Assembly: GCA_017458265.1 (NCBI GenBank)
Contig: JAFTFV010000009.1
Coordinates: 1-51,563 of the forward strand
DNA length: 51,563 nt
Direction: 5' to 3'
Origin: Bacteroidales bacterium
GTDB taxonomy: Bacteria; Bacteroidota; Bacteroidia; Bacteroidales; UBA932
The position numbers and the translations under genes were made by a program. Numbering within the stretch: position 1 is the first letter of the stretch; each line of letters begins with the position of its first letter. Below, one piece after another: positions 1 through 51,563 of the stretch. The notes beneath the pieces were generated by a model. It searched no databases. It saw only the letters and a list, made by a program, of their open reading frames with translations, and was not told where the DNA came from.

Positions 1-127
1 TACAATTTCTCAAACTATTGGCTTTGTCCTGTTTGAGGAAGTCCCTCTAAATCAATTGTTTAACAAATCTAAAAATCTTGCTCCCGTCGATGACTATCCT
101 AACTTATTCAGTATCAATGAGTCTTAA
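1..127 (+). CDS. 3' end of an unknown gene (partial)
   Basis: An open frame (frame 2) runs from the window edge to TAA at 125-127 and encodes the last 41 residues of a protein, ending DYPNLFSINES. The composition looks like ordinary protein and the frame ends 22 nt before the next ATG, so it probably lies upstream in the same transcription unit as the lipoprotein gene that follows. Too little is present to assign a family. It could be chance, but 41 codons reading cleanly from the edge favour a real gene tail. Confidence 0.45.
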   Translation, partial: TISQTIGFVLFEEVPLNQLFNKSKNLAPVDDYPNLFSINES

Positions 128-149
128 CGGGACACTAGTGAAAACCGAT

Positions 150-1238
150 ATGAAAAAAGCGTATCTATTTTTGCTTCTGGCGGGCGTATTGTTTGCCTGC
201 ACCGCCCCTGTCCAGCCTGAACAAAAGCCTGACAACCAGGATGAGCAGAATCCTGGCGGCAACAATCCGGATTTCTCTCCTGAGCCCTGGTACGAAACCA
301 ACTACTGGAAGCGCACAGACCGCGAGAAAATGGGCCTCAGGGGTCCTGTGAAGAGTTGGGTGGGCGTAAACTGGAGTTATCCTACCATTTATGAATTCGA
401 CCGTGAAGGCCATCTGATTTCAGAGAGAAGCACCGGGAACGAGAAATGGGATAAACTTACCATTTACACTTATGACGATAAAGGCCGGCTCATAAAGTCC
501 GAAAGTTGCAATCACGTAGGAAAGGATGAGAAGGAACTGCCTGATTACAATCCGGCCAACAACCCCAATTATGAGTGGGCCGGACGCGAGGTTTATGAAT
601 TTGAATATAACAACCCCGGAAAATATGTACTAGTGAGTCCTGATATAAATGGCTTCCATAGCAGGGGTTTCTGCAACCAGGGAGACCCTCGCGAAAGCAT
701 TTCTCCTATCGTCAAGGATCTGTCGGCCATCAAATACTCCTTTATCAATTACGCCTACGATTCAATCGGTCACATTGACAAAGAATATATCTTTGAAGGA
801 GACGCTTTGTCTGTTTATTCCCATTCCTATGACCGCAAGGTGGTGACAGACTGGATTATTGATGAATACACCCTGTATGATGACTACGGTAATATCATAG
901 GCGGCGGCTATTCCGGAAAACACGAAGGCGATATCCTTCCAGAGACAGAAAATGAATATACTCTCACAGGCTGCGTCTATAAGAATAATTACCCTTATTC
1001 CTTTATGGATGAGCGCTTTGGAGGTGTAACTTCAGTTACCTGGGCCGAAAACGGTATGCCCCTAAGGATTGAAGGAACTGACGGCATTCGGAATACTATC
1101 CCGGCAAGCGCCACATCAATATCAAGAAATGGACTTGTGCCCCCGGCAAGCCCGCAGACCTCCTTCTGGGTTTCTCTTACTGGTATGAATATACTATCGA
1201 TGAGAATGAAGAATACGCCGGCTTCCACGAAAGCCTGA
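150..1238 (+). CDS. YD/RHS-repeat-like lipoprotein, frameshifted near its 3' end
   Basis: Start chosen at ATG 150, where a lipoprotein signal begins: MKKAYLFLLLAGVLFAC, with the lipobox Cys at residue 17. The mature part has a Pro/Asn/Glu-rich linker, then Tyr/Asp-rich beta repeats (YEFDREGHLISE, YTYDDKGRLIKSE, YEFEYNN) like the YD/RHS-type repeats of Bacteroidota surface lipoproteins. Homology-like sequence stops at about codon 313. The last part of this frame (RNTIPASATSISRNGL onward) is low-quality and out of register, while the +2 frame continues the protein naturally to 1399. The gene is therefore either broken or carries a sequencing error. An in-frame ATG at 78 exists but would put 24 residues before the signal peptide. 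Function unknown; probably exposed at the cell surface. Confidence 0.65.
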   Translation: MKKAYLFLLLAGVLFACTAPVQPEQKPDNQDEQNPGGNNPDFSPEPWYETNYWKRTDREKMGLRGPVKSWVGVNWSYPTIYEFDREGHLISERSTGNEKWDKLTIYTYDDKGRLIKSESCNHVGKDEKELPDYNPANNPNYEWAGREVYEFEYNNPGKYVLVSPDINGFHSRGFCNQGDPRESISPIVKDLSAIKYSFINYAYDSIGHIDKEYIFEGDALSVYSHSYDRKVVTDWIIDEYTLYDDYGNIIGGGYSGKHEGDILPETENEYTLTGCVYKNNYPYSFMDERFGGVTSVTWAENGMPLRIEGTDGIRNTIPASATSISRNGLVPPASPQTSFWVSLTGMNILSMRMKNTPASTKA

Positions 1239-1399
1239 TGGCCGACGACAGCCGCATCCGCGAATTCAAATGGTACGACTACGTCTATGACAGTTATGGC
1301 AACTGGACGCAGTATACGTATGACCAAGAGGCTGTTTTCGCCGTAGGTACAGACGAAAAGAGCACCTACACCATAAAGAGGCAGATAGAGTACTACTAA
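1092..1399 (+). pseudogene. Out-of-frame C-terminus of the YD-repeat lipoprotein
   Basis: From about 1091 the frame ending at TAA 1397-1399 reads YYPGKRHINIKKW, then about 90 more residues with YEYTIDENEEYAGF, KWYDYVYDSYGNWTQY and a final RQIEYY. These are the same Tyr/Asp-rich repeats as in the preceding frame. An in-frame stop at 1079-1081 shows it is not an independent gene. Adding one G to the run at 1089-1091 (CGGAA to CGGGAA) restores a single frame from 150 to 1399, giving a protein of about 416 residues. This is a single-base deletion in the strain or in the assembly. Confidence 0.65.
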
Positions 1400-1423
1400 A
1401 TCCCACAATTAGCTGGAATTGCG

Positions 1424-1431
1424 TATCTTTG
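1424..1431 (+). promoter_or_regulatory. -7 promoter element of the kelch-AraC gene
   Basis: TATCTTTG matches the Bacteroidota -7 consensus TAnnTTTG. Its last base lies 6 nt before the ATG at 1437, so the expected transcription start falls on or next to the start codon. No clear TTTG -33 element is visible. Confidence 0.5.
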
Positions 1432-1436
1432 CCTTG

Positions 1437-3101
1437 ATGAAGTATCTGGGAATCATAGTATCGGCCCTTATCCTTGTGTCCTGCATCCAGGAGACATCTC
1501 CGGGGCAGACGCTTGGAGAGGCTGACGGTGTGCCGCTTTACAAGATGACCGTAGAGCGGCTGCCGGACCTTCCAAAGCCCCGGGGCGGGCAGCACACGAT
1601 GCTCCTTGGAGACGAACTGACGGTCCTTGGCGGCATCACGGACGGCTTTGTGCTGGAACCAACCATAGCCTATCTCCGGGACGGCACCTGGAACCAGGTC
1701 CCTATGAAATACCCCCACTACTACGGCTTCACAACCCTCCTTCCGGACGGCAGCGTGATGCTTGGAGGCGGCTGCTCGGAGAACTTCGGCATAGGCCAAA
1801 GCTGGGGCGTTGAGACATATAACCCCTCAACACATACCTGCAAGGCCGTAGGAATCATGGACCGGAAACGGGCGGGCGTTTCTGCAAGCGTCTTGCAGGA
1901 CGGCAGGGTTGTCATTTCCGGCAACTGGTATGCCGATGACGCTATCGGCCTGTATGAACCCGGCAAGGGCTTCTCATTTGTAAAGGAGCCGGCCGTTCAG
2001 CGCGCTTATCCACACATCCTTCCCATCTCGCCGGACAACGCCCTTATCTTCAGTTCGGAAGACACCCACGGCGACATTATGCAGGACCTCGTGGACCAGT
2101 TAAGCGGAGAACCCTTCACGGAACCGCTTCTTAAAGAGTGGAACATCCTGCCATATATGGTCAATCCTACATCGGCCGATGACCTCAGGACAGGCGAATA
2201 TGCGTATCTTCTTCCGGCAAGCCGCCAGGAAGACGGTCAGGCAGGCATCCTCCGCCTTACTGACGGGCACTTCAGCCTGCTGGAAACGGAGCGCCCGCTG
2301 CCGATGGCCCTGCCGGGCGGCGAGCCCCTTGTCTGGATGCGCAGCCTGCAGGTGGACCGGGCATCGAGGTCGGCCTGGATGTATGCGCTTTCCGGCAATG
2401 GACGCTTTGTAGCCGCAATGATTGGCTATGATCCCATATTTGAAGGCGGAAAAGCAACGCTGGAGATGTTTCTGGCCGATAAACCGGGCGGCGGGACCTT
2501 TTTCAACAACACCCCCAGGCTGCTTGAAGGAGGCCGAATTGTGCTTGCAGGAGGCGTATTGTCCGGCGCCCGGGGCGACAGTAATTTTGAGGCAACCGCC
2601 GAAGTATGGCTGTTCCATACCGTAGCGCCGGTGAAGAAGGCCGTTCCCCTGTGGTGGATACTGCCCGTTTTATTACTTGCAGCCTTTGCCGGAGGATGGA
2701 CCGTAACACGTGGAAGAAAACAGCCTTTGCCGGAGGATGTCACGGACCCTGCCAAGATGGAGAAAAACGACCTCCAGACGCGCATAACCGAACTTGTCGA
2801 GGAAAAACAACTCTTCCTAATCAAGGATCTGAAAATTTCAGATATCGCCCGGGAACTTGGCACAAATGCCACCTATATATCGGCCTGCATCAACGGCCAA
2901 ATGGGTATTTCATTCCCGGAATTCATCTCAAGGTACCGGGTTGAATATGCCCTTAAACTGATGCAGGAGCACCCCGAAATGTCTTCTGTAGAGGTTTGGG
3001 AGGCATCAGGCTTCAACAACGAGAAAACCTTCTTCCGGCGCTTCCGTTCGCAGACAGGTATGACCCCCGCCGAATGGAAAAAACAGCATTCAACTAAATA
3101 G
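1437..3101 (+). CDS. Kelch-type sensor with membrane anchor and AraC-family DNA-binding domain
   Basis: Start chosen at ATG 1437, where a hydrophobic signal/anchor begins (MKYLGIIVSALILVSC, lipobox-like), rather than 18 nt upstream. The 554-residue protein has three parts. Residues about 40-390 carry kelch/galactose-oxidase-like blades (HTMLLGDELTVLGG, LPDGSVMLGGG, LEGGRIVLAGGVL). One transmembrane segment follows at about 398-420 (VPLWWILPVLLLAAFAGGW). Residues about 450-553 form an AraC double HTH (IARELGTNATYISACI, FNNEKTFFRRFRSQTGMTP). The likely topology is a periplasmic propeller joined to a cytoplasmic DNA-binding domain, that is, a one-component transmembrane regulator. Ligand and targets are unknown; the adjacent STAS-like gene and barrel protein are candidates. 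Confidence 0.8.
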   Translation: MKYLGIIVSALILVSCIQETSPGQTLGEADGVPLYKMTVERLPDLPKPRGGQHTMLLGDELTVLGGITDGFVLEPTIAYLRDGTWNQVPMKYPHYYGFTTLLPDGSVMLGGGCSENFGIGQSWGVETYNPSTHTCKAVGIMDRKRAGVSASVLQDGRVVISGNWYADDAIGLYEPGKGFSFVKEPAVQRAYPHILPISPDNALIFSSEDTHGDIMQDLVDQLSGEPFTEPLLKEWNILPYMVNPTSADDLRTGEYAYLLPASRQEDGQAGILRLTDGHFSLLETERPLPMALPGGEPLVWMRSLQVDRASRSAWMYALSGNGRFVAAMIGYDPIFEGGKATLEMFLADKPGGGTFFNNTPRLLEGGRIVLAGGVLSGARGDSNFEATAEVWLFHTVAPVKKAVPLWWILPVLLLAAFAGGWTVTRGRKQPLPEDVTDPAKMEKNDLQTRITELVEEKQLFLIKDLKISDIARELGTNATYISACINGQMGISFPEFISRYRVEYALKLMQEHPEMSSVEVWEASGFNNEKTFFRRFRSQTGMTPAEWKKQHSTK

Positions 3102-3119
3102 CGCGCTGAATTTTTCAAG

Positions 3120-3389
3120 GTGCTTCATCACCTTGAACACCAGACAGTCCGGGAAATGGCGGAAAAAGGGAATGGTCTGGACGGGAAAGAGAAAGTTGTG
3201 CTTGACTTTTCCGGGATTGACACCGTTACCAATTCGTTCGCAGATGAATGCATCGCAAAACTTCTGCTTGAAATGTCGCTGGATGAATTGAAGGCAAAAA
3301 CCACATTTACAGGTCTCACTCCAATGACAGAGCGTAGCATTCTGACGGCCTTGAAGCGCCGACAAATACAGATTTTACAAAATCAGTAA
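3120..3389 (+). CDS. STAS-like (DUF4325-type) small protein
   Basis: Residues 27-86 (KVVLDFSGIDTVTNSFADE, then FTGLTPMTERSILTALKRR) match the STAS-like DUF4325 pattern: a beta strand ending in DFSG, then the SFADE helix. The start is uncertain. GTG 3120 has no well-placed ribosome-binding site, and ATG 3156 is an alternative that would leave a bare domain of 77 residues. The gene lies in the same frame as the upstream AraC gene, only 18 nt after its TAG stop. Family members often sit beside GHKL ATPases or act as partner-switching proteins; none is seen here, and the role is unknown. Confidence 0.6.
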   Translation: MLHHLEHQTVREMAEKGNGLDGKEKVVLDFSGIDTVTNSFADECIAKLLLEMSLDELKAKTTFTGLTPMTERSILTALKRRQIQILQNQ

Positions 3390-3395
3390 AGCAAC

Positions 3396-3423
3396 AACAG
3401 GCCGCGCTAAAGCGGCCTGTTTC
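3396..3423. terminator. Rho-independent terminator hairpin
   Basis: A perfect 10-bp stem AACAGGCCGC / GCGGCCTGTT (3396-3405 with 3412-3421) with a 6-nt loop lies 7 nt after the STAS-like stop. The plus strand continues TTTCT, so it can end the STAS-like transcript. The minus strand also has a gene-like tail ending just before it. Confidence 0.65.
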
Positions 3424-3470
3424 TAATAGAACTTGGCACGAATCTGTTCCAGGTCCGTCTTGAGCCAGAA

Positions 3471-3519
3471 GGGCCAGGAACGAAAAGGCCCTTATTTGTT
3501 CCTGGCCCGTATTTTTTTT
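3471..3519 (+). terminator. Rho-independent terminator
   Basis: An 11-bp stem GGGCCAGGAAC / GTTCCTGGCCC (3471-3481 with 3498-3508) is followed by GTATTTTTTTT. It is a second strong plus-strand terminator about 75 nt after the first. Confidence 0.7.
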
Positions 3520-3566
3520 CGCGGGCCGGGAACACTTACAATTGTGAGCGGATTTGAGGCAATAGT

Positions 3567-3597
3567 GTTGGATATATGGTTTTTTTTACTAATTTTG
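3567..3597 (+). promoter_or_regulatory. Promoter of the outer-membrane barrel-like gene
   Basis: GTTG at 3567-3570 (-33) and TAATTTTG at 3590-3597 (-7) are separated by 19 nt and match the Bacteroidota sigma-ABfr promoter. The predicted start lies about 13 nt before ATG 3616. Confidence 0.55.
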
Positions 3598-3615
3598 CCG
3601 GAAAACACAAGCACT

Positions 3616-4290
3616 ATGAAACATATAATCAGTACTTTAGCCCTGTTGGCGGTATGCCTGTATGCCTCTGCTCAAAGCCAGGAAAGCAGGGCGTCAATAT
3701 ATGTAAAAGCAGGATTGGGTACCCGTTTGGGACAGGCAAGTGGAAACACAGAGCTTGATCGGCAGCATGCGCAAAAATTGTCCAAGGGCTATTCTGCGCA
3801 GTTTGAGCTGGTGCTTAACAGGCCTTCGATTATTACGGCAGGGTTTATTGTAAATGATTTTCATTCATCTGCTACTGACAGAGTTGTAGTTACTTATACG
3901 GATGGCAGTAAGAAGACCGGTGATATGACCGATGTGGCCGATATATGGTCATTCACTCCGGCAACGTACATTCGCGGAACCATTCTGGACGGCCGTCTAG
4001 GCTACTCCTTGGCTGTTGGTGCGGGAATAATGGGACTTCGCGACAAGGGAGTCATCTTGGATTATTCGGTCCTGAAGACCGGATGGAGCATGGGAGGCGT
4101 GACAGAAGTCTGTTTTGAGTATTACTTAACCCCCACGCTCGCTATAGGTTTCAATACGGAACTACTTGTTGGAAACCTCACATCCTACAAGACCAAGGAA
4201 CTCTCCACTGGAAACGTTCAGACAACATCCAACATCAGCGAACCAATCAGCCACGTGGATGCTTTGTTGTCGATAGCTTTCGCTTTCTGA
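3616..4290 (+). CDS. Predicted outer-membrane beta-barrel protein
   Basis: ATG 3616 is chosen because it starts a typical signal peptide (MKHIISTLALLAVCLYASAQ, cleavage after AQ or nearby) and lies about 19 nt after the -7 element. The upstream open frame is promoter and terminator DNA. The 224-residue product has alternating hydrophobic/polar strands rich in Gly, Tyr and aromatic residues (SIYVKAGLGTRLG, LGYSLAVGAGIMG, LAIGFNTELLVGNL) and ends HVDALLSIAFAF, with the terminal Phe typical of outer-membrane barrels. No specific family is recognised. It is monocistronic, flanked upstream by two terminators and downstream, 1 nt away, by the radA remnant on the other strand. Confidence 0.65.
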   Translation: MKHIISTLALLAVCLYASAQSQESRASIYVKAGLGTRLGQASGNTELDRQHAQKLSKGYSAQFELVLNRPSIITAGFIVNDFHSSATDRVVVTYTDGSKKTGDMTDVADIWSFTPATYIRGTILDGRLGYSLAVGAGIMGLRDKGVILDYSVLKTGWSMGGVTEVCFEYYLTPTLAIGFNTELLVGNLTSYKTKELSTGNVQTTSNISEPISHVDALLSIAFAF

Positions 4291-4291
4291 T

Positions 4292-4378
4292 TTACTTAAA
4301 CAGAGCCCTCACCTGTGCCGGAATATCGGCAACCTTCACCACTTCTATGCCGTCGGGCTTTTTGTCAAAGTGGGTGTA
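4292..4378 (-). pseudogene. Diverged duplicate of the radA 3' end
   Basis: Read on the minus strand, this segment encodes YTHFDKKPDGIEVVKVADIP followed by AQVRALFK and stop. It corresponds codon for codon to the last 29 residues of the intact RadA encoded 2 kb away. By hand alignment about 69 of 87 nucleotides match (about 79%), including the stop position. Similarity ends abruptly at the Tyr codon. The 93-residue reading frame through it has no signal of being a gene upstream of that point. It looks like a displaced 3' end left by insertion or recombination at radA. Confidence 0.7.
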
Positions 4379-4392
4379 CTTCTCTCCGGGCA

Positions 4393-4485
4393 ACCTGTAC
4401 CTACAGGTCCACCCGGCTGCACCCCTAAGCGCAAAAACGGCCGATTTTGAGCCTACCGGTCCATAATAATGGCAGGGTAGGCTCA
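4393..4485. repeat. Two inverted repeats in a non-coding spacer
   Basis: The 139-nt spacer between the radA remnant and the winged-helix gene contains a 7-bp palindrome ACCTGTA/TACAGGT (4393-4408) and a 10-bp hairpin TGAGCCTACC/GGTAGGCTCA (4448-4457 with 4476-4485). A degenerate copy of the 30-bp palindrome family lies between them (core AAAAACGGCCGATTTT at about 4433-4448). Confidence 0.5.
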
Positions 4486-4517
4486 GTGCATGGCAATATG
4501 GGAGGGCGATGTGCGGA

Positions 4518-4823
4518 TTATCTGCCGGGGATGTAACTGCGGAGTGCGTCAACATAAGCGGCGAAGGCGTCACGCCCGCAATCCGTAATGCTGCAGACTG
4601 TCTGCGGCATTTTCCCTTTGAATCCCTTTGTTACCTCGATATACCCGGCCTGTTGCAGCTTGTCTATCTGGACACTCAGGTTGCCAGATGTCGCTCCCGT
4701 CTCAGCTTTAAGATACACGAAGTCCGCGTTGTCCACTTCGAGCAGGATGGACATTACCGCCAGCCGGAGTTCCGAATGGAGCAAGGGATCAAGGGGTTTG
4801 AACTGTTTTCCGTTCTCTGGCAT
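4518..4823 (-). CDS. Winged-helix DNA-binding regulator (HTH_34 type)
   Basis: This 101-residue protein is a single winged helix: LHSELRLAVMSILLEVD (helix 1), FVYLKAETGATSGNLSVQID (helix 2/recognition helix) and KLQQAGYIEVTKGF...PQTVCSITDCGRDAF (wing and dimer helix). This is the pattern of the small MarR/ArsR-like HTH_34 regulators. It starts 3 nt after the stop of the upstream membrane-protein gene, so the two are co-transcribed and probably translationally coupled. Such pairs usually consist of a regulator and the integral membrane protein it controls; it probably also autoregulates the promoter at 5518-5549. Confidence 0.75.
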   Translation of the reverse strand: MPENGKQFKPLDPLLHSELRLAVMSILLEVDNADFVYLKAETGATSGNLSVQIDKLQQAGYIEVTKGFKGKMPQTVCSITDCGRDAFAAYVDALRSYIPGR

Positions 4824-4826
4824 GGC

Positions 4827-5453
4827 TCAGCGCTTTGTCTGTTTCTGGAGGATGACACCTGGAATGACCAGGGCGAAAATGCCCAGGATCACAAAAGACA
4901 GGATGCGCATAGGGGAACCGGAGGGCATAACCATCAGGAAAAGTGCCGACAGGATTGTCGCCACTACCGAAGAGACGGTAATCGGCCTGAATTTGAGCAC
5001 GGCGCCCGAGAGCGTACCGCAAAGGCCCATCAAGAGCACGATGATCAGTGTCAGGTCAACGTTCAGAGGCCCTTCAATGCCGATAGCGCAACGGATGCCC
5101 CAGGCGGCCCAGACAAGGGCGAAGAAACCTGTGGAGAAAAGGCCGAACCACATCCAGATTTTTCCGAGCATGCGGCTGACTTCCGTTTCCGGGACTTTTT
5201 CGCTGCTGCGCATCATGAAATGCATACAAACGGCACCGATGGCCGACATGGCAAACCAAAGGAAATTCCATGCCGAGCTTCCGGTCTTGCTCCATAGAGC
5301 CCAGATGACCGCGGCTGTTACTGCTACCAGCACCCCCCAGAGGATGAGCGGTTTGCCGGAGTTTCTGGCAATCGTGCGACGACTGCGATCGATTGTCTCC
5401 GCAATAAGGCGGAGGCTGTTTTCTGCTGTGAGATTGTTTTCCATTTCTTTCAT
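4827..5453 (-). CDS. Six-helix integral membrane protein, partner of HTH_34 regulator
   Basis: Start taken at 5453 (MKEMENN); 5444 is an equally possible Met. The 208-residue protein has about six hydrophobic segments, including LILWGVLVAVTAAVIWALW, WNFLWFAMSAIGAVCMHF, IWMWFGLFSTGFFALVWAAW and LTLIIVLLMGLCGTLSGAVL. A short basic N-terminus (SRRTIARNSG) is cytoplasmic. No catalytic motif is visible. It is the first gene of a two-gene operon with the winged-helix regulator, and the promoter lies about 65 nt upstream. Function unknown; membrane proteins in such pairs are often stress or permeability related. Confidence 0.65.
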   Translation of the reverse strand: MKEMENNLTAENSLRLIAETIDRSRRTIARNSGKPLILWGVLVAVTAAVIWALWSKTGSSAWNFLWFAMSAIGAVCMHFMMRSSEKVPETEVSRMLGKIWMWFGLFSTGFFALVWAAWGIRCAIGIEGPLNVDLTLIIVLLMGLCGTLSGAVLKFRPITVSSVVATILSALFLMVMPSGSPMRILSFVILGIFALVIPGVILQKQTKR

Positions 5454-5517
5454 ATTTTTATGATAACCAATGGGTACCCCGTCGCCGTTGCGCACCGGTT
5501 GGAGAGTAACGCCGATG

Positions 5518-5549
5518 CAAATATAAAGTAGTTTATTTTATAAACCAAA
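5518..5549 (-). promoter_or_regulatory. Promoter of the membrane protein/HTH_34 operon
   Basis: On the minus strand, TTTG (5549-5546) is followed after exactly 20 nt by TATATTTG (5525-5518), an excellent Bacteroidota -33/-7 pair. Confidence 0.65.
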
Positions 5550-5610
5550 TTTTTCTTAATTTTTTTTGAGGTGGGCTTATCACTGTATGCGCCAGATTAA
5601 CCTGGCAGGG

Positions 5611-6231
5611 TTACAGGGTGATAACCAGCTCTTCGAGGGGTTTGCGTTCGGAGTGGAGCTTAGTGGGGTCGCCGGCGCCGGAGGCGGGGTGGCCGATGGC
5701 GAGCAGGCCGTAGATTCCGTGTTCCCTGGTCTCAGGAAGGGCTTCCCTAATCTTTGAAGGGTCGAAATCCCAAATCCACATATTGGCAAGGCCGGCGTCA
5801 GTTGCTGTGAGCATAAGGTGTGTGAGGACGATGGCAGCATCTGTCTTGGCGGCGTTGATGCCGTCACTTTCGCGAACCCATGCCTCCTCGTTGCGGCAGC
5901 CTACGATGAGCACGACAGGCGCATTGTAGCAGGGATGCACAGTCCTGAGTTTTGCAAGAGCTTCTTCGCTCTTCACCACCCAGATGCGCGTTGGCTGCAT
6001 GTTTTTTGCCGAAGGAGCCAGGCGCCCGGCCTCAAGTATCATGTTCAGTTTGGACTCCGAAACCGGATAACCACTGAATGCATGGCAGGAATATCGGCTC
6101 TGAAGAATTTGCATAAAGGCATCCGAGCCGTAATGATACTTGGTTATCTTGTTCTCAACGTCCGAGAAGTTTGCGCGGTCCTTGACTTTCTCTACGTCGA
6201 ACAGTCTTCCTAACAGGCTTTTCTTTTTCAT
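5611..6231 (-). CDS. Nitroreductase-family flavoprotein
   Basis: ATG 6231 is chosen (MKKKSLLGRLF); the upstream extension has no supporting start context. The 206-residue product shows the NADH oxidase/nitroreductase fold. The FMN phosphate-binding segment is ILQSRYSCHAFSGYPV near residue 39, followed by ILEAGRLAPSAKNMQPTRIW, a central AAIVLTHLMLTATDAGLANMW dimer helix and GIYGLLAIGHP near the C-terminus. Family members reduce nitro compounds, quinones or other electrophiles with NAD(P)H via FMN; the physiological substrate here is unknown. It is transcribed in the same direction as radA, 73 nt downstream of it. It lies inside the segment bounded by the radA 3' duplicate and may have been acquired. 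Confidence 0.85.
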   Translation of the reverse strand: MKKKSLLGRLFDVEKVKDRANFSDVENKITKYHYGSDAFMQILQSRYSCHAFSGYPVSESKLNMILEAGRLAPSAKNMQPTRIWVVKSEEALAKLRTVHPCYNAPVVLIVGCRNEEAWVRESDGINAAKTDAAIVLTHLMLTATDAGLANMWIWDFDPSKIREALPETREHGIYGLLAIGHPASGAGDPTKLHSERKPLEELVITL

Positions 6232-6304
6232 ATCAATTTGGTTTTTAGTTTCATAGTGTGAAAAATCAAAGATAATGCAATTGGCGCAAGTCTCCAAATA
6301 TTTT

Positions 6305-7663
6305 TTATTTGAACAGGGCCTTTACAAGGGCGGGAATGTCGGCAACCTTGACAACTTCGATGCCTTCTGGCTTCCTGTCGAAGTGGGTGTAGGAGCTGAC
6401 GAAAATCTTCTTGAAGCCAAGACGGGCGGCTTCCACGGCGCGGCGGGCTGCCTGGGAGACAGGACGGATTTCGCCGCTGAGGCCCACTTCACCGGCGAAG
6501 CACACATCAGAAGGGATGCTGAAATCGAAGTTGGAAGACAGTACGGCGCAGATGACGGCAAGGTCGCAGGCGGGGTCTGTGATGCGGAGGCCGCCGGCCA
6601 TGTTAAGGAACACGTCCTTCTGGCCCAGCTTGAAGCCGGCGCGGCGCTCCAGCACCGCCAGGAGCATGTTCAGGCGCCTTACGTCAAAGCCCGTCGCGCT
6701 CCTCTGCGCAGTACCATACACTGCCGATGACACCAGCGCCTGCACCTCGAACATCAGCGGCCGGTTGCCGTCCAGCATGGCGCTGATGGCGGCGCCGCTG
6801 AGGTCCTCCCCGTGCATGGGGATGAGCATTTCCGACGGGTTCTCCACCTCCCTGAGGCCCTTCCCCGTCATCTCGAACACGGCCAGTTCCGAGGTAGAGC
6901 CAAAGCGGTTCTTGATGCTTCTGAGCACCCTGTATGCCCCGCGGTTCTCCCCTTCAAACTGCAGTACAACGTCCACAATGTGCTCCAGTATCTTGGGCCC
7001 GGCAATGGTGCCCTCTTTGGTAATATGGCCGATGAGAATGACCGGCACGCCCGACGCCTTTGCAAAGCGAAGGAGAGTTGCGGCCACTTCCTTTATCTGA
7101 CTCACGCTGCCGGCGGTGGATTCCACCTGAGGGCAGTACATGGTCTGGACGGAATCCACTATGAGAAGGTCAGGATCCACTTCCTCTGCCTCCCTGATGA
7201 TTTCGCCCATGTCGGTTTCGCTGTAGATGAGGCAGTTGGATGTGTCGCCGCCAAGCCTGTCGGCCCGCATTTTCACCTGCTTTACGCTTTCCTCGCCGGT
7301 GACGTACAGCGTTTTGAGCTCAGGCCTCAGAAGCGGCAGCTGCAGCGAAAGGGTACTCTTGCCGATGCCCGGTTCGCCGCCCATGAGAACCAGCGACCCC
7401 TTCACGATGCCGCCCCCAAGAAGGCGGTCCACCTCTGCCGATCCAAGGCTCACCCTGTCCTCTTCCGTGGTGGAAACGTCCTTCAGGGGCATGGGCTTAC
7501 GGCCCGCTCCCGGCACGGAAACGGCCACCTGGCGCTTGCCGGTGACTACTTCTTTCTCTACAAGTGTATTCCACTCCCCGCAGGAAGGGCATTTACCCAT
7601 CCATTTTGAGTACTCATTTCCGCAATGTGTGCAGAAAAACACGGTCTTGGACTTAGTGGCCAT
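6305..7663 (-). CDS. radA: DNA repair protein RadA
   Basis: ATG 7663 is preferred to a TTG three codons upstream. The 452-residue protein has all RadA/Sms hallmarks: the N-terminal C4 zinc finger FCTHCGNEYSKWMGKCPSC, Walker A GEPGIGKST (residue ~92), the RadA-specific KNRFG motif (RSIKNRFGSTSELAVF) and a Lon-protease-like C-terminal domain (AGGLRITDPACDLAVICAVL, GEVGLSGEIRPV). RadA is a RecA-like, DnaB-related ATPase that drives branch migration of recombination intermediates. Its promoter overlaps the terminator of the next gene upstream. A diverged copy of its last 29 codons lies at 4292-4378. Confidence 0.96.
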   Translation of the reverse strand: MATKSKTVFFCTHCGNEYSKWMGKCPSCGEWNTLVEKEVVTGKRQVAVSVPGAGRKPMPLKDVSTTEEDRVSLGSAEVDRLLGGGIVKGSLVLMGGEPGIGKSTLSLQLPLLRPELKTLYVTGEESVKQVKMRADRLGGDTSNCLIYSETDMGEIIREAEEVDPDLLIVDSVQTMYCPQVESTAGSVSQIKEVAATLLRFAKASGVPVILIGHITKEGTIAGPKILEHIVDVVLQFEGENRGAYRVLRSIKNRFGSTSELAVFEMTGKGLREVENPSEMLIPMHGEDLSGAAISAMLDGNRPLMFEVQALVSSAVYGTAQRSATGFDVRRLNMLLAVLERRAGFKLGQKDVFLNMAGGLRITDPACDLAVICAVLSSNFDFSIPSDVCFAGEVGLSGEIRPVSQAARRAVEAARLGFKKIFVSSYTHFDRKPEGIEVVKVADIPALVKALFK

Positions 7664-7682
7664 ATCAATCAATATTTCTGTA

Positions 7683-7690
7683 CAAATATA
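7683..7690 (-). promoter_or_regulatory. -7 element of radA
   Basis: TATATTTG on the minus strand ends 20 nt before the radA ATG. It directly abuts the T-run of the upstream terminator, so termination of the small lipoprotein gene and initiation of radA are packed into about 40 bp. Confidence 0.55.
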
Positions 7691-7722
7691 AAAAAAGTCC
7701 CCCGGAAAACCGAGGGACTCTT
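7691..7722 (-). terminator. Terminator of the small lipoprotein gene
   Basis: Minus-strand stem AGTCCC/GGGACT (7719-7714 with 7701-7696), extended by partial pairing inside, is followed by seven T residues. It lies 20 nt after the stop of the small lipoprotein gene. Confidence 0.7.
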
Positions 7723-7741
7723 GTCCTGAAAGTAATCGTTA

Positions 7742-7990
7742 TTACTTCTTGATAGCCTCGACAGCCTTGTCACCGGCGGCGTTGATAGCCTCAACTGCCT
7801 TATCGGTAGCGGCGTCCTTGACAGCGTTTGCTGCATCCTGGGCAGCCTGCTCTACAGCGCTCTTTTCAGCAGCCTGCTCTACCTTTGCGGGTTCAGCGGC
7901 CTTTTCTGCCTTCTTGGAGTTGTTGTTTCCGCAAGAAGCTGCGAGTACCATCATGGCTACTACTGCAGCGGACATAAATACTTTCTTCAT
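7742..7990 (-). CDS. Small Ala/Lys/Glu-rich lipoprotein
   Basis: This 82-residue protein has a lipoprotein signal MKKVFMSAAVVAMMVLAASC with lipobox LAASC, then NNNSKK and a long low-complexity helix of Ala, Lys, Glu and Val (EKAAEPAKVEQAAEKSAVEQ). It ends with a repeated NAA/DKAVEAI pattern (DKAVEAINAAGDKAVEAIKK). It probably forms a single amphipathic periplasmic helix, in the manner of Lpp-type or phasin-like proteins, though not demonstrably homologous. It has its own promoter (8034-8041) and terminator and so is monocistronic. Such genes are often highly expressed; role unknown. Confidence 0.75.
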   Translation of the reverse strand: MKKVFMSAAVVAMMVLAASCGNNNSKKAEKAAEPAKVEQAAEKSAVEQAAQDAANAVKDAATDKAVEAINAAGDKAVEAIKK

Positions 7991-8033
7991 GATACTATAA
8001 AATTAAAATTGAACGTATTATCCTGTTTCCGTG

Positions 8034-8041
8034 CAAATGTA
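8034..8041 (-). promoter_or_regulatory. -7 element of the small lipoprotein gene
   Basis: TACATTTG on the minus strand (TAnnTTTG) lies 44 nt before the ATG at 7990. No convincing -33 element was found. Confidence 0.45.
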
Positions 8042-8101
8042 GCCCTTATTTTTGAGAGAGGCAAGAAATTTTTAAAATTTTTTATTACGGATTGTAAGCA
8101 G

Positions 8102-8494
8102 CTACCTCAAATCGCCCAGTTCTTCGTCGGCCACGGGGCCGAACCATTTGGTCAGACGGGACTTGGCTTTGGCCTTGATTTCCGGAGTCACCGCCTTGGA
8201 GACGTACACCACGGCGGCAAGGAGAGCGGCCCAGTCGTCGGCATAGCCGATGGCGGGGATGAGGTCCGGGAGGATGTCGGCGGGGAGGATGAAGTATCCA
8301 AGAGCGCCGGCAATCACGGCCCTGTATTTTGCCGGAGTGGCCTTGTCTACCAGCACCTCATACAGCACAAGAGAGTAGTAGACCATCTTTACGCCCACCT
8401 TGCGGGCTATCTTGCCAAGCTTTTTCCAGTAGCCGTCCTCGTTGTAATGCTGCTGGTACTCTGTGAGGTTGTCAGATGAGAAGTCGTTTTTCAT
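8102..8494 (-). CDS. DUF1232 (YkvA-family) protein
   Basis: This 130-residue protein contains the DUF1232 signature in its middle: KYRAVIAGALGYFILPADILPDLIPAIGYADDWAAL, where the Y-x-x-x-P-x-D-x-x-P-D core is diagnostic. Two hydrophobic helices flank it (MVYYSLVLYEVL and LLAAVVYVSKAV), suggesting membrane association. No biochemical role is established for the family. It is monocistronic and divergent from ispF. Its ATG lies only 6 nt after a strong -7 element, so the mRNA may be leaderless. Confidence 0.85.
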   Translation of the reverse strand: MKNDFSSDNLTEYQQHYNEDGYWKKLGKIARKVGVKMVYYSLVLYEVLVDKATPAKYRAVIAGALGYFILPADILPDLIPAIGYADDWAALLAAVVYVSKAVTPEIKAKAKSRLTKWFGPVADEELGDLR

Positions 8495-8499
8495 AGTGA

Positions 8500-8531
8500 C
8501 AAAATTACCTGTTTTTAGTTATCTTTGCAAA
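8500..8531 (-). promoter_or_regulatory. Promoter of the DUF1232 gene
   Basis: On the minus strand, TTTG (8531-8528), 20 nt, then TAATTTTG (8507-8500). The ATG starts at 8494, 6 nt after the element, leaving essentially no 5' leader. It overlaps the divergent ispF promoter. Confidence 0.65.
8520..8527 (+). promoter_or_regulatory. -7 element of ispF
   Basis: TATCTTTG on the plus strand lies 17 nt before the ispF ATG, embedded between the -33 and -7 elements of the divergent DUF1232 promoter. Initiation in the two directions probably competes. Confidence 0.5.
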
Positions 8532-8543
8532 AACTGTACTTAT

Positions 8544-9020
8544 ATGGACATAAGAACCGGCAACGGCTTTGACGTACATGCCCTGGCACCCGGACTGCCG
8601 ATGTGGCTGGGAGGAATAAATATCCCGTCCGAAAACGGCTTCGTCGCCCATTCTGACGGAGATGTCGCTATCCATGCACTCTGCGATGCGCTCCTTGGAT
8701 GCCTTGCGCTTGGGGATATCGGCCATCTGTTTCCGGATACCTCTGACGAGTGGAAGGGCATAGACAGCAAGATACTCCTTGGAAAAGTAGTCGCCCTGGT
8801 GCATGAAAAAGGCTACAGCGTGGGCAACGTGGACGTGACCATCGCACTCCAGAAGCCCAAGCTGGCGCCGCACATCGCCGCCATGAGGGAATGCCTTGCC
8901 GGGATCCTCGGCGTCACGCCGGACCGCGTTTCCGTGAAGGCCACAACCACGGAGCGTCTTGGCTTCGTGGGCCGTGAAGAGGGCTGCGCCGTCTGGGCCA
9001 ATGCCATTATTTTTTATTAA
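8544..9020 (+). CDS. ispF: 2-C-methyl-D-erythritol 2,4-cyclodiphosphate synthase
   Basis: IspF converts CDP-methylerythritol 2-phosphate to the 2,4-cyclodiphosphate in the MEP isoprenoid pathway. ATG 8544 gives 158 residues, the normal family length. Motifs seen are the N-terminal metal-binding RTGNGFDVHAL, HSDGDVAIHALCDALLG, GDIGHLFPDT, VDVTIALQKPKLAPH and the CDP-binding VKATTTERLGFVGREEG. It is a soluble cytoplasmic trimer with a Zn or Mn site formed by the D-V-H and later His. The next gene starts 9 nt downstream but has its own promoter overlapping the ispF stop codon. Confidence 0.97.
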   Translation: MDIRTGNGFDVHALAPGLPMWLGGINIPSENGFVAHSDGDVAIHALCDALLGCLALGDIGHLFPDTSDEWKGIDSKILLGKVVALVHEKGYSVGNVDVTIALQKPKLAPHIAAMRECLAGILGVTPDRVSVKATTTERLGFVGREEGCAVWANAIIFY

Positions 9021-9025
9021 CTTTG
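9018..9025 (+). promoter_or_regulatory. -7 element overlapping the ispF stop codon
   Basis: TAACTTTG begins on the ispF TAA stop and ends 5 nt before ATG 9030. It is a candidate for leaderless transcription of the small membrane protein and of mutL behind it. Confidence 0.45.
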
Positions 9026-9029
9026 CACT

Positions 9030-9338
9030 ATGGCAGGATTCAATTTCGGGTTCTTCGGGAACCAGGAACACAGGGTTTTCAATTACAAGCCCCGGTACTA
9101 TGACCCGGAGGAGGAAAAGCGCCGGCAGATGTTCGGCGACGTTGACGGCACCAATGAGGAAGCCGCCAAAAACGGCACGTATACCCCCGGAAGCAGCATC
9201 CGCGGCGCTTTCCGCAATGGCAATTACCAGAAAACCCGTTCTTCCATGGGCAAGATTCATGGCATCATAACCATCATCACGCTACTACTGATTGCCGCCG
9301 TGCTTGTGTTCTTCACGAAGTTTTTTGAACTGCTGTAG
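9030..9338 (+). CDS. Small conserved membrane protein upstream of mutL
   Basis: This 102-residue protein has a Phe/Tyr-rich N-terminus (MAGFNFGFFGNQEHRVFNYK), a charged stretch (YYDPEEEKRRQMFGD) and a single C-terminal transmembrane helix (GIITIITLLLIAAVLVFF). It resembles small hypothetical proteins encoded next to mutL in Bacteroidales, but I know of no function. The tail-anchored layout suggests N-in. It is separated from mutL by 33 nt. Confidence 0.7.
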   Translation: MAGFNFGFFGNQEHRVFNYKPRYYDPEEEKRRQMFGDVDGTNEEAAKNGTYTPGSSIRGAFRNGNYQKTRSSMGKIHGIITIITLLLIAAVLVFFTKFFELL

Positions 9339-9371
9339 AGATTTCTCGACTTCGCTCGAAATGACAGGAAA

Positions 9372-11156
9372 ATGGAACTGAGGATACTTCCTAAAAATAT
9401 TGCCGATATGATTGCGGCCGGGGAGGTGGTGCAGAGGCCTGCCTCCGTGGTGAAGGAGCTGATGGAGAATGCGGTGGATGCCGGAGCAACCGACGTCAAG
9501 GTAATCATCCTTGATGCCGGACGCACGCTCATACAGGTTATAGACAACGGCTGCGGCATGACGCCGGACGACGCCGTCCTGTGCTTCGAGCGCCACGCTA
9601 CTTCCAAGCTCGCAAGCGTGGAGGACCTTCACAACATCACCAGTTTCGGCTTTCGCGGAGAGGCCCTTGCCTCCATCGCCGCCGTTGCCGACGTTACCCT
9701 CCGCACCCGCCGCCAGGACGCAGAACTGGGCGTGGAAGTGACCTTCTCCGGCAGCGAGCACACCGGAACGAAGGAGGTATCGGCCCCCACGGGGAGCAAT
9801 TTCGCGGTAAGAAACCTGTTCTACAACATACCGGCAAGGCGCAAGTTCCTCAAGAGCGACAACGTGGAGTTCCGCCATATCGTGGAGGAGTTCCAGAGGG
9901 TGGCCCTCACCAGGCCGGACGTTGCCTTCACCCTCACCCACAACGGCAAGGACATACACGTGGTGAAGCCCGGACGTTCGCACAAATTCCGCATCCAGGA
10001 CCTTCTGGGGACGTCGGTGGTGGGAGAAATCATGGACATATCGGCAGAGACTTCCATCGGCACGCTTAACGGATATGTGGGAAGGCCGGAGAGCGCAAAG
10101 AAGACGCTGGGGAACCAGTTTTTCTTCGTGAACGGCAGGTATTTCCGCAGCCCGTACCTTCACAAGGCCGTGATGAAAGCCTACGAGAACCTGGTGCCGG
10201 AAGGGGTCACGCCTTCTTATTTCATCTTCCTGGAAGTGGATCCTGCAACGCTTGACGTGAACATCCACCCCACCAAGACGGAGATCAAGTTCATGGAGGA
10301 ACAGATGCTGTTCCAGACCATCTACGGCGCCGTCAGGGAAGCACTCGGGCGCGCAGGGGCCGGCGGAGGCATCGACTTCGACAATCCCGAAGCCCGCGAG
10401 ATGCCTCTGCCCGGAAGGAGTTTCCAGGAGTATCGGCCCGCAGGCATTCCTTCAGAGGGGGCCGATTTCAGCTACAACCCCTTTGACCCGGTAGAGGACT
10501 TCGTTCCTCAGGCGCAGCCGTACAAGGACTATTCCTCCCACGTGGACAGGCACGAAAACTACGGCGTCCTGTTCGAGGAGAGAACCCTTCCCACCGCGCA
10601 GATCCTGGTAGTGCAGGGCAAGTATATCATAACCCAGAGCGCATCCGGCCTCATGATGGTTCACATCAGAAGGGCGCAGGAGAGGCTGCTGTACCAGCGT
10701 TTTTACAAGGCTCTCACGGCAGAGGCCCACGTGACGCAGACCGCCCTCTTCCCCGTTCAGGTGAACGTGGGAACGGCCGGGAAGCTGGTATTCGACGAAA
10801 ACGCCCTCCTTCTGGAGAAGCTGGGCTTTGACATAGCGCCATTCGGCAACGACGTGGTGGTAGTGAACGGCGTGCCGGAAGGCTTTTCGGCAGAGCCCGG
10901 CAAGGCAGAGGAAACCATGCGGGAGGTCCTCAGGGTGCTGTCAGAGGACAAGACCGCCCTCCCCGGCATCATGGAGCAGACCATGGCAGAGAAGTTTGCC
11001 GCGGTCGGGGCGGCATCGGCACCGAAGATAAGCTCGCCTATTGAGGCTCAGAGGCTTCTGGATGCCCTCCTGCAGGGCGAAAACCCCGAATTCACCCCCT
11101 CCGGCAGGAAGATAATCAGCATAGTTTCGCTGGAGGACGTAGAAAAACGTTTTTAA
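9372..11156 (+). CDS. mutL: DNA mismatch repair protein MutL with degenerate endonuclease motif
   Basis: MutL couples MutS mismatch recognition to downstream processing. The N-terminal GHKL ATPase is intact: ELMENAVDAGA (E32), DNGCGM (58-63), SFGFRGEALASI and the S5-like domain up to KTEIKFME at about 320. A Pro-rich linker follows, then the C-terminal dimerisation domain (ILVVQGKYIITQSASGLMMV). The usual DQHA(x)2E(x)4E endonuclease motif is replaced at 430-440 by VHIRRAQERLLY, and the protein ends with TPSGRK rather than a C-P-H-G-R-P motif. The nicking activity is therefore probably absent. Length (594) is normal. The stop is directly followed by the rhomboid ATG (TAAATG). Confidence 0.96.
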   Translation: MELRILPKNIADMIAAGEVVQRPASVVKELMENAVDAGATDVKVIILDAGRTLIQVIDNGCGMTPDDAVLCFERHATSKLASVEDLHNITSFGFRGEALASIAAVADVTLRTRRQDAELGVEVTFSGSEHTGTKEVSAPTGSNFAVRNLFYNIPARRKFLKSDNVEFRHIVEEFQRVALTRPDVAFTLTHNGKDIHVVKPGRSHKFRIQDLLGTSVVGEIMDISAETSIGTLNGYVGRPESAKKTLGNQFFFVNGRYFRSPYLHKAVMKAYENLVPEGVTPSYFIFLEVDPATLDVNIHPTKTEIKFMEEQMLFQTIYGAVREALGRAGAGGGIDFDNPEAREMPLPGRSFQEYRPAGIPSEGADFSYNPFDPVEDFVPQAQPYKDYSSHVDRHENYGVLFEERTLPTAQILVVQGKYIITQSASGLMMVHIRRAQERLLYQRFYKALTAEAHVTQTALFPVQVNVGTAGKLVFDENALLLEKLGFDIAPFGNDVVVVNGVPEGFSAEPGKAEETMREVLRVLSEDKTALPGIMEQTMAEKFAAVGAASAPKISSPIEAQRLLDALLQGENPEFTPSGRKIISIVSLEDVEKRF

Positions 11157-11804
11157 ATGGCTAATTTTCTGGAAAACATACCGGTCGTAACCCGGAATCT
11201 CCTGTACCTGAACATAATCATGTTCGTGGCGTCTCTCATCAATCCGGACTTCATGAACAGCACCTTTGCAATGGCATTCCCCCTTGCCGACGGCTTCCGC
11301 TGGTGGCAGCCGGTGACTCACATGTTCATGCATGCGAACTTCATGCATATCTTCTTCAACATGTACTCGCTGGTGATGTTCGGCATGGTGGTGGAAAGGG
11401 CCCTGGGAACGCGTGATTTCATCATTTTCTACCTTATCACGGGCTTCGGCGCAGTGCTCCTTCACTTTGGCGTGGAGTACCTTCAGGCGCAGGCGCTCAT
11501 TCAGGCGAATCCGGGAGTATCGGCCCAGGCGATTTACAATTACATGCCCAGCGTGATGGGCGCTTCCGGTGCGGTGTACGGCGTTCTGGTGGGCTTTGCG
11601 ATGCTCTATCCCAGCGCCCGGCTCACCCTTATCTTCCCGCCGATAACGCTGGATGCGAAGTGGTGGGTGATCATATTCATCGGCATAGAGCTCCTGACCG
11701 GAATTACGGGCACGCAGATGGGTGTGGCGCATTTTGCGCACCTTGGAGGAGCGCTCTTCGGATGGCTTCTCATCAGGCGCTGGAAAAGGAAAGGCAGTCT
11801 TTAA
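11157..11804 (+). CDS. Rhomboid-family intramembrane serine protease
   Basis: This 215-residue protein has six transmembrane helices and the rhomboid catalytic dyad. The Ser lies in GASGAVYG (about residue 140) and the His in VAHFAHLGGALFG near the C-terminus. The upstream HMFMHANFMHIFFNMYSL motif (the H-x-x-x-H-x-x-x-N region of helix 2) and WQPVTHMF are also present. Rhomboids cleave transmembrane helices of membrane substrates; the substrate here is unknown. The ATG follows the mutL stop with no gap and the stop is likewise followed directly by the next ATG, so translation is coupled along the operon. Confidence 0.92.
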   Translation: MANFLENIPVVTRNLLYLNIIMFVASLINPDFMNSTFAMAFPLADGFRWWQPVTHMFMHANFMHIFFNMYSLVMFGMVVERALGTRDFIIFYLITGFGAVLLHFGVEYLQAQALIQANPGVSAQAIYNYMPSVMGASGAVYGVLVGFAMLYPSARLTLIFPPITLDAKWWVIIFIGIELLTGITGTQMGVAHFAHLGGALFGWLLIRRWKRKGSL

Positions 11805-12869
11805 ATGGCAGAGAAGAAAAAGAGGCACTGGCTGTCAAGGCTGTCGTTCGGAAGTGTGGCGCTCGCGGTGTCGATACTGCTCTTCCTGGGATATCTGTCC
11901 GTGATCGTAGACCCGGCCAGGGCGTGGTTCTTTACGCTGTTCGGGCTGCTGTATCCGGTGGTTTTCCCAATTGCGGCAGTACTGTTCATCTGGGCGCTTC
12001 TAAGGCGCTCCCGCACAAGGGGGCTGCTGCTTGTTGCCCTTCTGCCGTCCCTTCTTTTCTTCGGCCGGTTCTACAAGTTCGAGGGCTCCAAGGACGAGAC
12101 CGAGCCCACCCTGAAAGTAGTCTCCTACAACGTTGGAGTCTTCGCCCACGGGCATCTTAAAGACCGCCTCGCCCTTGCCGATTCCACCGCCCGCTACCTG
12201 CGCTCCCTTGATGCCGACATCATATGCCTGCAGGAGTTCTGGCTGCCAAATTCCGAATCTCCCGACAAGTGGATCAAGAAGCACTTCCCCGGATACGACT
12301 TCGAATATTACGTTTTCACCGGCAAGAACGGGCGTTTCGGGAACCTCACCCTGAGCCGCCTGCCGCTGGTGGGAAAGGGCAAAAGCACCTTCGAGCATTC
12401 CACGAACCTTGCTCTGTATACCGATGTAGGGCTAACGGAAGGCGTCCTGAGGCTGTACAACTGCCATTTTGAGAGCTACAACATCTCCATTGCAGGACTC
12501 GTGAAGAAGGACGGTGCGGTGGAGGAGGCGGAAGCCAAGATGAAACGCTCCATCACCGAGAGGCCCCGCCAGGTGGCCGAGGTGCTGCGCGGAATGGACT
12601 CCGCGCCCATGCACTGCGCAGCCCTGGGAGACTTCAACGACACACCCCTTTCGTACACATACACCCGCCTTCACCGCGGGCGAAGGGATGCCTTTGTGAG
12701 GGCCGGAAAGGGCTTTGGAGCAACCTACAGCGCACTTTGGCCGCTGCTGCGCATAGACTATATCCTGTGTCCGCCGGAACTTGAGGCCGTGTCCTACAAG
12801 GTGGACAAAGTACCATATTCAGACCATTATCCAGTTATTGCAGAATACTATGAGAGACATTCTGAGTGA
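11805..12869 (+). CDS. Membrane-anchored endonuclease/exonuclease/phosphatase-family hydrolase
   Basis: The 354-residue protein has three N-terminal hydrophobic segments (VALAVSILLFLGYLSVI, FFTLFGLLYPVVFPIAAVLFIWAL, GLLLVALLPSLLFF). An EEP catalytic domain follows from about residue 100: VVSYNVG, DADIICLQEF (metal-binding Glu), YNCHFES, ALGDFNDTPLSYTY (catalytic D and N) and YSDHYPVIAEY (final D-H). Family members hydrolyse phosphodiesters in DNA, phospholipids or phosphoinositides. The anchored form suggests a target at the membrane or in the periplasm, which is inference. It overlaps the following tsaC-like gene by 20 nt. Confidence 0.88.
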   Translation: MAEKKKRHWLSRLSFGSVALAVSILLFLGYLSVIVDPARAWFFTLFGLLYPVVFPIAAVLFIWALLRRSRTRGLLLVALLPSLLFFGRFYKFEGSKDETEPTLKVVSYNVGVFAHGHLKDRLALADSTARYLRSLDADIICLQEFWLPNSESPDKWIKKHFPGYDFEYYVFTGKNGRFGNLTLSRLPLVGKGKSTFEHSTNLALYTDVGLTEGVLRLYNCHFESYNISIAGLVKKDGAVEEAEAKMKRSITERPRQVAEVLRGMDSAPMHCAALGDFNDTPLSYTYTRLHRGRRDAFVRAGKGFGATYSALWPLLRIDYILCPPELEAVSYKVDKVPYSDHYPVIAEYYERHSE

Positions 12870-13446
12870 AGCACTTGAAGTGCTGCGTAAGGGCGGCACC
12901 ATACTCTATCCCACAGACACCGTCTGGGGCCTTGGCTGCGACGCAACAAACCCTAAGGCGGTGGCACGCATCTATGAAATCAAGCAGCGCTCAGACTCCA
13001 AGTCACTGGTGCTCCTTGCCTCCGACCTTGACATGGTTGCAAAGTATGTCAAGGAAGTTCCGTCCATCGCCGTAGACCTCGTGGAAGTGAATGACGCGCC
13101 GATGACCATCATCTATCCCGGTGCCATTGCCGGTGAGCCGGAATCCGCCGGAGACCGATGGCACCTGGCACACAACACCGTGGCGGAAGACGGCTCGGTG
13201 GGCATCCGAATTCCCATGATGCAGTGGTGCAAGGACCTTGTATTCAAGCTTGGAAGGCCGCTGGTATCCACTTCTGCCAACATCTCGGGCGAACCCACGC
13301 CAAAGCGTTTTTCGGAGATTCCGCAGGAGATAAAGGATGCGGTAGACTTCGTGGTTCCGCCGTCCGTAGACAAGGACTCCACCGGAAAGGCCTCGCAGAT
13401 TCTCAAAGTGGGCCTCCGGGGAGAGATTGAGATTATCAGGAAGTAG
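12850..13446 (+). CDS. L-threonylcarbamoyladenylate synthase (TsaC/Sua5/YciO family)
   Basis: ATG 12850 (MRDILSEALEVLRKGG) fits the family N-terminus; the frame upstream belongs to the preceding gene, which it overlaps by 20 nt. The 198-residue product contains the YrdC fold: GGTILYPTDTVWGLGCDA, KQRSDSKSLVLL, TIIYPG, VAEDGSVGIRIP and LGRPLVSTSANISGEPTP. The K-x-R and S-x-N residues bind ATP and threonylcarbamoyl-AMP. The enzyme makes TC-AMP for the t6A modification of ANN-decoding tRNAs. YciO paralogues share these motifs, so the exact subfamily is not certain. The stop abuts the convergent pepP-like stop with no gap. Confidence 0.9.
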   Translation: MRDILSEALEVLRKGGTILYPTDTVWGLGCDATNPKAVARIYEIKQRSDSKSLVLLASDLDMVAKYVKEVPSIAVDLVEVNDAPMTIIYPGAIAGEPESAGDRWHLAHNTVAEDGSVGIRIPMMQWCKDLVFKLGRPLVSTSANISGEPTPKRFSEIPQEIKDAVDFVVPPSVDKDSTGKASQILKVGLRGEIEIIRK

Positions 13447-14844
13447 TTACTTCGCCATTGCGGCTTCTACGTCGTCCGGGGCGATGGGAAGACGCCTGTG
13501 GCCAAGGCGGCGGGCGCCGTCAGCGGTGACAAGGACGTCATCCTCAAGACGGATGCCGCCAAAGTCATAGTACTCTTCCAGCTTGGGGTAGTTCACGAAG
13601 TCCTTGCCAAGACCCTCCTTCTTGAACTTTTCGATAAGGGCCGGGATGAAGTAGATGCCGGGTTCGTCGGTGATTACGTGGCCGGGACGCAGGCGGCGTG
13701 CCATGCGCAGTGAGCCAAGGCCAAGCTGCTTTGCACGGGCCTGGTCAGGATCGTAGCCAACGAGGTTCTCTCCGAGGTCTTCCATGTCGTGCACGTCAAG
13801 ACCCATGTTGTGGCCGAGGCCGTGAGGCTGGAAGAGGCCGGCGATGCCTTCTGCCACCATCTCGTCAAGGTCTCCCTTCACTATTCCAAGGGCGGAAAGG
13901 CCTTCCAGCATCTTGCGGGCCGTTGCCAGGTGCACTTCACGGTAGGTGATGCCGGGCCTTGTAAGGGAGAATGCATGCTCGTTGCACTCGTATACTATCT
14001 GATAGATTTCACGCTGCTTTGCGGTGAACTTCCCTGCAGTGGGATATGTGCGGGTGAAGTCTGATGCATAGTGGCTGTTCGCCTCCACACCGGCGTCTAT
14101 TACCATGAGCTTTCCGGGCTCCACAACTTTGTCATGCAGGTGGTTGTGGAGGGTTTCTCCGTGCTGGGTGAGGATGGTGGGGAAGGATACGCCCCAGCCC
14201 TTTGCAAGGGCCACGGCTTCCATCTTGCCCACTATTTCCTGCTCCACGATTCCGGGAACTATGGAATCCCTTGCGACGGAGTGCATCTCGTAGCCAAGGT
14301 CGCACGCGGCGTCAATAGCCTCAATTTCAATTGCTTCCTTTATGAGCCTCTGGGAGATCACGGCCTCTGTGAGCGGCTTTGAAACGTACTTGTCTATGCG
14401 TGCGCGGTGCGTGAGCTCCATGAGCTTGAGCGTGTTGTAATAACGCGAAGGAGCCAGGTAGTGGATATCCCTTCCGGCCTTGAATGCGGCTGTTACGGCT
14501 GCGTCCAATGCGCCATATGGAGCTGTCTTTTTGACACCCGCCTTGAGAGCGAGGGATGCGATGGTGGGCTGGGGGCCCATCCAGATGATATCGTCGATTT
14601 CTACGTCGTCGGCATAGATGGTTTCCTCGCCGGAATCTATGTCAAGAATGGCGGCGTAGAGAGGGGTGTCCAGGCCGAAATAATACAGCCAGGTGCTGTC
14701 CTGACGCCATTTATAACAATTGTCCTTATATTGGGCGGGAGCCTCTGCATTGCCGATAAAAAGGATTATACCGCTTTGCGAAGCTTCCCTCATCTTCTGA
14801 AGGAGGGTGCTGCGCCTTCTTGAATAAACTTCCTGAGCAAACAT
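13447..14844 (-). CDS. Xaa-Pro aminopeptidase (M24B)
   Basis: This 465-residue aminopeptidase P-type enzyme has an N-terminal creatinase-like domain (LLQKMREASQSGIILFIGNA, WLYYFGLDTPLYAAIL). The pita-bread catalytic domain supplies the dinuclear metal ligands: D and D in VIDAGVEANSHYASDFTRTY, H in PHGLGHNMGLDVHD, E in DEPGIYFIP and E in GGIRLEDDVLV. It removes N-terminal residues preceding proline and is cytoplasmic, with no signal peptide. It has its own minus-strand promoter at 14868-14875, back to back with the DUF456 promoter. Confidence 0.93.
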   Translation of the reverse strand: MFAQEVYSRRRSTLLQKMREASQSGIILFIGNAEAPAQYKDNCYKWRQDSTWLYYFGLDTPLYAAILDIDSGEETIYADDVEIDDIIWMGPQPTIASLALKAGVKKTAPYGALDAAVTAAFKAGRDIHYLAPSRYYNTLKLMELTHRARIDKYVSKPLTEAVISQRLIKEAIEIEAIDAACDLGYEMHSVARDSIVPGIVEQEIVGKMEAVALAKGWGVSFPTILTQHGETLHNHLHDKVVEPGKLMVIDAGVEANSHYASDFTRTYPTAGKFTAKQREIYQIVYECNEHAFSLTRPGITYREVHLATARKMLEGLSALGIVKGDLDEMVAEGIAGLFQPHGLGHNMGLDVHDMEDLGENLVGYDPDQARAKQLGLGSLRMARRLRPGHVITDEPGIYFIPALIEKFKKEGLGKDFVNYPKLEEYYDFGGIRLEDDVLVTADGARRLGHRRLPIAPDDVEAAMAK

Positions 14845-14857
14845 ATGTGGTACGTGT

Positions 14858-14888
14858 TTTGTTTTCCCAAATATAATGAATATTTTTG
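14858..14888 (+). promoter_or_regulatory. Promoter of the DUF456 gene, overlapping the divergent aminopeptidase promoter
   Basis: Plus strand: TTTG at 14858-14861, 19 nt, then TATTTTTG at 14881-14888, ending 5 nt before ATG 14893 (leaderless candidate). The minus-strand TATATTTG of the aminopeptidase gene sits inside it at 14875-14868. Confidence 0.55.
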
Positions 14889-14892
14889 GCCT

Positions 14893-15387
14893 ATGGAAAC
14901 TTTTATCGCAGTAGTTGCCATCGTTCTTGGCATAGTTGGAATAATAGGGAGCGTCGCTCCCGGACTGCCCGGCCCGCCCCTCAGCTGGCTTGCCATGTTG
15001 TTTATCTACGCCTGGGGCGCAGGCACAAACGGCGCCGGAGAGCCCATGAGCCTTACCCTGCTTCTCGTATGGCTGGGAATAGTGATAGTGGTCTCCGTCC
15101 TTGACTACGTTGTCCCGGCATACTTTACAAAGCTCACCGGCGGGTCCAAGTACGGCAGCTGGGGCGCTATCGCCGGCCTGTTCGTGGGTCTTCTGGTCCC
15201 GCCCGTCGGCATGATAGTGGGGTCACTCCTTGGTGCTTTCATCGGCGAGCTCATTTTCGCTTCCAAGCCGCCGGCAGATTCGGTGAAATCGGCCTTTGGA
15301 GCGTTCATAGGGTTCATGTTCGGAACGGGACTCAAGCTCATTACCGCAGCCGTAATGATGTTCTACATAGTCATTTACGCTTTCTAA
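14893..15387 (+). CDS. DUF456 membrane protein
   Basis: ATG 14893 is chosen because the hydrophobic start METFIAVVAIVLGIVGIIGS follows it and it lies 5 nt after a -7 element. The 164-residue product has the DUF456 pattern: a first helix followed by the short loop APGLPGPPLSWLAML, a conserved Asp region in LDYVVPAYFTKLTGGSKYG, glycine-rich GLLVPPVGMIVGSLLGAFIG helices and a final helix. The family function is unknown. The stop is directly followed by the comF ATG (TAAATG), so the two are translationally linked. Confidence 0.85.
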   Translation: METFIAVVAIVLGIVGIIGSVAPGLPGPPLSWLAMLFIYAWGAGTNGAGEPMSLTLLLVWLGIVIVVSVLDYVVPAYFTKLTGGSKYGSWGAIAGLFVGLLVPPVGMIVGSLLGAFIGELIFASKPPADSVKSAFGAFIGFMFGTGLKLITAAVMMFYIVIYAF

Positions 15388-16098
15388 ATGCTAAGGGAAG
15401 CGGCAGACTTACTTATGCCCAGGGAATGCCTGGTGTGCGGCAGGGAACTCTCCTCAAAAGAAGAGTTCCTTTGCATTTGGTGCGCCGCCGACATGCCCCT
15501 CACCTACTACTGGGAGCAGCCGCACAACCCAATGGCCGACAAACTGAACGCAGCCTTGGAGAAGTTGGACCCTTCCACCGTTCAGTACTCCTACGCCGCC
15601 GCCCTCATGTTCTATCACGAAGACAATCCATACAAGAGGATTCCCCAGGCGCTCAAATACCAGTACAATATTCCGGCAGGCAGATATTTCGCCAAAAACC
15701 TTGGCCGGCGGCTTGCCCTTGCTCCGCATTTCAGCGATGTAGACGCCGTGATTCCGGTGCCGCTGCACTGGATGCGAAAGCTCCGGCGCGGCTACAACCA
15801 GGCGGAAATCCTGGCCGCAGAGATTGCCGGGGCCCTTGGCGCCCGGCTGCTGCCAAAGGCCGTTTCACGCCGCCGCAGCACCGTTTCCCAGACCACCCTT
15901 GCGGCCGAAGACCGCTTAAAGAACGTCGCGGGAGTATTCCAGGTACGCGAGAGGCTTGAGGGCCTCCGCCACCTCGCAATCGTTGACGATACCTTTACGA
16001 CCGGCGCCACCCTTGCCGCCTGCATAAAAGCAATCCGGACCGCTGCGGGCCCGGATGTGCGGATTTCTGCCTTTACGCTTTCCGTCGTGGATGATTAG
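15388..16098 (+). CDS. comF: ComF-family phosphoribosyltransferase-like protein
   Basis: This 236-residue protein has the N-terminal cysteine pairs of the ComF zinc finger (CLVCGRELSSKEEFLCIWC). Then come IPQALKYQYN, DAVIPVPLHWMRKLRRGYNQ, the conserved SQTTLAAEDRLKNVAGVF stretch and the PRPP-binding loop AIVDDTFTTGATLAAC. ComF proteins (GntX in enterobacteria) are linked to DNA uptake or DNA use as a nutrient; their chemistry is unsettled. Naming follows the family; competence in this organism is not implied. Confidence 0.88.
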   Translation: MLREAADLLMPRECLVCGRELSSKEEFLCIWCAADMPLTYYWEQPHNPMADKLNAALEKLDPSTVQYSYAAALMFYHEDNPYKRIPQALKYQYNIPAGRYFAKNLGRRLALAPHFSDVDAVIPVPLHWMRKLRRGYNQAEILAAEIAGALGARLLPKAVSRRRSTVSQTTLAAEDRLKNVAGVFQVRERLEGLRHLAIVDDTFTTGATLAACIKAIRTAAGPDVRISAFTLSVVDD

Positions 16099-16117
16099 CG
16101 CTTGGGGGGCAGGACCC

Positions 16118-16147
16118 CATCCTTAAAAACGGCCATTTTCAGGGACG
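16118..16147. repeat. Solitary copy of the 30-bp palindromic repeat
   Basis: An imperfect palindrome with arms CATCCTTAAAAAC / ATTTTCAGGGACG around GGCC, in the 63-bp gap between the convergent comF and metal-ATPase genes, flanked by GGGGGG and GGGGG runs. It belongs to the same family as the units at 33850-33931 and 47859-47992. It could act as a bidirectional terminator, but it has no T-run. Confidence 0.7.
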
Positions 16148-16161
16148 GGGGCCTCGCAATA

Positions 16162-18045
16162 TCAACCCTTCAGGGCTCTCATGGCGTTAAGGACAGCGAG
16201 GACGGTGACGCCCACGTCTGCGAAAACGGCCATCCACATGGTTGCAAGGCCCATAGTTGCCAGGATGAGCACCAGGACTTTTATGCCGATTGCGAATATG
16301 ATGTTCTCACGTGCAATGCCGATGGTGCGGCGGGCGATGCGGACGGCATCGGCAATCTTGGAGGGCTTGTCGTCCATGAGGACAACGTCGGCGGCTTCGA
16401 TGGCTGCGTCTGAGCCGAGGGCGCCCATGGCGATGCCGGCATCGGCACGGGTGAGGACGGGGGCGTCGTTGATGCCGTCACCCACGAAGGCGAGGCGTCC
16501 TTCTCCAAGGAGGCTCTCCACTTTTTCCACCTTCCCGGCGGGCAGAAGATCTGCGTGGAATTCATCCAGGCCGATTTTTCCTGCCACTGCCTCTGCCACC
16601 TTGGCGCTGTCTCCGGTGAGCATCACCGTACGCTTTATACCCTGCTTCTTGAGGGCCGCCACGGCCGCCGCTGCATCTTCCTTGATACGGTCCGATATCA
16701 CGATATGGCCCGCATATTCGCCGTCGATTGCAACGTGGACGATGGTGCCTTCATGATGGCAAGGATGCCATTCGGCGCCGAGTTTTGTCATGAGCTTGTC
16801 GTTTCCAACGGCAACCTTGCGGCCGTTTACTGTTGCGATTATTCCGTGGCCGGCAGTCTCCTGAACGTCCTCGACGGAGCAGTCGTCTTGTTCGTCGGGA
16901 TACGCGTTCCTGAGCGCCATGGCAATGGGATGGGTAGAGTGGCGTTCAACGTGGGCTGCAAGATGAAGGAGTTCTTTCTGATCCAGCTCTTCGGGATGGA
17001 CGGCGGTCACTTCGAAGACGCCTTCCGTGAGCGTTCCGGTCTTGTCAAAGACTACGGTTTCAAGCTTTGAGAGGGTGTCAAGAAGGTTGGAGCCCTTGAT
17101 GAGGATACCCTTTCTGGATGCGCCTCCAAGGCCGCCGAAGAATGCAAGCGGCACGGAGATGACAAGTGCGCAGGGGCAGGACACAACAAGGAAAAGAAGG
17201 CCTCTGTATATCCAGGTTGCCCACTCGCCGGTGATAATACCGGGAATGATTGCTACTACAAGCGCCAGAGCAACCACTATGGGAGTATATATCTTTGCAA
17301 AGCGGGTGATGAAGCTTTCGCTGCGGGATTTGCGTTCTGCAGCATGCTCCACAAGCTCCAGTATCTTTGCCGCTGTGGATTCACCGAAAGCCTTGGTGGT
17401 CCTTACCCTCAAGACTCCGCTGAGGTTCACGCAGCCGGAAAGGACATCTTCTCCCTCGCGGATGCTGCGGGGAACGCTCTCTCCGGTAAGGGCTACGGTA
17501 TCAAGGCTGGAAGTGCCCTCAAGCACGGTTCCGTCCATCGGAACCTTCTCTCCGGGGCGGATCACGATGATTTCTCCAACCTTAACGTCTTCCGGATGGA
17601 CGGAAAGGATTTCGCCGCTTCTCTCGACGTTTGCGCTGTCGGGACGGATGTCCATAAGGTGCGAGATGGACTTCCGGGAGCGGCCTTCGGCAATCTCCTC
17701 GAAGAGTTCTCCGACCTGGAAGAAAAGCATGACGAAGACGGCCTCAGGGAACTGCGTCTCTGCACCCGGCATGAATCCGATGCCAAGGGCGCCCAGGGTG
17801 GCGACACTCATGAGGAAATCCTCGCTGAGCGCCTCTCCGTGAAGAAGGCCCTCTGCCGCCTCCTTGAGCGTGTCCCCGCCCACGATTAAATAAGGTACCA
17901 GGAACAGCAGCAGATACTGCCAGATTTCCCAGTCCGTCTTTTTCTCTATGATTATCGCTGCAACCAGCAGTACGGCTGCAACTATGATCTTGATGAGCCT
18001 GCCATGGCCCTCTTCCTCCTCATGATGATGGTGATGTTCTTCCAT
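16162..18045 (-). CDS. Heavy-metal translocating P1B-type ATPase (Zn/Cd/Pb exporter type)
   Basis: This 627-residue protein starts with a His/Glu cluster (MEEHHHHHEEEEGHGR) in place of an HMA domain. Eight transmembrane helices carry the metal site CPC in VVSCPCALVISVPLAFF. The actuator loop is followed by TGES, then the phosphorylation motif DKTGTLTEG, the SPH-like HSTHPIAMAL and GDGINDAP. The C-terminal helix with DVGVTVLAVLNAMRALK is characteristic of Zn/Cd/Pb exporters (ZntA/CadA group). It exports divalent soft metals from the cytoplasm at the cost of ATP. It is monocistronic, with a palindrome (18088-18102) in its promoter but no adjacent regulator gene. Confidence 0.93.
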   Translation of the reverse strand: MEEHHHHHEEEEGHGRLIKIIVAAVLLVAAIIIEKKTDWEIWQYLLLFLVPYLIVGGDTLKEAAEGLLHGEALSEDFLMSVATLGALGIGFMPGAETQFPEAVFVMLFFQVGELFEEIAEGRSRKSISHLMDIRPDSANVERSGEILSVHPEDVKVGEIIVIRPGEKVPMDGTVLEGTSSLDTVALTGESVPRSIREGEDVLSGCVNLSGVLRVRTTKAFGESTAAKILELVEHAAERKSRSESFITRFAKIYTPIVVALALVVAIIPGIITGEWATWIYRGLLFLVVSCPCALVISVPLAFFGGLGGASRKGILIKGSNLLDTLSKLETVVFDKTGTLTEGVFEVTAVHPEELDQKELLHLAAHVERHSTHPIAMALRNAYPDEQDDCSVEDVQETAGHGIIATVNGRKVAVGNDKLMTKLGAEWHPCHHEGTIVHVAIDGEYAGHIVISDRIKEDAAAAVAALKKQGIKRTVMLTGDSAKVAEAVAGKIGLDEFHADLLPAGKVEKVESLLGEGRLAFVGDGINDAPVLTRADAGIAMGALGSDAAIEAADVVLMDDKPSKIADAVRIARRTIGIARENIIFAIGIKVLVLILATMGLATMWMAVFADVGVTVLAVLNAMRALKG

Positions 18046-18067
18046 AGCTTTACAGTTTTTTCTGCTG

Positions 18068-18102
18068 CAAAGCTAACGCACTATTTCTGCAACCGGGTTG
18101 CA
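18068..18102 (-). promoter_or_regulatory. Metal-ATPase promoter with 15-bp operator-like palindrome
   Basis: Minus-strand -7 element TAGCTTTG (18075-18068), 23 nt before the ATG. The perfect palindrome TGCAACCGGGTTGCA (18088-18102) covers the -33 region, the place for a repressor or metal-sensing activator. Confidence 0.55.
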
Positions 18103-18107
18103 AAAAG

Positions 18108-18680
18108 CTATTCCGTAACCTTCATGAGGGATTTGACGGGAGCGATGTCCTCAATGGCTTCACGGCCGCCAAGACCTTCGATTTCCACCAGGAACACGAA
18201 GTCTGTGACCTTGATTCCGTACTCCTTGCCGTCAATGACGATTTTCTGCTTCTCGAGGCCCTCTGCGATGCCGCGGGCAGTGCCGCCGGTGGCGAGGATA
18301 TCGTCAAAGAAAGTCACCTTGAAGACGTCACCGTCAGGAACGCCGGCAGCGACGTCGGAAAGACGGAAGTAAATCTGGTCCTTTCCGTACTCCTTGGTGA
18401 TGTCAATGCCGATGAGGTCGCCCTGGGCATAGGGCAGTTTGCCTTTCTTGCGGAAAGGGATGATGTTCTGCACCTTCTCACACTCCGTAAGCATGGGAGC
18501 GGCAAACAGGAAGCCGCGTGCCTCGGGTGCCACGATGTTGGGACTGTCGGAAATGGTTCCAAGGTCCTTTACAAGACTGCGGAAGACTTCCTTGTTCTGT
18601 ACAAACGGGATGATGTCCACGAAGTTCACGCCCGCGATGGGAAAATCGGGATAGAATTTGAGGTACTTTGTGTAGTCCAT
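18108..18680 (-). CDS. apt: Adenine phosphoribosyltransferase-type PRTase
   Basis: This 190-residue type I phosphoribosyltransferase has KFYPDFPIAGVNFVDIIPF at the N-terminus, the EARGFLFAAPML region, an RKKGKLP flexible loop and the PRPP loop VTFFDDILATGGTARGI. It makes AMP from adenine and PRPP in purine salvage. The C-terminal 40 residues are somewhat longer than in E. coli Apt, so a related specificity is possible. The ATG overlaps the stop of the upstream hemerythrin-LuxR gene by one base (TAATG), so expression of apt is coupled to that regulator. Confidence 0.88.
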   Translation of the reverse strand: MDYTKYLKFYPDFPIAGVNFVDIIPFVQNKEVFRSLVKDLGTISDSPNIVAPEARGFLFAAPMLTECEKVQNIIPFRKKGKLPYAQGDLIGIDITKEYGKDQIYFRLSDVAAGVPDGDVFKVTFFDDILATGGTARGIAEGLEKQKIVIDGKEYGIKVTDFVFLVEIEGLGGREAIEDIAPVKSLMKVTE

Positions 18681-19573
18681 TACTCTACGGAATTAATATC
18701 GATAAGATTATTGAGAAGCGCGTAAACCGTGAGGCCGGCCACTGTCTTGATGCCGGTCTTGCGGGTGATATTCTTACGATGTGTAATTACGGTGTGGATG
18801 GAGATGTTCATCTCGTCGGCAATCTCCTTGTTGAGCATGCCCTTGGCTACGCAGACGAGGATTTCCTTCTCTCTGGGAGAGAGGAGGGTGTCGTCATCTT
18901 CCTTGCCGGAATCAGCGTCCGTGCGGCCTTCCAGGGCCGTTTCTTCAAGGAGGATATGGCGGCGGATGTCGGCCTCGAGAACGTTGATGCCGCTAAGGAC
19001 ACGGAAGGCTTCCTGCTGGTCTGCGTTCTTGGGAAGGTGCGTCATGACAAGGTTCTTGAGGTCCTCCATGGTTTCCTCTACGCCGGAGTGGTCCTCTTCA
19101 TAGGAGCCGATGGCGAACTTGCCGGAAGGGTCGTCCACGAAGGGGAAGACTTCCGTCTCTTCGTAGTCGAAGTGCTTGACGAGTTCGTCACGGAAGTTGG
19201 TGAAGAACTTCCAGATGACCTTCTGGTGCGGATCTTCGCAGGGGAACATCATCCTGCCGATGCTTGCGGCAAGGTCCTTCAGGGCAACGTTGATGTAGTA
19301 CTGGTGCGAACGGGAGAGATATGAGACTATTACGGAAAGGTCTGCCTTGTCAAGTTCTTCCCGGCCGGGGCGGTAATCGGCATTGAGATATACCTTGCAG
19401 ATGATGAGGAAGGTGTATGGATCTATGCCCTGGGCGGTGCAGACTTCTTCCACGGAGGCATCTCCGTAGCCAAACTTCAGGCCCATCCTGGTGAATACGC
19501 CTATGAGGACGGGGTCCTGTTCGAGGAGTTCCGCCATCTTCATTGCGGGGGATAATATTGCTTCGTTTGACAT
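18680..19573 (-). CDS. Hemerythrin-domain LuxR-family transcriptional regulator
   Basis: The 297-residue protein has three parts. Residues 1-80 resemble the ScdA/RIC N-terminal helical domain (MGLKFGYGDASVEEVCTAQG). Residues ~85-210 are a hemerythrin HHE domain with plausible diiron ligands in YLSRSHQYY, KHFDYEETEVFP, YEEDHSGVEE and RRHILLEE. Residues ~225-290 are a LuxR/GerE HTH (LSPREKEILVCVAKGMLNKE, then a recognition helix with TVITHRKNI). It is probably a cytoplasmic diiron sensor of O2, NO or redox state that controls transcription. It may act on nhaC, transcribed divergently, and on apt, co-transcribed. The ligand is not known. Confidence 0.85.
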   Translation of the reverse strand: MSNEAILSPAMKMAELLEQDPVLIGVFTRMGLKFGYGDASVEEVCTAQGIDPYTFLIICKVYLNADYRPGREELDKADLSVIVSYLSRSHQYYINVALKDLAASIGRMMFPCEDPHQKVIWKFFTNFRDELVKHFDYEETEVFPFVDDPSGKFAIGSYEEDHSGVEETMEDLKNLVMTHLPKNADQQEAFRVLSGINVLEADIRRHILLEETALEGRTDADSGKEDDDTLLSPREKEILVCVAKGMLNKEIADEMNISIHTVITHRKNITRKTGIKTVAGLTVYALLNNLIDINSVE

Positions 19574-19599
19574 AGAGTGCGAATTTACTAAAAATACCG

Positions 19600-19607
19600 T
19601 ATATTTG
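19600..19607 (+). promoter_or_regulatory. -7 element of the NhaC-family gene
   Basis: TATATTTG lies 22 nt before ATG 19629. The intergenic region is shared with the divergent hemerythrin-LuxR regulator, whose own weak element (TAAATTCG, 19587-19580 on the minus strand) ends 7 nt before its ATG. Confidence 0.55.
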
Positions 19608-19628
19608 CAACCCGAAACGACTTATCAG

Positions 19629-20951
19629 ATGGCTCTTCAGAAACATTTCTCTCCGGACGGAATCACCCCTCCGCGCAGGATCAGCGGCTTTTTTGCGCTT
19701 ACTCCCCTCCTCGTTTTCCTTCTGGTCTACGTGGTTACGTCAATACTGGCAAAGGACTTCTACAAGGTGCCGGTGACTGCCGCCTTCCTTGTGGCGTCGG
19801 TATATGCGATGTTCATCACTCCGCTTGAAAAGACTGACGACAAACTCACGGTCTTCTCAAAAGGCGCCAGCAACGGAAACGTCCTTCTCATGATATGGAT
19901 ATTCGTTCTGGCGGGCGCTTTTGCCGCTACCGCAAAGGATATCGGCGCAATTGAGGCTACGGTGAACGGAGCCCTCAGGATACTTCCCGGAAAGCTCATA
20001 TACGCCGGACTCTTCCTGGCCTCGTGCTTCATCTCGATGGCCATCGGCACGTCTGTGGGAACGATTGTGGCCCTTGTGCCCATTGCCGGCGGCATTGCCG
20101 CAGAGACTGGGATGGGTGTGCCTTTCGTGACGGCCATCGTGGTTGGAGGGGCGTTCTTCGGGGACAACCTGTCGTTCATATCGGACACCACCGTGGCGGC
20201 TACTAAGACACAGGGCTGTTCCATGAAGGACAAGTTCAGGGTAAACCTCTGGATTGCCGCTCCGGCGGCGATGGTGGTTACGGTGCTGTACGTGGTGCTC
20301 GGCCTTTCGGTAGAGGCGGTGCCGGCGGCGGAGAGCGTGAACCTCCTCCTCATACTTCCGTATCTTCTTGTCATCGGCCTTGCTCTCTGCGGGGTGAACG
20401 TGGTGACTGTGCTGGCAACGGGAATAGTGGTGAACGGAATCATCGGCTGGTGCACGGGAGCATACGATTTTGTGGGCTGGATGGCGTCCATCGGCGGGGG
20501 TATCGGCTCAATGGGAGAACTCATCATAGTGTCCCTGCTGGCCGGTGGCATGCTGGAGCTCATCCGGTATAACGGAGGGCTGGACTATATCATCGGCAGC
20601 CTTACAAAGCGCATTTCCGGAAGGAGGGTGGCCGGCTTCACCATTGCCGCGCTGGTTTCGCTGGTGAACGTGTGCACGGCGAACAACACCATCGCCATCA
20701 TCACCACAGGCCCCCTGGCAAAGGATATTACGGACCGGTTCGGCCTGGATCCAAGGAAAACCGCATCCATTCTGGACACCTTCTCCTGCTTCGTACAGGG
20801 CATACTCCCCTACGGCGCGCAGATGCTCATGGCCGCCGGACTCTCCGGAGCCGGGACCATGGCCATTATCGGCCACCTATACTATCCTTTTGTGCTGGGG
20901 CTTTTTGCGGTGCTGTCAATCCTTCTGCGTTTCCCGCGCAAGTACTCCTAA
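19629..20951 (+). CDS. NhaC-family Na+/H+ antiporter
   Basis: ATG 19629 is chosen; the frame upstream overlaps the divergent regulator and the promoter. The 440-residue product has about 11 transmembrane helices and NhaC-type signatures: FVLAGAFAATAKDIGA, SMAIGTSVGTIVALVPIAGG, VVGGAFFGDNLSFISDTTVA with charged residues in the membrane, and VNVCTANNTIAIITTGP. It exchanges Na+ for H+ or related solutes across the inner membrane. The last 36 nt overlap the convergent rsmE gene. It is divergent from a diiron-sensing regulator that may control it. Confidence 0.9.
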   Translation: MALQKHFSPDGITPPRRISGFFALTPLLVFLLVYVVTSILAKDFYKVPVTAAFLVASVYAMFITPLEKTDDKLTVFSKGASNGNVLLMIWIFVLAGAFAATAKDIGAIEATVNGALRILPGKLIYAGLFLASCFISMAIGTSVGTIVALVPIAGGIAAETGMGVPFVTAIVVGGAFFGDNLSFISDTTVAATKTQGCSMKDKFRVNLWIAAPAAMVVTVLYVVLGLSVEAVPAAESVNLLLILPYLLVIGLALCGVNVVTVLATGIVVNGIIGWCTGAYDFVGWMASIGGGIGSMGELIIVSLLAGGMLELIRYNGGLDYIIGSLTKRISGRRVAGFTIAALVSLVNVCTANNTIAIITTGPLAKDITDRFGLDPRKTASILDTFSCFVQGILPYGAQMLMAAGLSGAGTMAIIGHLYYPFVLGLFAVLSILLRFPRKYS

Positions 20952-21644
20952 ATAAACGGCCTCAACGGCTGTTACAGCGGCGGTTTCCGTCCTAAGGCGG
21001 GAAGGGCCGAGATGAATGGGCACAAAGCCGTTTTTCAGCGCAAGCGCCGCTTCCTCAGGAGAAAAATCCCCCTCCGGGCCGATGAGAACGCATATCTCCT
21101 CCTGGCCTTTTATAGCCTCTGCAATGCTCTCCCGGGGCGTTTCCCCTTCGAAGCAATAGGCAATGAGCTTGCATCCTCCCCTCTCCGTGCCGATGAACTC
21201 CTTCACGCTCACCGGCTCCCTAATCTCCGGAATGCGAGCCTTGAGGGACTGCTTCGTTGCCGACAGAGCTATCCTCCGGGCCCTGTCAGTCTTGTATACC
21301 TTGCGTTCTGAACGGTCTCCGATGAGAGGAACGATGGTGTCTACGCCCAGTTCCGTGGCCTTCTCCACAAACCATTCGAAACGGTCGTTGTTCTTGGTGG
21401 GACAGCAGCCCACGGTGAGCCTGTAGGGGTGCGAGTGCCAGTTTTCTTCCGTGGACAGGACCTCTGCCTCTGCGCCTTTGGGACTGTCGTCCGTCAGACG
21501 GCAGCGGTACAGGGTGCCCAGGCCGTCGATGACGTCTATCTCATCTCCGGCACGGTGCCTGAGCACCCTTACGCAGTGCGTGCTTTCTTCTGCGTCCAGG
21601 CGGCAGGTGCGGCCGTCGGCCTCGTATGCGTAAAAGAGTTCCAT
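20916..21644 (-). CDS. rsmE: 16S rRNA (uracil1498-N3)-methyltransferase
   Basis: RsmE methylates U1498 of 16S rRNA. The 242-residue protein has the N-terminal PUA-like part (AEESTHCVRVLRHRAGDEID, DGLGTLYRCRL) and the SPOUT domain. The latter shows ATELGVDTIVPLIGDRSE, ALSATKQSLKARIPEI, LIGPEGDFSPEEAALA and the trefoil-knot SAM site LGPSRLRTETAAVTAVE. It starts 1 nt after the stop of the upstream prolyl oligopeptidase gene, so it is co-transcribed with it. The 3' end overlaps nhaC. Confidence 0.96.
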   Translation of the reverse strand: MELFYAYEADGRTCRLDAEESTHCVRVLRHRAGDEIDVIDGLGTLYRCRLTDDSPKGAEAEVLSTEENWHSHPYRLTVGCCPTKNNDRFEWFVEKATELGVDTIVPLIGDRSERKVYKTDRARRIALSATKQSLKARIPEIREPVSVKEFIGTERGGCKLIAYCFEGETPRESIAEAIKGQEEICVLIGPEGDFSPEEAALALKNGFVPIHLGPSRLRTETAAVTAVEAVYLGVLARETQKD

Positions 21645-21645
21645 G

Positions 21646-23742
<2,097 letters not shown>

Positions 23743-23746
23743 GCCT

Positions 23747-23778
23747 TAAAGATAACAATTGTTTTGCATTAAGTCAAA
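23747..23778 (-). promoter_or_regulatory. Promoter of the prolyl oligopeptidase gene
   Basis: Minus strand: TTTG (23778-23775), exactly 20 nt, then TATCTTTA (23754-23747, one mismatch to TAnnTTTG). The ATG begins 5 nt later, at 23742. Confidence 0.5.
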
Positions 23779-23898
23779 AATGTTATATACGTGATTGTCA
23801 CGTCGGACAAGATGTTCAGGGAGAGGCACCAGGGAGAGGATCCCAATATCCAGATAATGACGCCGGAGGAGTTTGTGGCAAAGATTACCGTCTCTTGA
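23773..23898 (+). pseudogene. Possible remnant of a PIN-domain toxin C-terminus
   Basis: Between two minus-strand genes, a plus-strand frame reads VKNVIYVIVTSDKMFRE, then HQGEDPNIQIMTPEEFVAKI and stop at 23896-23898. The pattern hydrophobic-VTxDK followed by I-x-I-x-TPEEF is what ends VapC-like PIN proteins of the TIGR00305 type. Only about 40 codons remain, with a stop just upstream and no start signal, and the frame overlaps the symporter 3' end by 14 nt. It is best read as a gene fossil; chance resemblance is possible. Confidence 0.3.
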
Positions 23899-25177
23899 CA
23901 AGTAGGGCAAGGCCGGCCATTGTGAAGAGGGCGTTGAGAAGGAGTATCTCGTAGCTGAAGTGATATCCGCCGAACCACGCCTCTGAATTGAGGTCCAGGA
24001 CAAGGCAAAGCACGGGGGCAAGTATTGCCACCACAGGCACCCAGCGGTCACGCACCGGTGCCTTGAACAGTATCCCAAAGGCAAACAGGCCGAGGATGGG
24101 ACCGTAGGTATAACTCGCAAGACGGTACACGGCATCAATTACGCTCGTGGAATTGAGCGCCGCAAACACAAGGATGCACACGGCCATAAGGACAGCCATC
24201 GCCGTGTGAACCCACACGCGGGATTTGTCCTTTCCTCCAAGGATATCAATCGTAAAAGATGTCGTGAGGGCCGTCAGGGCCGATCCTCCTGCCGGGAAAC
24301 CCGCCATTACAAGGCCTATGACAAAGAGAACGCCCACGAATTTCGGAATCGCTCCGGACCATGTGACGGCCGGGAACAGGGCGTCACCCTTGGCGTCTAT
24401 CCCGTGCATGGCCGCAAATTGGTACATATATACTCCAAGCAGCAGGAAGATGGCTATGAACACTATCTGAAGCAGACTGGAAACGATGAGATTCTTCTGG
24501 GAATCCTTCACGTTTTTGCACTCGAGCGTGCGCTGCATGAGGTCCTGGTCAAGGCCGGTTGCCGCAACTACGGTGAACATGCCGCCGAGGAGCTGCTTGA
24601 AGAAGAACTGGGGATGATTTACGTCGTCAAAGTAGAAAACCTTCATCATGGAGGTGTCCGGAGCACCCACCTCAACCGCAATGAGAACAAGTGTGAGCAC
24701 AACCGTGACCAGCATGCACACGGTCTTGATCATATCCACGCCTATTACGGCCTTCACTCCCCCGCGCACCGTATATGCCCACTCAAGAAGAACTGTCACA
24801 ATGACGCATACCCACAGCGGAATCCTCAGAAGCAGCGTGAGCGTTGCACACATGAGAAACAGCCTCACAGAGGCCCCCAGCATCTTTGAAATGAAGAAAA
24901 ACCACGCTCCCGTCCTGTAAGAAGACATGCCGAACCGCTGCTCCAGATACTGGTACACGGATACAACCCCAAGCTTGAAATACAGCGGGGTGAGCACAAA
25001 TGCTATCACAAGATAACCCAGGAAGAAGCCAAGGCACATCTGCAGGTATCCGAATCCTGCGACGCTCACCATGCCGGGCACGGAAACAAAAGTGACTCCC
25101 GAGAAACAGGAGCCTATCATTGCAATTGCCACTTTCCACCATGCCGTGGAGCGGGATGAGTAGAACTTGTCAGCCAT
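23885..25177 (-). CDS. Sodium:solute symporter (SSS family), lacking the first helix
   Basis: ATG 25177 (MADKFYSSRSTAWWKVAIAM) overlaps the LytTR stop by 8 nt. The 430-residue product matches the Bacteroidota SSS group from the end of helix 1 onward: SGVTFVSVPGMVSVAGFGYL, YLEQRFGMSSYRTGAWFFFI, ATGLDQDLMQRTLECKN and IPKFVGVLFVIGLVMAGFPAG. Relatives start with a further 30-40 residues holding a transmembrane helix before the [G/S]R-x-x-x-W-W motif. Here that DNA belongs to the LytTR gene. The protein is therefore N-terminally truncated and may have altered topology or be inactive. Substrate unknown (sugars, sialic acid or similar in the family). Confidence 0.82.
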   Translation of the reverse strand: MADKFYSSRSTAWWKVAIAMIGSCFSGVTFVSVPGMVSVAGFGYLQMCLGFFLGYLVIAFVLTPLYFKLGVVSVYQYLEQRFGMSSYRTGAWFFFISKMLGASVRLFLMCATLTLLLRIPLWVCVIVTVLLEWAYTVRGGVKAVIGVDMIKTVCMLVTVVLTLVLIAVEVGAPDTSMMKVFYFDDVNHPQFFFKQLLGGMFTVVAATGLDQDLMQRTLECKNVKDSQKNLIVSSLLQIVFIAIFLLLGVYMYQFAAMHGIDAKGDALFPAVTWSGAIPKFVGVLFVIGLVMAGFPAGGSALTALTTSFTIDILGGKDKSRVWVHTAMAVLMAVCILVFAALNSTSVIDAVYRLASYTYGPILGLFAFGILFKAPVRDRWVPVVAILAPVLCLVLDLNSEAWFGGYHFSYEILLLNALFTMAGLALLVKRR

Positions 25178-25940
25178 TCTTGAGATTGTCTTTATATGCC
25201 CTTCCAACCGGAAGCGGCTCTTCTACACCAAGGATTGATACCTGAGCCATGCTTCGCTTCTCTATCCTCCACACAGGCACCACGTAGGATCGGTGGATTC
25301 TCATATATTTCCCCTCAGGAAGCATCTCCAGCACCGTTTTCAGGGGCATCTGGGTTACCACGTCCTCACCGTGGTCAATATGGAAGCAGGCGTAATTGTT
25401 CCTGGATTCCACATACTGTATTGCAGAAAGCGGGACGTGGACGGTATTGTAGCCGGACTTGAGGAGGATTTCGGCATCACCCACTGCGTCGGATGCGCGG
25501 CGCTGGATGGAGTTCATCTCGTCGGTCACGGCGTTTTCACGCGTGAGATGGGCGCTCAGGACCTTTACCTGCGCATCCAGCATGCCTATCGGCAAACCCA
25601 TTCCCAGCACGGCAAAGAGCATGATCCACATTGCCCTTACATGCGGGGACAGTGTCTGGCCGGGGTCGATGGGGATCTCTACCGGTGTAAGAGTCATCAG
25701 GAAATTGACCGCCGCGATGACGAATACTGCACCGGCAACCGTCAGAAGGCCGCGGCGGCCTCCCCAGAGCAGACGGCCAAGGACCAGGCGGCACAGGAAA
25801 TAGACGGCGTATATCCACAGCACGAACACCAGCACCTTGCCGGAGTTCCACTGCGCCCATTCGCCGATGGGGAAAAAGAACATCATCCCCGGCAGTACCA
25901 CTACCGCGAGGATGATGTCTATGATGTTTACCCCTTTCAC
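25170..25940 (-). CDS. Membrane-embedded LytTR-family transcriptional regulator
   Basis: This 256-residue protein has four N-terminal transmembrane helices (IIDIILAVVVLPGMMFFFPI, VLVFVLWIYAVYFLCRLVL, LLTVAGAVFVIAAVNFLM, MWIMLFAVLGMGLPIGML), a short linker helix and a C-terminal LytTR DNA-binding domain from about 160 (VHVPLSAIQYVESRNNYACF, YMRIHRSYVVPVWRIEK, LPVGRAYKDNLKN). LytTR domains bind DNA through beta strands at direct repeats. The membrane part probably senses a signal directly, as no histidine kinase is nearby. It is translationally coupled to the symporter gene (8-nt overlap), the likely partner. Confidence 0.87.
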   Translation of the reverse strand: MKGVNIIDIILAVVVLPGMMFFFPIGEWAQWNSGKVLVFVLWIYAVYFLCRLVLGRLLWGGRRGLLTVAGAVFVIAAVNFLMTLTPVEIPIDPGQTLSPHVRAMWIMLFAVLGMGLPIGMLDAQVKVLSAHLTRENAVTDEMNSIQRRASDAVGDAEILLKSGYNTVHVPLSAIQYVESRNNYACFHIDHGEDVVTQMPLKTVLEMLPEGKYMRIHRSYVVPVWRIEKRSMAQVSILGVEEPLPVGRAYKDNLKNG

Positions 25941-25949
25941 TCGAAGGGA

Positions 25950-27593
25950 TTAAAATTCGTAACCTGCGAACTCGACGTCACGTGCAGCACGCTCCTTGAG
26001 GCTCTCGTTCTGGAAAGCGCGGCCAAGGAAGGACTTGACGCTGTCGGAATCACCCTGGCGGGCGGCGATGATGGCCTTCAGGTACCATACCTTGGGGTCT
26101 CCGCAGTGGGCCGATGACATGGCCTTCTCCAGCTGGTCGGTGAGGATGTAGGAGAGGACGGTGTTGTGGCAGCAGCCGGGGACGTCGGCAAGGACGCGTG
26201 CGGCTTCTTCATAGCGGCCGGTCTCGATGAGAAGGGCGCCCAGGTTGATCATGGAATTGTCGTTTGCAGCGCGGCGGAAGCAGTCTTCTGCGGTGCTGTA
26301 GTCTCCCTTGCGGAGTGCAAGAAGGCCCATGGCGTTGATGACGTCGGCATCACCGGATTTTACCTTGGCGAGCTGGGATTCGGCCTTTTCGTTCTTGCCC
26401 TGGAGGAGGTAGAGGGCGGCAAGGTTGTAGGCGGCGCGGTCGCTCGAGAACTTGTTCACGGCCTTGTTCCAGATGCTTTCCTTCTGCTTGAGGTCTTTTG
26501 ACACGGTGGCAGCACGGAGGAGGGCCTCTTCGTCAAGGATGTCTTCGTTGGAGTCGAGGACGGAGAGGAGCTCCTCGTTGGAGAAGTTCTTGTACTCGAT
26601 ATTGGCGATGAGACGTGCACGGCGGAGCTCAGGAAGGACTTCTCCCTTGAGGGCGGTGTATACCTGGGACATATTCTTGATTTCGTTCTCGCGGACTGCG
26701 GGATCAGAGTACATGGAGAGGACGCGGAGAATGAGGTCCTTGTCTTCGAGGTTGCTCTCTGCGACCAGCTGCTGGAAGCCTTCCCAGTCTTCACCCACGC
26801 TGCGGACGTTGGGATCGGCGTTGACGATGCCCTTGGTGACGTTCTTCCAGGCCTTGTCGGCAGAGGAGGAACGGTCTGTGGAGAGCTTGTCATTGAGTTC
26901 CACGGAGCCGTCAGGGGAAGCGTAGGCAACGATTTCGGTGTTCTTGAGGACGGCGCGTTCGTCGGCGGTGGCGTCCTTGAGTGCCTGCTGGAAATCCTTG
27001 ACGGATGCGCTCTTGAGTTCGGAATTGCGCACCTCGGCAGAGTTGAGGTCATACTTGATCTGGCCTTCGAGGGTTACGGGGACCATTTCGAGGTAGTCGC
27101 CGTCCTTGAAAGCTACGCTGGCTGCGGGCTTTGCAAGCATGTATGTGGTGTTGGCACCCTCGGCAATTTTCTGCGTGGGAAGATTGATGGTCTTGCCTTT
27201 AGCCTTTACATTGGAACGGAGCTCGAGGAAGCACTTTTCCATGCCTTCCACATAGTCGAAATGAAGGTTTTCGGTGACGGTCTGGCCGGCCGATGAGACC
27301 ACCTTATAGTTTGCCCTCACGTTCTCTCCCTGATATTTGAAGGGCTTCATGGCTGCTTCGCCGCCTTCGTAAACGATGACGGGGACAACCTCCATCACTA
27401 CGCTGGGATTGAAATAATCCTTGGGATATGTGACGGAAACCGTGGCGTCGATGGTGCCGTTTACTACCTCAAGCACTGGAGGAACGCACTCAATCTTGAC
27501 GTTTTCTGCCAGTTTGGTCATTTTTTCAGGTGAGGAGCAGGACACTGCCGCAAGGAGCAGGGCTGCCGCGAAAAATACAGAGAGTCTTTTCAT
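25950..27593 (-). CDS. TPR-containing lipoprotein with OmpA-like segment
   Basis: Start chosen at ATG 27593 (MKRLSVFFAAALLLAAVSCS), which gives a clean lipoprotein signal with Cys 19; 27599 is an alternative. The 547-residue protein has an N-terminal beta-rich domain. Around 220-245 there is an OmpA-like motif (VAYASPDGSVELNDKLSTDR). From about 340, TPR-type helices follow (AAYNLAALYLLQGKNEKAES, NAMGLLALRKGDYSTAEDCF). OmpA-like segments bind peptidoglycan, although this one is degenerate. It is probably an outer-membrane-associated periplasmic protein of envelope organisation. The promoter at 27628-27621 is back to back with that of the sigma54-type regulator. Confidence 0.8.
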   Translation of the reverse strand: MKRLSVFFAAALLLAAVSCSSPEKMTKLAENVKIECVPPVLEVVNGTIDATVSVTYPKDYFNPSVVMEVVPVIVYEGGEAAMKPFKYQGENVRANYKVVSSAGQTVTENLHFDYVEGMEKCFLELRSNVKAKGKTINLPTQKIAEGANTTYMLAKPAASVAFKDGDYLEMVPVTLEGQIKYDLNSAEVRNSELKSASVKDFQQALKDATADERAVLKNTEIVAYASPDGSVELNDKLSTDRSSSADKAWKNVTKGIVNADPNVRSVGEDWEGFQQLVAESNLEDKDLILRVLSMYSDPAVRENEIKNMSQVYTALKGEVLPELRRARLIANIEYKNFSNEELLSVLDSNEDILDEEALLRAATVSKDLKQKESIWNKAVNKFSSDRAAYNLAALYLLQGKNEKAESQLAKVKSGDADVINAMGLLALRKGDYSTAEDCFRRAANDNSMINLGALLIETGRYEEAARVLADVPGCCHNTVLSYILTDQLEKAMSSAHCGDPKVWYLKAIIAARQGDSDSVKSFLGRAFQNESLKERAARDVEFAGYEF

Positions 27594-27620
27594 ATTCAAG
27601 TGTTAAACTTATTCGAAATA

Positions 27621-27649
27621 CAAATATAAGAATATTTTTAGTAAATTTG
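27621..27649. promoter_or_regulatory. Divergent -7 elements
   Basis: Minus strand TATATTTG (27628-27621) serves the TPR lipoprotein with a leader of about 20 nt. Plus strand TAAATTTG (27642-27649) serves the sigma54-type regulator and ends 9 nt before its ATG. Confidence 0.55.
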
Positions 27650-27657
27650 CGTTTGCT

Positions 27658-28842
27658 ATGGATTTGCAGGCGTTAAAAAACAAGTACGACATTATCGGCA
27701 ATGATCCGGCTCTGGGGGAGGCCCTGGAGACGGCAGTGAAGTTCGCCCCTACCGGCCTGAGCGTTCTCATTCAGGGAGAAAGCGGCGTGGGAAAGGAGAA
27801 CTTTGCAAGGATCATCCACCAGTACAGCCAGCGCAGGCAGAACGCCTTTTTCGTGGTGAACTGCGGCGCCCTTCCCAAAGAACTGGTCAACTCCGAACTC
27901 TTCGGCCACGTCAAAGGCTCCTTCACCGGGGCGGTCGAAACCCGCAAGGGCTATTTCGAAGAGGCCGACGGCGGCACCCTCTTCCTTGACGAGATTGCCG
28001 AACTCCCTGCCGAATCCCAGGCGCTTCTCCTCCGCGTCCTCCAGAGCGGGGAATACCGCAAGGTGGGCTCCAACAAGGTGGAGCACACGGACGTAAGGGT
28101 GGTTGCCGCAACCAATGTGCACCTCTACGAGGCCGTCAGGCGCGGAAAATTCCGCGAAGACCTCTACTTCCGCCTCTCCGCAGCGCAGATCCGCATCCCT
28201 CCGCTAAGGGACCGCAAATCAGATATTTACCTGTTGTTCAGAAAATTCACATCGGACTTCTCCGAGGTGAACGGCATGTGCAAGATTTCCCTCAAGCCGG
28301 ATGCCATCCGCCTCCTGGAGCAGTACCGCTGGCCGGGCAACATCCGCCAGCTGCAGGGCTTCACCCAGAGCCTCACTGCCCAGCTTTCCCAGAAGATTAC
28401 GCCAACGCTGCAGAGGATAGAATTATCGGCCCAGGAGCTTGCGCCGTTCATGCCACGGGAGGAGGGCGAACCCATCCCCGTGGTTTACGATGCCGCCCAG
28501 GGACAACAGCAGCAGGCTTTCAATGCCGATGAGCGCCAGGCCATCTTCAAGGCCATCTTCGACCTCAAACAGGACGTGGATGCCCTGAAGGCACGCCTTG
28601 ACCGCCGCGAACTGCCGCCGCCCCCTGCCCCCGCAGAGGAAGAGGCCGAATGGCAGGGCCAGGAAGACATTCCTGCAGAACCGGAGCCCGAGCACACCCT
28701 TTCCATCCGCCAGAGCGAGGAAGAACTCATCCGCCAGGCCCTTGAGAAGTACCACGGCAACCGCAAGAAAGCCGCCGAGGAACTGGGCATGAGCGAACGC
28801 ACCCTTTACCGCAAACTCCCTCCGGAATACCGCAAGAAATGA
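27658..28842 (+). CDS. Sigma-54-interaction-domain (AAA+) transcriptional regulator
   Basis: This 394-residue protein has the enhancer-binding AAA+ core without a receiver domain: Walker A GESGVGKE (residue ~41), GHVKGSFTGAVETRKG (the GAFTGA loop reads GSFTGA), Walker B GGTLFLDEIAEL, RVVAATN and the arginine-finger region REDLYFRLS, then a Pro/Glu-rich linker. A C-terminal Fis-type HTH follows (IRQALEKYHGNRKKAAEELG, MSERTLYRKL). It probably activates sigma-54 promoters or acts on them constitutively. The stop overlaps the lptE start (ATGA). Gene order regulator-lptE-unknown-secG is typical of Bacteroidales. Confidence 0.92.
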   Translation: MDLQALKNKYDIIGNDPALGEALETAVKFAPTGLSVLIQGESGVGKENFARIIHQYSQRRQNAFFVVNCGALPKELVNSELFGHVKGSFTGAVETRKGYFEEADGGTLFLDEIAELPAESQALLLRVLQSGEYRKVGSNKVEHTDVRVVAATNVHLYEAVRRGKFREDLYFRLSAAQIRIPPLRDRKSDIYLLFRKFTSDFSEVNGMCKISLKPDAIRLLEQYRWPGNIRQLQGFTQSLTAQLSQKITPTLQRIELSAQELAPFMPREEGEPIPVVYDAAQGQQQQAFNADERQAIFKAIFDLKQDVDALKARLDRRELPPPPAPAEEEAEWQGQEDIPAEPEPEHTLSIRQSEEELIRQALEKYHGNRKKAAEELGMSERTLYRKLPPEYRKK

Positions 28843-29342
28843 AAAAAGCCGTCCTCATAGCTGTTGCAGCAGCGCTGGCCGTATCGTGCGGCATAGTCAA
28901 GTACTCCTTCACCGGCACCTCCATCCAGCCGGACGTGAAGACCATAACCATACCCTACGTGGAGTACAAGGCGCTGAGGGTGAACCCTTCCCTTTCCAAC
29001 GACCTCACCGAAGCCCTCCAGGACAAGTTCCGCAAGCTCACCTCCCTTGAGCAGGTAGACATCGACGGAGACCTGGAACTGGTATGCGAAATCACCGGCT
29101 ACGACGTGAAGGCAACCGCCGTCACTGCCGATGAACTCCCCGCCCAGAACCGCCTCACAGTAACGGTAAAGGCCGAATTCTCCAACCGCAAGTATCCTGA
29201 GGATGACGTCTCCAAGAGCTTCTCTGCCTACGAGGACTTCGACGCCACCATGTCCCTTGATGCCGTTGAATCCAGCCTCTGCGAAACCATAATCGACAAA
29301 ATAGTTGAAGACATCTTCAACGCAACCGTAGCCCAATGGTAG
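28839..29342 (+). CDS. lptE: LPS-assembly lipoprotein LptE
   Basis: This 167-residue lipoprotein (signal MKKAVLIAVAAALAVSC, Cys 17) starts the mature part with the Bacteroidota LptE pattern: IVKYSFTGTSIQPDVKTITI, NPSLSNDLTEALQDKFRK, GDLELVCEITGYDVKATAV and AQNRLTVTVKAEF. LptE plugs the LptD barrel at the outer membrane and guides LPS insertion. It overlaps the upstream regulator by 4 nt and the downstream gene by 7 nt, so the operon is tightly coupled. Confidence 0.88.
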   Translation: MKKAVLIAVAAALAVSCGIVKYSFTGTSIQPDVKTITIPYVEYKALRVNPSLSNDLTEALQDKFRKLTSLEQVDIDGDLELVCEITGYDVKATAVTADELPAQNRLTVTVKAEFSNRKYPEDDVSKSFSAYEDFDATMSLDAVESSLCETIIDKIVEDIFNATVAQW

Positions 29343-29908
29343 GACACATAGACATACACCGCCTCACCCTTGACGAACTGGCCGGCGTTGTGAACCTGTA
29401 CCCCTGGTACGGGGCCGCCCGCGTGGAACTCTGCCGCAGGATGGGTGCCGACTGGGGCCCCCGGGAAACCGCATCCCAGGCCCTTTTCGTGGGTGACAGG
29501 CGCAAAATCGCCTCCATCGTCAGGAGCAAGGGCAACCTTGCCGACAAGGACGTCCGGGAGATCATCTCCTCCTTCGTCGCCCCGAAACCTGTGGACGAGC
29601 TCCCTTCCGAGCACCATCAGGTAAGGGTGGTGGGCGGAGACTACTTCTCCCAGTCCCAGTACGACAACGTGAAGACCCATGAGGACAATATCTTCACCCG
29701 TTTCGCCACCAAGGCTGCAGGCGCCACCCGGGAAGCAGAGGACATCGCAACCGACATCTCCGAGCGCTTTGCTACCGAAACACTTGCCAGAATTTTCGCA
29801 GAACAGGGCCGTCCGGACGAGGCCAGGCGCATTTATTCGCGTCTGGTTTTGGATATTCCGGAAAAAAGTGCTTACTTTGCATCCCTTATTGACAAATTAG
29901 AAGAATAA
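29336..29908 (+). CDS. Conserved Bacteroidales protein of unknown function
   Basis: The 190-residue protein has no signal peptide and no membrane segment. It has an N-terminal helical part (LTLDELAGVVNLYPWYGAAR, VELCRRM), a linker and a C-terminal TPR-like helix pair (ATETLARIFAEQGRPDEARR, IYSRLVLDIPEKSAYFASL). It sits between lptE (7-nt overlap) and secG (6-nt gap), a position conserved in related genomes as far as I recall. A cytoplasmic protein-protein interaction role is plausible but unproven. Confidence 0.7.
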   Translation: MVGHIDIHRLTLDELAGVVNLYPWYGAARVELCRRMGADWGPRETASQALFVGDRRKIASIVRSKGNLADKDVREIISSFVAPKPVDELPSEHHQVRVVGGDYFSQSQYDNVKTHEDNIFTRFATKAAGATREAEDIATDISERFATETLARIFAEQGRPDEARRIYSRLVLDIPEKSAYFASLIDKLEE

Positions 29909-29914
29909 TACAAT

Positions 29915-30265
29915 ATGAACGCAGCATTTACAATCCTTGTGATTCTCATCGTCATTGCAGCCATCCTCCTTATTGCGGTGGTTCTCCTCCAGAATGGTAA
30001 GGACGGCGGCCTTGCAACCAACTTCACATCTGCCAACCAGACCCTTGGCGTACGTCAGACCGCAACCATCCTCGAGAAAGCAACCTGGTATCTGGTAGCT
30101 TTCATCCTGGTGCTCAGCATCATCACCGTTTTCGTTGCACGCGGAGGCACCCAGAGGGGCACCAACGACGCCCTCTCCACAGAGATTGTAGGCACCGCCC
30201 CTGAGGCAGCAGAAGACGCTGCAGTTCCCTTCCCCGTCCAGGAAAATCCTGAACAGGCCGAATAA
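29915..30265 (+). CDS. secG: Preprotein translocase subunit SecG
   Basis: This 116-residue protein has two transmembrane helices, ILVILIVIAAILLIAVVLLQ and TWYLVAFILVLSIITVFVA. Between them lies the SecG cytoplasmic loop with the conserved LLQNGKDGGLATNF segment. The Ala/Glu/Pro-rich C-terminal tail is common in Bacteroidota. SecG supports SecYEG-mediated export. It is the last gene of its operon, ended by the hairpin at 30268-30291. Confidence 0.92.
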   Translation: MNAAFTILVILIVIAAILLIAVVLLQNGKDGGLATNFTSANQTLGVRQTATILEKATWYLVAFILVLSIITVFVARGGTQRGTNDALSTEIVGTAPEAAEDAAVPFPVQENPEQAE

Positions 30266-30267
30266 AA

Positions 30268-30291
30268 AAAGAGGCCCTAACGAGCCTCTTT
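30268..30291. terminator. Bidirectional terminator between secG and clpB
   Basis: Stem AAAGAGGC/GCCTCTTT. On the minus strand it is followed by more T residues, so it is strongest for clpB, whose last codons and stop (TAG at 30279-30277) lie inside the hairpin. On the plus strand it begins just after the secG stop. Confidence 0.7.
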
Positions 30292-32436
30292 CACAATAAC
30301 TTCTCCGCCGGAAACGTCCACCGTTACGGCGGAGTTTTTATGTATGGTGCCCTCCAGGATGCTCTTTGCGAGGAGGTTCACCAGCTCACGCTGCATGAGC
30401 CTCTTGATGGGACGGGCGCCGTAGGAAGGGTCGTAGCCATGTTCCACCATGTGGTTCTCGAAGGCGGGGGTAAACTGCAGGGTGATGTCGCTGTCGGCAA
30501 GTTTCTTCTGCAGGTCGGTCTCCTGCATGCGCAGGATTTCGCGGATATCGGCCTTGGAGAGGGGGTCGAACATGATGATTTCGTCTATCCTGTTCAGGAA
30601 TTCCGGACGGACTGTCTGCTTGAGGACGTCCACCACGCGGTCCCTGCATTCGTCCAGGAGGGCGCGGCGCCTGCCGATAGCCTCGATGTCCACGCCGTCA
30701 ACTTCGGGAAGGCGTTCCATGTAGCCCTGGATTATATCGGCCCCGGCATTGGAGGTCATGATGAGGATGGTGTTCTTGAAGTCCACGGTGCGGCCCTTGT
30801 TGTCCGTGAGACGGCCGTCGTCCAGAACCTGCAGGAGCACGTTGAAGACATCCGGGTGGGCTTTTTCGATTTCGTCCAGAAGGACCACGGAATAAGGCTT
30901 GCGGCGCACTGCCTCTGTGAGCTGGCCGCCCTCTTCGTAGCCGACGTATCCCGGAGGCGCACCCACAAGACGGGAAACGGTGTGGCGCTCCTGATATTCG
31001 GACATGTCTATACGGGTCATCATGTTCTCATCGTTGAAGAGGAATTCGGCAAGGGCCTTTGCAAGCTCTGTCTTGCCAACGCCGGTGGTTCCCATGAAGA
31101 GGAAACTGCCGATGGGGCGCTTCTCGTTGGAAAGGCCGGCACGGGAGCGGCGGACGGCGTCGGCAACGGCCTTGATGGCCTCGTCCTGGCCCACGACCCT
31201 CTTGTGCAGTTCGGTCTCCATGCGGAGGAGTTTGTCCTTTTCGCTCTCCAGCATACGCTTTACGGGGATGCCGGTCCACTTTGCAACCACCTCGGCAATG
31301 TCCTCGGGCGTGACGGCCTCCGTGACGATGGGCTCCTTGATTGCCGCCGCCTTTGCGGTTAGGTCGTCGATGCGTTTCTGCGTCGCCGCCATCTTGCCGT
31401 AGCGGATTTCGGCCACCTTGCCGTAGTCTCCGGAGCGTTCTGCCGCCGATGCCTGGATCTTCAGGTCCTCGAGTTCCTGACGTGAGGTCTGGAGGCCTTC
31501 CAGGATTTCCTTTTCCTCATTCCAGCGCTTCATGAGGGCATCCCTCTGCGCGTTGAGGTCCTTGAGTTCGGCCTCGAGTTTCTCCATCTTGGCGTTTACG
31601 CCTTCGCGCTTGATGGCCTCGCGCTCAATCTCCTTCTGGCGGATGGCGCTGTTGAGGTCATCGATGGGCTCCGGCACGGAATTCATCTCCAGACGCAGCT
31701 TGGAGGCCGCTTCGTCTACAAGGTCGATGGCCTTGTCCGGGAGGAAACGGGAGGTGATGTAGCGGTGGCTCAGGTTCACTGCCGCAATGAGGGCATCGTC
31801 CTCGATGCGCACCTTGTGGTGGTTCTCGTAGCGCTCCTTGAGGCCTCGCAGGATGGCGATGGATTCGGCCGGCGAGGGTTCGTCAACCATCACCATCTGG
31901 AAACGCCTCTCCAGGGCCTTGTCCGTCTCAAAATACTTCTGGTACTCGTCCAGGGTGGTTGAACCGATGGTCCTGAGCTCGCCGCGGGCCAGCGCCGGCT
32001 TAAGGATGTTGGATGCATCCATGGCGCCGCTGGTTCGGCCTGCGCCCACCAGCGTGTGGATTTCATCGATGAAGAGGATGATCTCTCCGGCGCTGTCCAC
32101 TACTTCCTTCACAACGCCCTTGAGACGCTCCTCGAACTCTCCCTGATACTTGGCGCCCGCAATGAGGGAGCCCATGTCCAGGGAATAGACTTTCTTGGAT
32201 TTAAGGTTCTCCGGAACCTGTCCGTTAACTATGTTCTGGGCAATCCCTTCCGAGATAGCCGTCTTTCCCACACCCGGTTCACCAACCAGGATTGGGTTGT
32301 TCTTAGTCCTTCTGGAAAGGATCTGCAGCACACGGCGGATTTCGTCATCACGCCCAATCACGGGGTCCAGCTGACCCTTTGCCGCGCGCTCGTTCAGATT
32401 GATAGCGAATCTCTGTAAAAATGTGTTTTCTGCCAT
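30277..32436 (-). CDS. clpB: ClpB-type disaggregase lacking the N-terminal domain
   Basis: ATG 32436 is chosen for the GGAG Shine-Dalgarno-like sequence before it. The 719-residue product begins directly in NBD1 ([20 protein letters not shown]) with Walker A GEPGVGKT. It has the coiled-coil middle domain of ClpB (about 250-380, [20 protein letters not shown]) and NBD2 with Walker [29 protein letters not shown] and the sensor-2 [13 protein letters not shown]. Full-length ClpB is about 860 residues; the roughly 140-residue N domain is missing, as in the internal-start form. With DnaK it extracts proteins from aggregates. A stem-loop and a palindrome lie upstream. Confidence 0.93.
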
Positions 32437-32463
32437 ATTGTTGTTCTCCTTTTTGCCCACATG

Positions 32464-32483
32464 AAAAAGCCGGTTACCCGGCT
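32464..32483 (-). terminator. Stem-loop before clpB
   Basis: Minus-strand stem AGCCGG/CCGGCT (32483-32478 with 32473-32468) with a 4-nt loop is followed by five T. It lies 28 nt upstream of the clpB ATG. It may terminate the phosphatase gene or structure the clpB 5' leader. Confidence 0.5.
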
Positions 32484-32529
32484 GCGGGCAATCGGCTTTC
32501 GTTCAATCTTCGTTCCCTTCTCCCGGGAA

Positions 32530-32544
32530 CTGACATTTTGGCAG
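32530..32544. promoter_or_regulatory. Operator-like palindrome upstream of clpB
   Basis: The imperfect palindrome CTGACATTTTGGCAG (arms CTGaC/GgCAG) directly follows the phosphatase stop, 94 nt before the clpB ATG. A heat-shock or stress regulator site is possible; this is inference. Confidence 0.3.
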
Positions 32545-33816
32545 TTATTTAAACCTGGCCTTGAAGTCCTGCCAGCGGTAATAGGGCCACATGTCGGTCT
32601 CCAGGCCGATGGTGGCCTCTTTTCCGTTGTGGAGCACCTTGAAGAGGACGTCGTCGGAGCCGGGTTTGCGATAGAAGACAAAGTGGACGTTCGCGCCCAT
32701 CGGCACCTGGCTTGTACGGCACCAGGAGGAGATGTCGTCGGGGTTTTCCACCTCCTTGCCCATGCCGTCAAGGTCGAGGATCATCATCAGAGGAAGGATG
32801 GTGTAGTCGTGGCCGAAGCGAAGGTCGGCACCCACTTCTCCGGAGGCAATCCTCTCATCGGCCTTGGCAATGATATCCTCGAGGATGGGGAGGTAGCCAA
32901 GATGGGTTTTCCATGCCTCGGCATAGAACTGGAAATTGTCTATTTTCCAGAGGGCGACGCGCTCCTCAGGGGTGAAGATATCGTAGAATTCGAGGTCTGT
33001 GTCCAGGGATTTCATGCCGGCGGCGAAGAAGTAAAGATAGGAGACGAAATCCCACTGTTTGTTCTCCGGAATGGCGTTGTCCCTGTTAACGAAAAGGCGG
33101 TCCAGGATGGCCTTGTAGTCCACCGTACGGCCGATATACTGATCCCATGTCTCCTCGAAGGCAACGGGGGTAATCTTGTAGTCGTTCTTCCTGAAAGGAT
33201 TGCTGCCGTCAAGCGGAAGGATGGCCGGAAGGAAGAACTTGCCGAAGTTCTCGAAGATGTCAAGCTTGGGGTTCTGTCCCTTGAGGCCAAGGCAGAAGGA
33301 GGACATGGTCATGACGCAGCGGGTGCTGGTGGAAGTCCATGCGCGCACATGGGCGTCGTTCCCGAAGATTGACGGGAAGTTTGCATACATCCTTGCGGCC
33401 AGTTCCTGCTGCTGTTGCCAACCCTTGCGAGAGAGGTCTCCGGTACGGTAGCGTACGTCCGGATACAGGCTCTCGAAACGGTCACGGAAACTCTCGCCGA
33501 GCTCTGTGAGGTTCCCGGCATCGTGAGCGTCTCCCAGCACGCTGTGAAGGCGTTTGTACATGTCGCTCTGCCAGGCATAACGGGCTCCGTGGCGGCCATA
33601 GTGGCTAAGGTAGAACACCTTGTAACCCTTGGGGGCGGGAGTCAGCTCCTGGGGCCCCGTGGGGCACAGGAAGTCCGTTCCGTCAAGGTATTCCGGATGC
33701 TCTGCCACAAGGGCATCGGCATCCACCGGAGCCATCACCGGCGTTTCCTTTGGCGTGAAAGTGCTGCATGCCGCCAGAACTGCGGCCGCAAGTACGGTTA
33801 TCAGCGTTTTTTTCAT
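32545..33816 (-). CDS. Histidine acid phosphatase (branch 2), lipoprotein
   Basis: ATG 33816 is chosen because MKKTLITVLAAAVLAAC is a lipoprotein signal with Cys 17. The 423-residue enzyme has the catalytic RHGAR (75-79, in YLSHYGRHGARYAW) and the proton-donor GHD in DLRFGHDYTILPL. Branch-2 histidine phosphatases include MINPP-type phytases, glucose-1-phosphatase and acid phosphatases, so the substrate is open. It is the last gene of the minus-strand glycan/phosphatase block, separated by two palindromic repeats from the chimeric gene upstream. The same catalytic fold recurs in the N-terminal half of the GH20 fusion nearby. Weak promoter CATATTTG at 33843-33836. Confidence 0.9.
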   Translation of the reverse strand: MKKTLITVLAAAVLAACSTFTPKETPVMAPVDADALVAEHPEYLDGTDFLCPTGPQELTPAPKGYKVFYLSHYGRHGARYAWQSDMYKRLHSVLGDAHDAGNLTELGESFRDRFESLYPDVRYRTGDLSRKGWQQQQELAARMYANFPSIFGNDAHVRAWTSTSTRCVMTMSSFCLGLKGQNPKLDIFENFGKFFLPAILPLDGSNPFRKNDYKITPVAFEETWDQYIGRTVDYKAILDRLFVNRDNAIPENKQWDFVSYLYFFAAGMKSLDTDLEFYDIFTPEERVALWKIDNFQFYAEAWKTHLGYLPILEDIIAKADERIASGEVGADLRFGHDYTILPLMMILDLDGMGKEVENPDDISSWCRTSQVPMGANVHFVFYRKPGSDDVLFKVLHNGKEATIGLETDMWPYYRWQDFKARFK

Positions 33817-33849
33817 GGTTTTATCGTTAGCTTTACAAATATGGCAGCT

Positions 33850-33931
33850 CGTCCTCAAAAACGGCCCAAATCAAGGACGGACCCCCATCCAAACGGGTAT
33901 CCGTCCTTAAAATTGGCCTTTTTCAAGGATG
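33850..33931. repeat. Two-unit array of the 30-bp palindrome (52-bp period)
   Basis: Units at 33850-33879 and 33902-33931 are separated by a 22-nt spacer. Reverse-complemented, each reads as a left arm CGTCCTTG or CATCCTTG, a GGCC-centred core and a right arm ending AGGACG. The spacer, in that orientation, ends GGATGGGGGTC and resembles the spacers of the array at 47859-47992. The array fills the gap between the chimeric gene and the histidine phosphatase gene. Confidence 0.85.
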
Positions 33932-33935
33932 AAAC

Positions 33936-35411
33936 CTATTCCGCTACGCAGCGGACAGATGCTCCTTCCTGCTTGAAATAATTCGCATAGTAAAAGCCGC
34001 TCTTGTCCTGGCGTATAATTTTGAGCCGACCTCTGGGGGAGCTATGCACAGTGGAGCTCAGAATTATGGCACGAGCACCAACATATGATGGCGAATAACT
34101 GCTGCTAAGCCAGCCGGCAACGGGGAATACAGATGATCCATAAAGGAAATTATTGTTTGCCCAGTTATAAGTCCAGCCGGTATTGTCATTTACCCACAAT
34201 CCTGTACTTGCGTTATATGCAGGAACCTTGTAGCCCACAGGGCAAGGATCATAAAGGCCCTTGCTGCCGGAATTGTCCCATGCGGTATCATTACCATCCG
34301 TGCTCCAGTTACCCGCAGAATCACTTTCGCTGACATTGATGAACGCAGTAGGATGTTGAATTGCATAAGTGTTTGCAAGCGGTCCGCTTACAGTGCTGAA
34401 GGAACCTGTAGACACTGCAGAGCCAGGGAACGGATCCTTGCGTCCCCACTGGTAATACATTCCATAAGTAGGAAGCGTTGCCGAAGACGCCGTTGCTGCA
34501 GTCAAAGCACCGAGGTTGCGATCCATTATCTTTGCCGTATAGAAATCAGCGTCATCAATCATGGTTATCGCTGTTTCCGGAATCCAGATGTGCCAGCTCC
34601 AGAGGATATTGTCGGAGGCGTCCTTGGCGGCGATGAGGGCGTTGCCGGGCTTGAGGGTGGCAGGTGTTTCGAACACCAGGTAACGGTCGCCGGTGCCGCC
34701 GTCAATGTGGCGGTCCAATGCGGCAATAACGCTGTTTGCAGTTACTGTTTCGTCAGTATTATAGGTCTCCCAGAGGAGTTCCTGACCATTGACTTCACCT
34801 ACAGAGTCACTGCTGTTACCCTTGACAAGTTTGATCTTGTACTTGCCGGCGGCGGTAACAATATAGCTGTTTGCCGTTGCTGTGGCGCTGAGGTCTGTTG
34901 CCGATGCAAAGTCAATGGAAGACACGTGGTCTGCCTCTGCCGGAGGAGTATATGTCTTCAGGTGTGAGGTTATATCTCCAAGAGGGAGCATCTTGCCACG
35001 GGCAACGTTCACTGCATAGGAGTCGCTGAGAGAGACTTTATGCGTAATGCTGCCGCCGTCTTTGCCGCCGGCGCAGGAGTCGGTTACCAGCCTGTCCGTG
35101 CAGTAAGTACGGGAAAAGCCGACAACGGGCATCTGGTCGATGTTGAGCTTTCCTCCGTTGGCAACCCAGCCCACGGACCACTGCGAAAGGCCGGTACCGT
35201 CGCCGATGAGGAAGATGACGTTCTTCACCTTCTTCGATTTGGGCTGCTTCACGGTAACGGTCTCGTAAGGGGTCTCCACGGTGTACTGGTCGTCCTTGGA
35301 GAAGCTGTAGGTTGCATATTTTGACCTGTCACGGTCAAGGTCTTCCGGGGTCTGCGCGAAAAGCGGAAACGCCAGAAGAAGGGCAAGGGAGAATATGAGG
35401 TTCCGTTTCAT
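33936..35411 (-). CDS. Chimera: alkaline phosphatase N-terminus joined to FISUMP-like C-terminus
   Basis: ATG 35411 (MKRNLIFSLALLLAFPLFAQ, signal peptide) lies 1 nt after the GH2 stop. Residues 20-115 are the start of an alkaline phosphatase: VKNVIFLIGDGTGLSQWSVG with the metal Asp, and LVTDSCAGG with the catalytic Ser 112. At about residue 116 this stops in a GGKDGG segment. The remaining 370 residues resemble secreted Bacteroidota proteins with FISUMP/fimbrillin-like ends: TANSYIVTAAGKYKIKLVKG, LWSWHIWIPE, KIMDRNLGAL, YYQWGRKDPFPG, YDPCPVGYKVP and GASVRCVAE. The metal-binding remainder of the phosphatase is absent, so it cannot be an active phosphatase. The junction lies at an 8-bp direct repeat. 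It is either a natural recombination product or an assembly chimera. Confidence 0.8.
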   Translation of the reverse strand: MKRNLIFSLALLLAFPLFAQTPEDLDRDRSKYATYSFSKDDQYTVETPYETVTVKQPKSKKVKNVIFLIGDGTGLSQWSVGWVANGGKLNIDQMPVVGFSRTYCTDRLVTDSCAGGKDGGSITHKVSLSDSYAVNVARGKMLPLGDITSHLKTYTPPAEADHVSSIDFASATDLSATATANSYIVTAAGKYKIKLVKGNSSDSVGEVNGQELLWETYNTDETVTANSVIAALDRHIDGGTGDRYLVFETPATLKPGNALIAAKDASDNILWSWHIWIPETAITMIDDADFYTAKIMDRNLGALTAATASSATLPTYGMYYQWGRKDPFPGSAVSTGSFSTVSGPLANTYAIQHPTAFINVSESDSAGNWSTDGNDTAWDNSGSKGLYDPCPVGYKVPAYNASTGLWVNDNTGWTYNWANNNFLYGSSVFPVAGWLSSSYSPSYVGARAIILSSTVHSSPRGRLKIIRQDKSGFYYANYFKQEGASVRCVAE

Positions 35412-35412
35412 G

Positions 35413-37860
35413 TTAATTCCAGGAGTCGAGTTTGATTTCAGCGCCGGGGGCGGTGCAGAGTACGGTGCGGGATTCACCGGGAAGAAGGGAGATGAAATTG
35501 TCTTCCCAGATTGCCCCGCCGATGAGGTGTCCGTCGGCCCCGAAGGCTTTGAGGATGTTCTGGAAGGACACCACCTCGGAGTTGTTGGTGAGCTTTACGC
35601 TGATGCCGCCGTCCACCGGAGTGGTTTCAAGGGAGACATCGGCACTCGGAAGGGCAGAGACGAAGGAGAGGTCTGCATAGCCGGTCATGGGGATGCCCCA
35701 CCAGTCGGCCTTGTCCCAGGCGTATTCGCCGTTCTTTGCAGGAATACAGTAGAAGTTGCGGGCGACTACTGAACCGGAGGCATCCTTGAGGACGAGGGAA
35801 AGGAAGCCGGGAACGCCTGCAGGCAGCTTTTCAAGCTTTACGGGCTTTCTCTCCTCAGAGAGGAAAGAAACCGTTTTGCCGATGAGTTTCCGGCTGTCGG
35901 CCCCGAGGAAGACGATGTCGGCACTGTAGCGGGCCTCGGGGGCGGCGTCGTTCACGGCATAGACGGTGCGGTCTCCGTAATTATATATTAATTGCACGGG
36001 CGCGCACGCGTGTTTTACGCCATAGTATCCGGCCGTTGGAACGCCGTACCAGTCATAGAGCTGCCAGTACAGCGACGGCCATGCGCTGTTAAGCATCCAG
36101 TTCACGATACCCGTAGCCTTGCCGATATTGCAGCGGAAGGCCTCGTACATGGAACGGGTGGCGTCGTAGTCAAGGGCGTGGGCCTTCTTCACGAAGTCTC
36201 CGAAAGAGCCGGCCTTGCCGTAGGTTCCGTCCATTGCGGCCTCTTCGATCTTCGTATTGTTCATGTGTGAAGAGGAAGCCGTGCAGTGGTAATCCCATGC
36301 CGGGCCCAGGGGCCATGCAGCCTCGCCGCCAAGGAGGCGCTCAACGTTCTCCTTCTGGGGCATGTTCATGCCGGGATTGGTCTCCGTGTTGAAGCCGTAA
36401 GCGCCGCCGCGCCTGGTGTCGATGAACCAGTAGTCCGGGCCCACATACTCGTAGGGACCGGCCATCTTCATGCCCGAGGGACCTGTAACGGGGCTTTTCA
36501 CGCCGGAGGCAGAGCACACATAAGGCCTGTATTCAAGGGCGTTGTAGAGTTCCATGTACTTCTCCTCAAGCTGCGGGAGAGGTGCCCTGTCGCTGCCGGT
36601 GAGCCAGCCGATGAGGGAAGCGTGGTTACGGAGGCGGATGATCTGGTCGTGGAAATACCTCACGGCCATGGACTCCCAGGGCTCACCGTCGATGCAGCCG
36701 TTGCGGCGGGTTTCAGTAAGGCCGCAGTAGTCTTCCCACTCCCACTGGCAGCTGAAGCCCATAAGGGTGAGGATGCCAAGGCTGTCGCACACGTCGTAGA
36801 CGGTGTCGTCCTTGCCCCATACATTCTCGAAGCGGATGCTGTTAAGGCCCATGTCCCTGACCATCTGAACCTGGCGGAGAATGCTTTCGGGGGTGTCCTG
36901 CATGAAGATGTCGTCGGCCCAGCCGGCGCTCTTCACGAGGACTTTCTTTCCGTTCAGGATGAACTGGCGGTGACCGTCTGCCGTAATCTCGGAAGCTATG
37001 TCACGGATGCCGAAGCGGACGCTCTTGGAGTGGGAATCCCCAAAGCTCACCGTCATGTGATAAAGCTCGGGAGAACCCATCTCTGCGCTCCACCAGATGC
37101 GGGGGTTCTTCACGGTTTCGGTATGCCTCAGAACCTTGGTCTCAGAAGCCTCCAGGCTCACGGGAACCTCAAAGCAGATATCCTCTGCCGATGCCTTCAC
37201 CGCGCCCTCCACGGGCTTGTCAAGAAGGTTCACCAGGGTCACCTCGACCTCTATCTTTGCCTCTGAGAAATCCTCAACGTTCACGATGGGCTTCACGAAA
37301 ACGTCCTTTACCTCAACGTCCGGAGTGGAGATGAGGCGCACGGGGCCCAGGATGCCCATTGTCTCGTCCACGGGGCGGGGATTCCAGTCTACCCAGCCGT
37401 GGTTGAGGGACTGCGCAGGAGCCTTGTGAACCGTCACCTTGAGGGTGTTTGAGGCCTTTGCAAGGCGGGTGATGTCGAATTCACGCACGCAGAAAGGGCC
37501 AAGCGTGGTATCGGCCGCGGCAATGGTCTTTCCGTTGAGGACGATGTCTGCGCTGTAGCCGAGGCTTTCGAAGCGGAGAACGTGGCGGAGGCCCTTCTCT
37601 GCGCCGAACCTGGTTGTGAACACCCACGGCGTATCGAAAACGGTCTTGTCGATGTCCTTGTAGCGGAGGCCTTCAAGGATGCCTTCCCCGAAATAGCCGG
37701 CCTCGTTGAGCGCACCGGCCACCGTGCATGGAGCCTTGACGCTGTAAACCTGTGAGGAGCCCTCCTGTTTCATGCTCCAGTCTGTGAGCACGCTCACAGG
37801 AGCGGGGGCGGAACATGCAAGGCAAAGTGCCATGACAGAGATTAAGGAAACTGTTTTCAT
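35413..37860 (-). CDS. GH2-family exo-beta-D-glucosaminidase-like glycoside hydrolase
   Basis: ATG 37860 (MKTVSLISVMALCLAC, lipoprotein signal) is used; upstream sequence in this frame overlaps the ROK gene and is not coding-like. The 815-residue protein has the GH2 sugar-binding, immunoglobulin-like and TIM-barrel domains. It matches the CsxA group: SAGWADDIFMQDTPESILRQ, GLNSIRFENVWGKDD, GWLTGSDRAP with acid/base Asp 424, and FNTETNPG with nucleophile Glu 493. The SD motif in place of the usual GH2 NE and the spacing of 69 fit exo-chitosanases, which remove GlcN from the non-reducing end of chitosan-type chains. It lies 5 nt after the ROK gene and 1 nt before the alkaline phosphatase start, in one operon. 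Confidence 0.88.
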   Translation of the reverse strand: MKTVSLISVMALCLACSAPAPVSVLTDWSMKQEGSSQVYSVKAPCTVAGALNEAGYFGEGILEGLRYKDIDKTVFDTPWVFTTRFGAEKGLRHVLRFESLGYSADIVLNGKTIAAADTTLGPFCVREFDITRLAKASNTLKVTVHKAPAQSLNHGWVDWNPRPVDETMGILGPVRLISTPDVEVKDVFVKPIVNVEDFSEAKIEVEVTLVNLLDKPVEGAVKASAEDICFEVPVSLEASETKVLRHTETVKNPRIWWSAEMGSPELYHMTVSFGDSHSKSVRFGIRDIASEITADGHRQFILNGKKVLVKSAGWADDIFMQDTPESILRQVQMVRDMGLNSIRFENVWGKDDTVYDVCDSLGILTLMGFSCQWEWEDYCGLTETRRNGCIDGEPWESMAVRYFHDQIIRLRNHASLIGWLTGSDRAPLPQLEEKYMELYNALEYRPYVCSASGVKSPVTGPSGMKMAGPYEYVGPDYWFIDTRRGGAYGFNTETNPGMNMPQKENVERLLGGEAAWPLGPAWDYHCTASSSHMNNTKIEEAAMDGTYGKAGSFGDFVKKAHALDYDATRSMYEAFRCNIGKATGIVNWMLNSAWPSLYWQLYDWYGVPTAGYYGVKHACAPVQLIYNYGDRTVYAVNDAAPEARYSADIVFLGADSRKLIGKTVSFLSEERKPVKLEKLPAGVPGFLSLVLKDASGSVVARNFYCIPAKNGEYAWDKADWWGIPMTGYADLSFVSALPSADVSLETTPVDGGISVKLTNNSEVVSFQNILKAFGADGHLIGGAIWEDNFISLLPGESRTVLCTAPGAEIKLDSWN

Positions 37861-37865
37861 AGTCG

Positions 37866-38684
37866 TTATTTTAACTCTGCAGCTCCAAGGATGGGAATTT
37901 CGCCCTGGGGCATGACTTCTATACGGAGAAAATCGAGCGGATAGGGATAACCCCTCCTGAGGGCTTCCCACATGCTGTCCTTGAAATGGTCGTAGGAGTT
38001 TGCCACGCCGCCGCCAAGGACGATGCAGTCCGGATCGTAGGCAAACATCACGAGGGCGAGAAGGTTCCCAAGGTGCATGCCGAACTCCCTTTCGACTGCA
38101 AGGGCTCCGGGGTCTCCGGCTTCGGCCTTCCTGCCCAGCTGCTTGCCGCTCCATCCGCGGTCCGTGAAGAACTTCTTGGAGCAGAAGGTCTCATAGTCTG
38201 CACCGTTGTACTGTGCAGAGCCCAGTTCGCCGATTCCGCAGCGGGAGCCGCACAGCAGTTCCCCGTCCTTGATTACGCCCATTCCGAGGCCGGTACCGAG
38301 GGTTATGCCCACCATGACGGGATACACTCTGTCCAGCTTGGTGGCCGCGCCGACGGCGAAGCAGTTGGAGTCGTTGTTGATATGTACGGGAATTCTCAGG
38401 CGCCATTCGAGTTCATCCTTCAGATGGACTTCGTCCCATGAAGGTATGTTCATCGCCTGATAGACGATGCCCTTCACGGGATCGACGATTGACGGAACGC
38501 CTATGCCGATGCTCTCCACCTCTGGGACGAGCGCTTTCGTGATAGCTTCCGCGAGATAATTCAGGGTTTCTGCCTTGGTGGCATTGGGGGTAAAGGAGGG
38601 TATAGTTTCAGTCCTTATAACACGGCCTTCTTCTACAAGACCGATATTAATAGTAGTGCCTCCGATGTCGATTCCAAGTAACAT
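37866..38684 (-). CDS. ROK-family sugar kinase
   Basis: The 272-residue protein has the N-terminal phosphate-binding MLLGIDIGGTTINIGLV and the ROK motifs INNDSNCFAVGAA (catalytic Asp) and LGTGLGMGVIKDGELLCGSR. A C-terminal adenosine-binding GGGVANS is also present. The zinc-binding C-x-C-G-x-x-G-C-x-E motif of many ROK kinases is reduced to CGSRCGIGELGSAQYNG. It phosphorylates a hexose or amino sugar. Next to exo-glucosaminidase and hexosaminidase genes, GlcN or GlcNAc is the likely substrate (inference). It is the first gene of an operon with the GH2 and alkaline phosphatase genes; promoter at 38720-38713. Confidence 0.88.
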   Translation of the reverse strand: MLLGIDIGGTTINIGLVEEGRVIRTETIPSFTPNATKAETLNYLAEAITKALVPEVESIGIGVPSIVDPVKGIVYQAMNIPSWDEVHLKDELEWRLRIPVHINNDSNCFAVGAATKLDRVYPVMVGITLGTGLGMGVIKDGELLCGSRCGIGELGSAQYNGADYETFCSKKFFTDRGWSGKQLGRKAEAGDPGALAVEREFGMHLGNLLALVMFAYDPDCIVLGGGVANSYDHFKDSMWEALRRGYPYPLDFLRIEVMPQGEIPILGAAELK

Positions 38685-38712
38685 CCGATAATAATTAAGT
38701 AGGTTAGTACTA

Positions 38713-38720
38713 CAAAATTA
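38713..38720 (-). promoter_or_regulatory. -7 element of the ROK-GH2-phosphatase operon
   Basis: TAATTTTG on the minus strand lies 29 nt before the ROK ATG, in the 73-nt gap after the XylR-type regulator gene. Confidence 0.5.
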
Positions 38721-38757
38721 CTATCGGACGTTGCGGTTTTTGACTCAATTTGCGTAT

Positions 38758-39927
38758 TTATACTCCCATTTTGCGCAACTCGCGGGCCCTGTACTCACTT
38801 GGAGTGCATCCTTTGAGCTCACGGAAGCGGCGTGAGATACTTTTGGTGTCGGGCTCGTCCATGCGGGCGGCAATCTCGGAAATGGTGTCGTTGGAGGTTA
38901 TGAGCTGGTGCGCAAAATACTCCATCCTGAGCACCGACATCATGTTGTAGATGGTGGTCCCCACCACCTCCTTGAAGCGCTGCTCCAGCAGGCGGCGGGA
39001 CACCGGAACCTGCTTCAGGACGTCTGAAACGAGGATTTTCCGGCTGCGGTTTTCGTAGATGTACCTGATGGCCTTCGCCACCACCTCGTCCTTGGTGGCG
39101 ACGATTCCGGTAGAAGCCCTGCCAACTACGGAAACCGGCTTGATGACAATGTCTTCGCCTTTGTAATTCGGGTCCTCAACCATGCGGGCGGCCATTTCAG
39201 CCGCCTCGAAACCGGCCCTTTCAATATCCATCTCGATGGACGTGATGGCCGGAGATGACAGGTTGCACGTGACCTCGTCGTTGTCCACGCCGATGATGGC
39301 GACATCCATCGGCACGTTGATTCCCGCCACGTGGCATGCCTCGACCAGGATTTCGGCCTGGTTGTCGTCACAGGCGAATATGCCGATGGGCTTTGGCAGC
39401 GTAAGGAGCCACTGCAGGAGCTCAGGACGGTCGTAGTTCCACAGGCTGTTGATCTGCTGGCGGTCGTAGACGTGGAGGCGGTCGCCTTGCCCTTCGGCCA
39501 CCAGGCGGTTCCTGAAACCGTCCAGACGGCCGTCGCTCCAGCACACGCCGTTGTAGCCGAAAAAGCCGAAGTTCTTGAGTCCGTGGCCGAAGAAGCGCTG
39601 GGCTGCCATGGAGCCTGTGAGTTCATAATCGGCAGTGATGTTGGGGATGCTGCTGAAGGGGGTTACGTAGTCCTGGGCTATGGCCACGATGCCGTTCCTG
39701 CGGAAGATAGACACGTCGTCCCTGGGGTCGAACTGGCCGATTACGGCGTCGGCCCTCCACCTCTTCGCCCAGGCCACGAATTTCTTCAGGCCGATTTCCC
39801 GCTTGAAGGACGGCGGCATCTTGCACACCTCCCATACCTGGCCCGTCCGCCTGGAATAGTCAAGGATTCCGCGGAGGAGCCGGTACGGGAACTGCTCGGT
39901 AAAGTCTGAAATGAATAGAAGGCGCAT
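38758..39927 (-). CDS. XylR-type regulator (LacI-like sensor plus AraC DNA-binding domain)
   Basis: The 389-residue protein lacks an N-terminal HTH. It starts with a periplasmic-binding-protein-like sensor (RLLFISDFTEQFPYRLLRGI, GIFACDDNQAEILVEACHVA, VAIIGVDNDEVTCNLSSPAI) over residues 1-270 and ends with an AraC double HTH (VSDVLKQVPVSRRLLEQRFK, EIAARMDEPDTKSISRRF). E. coli XylR has the same architecture. It probably binds a sugar released by the neighbouring hydrolases and controls the ROK-GH2 operon just downstream. The start overlaps the GH20 fusion stop by one base (TGATG). Confidence 0.9.
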   Translation of the reverse strand: MRLLFISDFTEQFPYRLLRGILDYSRRTGQVWEVCKMPPSFKREIGLKKFVAWAKRWRADAVIGQFDPRDDVSIFRRNGIVAIAQDYVTPFSSIPNITADYELTGSMAAQRFFGHGLKNFGFFGYNGVCWSDGRLDGFRNRLVAEGQGDRLHVYDRQQINSLWNYDRPELLQWLLTLPKPIGIFACDDNQAEILVEACHVAGINVPMDVAIIGVDNDEVTCNLSSPAITSIEMDIERAGFEAAEMAARMVEDPNYKGEDIVIKPVSVVGRASTGIVATKDEVVAKAIRYIYENRSRKILVSDVLKQVPVSRRLLEQRFKEVVGTTIYNMMSVLRMEYFAHQLITSNDTISEIAARMDEPDTKSISRRFRELKGCTPSEYRARELRKMGV

Positions 39928-42900
39928 CAGTTCTTGTGATAGGAAATACCAAGGCTGTCATAGTAGGGGAACTCCCACTGCTGCACTGTGCTGTAGAAGC
40001 GGTCGAAGTCTGAAAGGAAGGCGGGGTCGTCGGCCCTGGTGGTTCCCTGCCAGGAAGGGCTTGCGTTCCAGCCCCTCTCCAGAAGGCCGAGGGCCTTGGG
40101 GAAGAGGTAGTAGGTCACATGGTCGAAACTGCGGATGGTCTCGCTCCAGAGCTGCCCCTGTACGCCGATGATATTCTGAGGGGCTTCCAGGGCCGTTTTT
40201 CCATCTGCCGCGTGGGAAATGTCCTTAATCTTTCCGTGGTCGTCCCAGCGTACTGAACGGTACATGTCGTAAGGCAGCAGGGAGAAGGAGCGCCGCTCGT
40301 CCACGAAACCGCCCCAGGAGTGTCCCCTCTCCAGCTTTGAGTCATTGTAGGCAAAGTCAAAATAGGCGTTGGGGGCCGATGAAATGACCACCGGAACACC
40401 CTTGTTTGCGAGCTGGTAAGGAAGTTCCTCGCGCCCGTGGGAGACGGTCCATACGTTGGTGAAGCCAAGGCCCTTCGAAAGCTTTGCCTCCGTCGAAGGC
40501 TGCAGCTTGAGGACCAGCTCCTGCCAGCCGCCGATACGGACTCCGCGGCTTATGGCTATGTCAAGGACGCGGCTCACGTAGTAGTCCTTGAGGCGTTCCA
40601 CGCTCCTCCAGCCGTTCTTCTGCATGAGCTTCTGACATGCGGGAGAGCCTATCCAGGCGCCATCCGGCACCTCGTCGCCGCCCACATGGATGGTCTCAAG
40701 CGGGGCTCCGGCTTCCCTGTAGAGGGCGATAAGGCCGTCGAACACGGTCTCAACGAACTTGTAGGTAGATTCAAGGGCTACGTTCACGGCATTGTCCGTA
40801 TAGTCCTGGACCGATACGTACTTGGATGTATCGCCGGGCTCGGAAAGGAGGCAGGAGGTGTCTCCGGTGAGCCTTGCCCTCTCTTCCATAGCCTTGATTG
40901 CAGCGCGGGAATGGCCGGGAGTATCAAACTCCGGAATCACGCGTATATGGCGCTCGGTGGCATATTTCAGTATCTCCACAAAGTCCTTGTGGGAGTAGTA
41001 TCCGTTTGCCGACGTGCTCCTGTCATACCTGTCCATGGCCACGCAGTAAGTGGGCTGAAGGGCGTCCGGCTCGGAGATGGTGCCGTCTTCGTTCAGGACT
41101 GGAAGGCCGCGGAAGGCGCCGTAGGAAGTGAGTTCCGGAAGGGCGTCTATCTCCACCCTCCAGCCTTCGTCGTCTCCCATGTGGAGATGAAGGACATTGG
41201 CCTTGTAGTGAGCCATGAGGTCAAGGAGTTTGAGGAGACCTTCCTTGGAGGTGAAGTTGCGGCTCACGTCCAGCATGAGGCCGCGGTACTGAAGGTCAGG
41301 CCAGTCTTCGATGACCATCGCCTGGACGGGTTTTCCGGCGGCGCGGCCGCGGATCTGGTCAAGGGTGTTCTTTGCCCAGAAGGCGGCGTCCCCATCGGCA
41401 CATTCAAGCTCTGCGCGGTCCCCGGAAATGGTTATCCTGTACCAGCCGGGCTTCTGCCCCGGCACGGTTGACGTGCTTGTGAAATCGGCGGGGAGAAGGG
41501 TTGCAGGGGCGTTCAGGGCGGTAACGCTCTTGAGGGCAGGGACCATGTCGGTGATGCTCACGTCAACCTTGTTCCACTCGAAAGAATGCTTTGGCTGGGC
41601 TGGCTGATAGTTGTATTTCGCCTCTATCCTTGCCGCCGGGAAGCCGTCCCTCACGAGCACGAAGCCTTCAGGTGCCCGGCACTGGTTCACAAGGGTGCGG
41701 GCCTCATACCTCAGGTGGAAGGTTTCGCCCTTGGTGTCCACGGTGGGGACGATGCGGTAGAGGGTACCGCTCACGTGCTCGATGGTTCCGTCGGAGCCTT
41801 CCAGCATGGTGATGGGGGTGCGGAACTGGCTGAGCCAGACATACCAGGATGTTCCTGCGGGAGGATTGGTGATATCCATGTTGTACACGCTCCTGCTGCC
41901 GGAAACAGGCTTTCCCTCAGTCCAGCTCACTACGGATTTCACTCCGTAGCCAAGGTAGGTCTTGTAGTCTTCCCAGTCGTAGTAGGGACCACCCTTCAGG
42001 CCGATGATACGGATTTCCCTTTCGTTCAGGAGGGGTTTCACAAGGACGTTTCCTTCCTTGTTGCGATAGAATATGAGCTGGATGTTGGCGGCGAAGGGGG
42101 TGTAGCGCCAGCCGGGCCAGTTAACGCAGGTCTTGGCGTCCAGGCGCTCTGCAACGCCTTCGAAGCCAAGGAGGGAGGCAAGCGCAAGCACCTGGTAGTC
42201 GTGTCCGTAGCGGAGGTCGGCGCAGAATTCGCCAGTAGCGATGGCTGCATCGGCCTTGGTGACGATGTCCACGATTCCGGGACGGGCCCTTTCCATGCGC
42301 TCGTCGCCGAATTCTACGGAATTGCACTGGCCCAGGTAGAAATTCATGGAGAGGGCCTGGGCATACCAGTAGAGCTCATCGGCGCTGAAAAGGCGGAAGA
42401 GGCGGTCGTCCAGCTCGAAGGCGGGGCAGGTGGTTGCCATGTTGAAGGTGTTCTGCATGAATTCTGTGCGGCTGCCGATTATTTCGCGGGCCCTGGCCTG
42501 GTCCGTGAACACCCTGGCGCAGAAGGCCGTGGGATCCGGTTTGTGCTGCTTCCAGTAATCGGCCATGATCCTGTGGATGCCGGCGCGGGCTTCACGGGTG
42601 TGGTCCGAGCTGATGTACTTCTGGAAGGTCTCGCCGGTGTCCCAGCGGATGTCCAGGTCCTTCTGGAGGGACTGGAGCATGGCCGTTGCCGCGTTCATGG
42701 AGATGATGCAGCGGGGCGTCATCGAGGATATTGCCGATACTTTCTTGCTTCCTTTCCTGAAGACATCCCTGTAGTTATTGTACATGCGTGAGGCTATCTC
42801 ACGGTGCTCCTGCTGGCCAAGGCGGGTGAGACGGCCGTCCATGTGGTCGTGGAGACGCACGGCCTCTGCAATCTGTTCGCGGGCGGCTTCACCTTCGGCG

Positions 42901-43187
42901 GTGAGGATGCCGGCCTCGTGGGCCTTGTTGTACTTTTCAAGTATGTCGGCATACATCTTTCCCTCCCAGTTGGAGCGGGAACCGTGACGGCCGTAATGGC
43001 TGATGTAGAAAGGCTTGTAGCCCTTCGGGGCGGCTGTCTGCGGGCCTGGGATATACTCGTAGGGGTCCATGTTCATTGCCGTACGGAAGACGTTTTCCTG
43101 ATAATCGGCAACAAGGGCGGGGTCTTTCTCCTGGGCGCCGAGGGCCAGAGAAATAACAAGGAGAATGGGTATCAGCAATCGTTTCAT
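39927..43187 (-). CDS. Histidine acid phosphatase fused to GH20 beta-N-acetylhexosaminidase
   Basis: The 1086-residue secreted protein starts with a signal peptide (MKRLLIPILLVISLALGAQ). Residues 20-430 are a complete branch-2 histidine phosphatase: RHGSR at 67-71, GHDYQVLALASL, and homology along the whole length with the separate phosphatase at 32545-33816. After an Ig-like linker and a GH20b domain, residues ~620-1080 are a GH20 barrel: YRGLMLDVSRNFTSKEGLL, LHLHMGDDEGWRVEI, RVIPEFDTPGHSRAAI and the catalytic pair D838-E839 in HVGGDEVP. The expected action is removal of a phosphate and of a terminal GlcNAc/GalNAc from one substrate. It is co-transcribed with the PD40 gene (12-nt gap) and the XylR-type gene. 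Confidence 0.9.
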   Translation of the reverse strand: MKRLLIPILLVISLALGAQEKDPALVADYQENVFRTAMNMDPYEYIPGPQTAAPKGYKPFYISHYGRHGSRSNWEGKMYADILEKYNKAHEAGILTAEGEAAREQIAEAVRLHDHMDGRLTRLGQQEHREIASRMYNNYRDVFRKGSKKVSAISSMTPRCIISMNAATAMLQSLQKDLDIRWDTGETFQKYISSDHTREARAGIHRIMADYWKQHKPDPTAFCARVFTDQARAREIIGSRTEFMQNTFNMATTCPAFELDDRLFRLFSADELYWYAQALSMNFYLGQCNSVEFGDERMERARPGIVDIVTKADAAIATGEFCADLRYGHDYQVLALASLLGFEGVAERLDAKTCVNWPGWRYTPFAANIQLIFYRNKEGNVLVKPLLNEREIRIIGLKGGPYYDWEDYKTYLGYGVKSVVSWTEGKPVSGSRSVYNMDITNPPAGTSWYVWLSQFRTPITMLEGSDGTIEHVSGTLYRIVPTVDTKGETFHLRYEARTLVNQCRAPEGFVLVRDGFPAARIEAKYNYQPAQPKHSFEWNKVDVSITDMVPALKSVTALNAPATLLPADFTSTSTVPGQKPGWYRITISGDRAELECADGDAAFWAKNTLDQIRGRAAGKPVQAMVIEDWPDLQYRGLMLDVSRNFTSKEGLLKLLDLMAHYKANVLHLHMGDDEGWRVEIDALPELTSYGAFRGLPVLNEDGTISEPDALQPTYCVAMDRYDRSTSANGYYSHKDFVEILKYATERHIRVIPEFDTPGHSRAAIKAMEERARLTGDTSCLLSEPGDTSKYVSVQDYTDNAVNVALESTYKFVETVFDGLIALYREAGAPLETIHVGGDEVPDGAWIGSPACQKLMQKNGWRSVERLKDYYVSRVLDIAISRGVRIGGWQELVLKLQPSTEAKLSKGLGFTNVWTVSHGREELPYQLANKGVPVVISSAPNAYFDFAYNDSKLERGHSWGGFVDERRSFSLLPYDMYRSVRWDDHGKIKDISHAADGKTALEAPQNIIGVQGQLWSETIRSFDHVTYYLFPKALGLLERGWNASPSWQGTTRADDPAFLSDFDRFYSTVQQWEFPYYDSLGISYHKN

Positions 43188-43199
43188 ATTGTGTGGTGT

Positions 43200-44699
43200 T
43201 TATTCTTCAAGGCGTGCCTGGGAAACGCTTATCTGGCGGCCGTCCTTCCAGGCGATTATGACGGCGTCGGGGAAGCCCTGTGCGCGCACCGTGTTAAGCT
43301 GGGCAAGGGCGTCATAATAGTGCTCGAAAATGCCCACGGAGTATATGTAGCGCAGGTTCGGGGACAGGATGCGGTATACGGGAGTAAGGCCGCCGAGGGC
43401 CTCCACGTCAAGCGTCCTGGTGGCCTGGGCGAACTGTATCTGGTACACTATGCCGGGCGGCAGGGTGTTGTCCTGTGCCATTCGGCCCACGGGCATGACG
43501 CGGAAGGAAGTATTGGGGCGGGGCTTGTCTATCTTGATGCGTATCCTGGGGCCCAGGGAATTCTTGGTGAAGGTGTAGCTGAGGCCTTCGCCGGCGATTT
43601 CCTTGTCCTCCTTCTCCGTTACCATGCCGGTCTTGAGGAAGGAGTCGGAAAGCTGGTTCTTCTTCTTGTTCAGCTCCGTGATCCGGGCCATGATCTCGTC
43701 GGAACGGGCGGTGTCTTCATCCCCGGCGTGGACGGCAAGGGAGTCCCTGAGGGCACGGATTTCGGCATTGATGCGGCTGTAGGTGATGGAATTGTCAGTC
43801 TCTTCCACCTCCTCCATGAGGGCGCCCTGGTCCATTCGGCCCAGCTCTTCCACGGGGGTCAGGGAGGCAATCCTCACGATGTCTTCGTGGTCGATGACCA
43901 TCTTCCTGTCGCGGGAACCGGCGTAATCCAGCACGTAGACGTAGACGCTGTCGGAGGAGCAGTCGCGGTTGGAGGCGAAGATGGTATATCGGCCGTCATC
44001 GGTGTCCATGAGGAGAAAGTCGTCTCCCGGGGAACTGAAGGGGAAGCCCATGTTCTGGGGCTCGCTCCAGGCCTTTGCCTCTTCGTCCCAGTTGGAGAAG
44101 TAGAGGTCATATCCGCCGATGCCGTAGAGGCCGTCGGAGGAGAAGTAGAGGGTCTTTCCGTCCGGGGATAGCATGGGAAAAATCTCGTTCCCGAGGGTTG
44201 TGAGGCTTTCTCCGAGAAGGCGGGGCGCCGTCCAGCTGCTGTCCGTGCCGTGGGTGTAGAAGAGGTCCCTCACCCCGGCCCCGTCCTGTGCCGAGAAGAC
44301 TATGCTCCTGGCGTCTTTCGGGAAATAAGTGGGGAGGCCGGCAAGGGAATCCAGCACGTTGGGGCTCGAATGCCAACTCTGCGGCTTCACGGGATAGTAC
44401 TGGAAGAAGTCCTTGCGGGAGAAGCGCTCCCTGGTGACCACGTGGGGGTCTGCGCAGATTTCGGTCATGTTTATGGCGTACTGGACCTGCTGGCCGCGTT
44501 TTTCCAGGATACGCACGGTGGCGGGGTCGTCGGCAATGTCCATGGCCGCCATGTATTTCTCCACGGCCTGCTGGAAGAGGTAGCGCCGGTGAAGGCTGTC
44601 TCCCTGCTCCATCAGACGCTCTACGGAACGGTCCTGCCCCGACAGGTCAAGCCCCGTCGCAACCAGCGTCAGAATTATGCCCAGCAGTACTTTGCGCAT
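43200..44699 (-). CDS. PD40 beta-propeller protein with TPR start and SPOR-like end
   Basis: The 499-residue protein has a signal peptide (MRKVLLGIILTLVATGLDLS) and a TPR-like N-terminus (QGDSLHRRYLFQQAVEKYMA). WD40-like PD40 repeats follow (FPMLSPDGKTLYFSSDGLYG, IGGYDLYFSNWDE), then a coiled coil around 290-350 (SRINAEIRALRDSLAVHAGD). A C-terminal SPOR-like segment contains VYQIQFAQATRTL and YSVGIFEHYYDALAQLNTVR. SPOR domains bind denuded peptidoglycan, so an envelope role is likely. It starts the minus-strand block; promoter TATTTTTG at 44723-44716, about 17 nt before the ATG. Whether it functions with the glycan genes is unclear. Confidence 0.78.
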   Translation of the reverse strand: MRKVLLGIILTLVATGLDLSGQDRSVERLMEQGDSLHRRYLFQQAVEKYMAAMDIADDPATVRILEKRGQQVQYAINMTEICADPHVVTRERFSRKDFFQYYPVKPQSWHSSPNVLDSLAGLPTYFPKDARSIVFSAQDGAGVRDLFYTHGTDSSWTAPRLLGESLTTLGNEIFPMLSPDGKTLYFSSDGLYGIGGYDLYFSNWDEEAKAWSEPQNMGFPFSSPGDDFLLMDTDDGRYTIFASNRDCSSDSVYVYVLDYAGSRDRKMVIDHEDIVRIASLTPVEELGRMDQGALMEEVEETDNSITYSRINAEIRALRDSLAVHAGDEDTARSDEIMARITELNKKKNQLSDSFLKTGMVTEKEDKEIAGEGLSYTFTKNSLGPRIRIKIDKPRPNTSFRVMPVGRMAQDNTLPPGIVYQIQFAQATRTLDVEALGGLTPVYRILSPNLRYIYSVGIFEHYYDALAQLNTVRAQGFPDAVIIAWKDGRQISVSQARLEE

Positions 44700-44715
44700 T
44701 TTGTGTATAAGCTTA

Positions 44716-44813
44716 CAAAAATAATAAATTGTTCTGACATACTTCCTTCTATAATGAAAAAACTAAAATAGTTGGGCTAAAGTTCGGTTTATCAGAAAAA
44801 AATCGTAAATTTG
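44716..44813. promoter_or_regulatory. Divergent promoters of the PD40 gene and secDF
   Basis: The minus-strand TATTTTTG (44723-44716) serves the PD40 gene. The plus-strand TAAATTTG (44806-44813) serves secDF and leaves a leader of about 70 nt containing GC-rich complementary segments. I recognise no riboswitch in it. Confidence 0.5.
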
Positions 44814-44890
44814 CAGCCTATTTTGCCCTGGCGTGTAAGTGCGCCGGGGTTGAATGGGCTTGAACAAGTATAATTAAAACATAAACTACA

Positions 44891-47833
44891 ATGCAAAGCA
44901 AAGGTTGGATCCGTTTTGTAGCAATCCTTCTCGGCCTCGCAAGCATCTGGCAGCTTTCCTTTACTGCAATTACCCGCATTCAGGAAAGCAAGGCCCGCAA
45001 GGCGGCAGAGGCACAGGCGCTGCAATTCGTCGAAACTAACAATGTCGCACCGGAAGTGCGCGAATTCGTCCTGGACTCCGTAGCAAACATCAGGAACAGG
45101 GCTTATATTGATTCCATCGGCTCGGAAAAGGTATTCCTCGGATATACCTACCAGAGCGCCAAGGAAAAGGAAATCAACCTTGGTCTGGACCTCAAGGGCG
45201 GTATGAACGTCATGCTGCAGGTTCAGCTCGAAGACCTGGTCAAGGCCCTCTCCGGAGGCAGCACTGACCCCGACTTCGTTGCCGCAATGGAAGAAGCCAA
45301 GAAGAACAACGTCAACTCCAGCGCAGACTTCATCGGCCTGTTCCGTGAAGCGTGGGACAAGGTGGCTCCCGGCCGCCGTCTCGCAGAGATTTTCGCAACA
45401 TACGAACTCCGCGACAAAATCTCCAACGATGCCACCAACGACAAGGTCATCGAGGTTATCCGCGCAGAGGCGAAGAGCGCTGTCGACAACTCCTTCAACG
45501 TGCTCCGCAACCGTATCGACCGCTTCGGCGTAACCCAGCCCAACATCCAGCAGGTAGGCAACTCCGGCAAGATCCTCATCGAACTCCCGGGCGTCAAGGA
45601 TCCTGAGCGTGTGCGCAAGCTCCTCCAGGGCACCGCATCCCTCGAATTCTGGCCCACCTTCCAGGGCAACGAGGTAGACCTCTACGCCGTCGATGCACGC
45701 GTAAGCGAGATTCTTGGCAACCTCGGCGACTCCACCGCAGTTGCAAATCCCCTCTTCCAGGTTCTTAGCCCCAGCGGCTGGAACAACGCCTGCATCGGTT
45801 TCGCACAGGGTGTCGATACCGTTACCGTAAACCGCTACCTGGCAATGGCACAGGATGTCCTTCCCCAGGGTTTCCGCGGCATGTGGTCTGTAAAGCCCAC
45901 CGAACTCGTCCAGGGCAGCAACCTCTACGAACTGGTTGCCATCAAGGTCAACTCCCGTGACGGCAAGGCTCCCCTTGACGGCGGTGTAGTCACCGACGCC
46001 CGCGTCAACTTCAACGGCGCACAGAACGGCGGCAGCGGCGCTCCTTCAGTATCCATGACAATGAACGCTGAAGGCGCTTCCATCTGGGCTCACCTCACCA
46101 AGGACAACATCGGCAAGCAGGTTGCCATCGTCCTCGACGGTCTCGTGTACTCCTATCCTACCGTCAACGGTGAAATTACCGGCGGTTCTTCCGAAATCAC
46201 CGGCAACTTCGACGTCCAGGAAGCCGAGGACCTTGCAAACGTCCTCAAGAGCGGTAAGCTTCCCGCCCCTGCCACCATCATCCAGGAGCAGGTCGTAGGT
46301 CCTACCCTCGGTTCCGCTTCCATCAGGGCCGGTCTCATCTCCTTCATCATCGCATTCTGCCTGGTGCTCATCTACATGGTATTCTTCTACCAGGGCGCAG
46401 GTCTCATTGCCGATGTGGCTTTGCTCTGCAACGTTCTCCTCCTGTTCGGTGTCCTCGTAAGCTTCGGCGCCGTCCTTACCCTCCCGGGTATCGCCGGTCT
46501 CGTCCTTACCCTGGGTATGGCCGTTGATGCCAACGTTATCATCTACGAGCGCATCAAGGAAGAGCTGGCTGCAGGCAAGGGATTCTCCCTCGCGGTTGCA
46601 GACGGTTACAAGAACGCTTACTCCGCAATTATCGACGGTCAGCTCACAACCCTCATCACCGGTATCATCCTCTACATCTTCGGTTCCGGTCCTGTCCAGG
46701 GCTTCGCCACCACCCTCATCATCGGTATCATCACTTCAGTCCTTACCTCCATCTTCATCACCCGCATCATCTTCGATGACCGCATCAAGGCCGGTAAGAC
46801 TGTCGCCCTCTCCAACAAGCTCACCCAGAATATTCTCAAGAATACCAAGGTAGACTTCATCGGCGCAAAGAAGTGGTCCTACACCATCTCCGGAGCTCTC
46901 ATCCTCATCTCCATCGCATCCATCGCATTCAAGGGCTTCAGCTACGGTGTAGACTTCACCGGCGGCCGTACCTATGTGGTCCGCTTTGACAAGGCCGTCA
47001 CCGCAGAAGACGTGCGTGCAAGCGTAGAGGATGTGTTCAAGGCCGCCGCAGAGGCTGAAGGCATCGACCAGTACTCCGTCGAGGTAAAGCAGTTCGGTGG
47101 AGACTCCCAGATGAAGATCACCACCCAGTACAAGAACGACAGCGAAAGCACCGCCGTTGACGCAGAAATCGAAGGCCTCCTCTTCAACGCCCTCAAGGGC
47201 TTCTATGCAGAGGATATCCAGGTGAACGACTTCACCTCCACCCTGGAGAACCCCAATGGTATCATTTCCTCCGACAAGGTTGGTCCTACCATCGCCCGTG
47301 ACATCACCCGCAGCGCAATTATCGCCGTGCTGCTGGCCCTGCTTGCCATCTTCATCTACATCGCATTCCGTTTCCACGGCTGGACATGGGGTCTTGGCGG
47401 TGTGGTCTCCCTGGCACACACGGCTCTCATCGTCATCGGCTTCTTCTCCCTGTTCAACGGTATCCTTCCGTTCAACCTGGATGTAGACCAGACCTTCATC
47501 GCAGCTATCCTTACCATCATCGGTTACGCCATCAACGATAACGTGGTTATCTTCGACCGTATCCGTGAGCAGAGGGGCCTGCACCCGAAGGAAGACTTCC
47601 GTACCACGGTGAACACGGCTCTCAACGCCACCCTCACCCGTACCCTCAACACCTCGGTATCCACCCTCCTTCCTATGATTGCAATCGCAATCTGGGGCGG
47701 TGAGTCCATCCGCGGTCTTGCAGTGGCTCTCTGCCTCGGTGTCATTATCGGTACCTACGCCTCCATCATGATCGGTACTCCTATCATGTACGACGCCACC
47801 GTAGCCGCCGCCAAGAAAAAGGCCGAGAAATAA
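44891..47833 (+). CDS. secDF: Fused protein translocase subunit SecDF
   Basis: The 980-residue single-chain SecD-SecF is normal for Bacteroidota. The SecD half starts with a transmembrane helix (FVAILLGLASIWQLSFT). It carries LGLDLKGGMNVMLQV (D1 motif), NRIDRFGVTQPNIQQVGNSG, DGLVYSYPTVNGEITGGSSE and, in its membrane core, GMAVDANVIIYERIKEEL. The SecF half starts around residue 660 with SYGVDFTGGRTYVVRF and contains YAINDNVVIFDRIREQRG. The proton-motive-force-driven pump pulls exported proteins through SecYEG. Coding sequence shows strong codon bias (C-ending codons), suggesting high expression. It is followed by the three-unit palindrome array rather than a classical terminator. Confidence 0.97.
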   Translation: MQSKGWIRFVAILLGLASIWQLSFTAITRIQESKARKAAEAQALQFVETNNVAPEVREFVLDSVANIRNRAYIDSIGSEKVFLGYTYQSAKEKEINLGLDLKGGMNVMLQVQLEDLVKALSGGSTDPDFVAAMEEAKKNNVNSSADFIGLFREAWDKVAPGRRLAEIFATYELRDKISNDATNDKVIEVIRAEAKSAVDNSFNVLRNRIDRFGVTQPNIQQVGNSGKILIELPGVKDPERVRKLLQGTASLEFWPTFQGNEVDLYAVDARVSEILGNLGDSTAVANPLFQVLSPSGWNNACIGFAQGVDTVTVNRYLAMAQDVLPQGFRGMWSVKPTELVQGSNLYELVAIKVNSRDGKAPLDGGVVTDARVNFNGAQNGGSGAPSVSMTMNAEGASIWAHLTKDNIGKQVAIVLDGLVYSYPTVNGEITGGSSEITGNFDVQEAEDLANVLKSGKLPAPATIIQEQVVGPTLGSASIRAGLISFIIAFCLVLIYMVFFYQGAGLIADVALLCNVLLLFGVLVSFGAVLTLPGIAGLVLTLGMAVDANVIIYERIKEELAAGKGFSLAVADGYKNAYSAIIDGQLTTLITGIILYIFGSGPVQGFATTLIIGIITSVLTSIFITRIIFDDRIKAGKTVALSNKLTQNILKNTKVDFIGAKKWSYTISGALILISIASIAFKGFSYGVDFTGGRTYVVRFDKAVTAEDVRASVEDVFKAAAEAEGIDQYSVEVKQFGGDSQMKITTQYKNDSESTAVDAEIEGLLFNALKGFYAEDIQVNDFTSTLENPNGIISSDKVGPTIARDITRSAIIAVLLALLAIFIYIAFRFHGWTWGLGGVVSLAHTALIVIGFFSLFNGILPFNLDVDQTFIAAILTIIGYAINDNVVIFDRIREQRGLHPKEDFRTTVNTALNATLTRTLNTSVSTLLPMIAIAIWGGESIRGLAVALCLGVIIGTYASIMIGTPIMYDATVAAAKKKAEK

Positions 47834-47858
47834 TCCCGGCCCCTGACAAATGGTCTTC

Positions 47859-47992
47859 CGTCCTTGAAAACGCCTGTTTTTGAGGACGGAAGTCCGTTTA
47901 TAGGGGGTCTCGTCCTTGAAAACGCCTGTTTTTGAGGATGAAATGCCTTCTGGTGGGGGTGCCGTCCCTGAAAATGGCCAATTTTGAGGATG
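47859..47992. repeat. Three-unit array of the 30-bp palindrome (52-bp period)
   Basis: Units at 47859-47888, 47911-47940 and 47963-47992 are exactly 52 bp apart (30-bp palindrome plus 22-bp spacer). Arms are CGTCCTTGAAAAC / GTTTTTGAGGACG in the first two units and CGTCCCTGAAAAT / ATTTTGAGGATG in the third. The spacers are similar to each other (CC, T-rich, then GGGGGT), so this is a tandem element and not CRISPR. The array lies between secDF and the TPR regulator. Confidence 0.9.
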
Positions 47993-48013
47993 GAAAAGTT
48001 TTGAGTATCTTTG
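47983..48013 (+). promoter_or_regulatory. Promoter of the TPR regulator; -33 lies in a repeat arm
   Basis: TTTG at 47983-47986, inside the right arm of the third palindrome, then 19 nt, then TATCTTTG at 48006-48013. The ATG is at 48031. Confidence 0.6.
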
Positions 48014-48030
48014 CAACAATCACATTGCTT

Positions 48031-49656
48031 ATGTTCCCAAGAGCCAACGTATCCGTTCTTACGCTGCTTGTCGCCCTCTCCATTATGTCATGCGGTCAGG
48101 CCGTAGTCCATAAGTTGGAGGATATCGAGTCATATGCAGAAATGTCGCCAGACAGCGCACTCAAGTCCTTATCGGCCATTGACAGCTCTGACGTGCAAAA
48201 GGGTCGAGCCCGGGCGATGCATACCTATGTTCGCTCTCTGGCACGATACAAGGCATATATTGACGAATATGACGATACCGATATTTCCGATGCAGCTGAG
48301 TACTTTCACGGGCACAATGACAAGGCAAGGGAAATGCGGGCCCTGTTTTTCAAGGGTTATGCACTTTATAACGCAGGAAAGCTCAATCAGGCCATCATAG
48401 CTTTTACCGATTCGGAAAAGATTGCAGAAGAACTGGGAGACTATTTCTACGCCGGTCTCTGCTGCAGGGAAATGGCCGATATTTTTAGCAAGACTTACTC
48501 CCCGGATGATAATCTGGCATATGCAATCAAGGCCAGGGATTATTTTAATAAGGGGGGATATCCGCTACATGAAATAAACGTGCAGTGTCAAATTGGGCAA
48601 GCTTATATGCAGAAAGGAGACAACGAGGAGGCGTTTGGCTTCTTTTCAAATATTGCAGATCAAGCCAGAACCATTGGTGATACATTATTGTTGAAAAACG
48701 CCTTGGTGCCAATGGCTGAATTACTAACGCTATCAAACAAAAACCAAGAAGCCATCCAAACATTTTTATACGTACGGGATTCTCTAAACTATTCCCTTGG
48801 GTGTTTCGCTCTGGCTTGCATGGCCAGGGCTTATGCTCAGAGCGGTGATTCTATCTCCTCAATTAATTATTTCAATACGACCTTGGAATTGGCAGCATCA
48901 CCAAAAGAGCGATATGACGTTGATTATCAGGGATATTTTATCTTTAAGACTCTCGGGAACAATGATATGGCCTTAAAATATCTGGAACGTGTTTTTAAAT
49001 TTGCTACTGCCAATAATGAATATACACAAAGCAGGAATACGGCAATGTACACCCAGCGAGATTATTTTATTGAAAAACAAAAGGTTGAACAGACAAGCAA
49101 AGAACTGACCCAGCAGCGGCTATACACAACCATTTCCGTTTCTGCTCTGCTAATCTTGATTGCCGTAATGGTTCTGGCCGAACTTTACAAGAGGGTGAAA
49201 AGGAACAAACTCGAAAAAGAGCTGCTTGTCAACAGAATTAACAATCTTTCCAACGAGCACTCCGACAACATGAAGATATCCCAGCGCTACGGAATGGAGT
49301 TTTTTAATGATTTAGCACAGCTCTATTGGCAGAATCAGCCGGACAAGGTCCTACAGGAATTGAAGAGCACCGTCTCTCGTCTCGGGAAAGATGAAGAAAC
49401 CATGTCAAGGATGATTGCTACCGTAAACCAGACACATAACAATATCCTTGTCCGCTTATCAGAGCAGGTCCCGGCACTTAATGCCAAAGAAATAAAATTG
49501 TTCTGTTTTTTGGTCTGCCAGATGAGCCATAATGCCATATGCCTGATCACAGACAAGACCCCCGCTGCATTGAACTCCAATATCTATAGATTAAGGAGTA
49601 AAATTGACGCGTCAGAGGCTCCAGACAAGCTGGAATTTCTCGATAGTATATCTTAA
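48031..49656 (+). CDS. TPR-transmembrane regulator with C-terminal HTH-like domain
   Basis: ATG 48031 begins a lipoprotein-like signal (MFPRANVSVLTLLVALSIMSC). The 541-residue protein has about six TPR-like helical pairs (residues 80-370; ALFFKGYALYNAGKLNQAI, INVQCQIGQAYMQKGDNEEA). A transmembrane helix follows near 375-400 (TISVSALLILIAVMVLAEL), then a basic coiled coil (KRVKRNKLEKELLVNRINNL). The C-terminus has a LuxR-like helical arrangement (LNAKEIKLFCFLVCQMSHNA, LNSNIYRLRSKI). It is the Bacteroidota architecture of a periplasmic TPR sensor joined to a cytoplasmic DNA-binding end. It probably regulates the two genes downstream. Codon use is more AT-rich than in the housekeeping genes. Confidence 0.78.
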   Translation: MFPRANVSVLTLLVALSIMSCGQAVVHKLEDIESYAEMSPDSALKSLSAIDSSDVQKGRARAMHTYVRSLARYKAYIDEYDDTDISDAAEYFHGHNDKAREMRALFFKGYALYNAGKLNQAIIAFTDSEKIAEELGDYFYAGLCCREMADIFSKTYSPDDNLAYAIKARDYFNKGGYPLHEINVQCQIGQAYMQKGDNEEAFGFFSNIADQARTIGDTLLLKNALVPMAELLTLSNKNQEAIQTFLYVRDSLNYSLGCFALACMARAYAQSGDSISSINYFNTTLELAASPKERYDVDYQGYFIFKTLGNNDMALKYLERVFKFATANNEYTQSRNTAMYTQRDYFIEKQKVEQTSKELTQQRLYTTISVSALLILIAVMVLAELYKRVKRNKLEKELLVNRINNLSNEHSDNMKISQRYGMEFFNDLAQLYWQNQPDKVLQELKSTVSRLGKDEETMSRMIATVNQTHNNILVRLSEQVPALNAKEIKLFCFLVCQMSHNAICLITDKTPAALNSNIYRLRSKIDASEAPDKLEFLDSIS

Positions 49657-49683
49657 TCGATTAATAATCAGCACATTACAGCA

Positions 49684-49728
49684 ACGAAAGGCGTAACGCG
49701 TTGACTATTAGCGCGTTACGCCTTTCGT
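49684..49728 (+). terminator. Long hairpin after the TPR regulator
   Basis: A perfect 17-bp stem (49684-49700 with 49712-49728; it begins ACGAAAGGCG and ends CGCCTTTCGT) with an 11-nt loop is followed by CATTTTAAC. It is a likely terminator, unusually long. The remaining DNA to 49884 is AT-rich and holds only a weak promoter-like GACCTTTG at 49849-49856. Confidence 0.65.
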
Positions 49729-49884
49729 CATTTTAACATCGCGCCCTTTTTCATTAGTGCCTGATAATCAGCCACATACGTGCCTGTTTCTATTGGTTTC
49801 GTCATTTTGTTTTAGATATTTTTTGGAGCATTTCCTCATTTATTTTGAGACCTTTGCAGTCACAAATCATTAAACAAAACTACG

Positions 49885-50265
49885 ATGAAAAACACAACAC
49901 TATTCATTGCCACAGTAGCAGGAATAACTATCTCTTCTGTCTGTTCTGCAGATGAACACAACATCATTATTAATATTCCACAATCTACGCCTGAAGAGGT
50001 GCCGTCTAAACCCCATGCCCCCGCACGACCGGTTGCCCAGGGATATTATGACATGGAATCCTCAATACTCTATCTGAACTTCAATAGAAACATGGAAAAC
50101 TGCACTATTGAGGTATCAAGTACCGCAGGTGATTATCATATTGAAAATCTGTCATCCTCTAACAGTTCGGTCTCATTAGTTTTATCAGGGGCTCCTGGGC
50201 TTTATGTGATTGCTCTTACATTCAAAGAAGGGGCACAGATTGGAACACAATTCTTAGTGTTTTAA
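49885..50265 (+). CDS. Small secreted DUF3244-type protein
   Basis: The 126-residue protein has a signal peptide (MKNTTLFIATVAGITISSVCSA) and a mature part typical of DUF3244: a Pro-rich lead (PSKPHAPARPVAQGYYD), then beta strands ILYLNFNRNMENCTIEVSST, SSVSLVLSGAPGLYVIALTF and a final GTQFLVF. These small Ig-like proteins are common in Bacteroidota and resemble the end domains of secreted proteases; no activity is known for free-standing forms. It starts 24 nt before the lipoprotein gene, so the two form an operon. Low GC compared with neighbours. Confidence 0.75.
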   Translation: MKNTTLFIATVAGITISSVCSADEHNIIINIPQSTPEEVPSKPHAPARPVAQGYYDMESSILYLNFNRNMENCTIEVSSTAGDYHIENLSSSNSSVSLVLSGAPGLYVIALTFKEGAQIGTQFLVF

Positions 50266-50289
50266 TTTATTTTTAATACTAAGCATTTT

Positions 50290-51441
50290 ATGGAAAGACT
50301 ATCTAGATTATTTATTCTCTTTTTAATACTTGGCATATCATCTTGTTCCAAAGACATAAAAGAACCTATTAAGGACCAAGATGATTTTAGCCAATTTGCT
50401 ATTACGCTTTCTAAAGCTATATACAATGAACAAGCTCTTCGTGAGATTATTCGAGAAGAATCATTAAAGAAATTTGATAACGACTATGATGTTCTATATT
50501 GGAATATAAGGAATCGTACTATTGGCAATAAAAGGGTTGAAGATCTTATTCTCCAGTATGACAATACACCTGGAGAGCTCATAAAAACAATCGAGCGACA
50601 TCCCTTGCTGACAATTTTTGTTGCCGATTGGAAATTTATAAATAGTATTTGTGCAGAATCTTGGGACGTTAACGATCCTAAAGTTCTTGTTGCTTCTGGA
50701 GCCGAAACAAAAAAACATACCCTGTGGGGGAATGGAGAAATAATCACCGTTCTTAGTCCGGATGAGTTTCCTCCATTAGTAACTTTGATAGTAAAAGATA
50801 ACGAACGAGTAAGAGTTTCTCCATCAACTAAATCTGGAAGTTTCTCATTTGACTTTATTGACCCGTGCTATGATCCAAGCAACAACTCTTCGGCGACAAA
50901 ACTAGACTGGGTGCCACGTGGCGAACAAGAGGTTCAAACAATACAAGAAGATGATTTCCTTTCACCAGAAGAAGTTGGAGAGCCCAGCATAACTGCTTAC
51001 AATTTGTTTCACAACAATTCTGCAGCCAAACATAGAGACTTCATTTATTATGGGATGACTGGCCCAAACCAAGAGCGCGAAGTTAACAATAACATCTCTG
51101 AGGTTCTATACCAAATTCGTTTTTCTAATGCCGCAGCTAATGCGCTATATGATGATATTACGCCGGGGTATGAAGACCCTAAGTTGTCTAACGACTGGAT
51201 AGTAAGCATGGACCGGCGTCTTTCAAGTGCAGAGCTCATTAGCAGGTACTGGGTTGACGGGCAACTTGAATTGCGATTCCAGCTTTTTTCTGTAACAAAA
51301 AACGGAACTATTGCTTTAATAGAAAAGACACACAGTGTTTATTTCTACGACTTATTCTACCTTAAAAAGGCTTACACAGATATAAAGCATGAGACCTTGT
51401 TCAACTGGAACACAGACTATAAATCACTAATGTCCCGTTAA
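50290..51441 (+). CDS. Unrecognised AT-rich lipoprotein
   Basis: The 383-residue protein has a lipoprotein signal (MERLSRLFILFLILGISSC, Cys 19). The mature part starts with an acidic/basic linker (SKDIKEPIKDQDDFSQFAIT) and a helical region (YNEQALREIIREESLKKFDN). The second half is rich in Asn, Ser, Tyr and aromatic beta strands (ISEVLYQIRFSNAAANALYD, LELRFQLFSVTKNGTIALIE). I recognise no family and no catalytic motif. It is in an operon with the DUF3244 gene and clearly AT-rich compared with the rest of the window, suggesting recent acquisition. Probable surface or periplasmic lipoprotein. Confidence 0.6.
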   Translation: MERLSRLFILFLILGISSCSKDIKEPIKDQDDFSQFAITLSKAIYNEQALREIIREESLKKFDNDYDVLYWNIRNRTIGNKRVEDLILQYDNTPGELIKTIERHPLLTIFVADWKFINSICAESWDVNDPKVLVASGAETKKHTLWGNGEIITVLSPDEFPPLVTLIVKDNERVRVSPSTKSGSFSFDFIDPCYDPSNNSSATKLDWVPRGEQEVQTIQEDDFLSPEEVGEPSITAYNLFHNNSAAKHRDFIYYGMTGPNQEREVNNNISEVLYQIRFSNAAANALYDDITPGYEDPKLSNDWIVSMDRRLSSAELISRYWVDGQLELRFQLFSVTKNGTIALIEKTHSVYFYDLFYLKKAYTDIKHETLFNWNTDYKSLMSR

Positions 51442-51492
51442 GGGACGGTTAAACGTTTATAACTATATTATTTTTAACTACTTACAAAGCTT

Positions 51493-51550
51493 TTTGGGTG
51501 TGCACGATATAATTTGATATTTTTGCGGCAGTTACCAGTGTTATTGCCGC
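51493..51550 (+). promoter_or_regulatory. Promoter and 5' hairpin of a transcript leaving the window
   Basis: TTTG (51493-51496), 21 nt, then TATTTTTG (51518-51525) form a good promoter. It is immediately followed by a hairpin GCGGCA/TGCCGC (51525-51530 with 51545-51550). No coding start is evident before the window ends, so a structured small RNA is possible. Confidence 0.4.
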
Positions 51551-51563
51551 CATGCCACCTCAA

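Follow-up and report, generated by a model that had tools for sequence, protein, structure and literature searches.

The palindromes described here are very probably REP-type elements of a divergent Bacteroidales RAYT family, RAYT standing for REP-associated tyrosine transposase. Their likely source is a RAYT gene that the same genome carries on contig C50, and we propose a mechanism in which two hairpins would take part. They were found in a 51,563-nt stretch of Bacteroidales DNA (the window), and they seem to be dispersed mainly as doublets, with two like-oriented hairpins centred 52 bp apart. More tentatively, we suggest that RAYTs of this family act only on two head-to-tail hairpins 50-52 bp (about five helical turns) apart, a ruler and not a sequence being conserved, and that the arrays might also serve as fixed junctions for gene inversion, deletion and swap between sister species.

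Palindromes in the window

Six imperfect palindromes of 30 bp are present in the window, as the preliminary description had stated. Three form an array on the forward strand (47859-47888, 47911-47940 and 47963-47992), separated by 22-nt linkers at 47889-47910 (with CCGTTTATAGGGGGT) and 47941-47962 (with GGGGGT). The first unit (P1) is predicted to fold with its flanks as a 17-bp hairpin (z -4.8); nothing in the sister species G081, with its two units at this place, corresponds to the second (z -4.6), and the third is more decayed (z -2.3). Two further palindromes lie at 33850-33879 and 33902-33931, and a single unit, assigned to neither strand, is found at 16118-16147 with convergent genes on either side. 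The 52-bp period holds in both multi-unit arrays, and Tandem Repeats Finder reports 47858-47992 with period 52 and a score of 151. When the consensus 30-mer was searched with up to 3 mismatches, there was one match in the window (16118) and none in 100 dinucleotide shuffles. No Rfam family matched within the window at gathering thresholds.

The spacers had been described as sharing CC, a T-rich stretch and GGGGGT, and they do, provided that the array at 33850, which is in the opposite orientation, is read on the minus strand (linker 33880-33901, CCCGTTTGGATGGGGGT). On our reading of that strand, 33902-33931 is the first unit of a doublet and 33850-33879 the second, the latter with a broken stem (alone z -0.46). 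The distance from this doublet to a His_Phos_2 gene is 33 bp, and to the next gene 4 bp. The three-unit array begins 25 bp downstream of the end of a SecDF gene (44891-47833; Pfam), and a TPR gene follows it.

A degenerate core noted earlier near 4433 has the centre AAAAACGGCC in common with these units, but its outer arms differ (TGAGCCTACC...GGTAGGCTCA). It sits in a 104-bp stretch (4393-4496) that is 97% identical to another place in G081, adjoining the orthologue of the doublet on contig C37. Because of this match elsewhere in the sister genome, we read the core as a probable REP-like relic of another palindrome family.

Copies across the genome

A scan of the whole genome (2,133,001 bases in 67 contigs) for the unit pattern TCCTYRAAAAYGSCYNTTTTYRAGGA, allowing 3 mismatches, revealed further copies: 40 forward and 36 reverse rows, corresponding to 40 distinct places, compared with 0 and 1 for the reversed pattern. 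A covariance model of the doublet, built from 17 sequences and giving rough E-values, returned 55 rows in this genome at E<=1, both strands counted. Together with two more-decayed units, the 40 places make up 42 units in 22 arrays, namely 12 doublets, 7 singles, one triple and two quadruples. Neighbouring units are spaced by exactly 52 bp in 17 of 20 cases, the others being 50, 51 and 54 bp.

The arrays are largely intergenic. Twenty of the 22 touch no called gene in DNA that is 86% called coding, a rough figure, since the genes were called by a crude home-made codon-usage caller that misses real ones. One of the two overlapping arrays lies at a TTG-extended start and the other reaches 9 bp into the end of dnaE. 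Counts of tandem, convergent and divergent neighbours are not used, given that genes such as a HipA-like one escape the caller.

Each array can be oriented by its asymmetric linker (CCGTTT...GGGGGT), which runs in the same direction throughout every array of three or four units. On the GGGGGT strand the stems of 37 oriented units hold 51 G-T wobbles compared with 26 A-C mismatches, a count made with a strand-symmetric pattern from units that are related and thus not independent. Both hairpins of a doublet favour wobbles on this same strand. From the same-strand wobbles and the one-way linkers, the two hairpins are judged to run head-to-tail and not inverted. A wobble count per locus is left out of account, as the method used to find palindromes is itself biased towards G-T pairs.

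Some other features were observed beside these arrays. On contig C48 a different palindrome, GCTCCARGTGTCCC...GGACCACYGGGAGC, occurs as two units 52 bp apart (L030 827-861 and 879-913, G000:C48), and allowing up to 3 mismatches reveals no others in the genome. On the same contig an antisense copy of the dnaE 3' end is found upstream of dnaE (L030 920-1008 and 4680-4782, G000:C48); it joins the REP linker at the shared letters CGGAGGTCC, and its sequence looks as if it had been copied from the inverted array at the far end of dnaE. These extra bases, roughly 130 in number, are missing from G081. A recG gene (Pfam) is located between two opposite single palindromes with about 27 bp of flank in common (L028 about 3468-5718, G000:C11:84467-86718).

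A RAYT gene between the largest arrays

The densest cluster of palindromes is on contig C50, where reading of the open reading frames between two arrays located a gene missed by Pfam (C50:34258-35184). It encodes a 308-aa protein with VMTNHFHFVLEG. One four-unit array (35188-35373) starts 3 bp past its stop codon and the other (33298-33481) ends 776 bp upstream of the gene, from which a 172-aa ORF separates it; they are the largest arrays of the genome and the only ones of four units found. The bracketing of a RAYT-like gene by the two largest arrays of this palindrome supports a REP/RAYT reading, and with it the earlier proposal of a REP- or BIME-like family possibly spread by a RAYT encoded elsewhere.

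The protein is a divergent one. It has no match to Pfam Y1_Tnp and scores 13.3 bits against NCBIfam REP_Tyr_transpos, below the cut-off of 80. Its motifs NHFH and Y---N are kept in relatives. Across 33 aligned relatives the residues H66, H68, Y124, R127 and N128 never change; 17 of the 33 match REP_Tyr_transpos (NF047646) at E<=0.01 (best 4.5e-7) and 4 match Pfam Y1_Tnp. A PDB sequence search gave nothing better than E 0.13, to IS200-type transposases. The AlphaFold2 model of one relative, L112 (mean pLDDT 91.1), has the predicted order strand-helix-strand-strand-helix...strand-helix followed by a mostly helical C-terminal half, with HUH beside or on strand 67-72 and Tyr124 within helix 115-132, which we take to be the order expected of an HUH Y1 enzyme.

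Pfam Y1_Tnp has five matches in the genome. Four are RAYT-like proteins that were rejected as the source, their neighbouring palindromes being different and forming no 50-52-bp arrays in our search (the position of the one on C14 is approximate). The fifth (L025) was set aside as no transposase-like ORF is listed there.

Spacing beside related RAYT genes

The surroundings of 87 RAYT genes were compared, comprising the best 80 of at least 90 confirmed relatives and 7 paralogues from the genome itself. The 80 are Bacteroidales or Bacteroidia records, many from rumen or gut, and include Candidatus Cryptobacteroides, Candidatus Egerieousia and one Rikenellaceae. Within about 1 kb of the RAYT gene we counted pairs of similar palindromes at distances of 28-66 bp. 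At the loosest thresholds these 87 loci yield 109 such pairs (19 at 50 bp, 63 at 51, 26 at 52, a single one at 63). The strictest thresholds leave 72, of which 71 fall at 50-52 bp and the other is again the 63-bp pair. Depending on which of three thresholds is used, 34, 40 or 44 of the 87 loci have a 50-52-bp array, and 16 of the 44 have arrays on both sides of the gene. The other 43 show none, among them 11 in which one of the two flanks is shorter than 1 kb. Farther from the RAYT gene within these loci, 10 of 17 pairs are at 50-52 bp and 7 elsewhere (39, 42, 45, 54).

Over the 44 loci the period is 51.0 with a standard deviation (SD) of 0.6, whereas the palindromes (mean length 32, SD 4.1) and the linkers (mean length 19, SD 4.3) vary; what is kept is therefore the centre-to-centre distance. 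Stem sequence varies among loci, examples being CAAAAGAACAAAA, GGGCACGGAAA and CGAGCAGG. The relative L083, 44% identical to the C50 RAYT, has a stem nearly identical to that of the window element at a spacing of 51 bp, and L079 and L112 (50 and 48% identical) have stems of the CGTCCGGAAAAACGGCC type, in which two pairs are changed on both sides. A second RAYT gene of the genome (C28) has 51-bp arrays of another stem on both sides. Arrays of 50-52 bp are also present in both large clades of the RAYT tree. The register of about 51 bp belongs to the whole RAYT family and not to the palindrome sequence of the window.

It might be argued that this register is a historical accident, each family having grown by slippage or recombination from one founding doublet and having inherited 50-52 bp without need. 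In its favour, slippage does keep the period of a tandem repeat, and 17 of the 20 spacings in our genome are exact. The exact period (50, 51 or 52) is only weakly clustered on the RAYT tree, which it hardly follows (33 changes, as against 37.4 on average after shuffling; 7 of 200 shuffles gave a number as low). But stems and linkers have been wholly replaced between families while the period has stayed within an SD of 0.6, palindrome and linker lengths each vary by an SD of about 4 nt, and neutral drift should have produced spacings such as 45 or 58 as well. We regard an accidental register as rather unlikely.

The single exception near the 87 genes (best 80 of at least 90 relatives plus 7) is a more distant paralogue with 63-bp spacing (L160 3770, G000:C20). 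As 63 bp is about six turns, this one case would suit the helical-phase idea set out below. The RAYT gene of Candidatus Egerieousia equi (L143 about 4272-4850) is followed by a long array of 52-bp units in which 12 palindromes were counted.

Distribution among genomes

Relatives of the C50 RAYT were found in 33 of the 37 genomes of the genus searched (our own included) and, at E<=1e-5, in none of 24 other families of the order. A RAYT profile at E<=1e-10 matched 3 of 198 genomes of the order, namely our own, one of the same genus and one weak case. The doublet covariance model, whose E-values are rough, matched 90 of 200 genomes of the genus at E<=0.01, ours included; for the more complete genomes the figure is 31 of 80. 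Copy number is patchy by the strict sequence pattern, which occurs in 6 of 61 relatives, with 30 copies in our genome and 1 or 2 in each of the other five.

Such patchy copy number bears on a second alternative, in which the palindromes are host-function elements, acting either as RNA hairpins where transcripts end or as DNA sites bound by a nucleoid or regulatory protein, the RAYT adjoining them by chance or having been co-opted. The intergenic position of 20 of the 22 arrays (coding fraction 0.86) would agree with this, as would the closeness of 52 bp to five helical turns, a spacing that phased protein sites would have. RNA folding, proposed earlier as a check, is good for the first two units of the array at 47859. 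However, no T-run follows the palindromes and none of the 13 terminator-like sites in 33000-48500 is a whole palindrome (a small one at 33890-33875 includes linker bases), so that intrinsic terminators were rejected. Stem changes within the family go without compensation: covariation is 0.134, compared with a shuffled mean of 0.170, no excess of compensating changes, and so lends, as judged from the sequences, no support to selection on the stem. The largest arrays bracket a RAYT gene, and in relatives the stem changes along with the RAYT. A host function accordingly seems improbable. The idea of decayed or cas-less CRISPR arrays, prompted by the exact register of 30-bp palindromic repeats and 22-bp spacers, can be dismissed, as the preliminary description had itself recognised that the spacers are conserved, which holds for the linkers of 17 doublets including those of unlinked arrays, most arrays have two units and the repeats flank a RAYT gene.

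Comparison with a sister species

G081 is 96% identical to our genome over SecDF, and the two differ at several arrays. On contig C27 our genome has one unit and G081 two, the difference being exactly 52 nt between flanks that agree. After SecDF there are three units in our genome as opposed to two in G081, where they are 53 bp apart. Beyond this array G081 has a glycoside hydrolase family 2 gene (found on our contig C22) in place of the TPR gene of the window, and the part of the window after the array, TPR gene included (48000-51563), has no nucleotide match in G081 apart from the repeat. Two neighbouring genes of C50 sit in segments bounded by doublets (L026 2855-6247, G000:C50). One, with a VWA domain, has the opposite orientation in G081, and the inversion (C50:23.5-25.2 kb) has inverted doublets on its two sides. 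The other, a HipA-like gene, is absent from G081, and our segment L026:2855-4528 has no match there other than repeats.

These unit gains and losses and rearrangements could be due to plain recombination between repeats. The comparison turned up no clean empty site for an entire doublet, so that movement as such was not seen. The regions compared were all chosen for holding arrays and both genomes are drafts; since short repeats in draft assemblies can give false joins, the rearrangements need confirmation by long reads. As marks of rearrangement points between sister species, the arrays matter for genome evolution in gut Bacteroidales and for assembly quality.

A proposed two-hairpin mechanism

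The constant distance of 50-52 bp suggests that two neighbouring hairpins are processed as a pair, or else that the units are recognised in phase. Transposition by the RAYT might begin when a strand becomes single, for example as the lagging-strand template, and each palindrome folds into a hairpin. The HUH/Y1 enzyme would then bind the folded single strand and cut near the foot of the hairpin, by analogy with what the accessible sections of PMC8266576 relate of studied TnpA_REP enzymes. An adjacent pair of hairpins at about 51 nt would be the substrate that fits the enzyme, which might act as a dimer with each subunit taking one hairpin; alternatively, the units may lie in helical phase (about five helical turns) and be held by the C-terminal domain. 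New copies of doublets would arise in trans in intergenic DNA, after which arrays might gain or lose units through recombination or slippage. As a counter-point to RAYT movement, gain and loss of units can arise by slippage without a transposase.

The features of RAYT recognition studied so far are single hairpins, bulges and tags. Here stem and linker sequence are free and the distance is held at 50-52 bp across proteins down to 25-30% identity, providing dozens of natural RAYT/REP pairs with different stems and the same geometry. Such a fixed distance reduces the question of what a RAYT recognises to one experiment on distance versus cutting.

Comparison with known systems

A search of open-licence papers brought up no 50-52-bp REP arrays in Bacteroidales and, in the portions of text that it covers, neither a fixed 50-52-bp head-to-tail register nor a RAYT family of about 300 aa with such arrays. 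In general organisation the elements resemble known REP/RAYT systems (REPtrons; TnpA_REP, IS200/IS605-related HUH Y1), with short imperfect intergenic palindromes in many copies per genome, a cognate HUH/Y1 gene flanked by the same palindromes, and stems that differ between RAYTs. In contrast to these, the consensus of 17 doublets shows no GTAG or GT[AG]G tag at the hairpin foot and GGGGGT precedes the second hairpin instead, the RAYT is about 308 aa with a long helical C-terminal part, and the head-to-tail register is fixed at 50-52 bp. Some TnpA_REP subclasses also lack the GT[AG]G tag, according to the available text of PMC6006769.

Among the closest known systems are the TnpA_REP genes of subclass 2.6 (RAYT group 5), which are likewise from Bacteroidetes and are bordered by "atypical secondary structures" that lack GT[AG]G and recur elsewhere in the genome (PMC6006769, in the excerpts available). 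In view of these structures, the earlier statement that no description of the element in Bacteroidales is known is only partly right; the same excerpts give neither 52-bp arrays nor an array register (PMC6006769). The model of the subclass has 179 aa with NH[LIV]H, WQ and YIH[QN]NP, as far as these excerpts go (PMC6006769). Our proteins have about 308 aa with NHFH or NHLH and Y-[VIN]-x-R-N; membership was rejected on length (308 as opposed to about 179 aa) and on Y124-x-x-R127-N128 in place of YIH[QN]NP, a comparison by motif only.

The units start with CGTC, as do the CGTC-tagged REPs, a superfamily reported from Bacteroidetes among five phyla. The accessible part of that report describes an unpaired CGTC tag, a stem of 8-9 bp, negligible head-to-tail dimers and no known dedicated transposase (PMC3733652). 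Here CGTC lies inside the stem, paired with GACG, and this assignment was rejected on that ground; the stem reaches 13 bp, head-to-tail dimers occur and a RAYT is linked.

As with the REPINs of Pseudomonas, the doublet is the commonest form, tandem clusters exist, and some singles may be remnants of doublets (here the C27 unit, by comparison with the sister species). REPINs consist of two inverted REPs with a variable spacer, common spacings in SBW25 being 71 and 110 bp in the passages available (PMC3116915, PMC8049555). The present arrays show no inversion, with wobbles on the same strand and one-way linkers in arrays of 3-4, and were not classed as REPINs. In these arrays, unlike REPINs, the hairpins share one orientation, the linker is conserved within a family, and the spacing is 50-52 bp in every family with an array detected near its RAYT gene.
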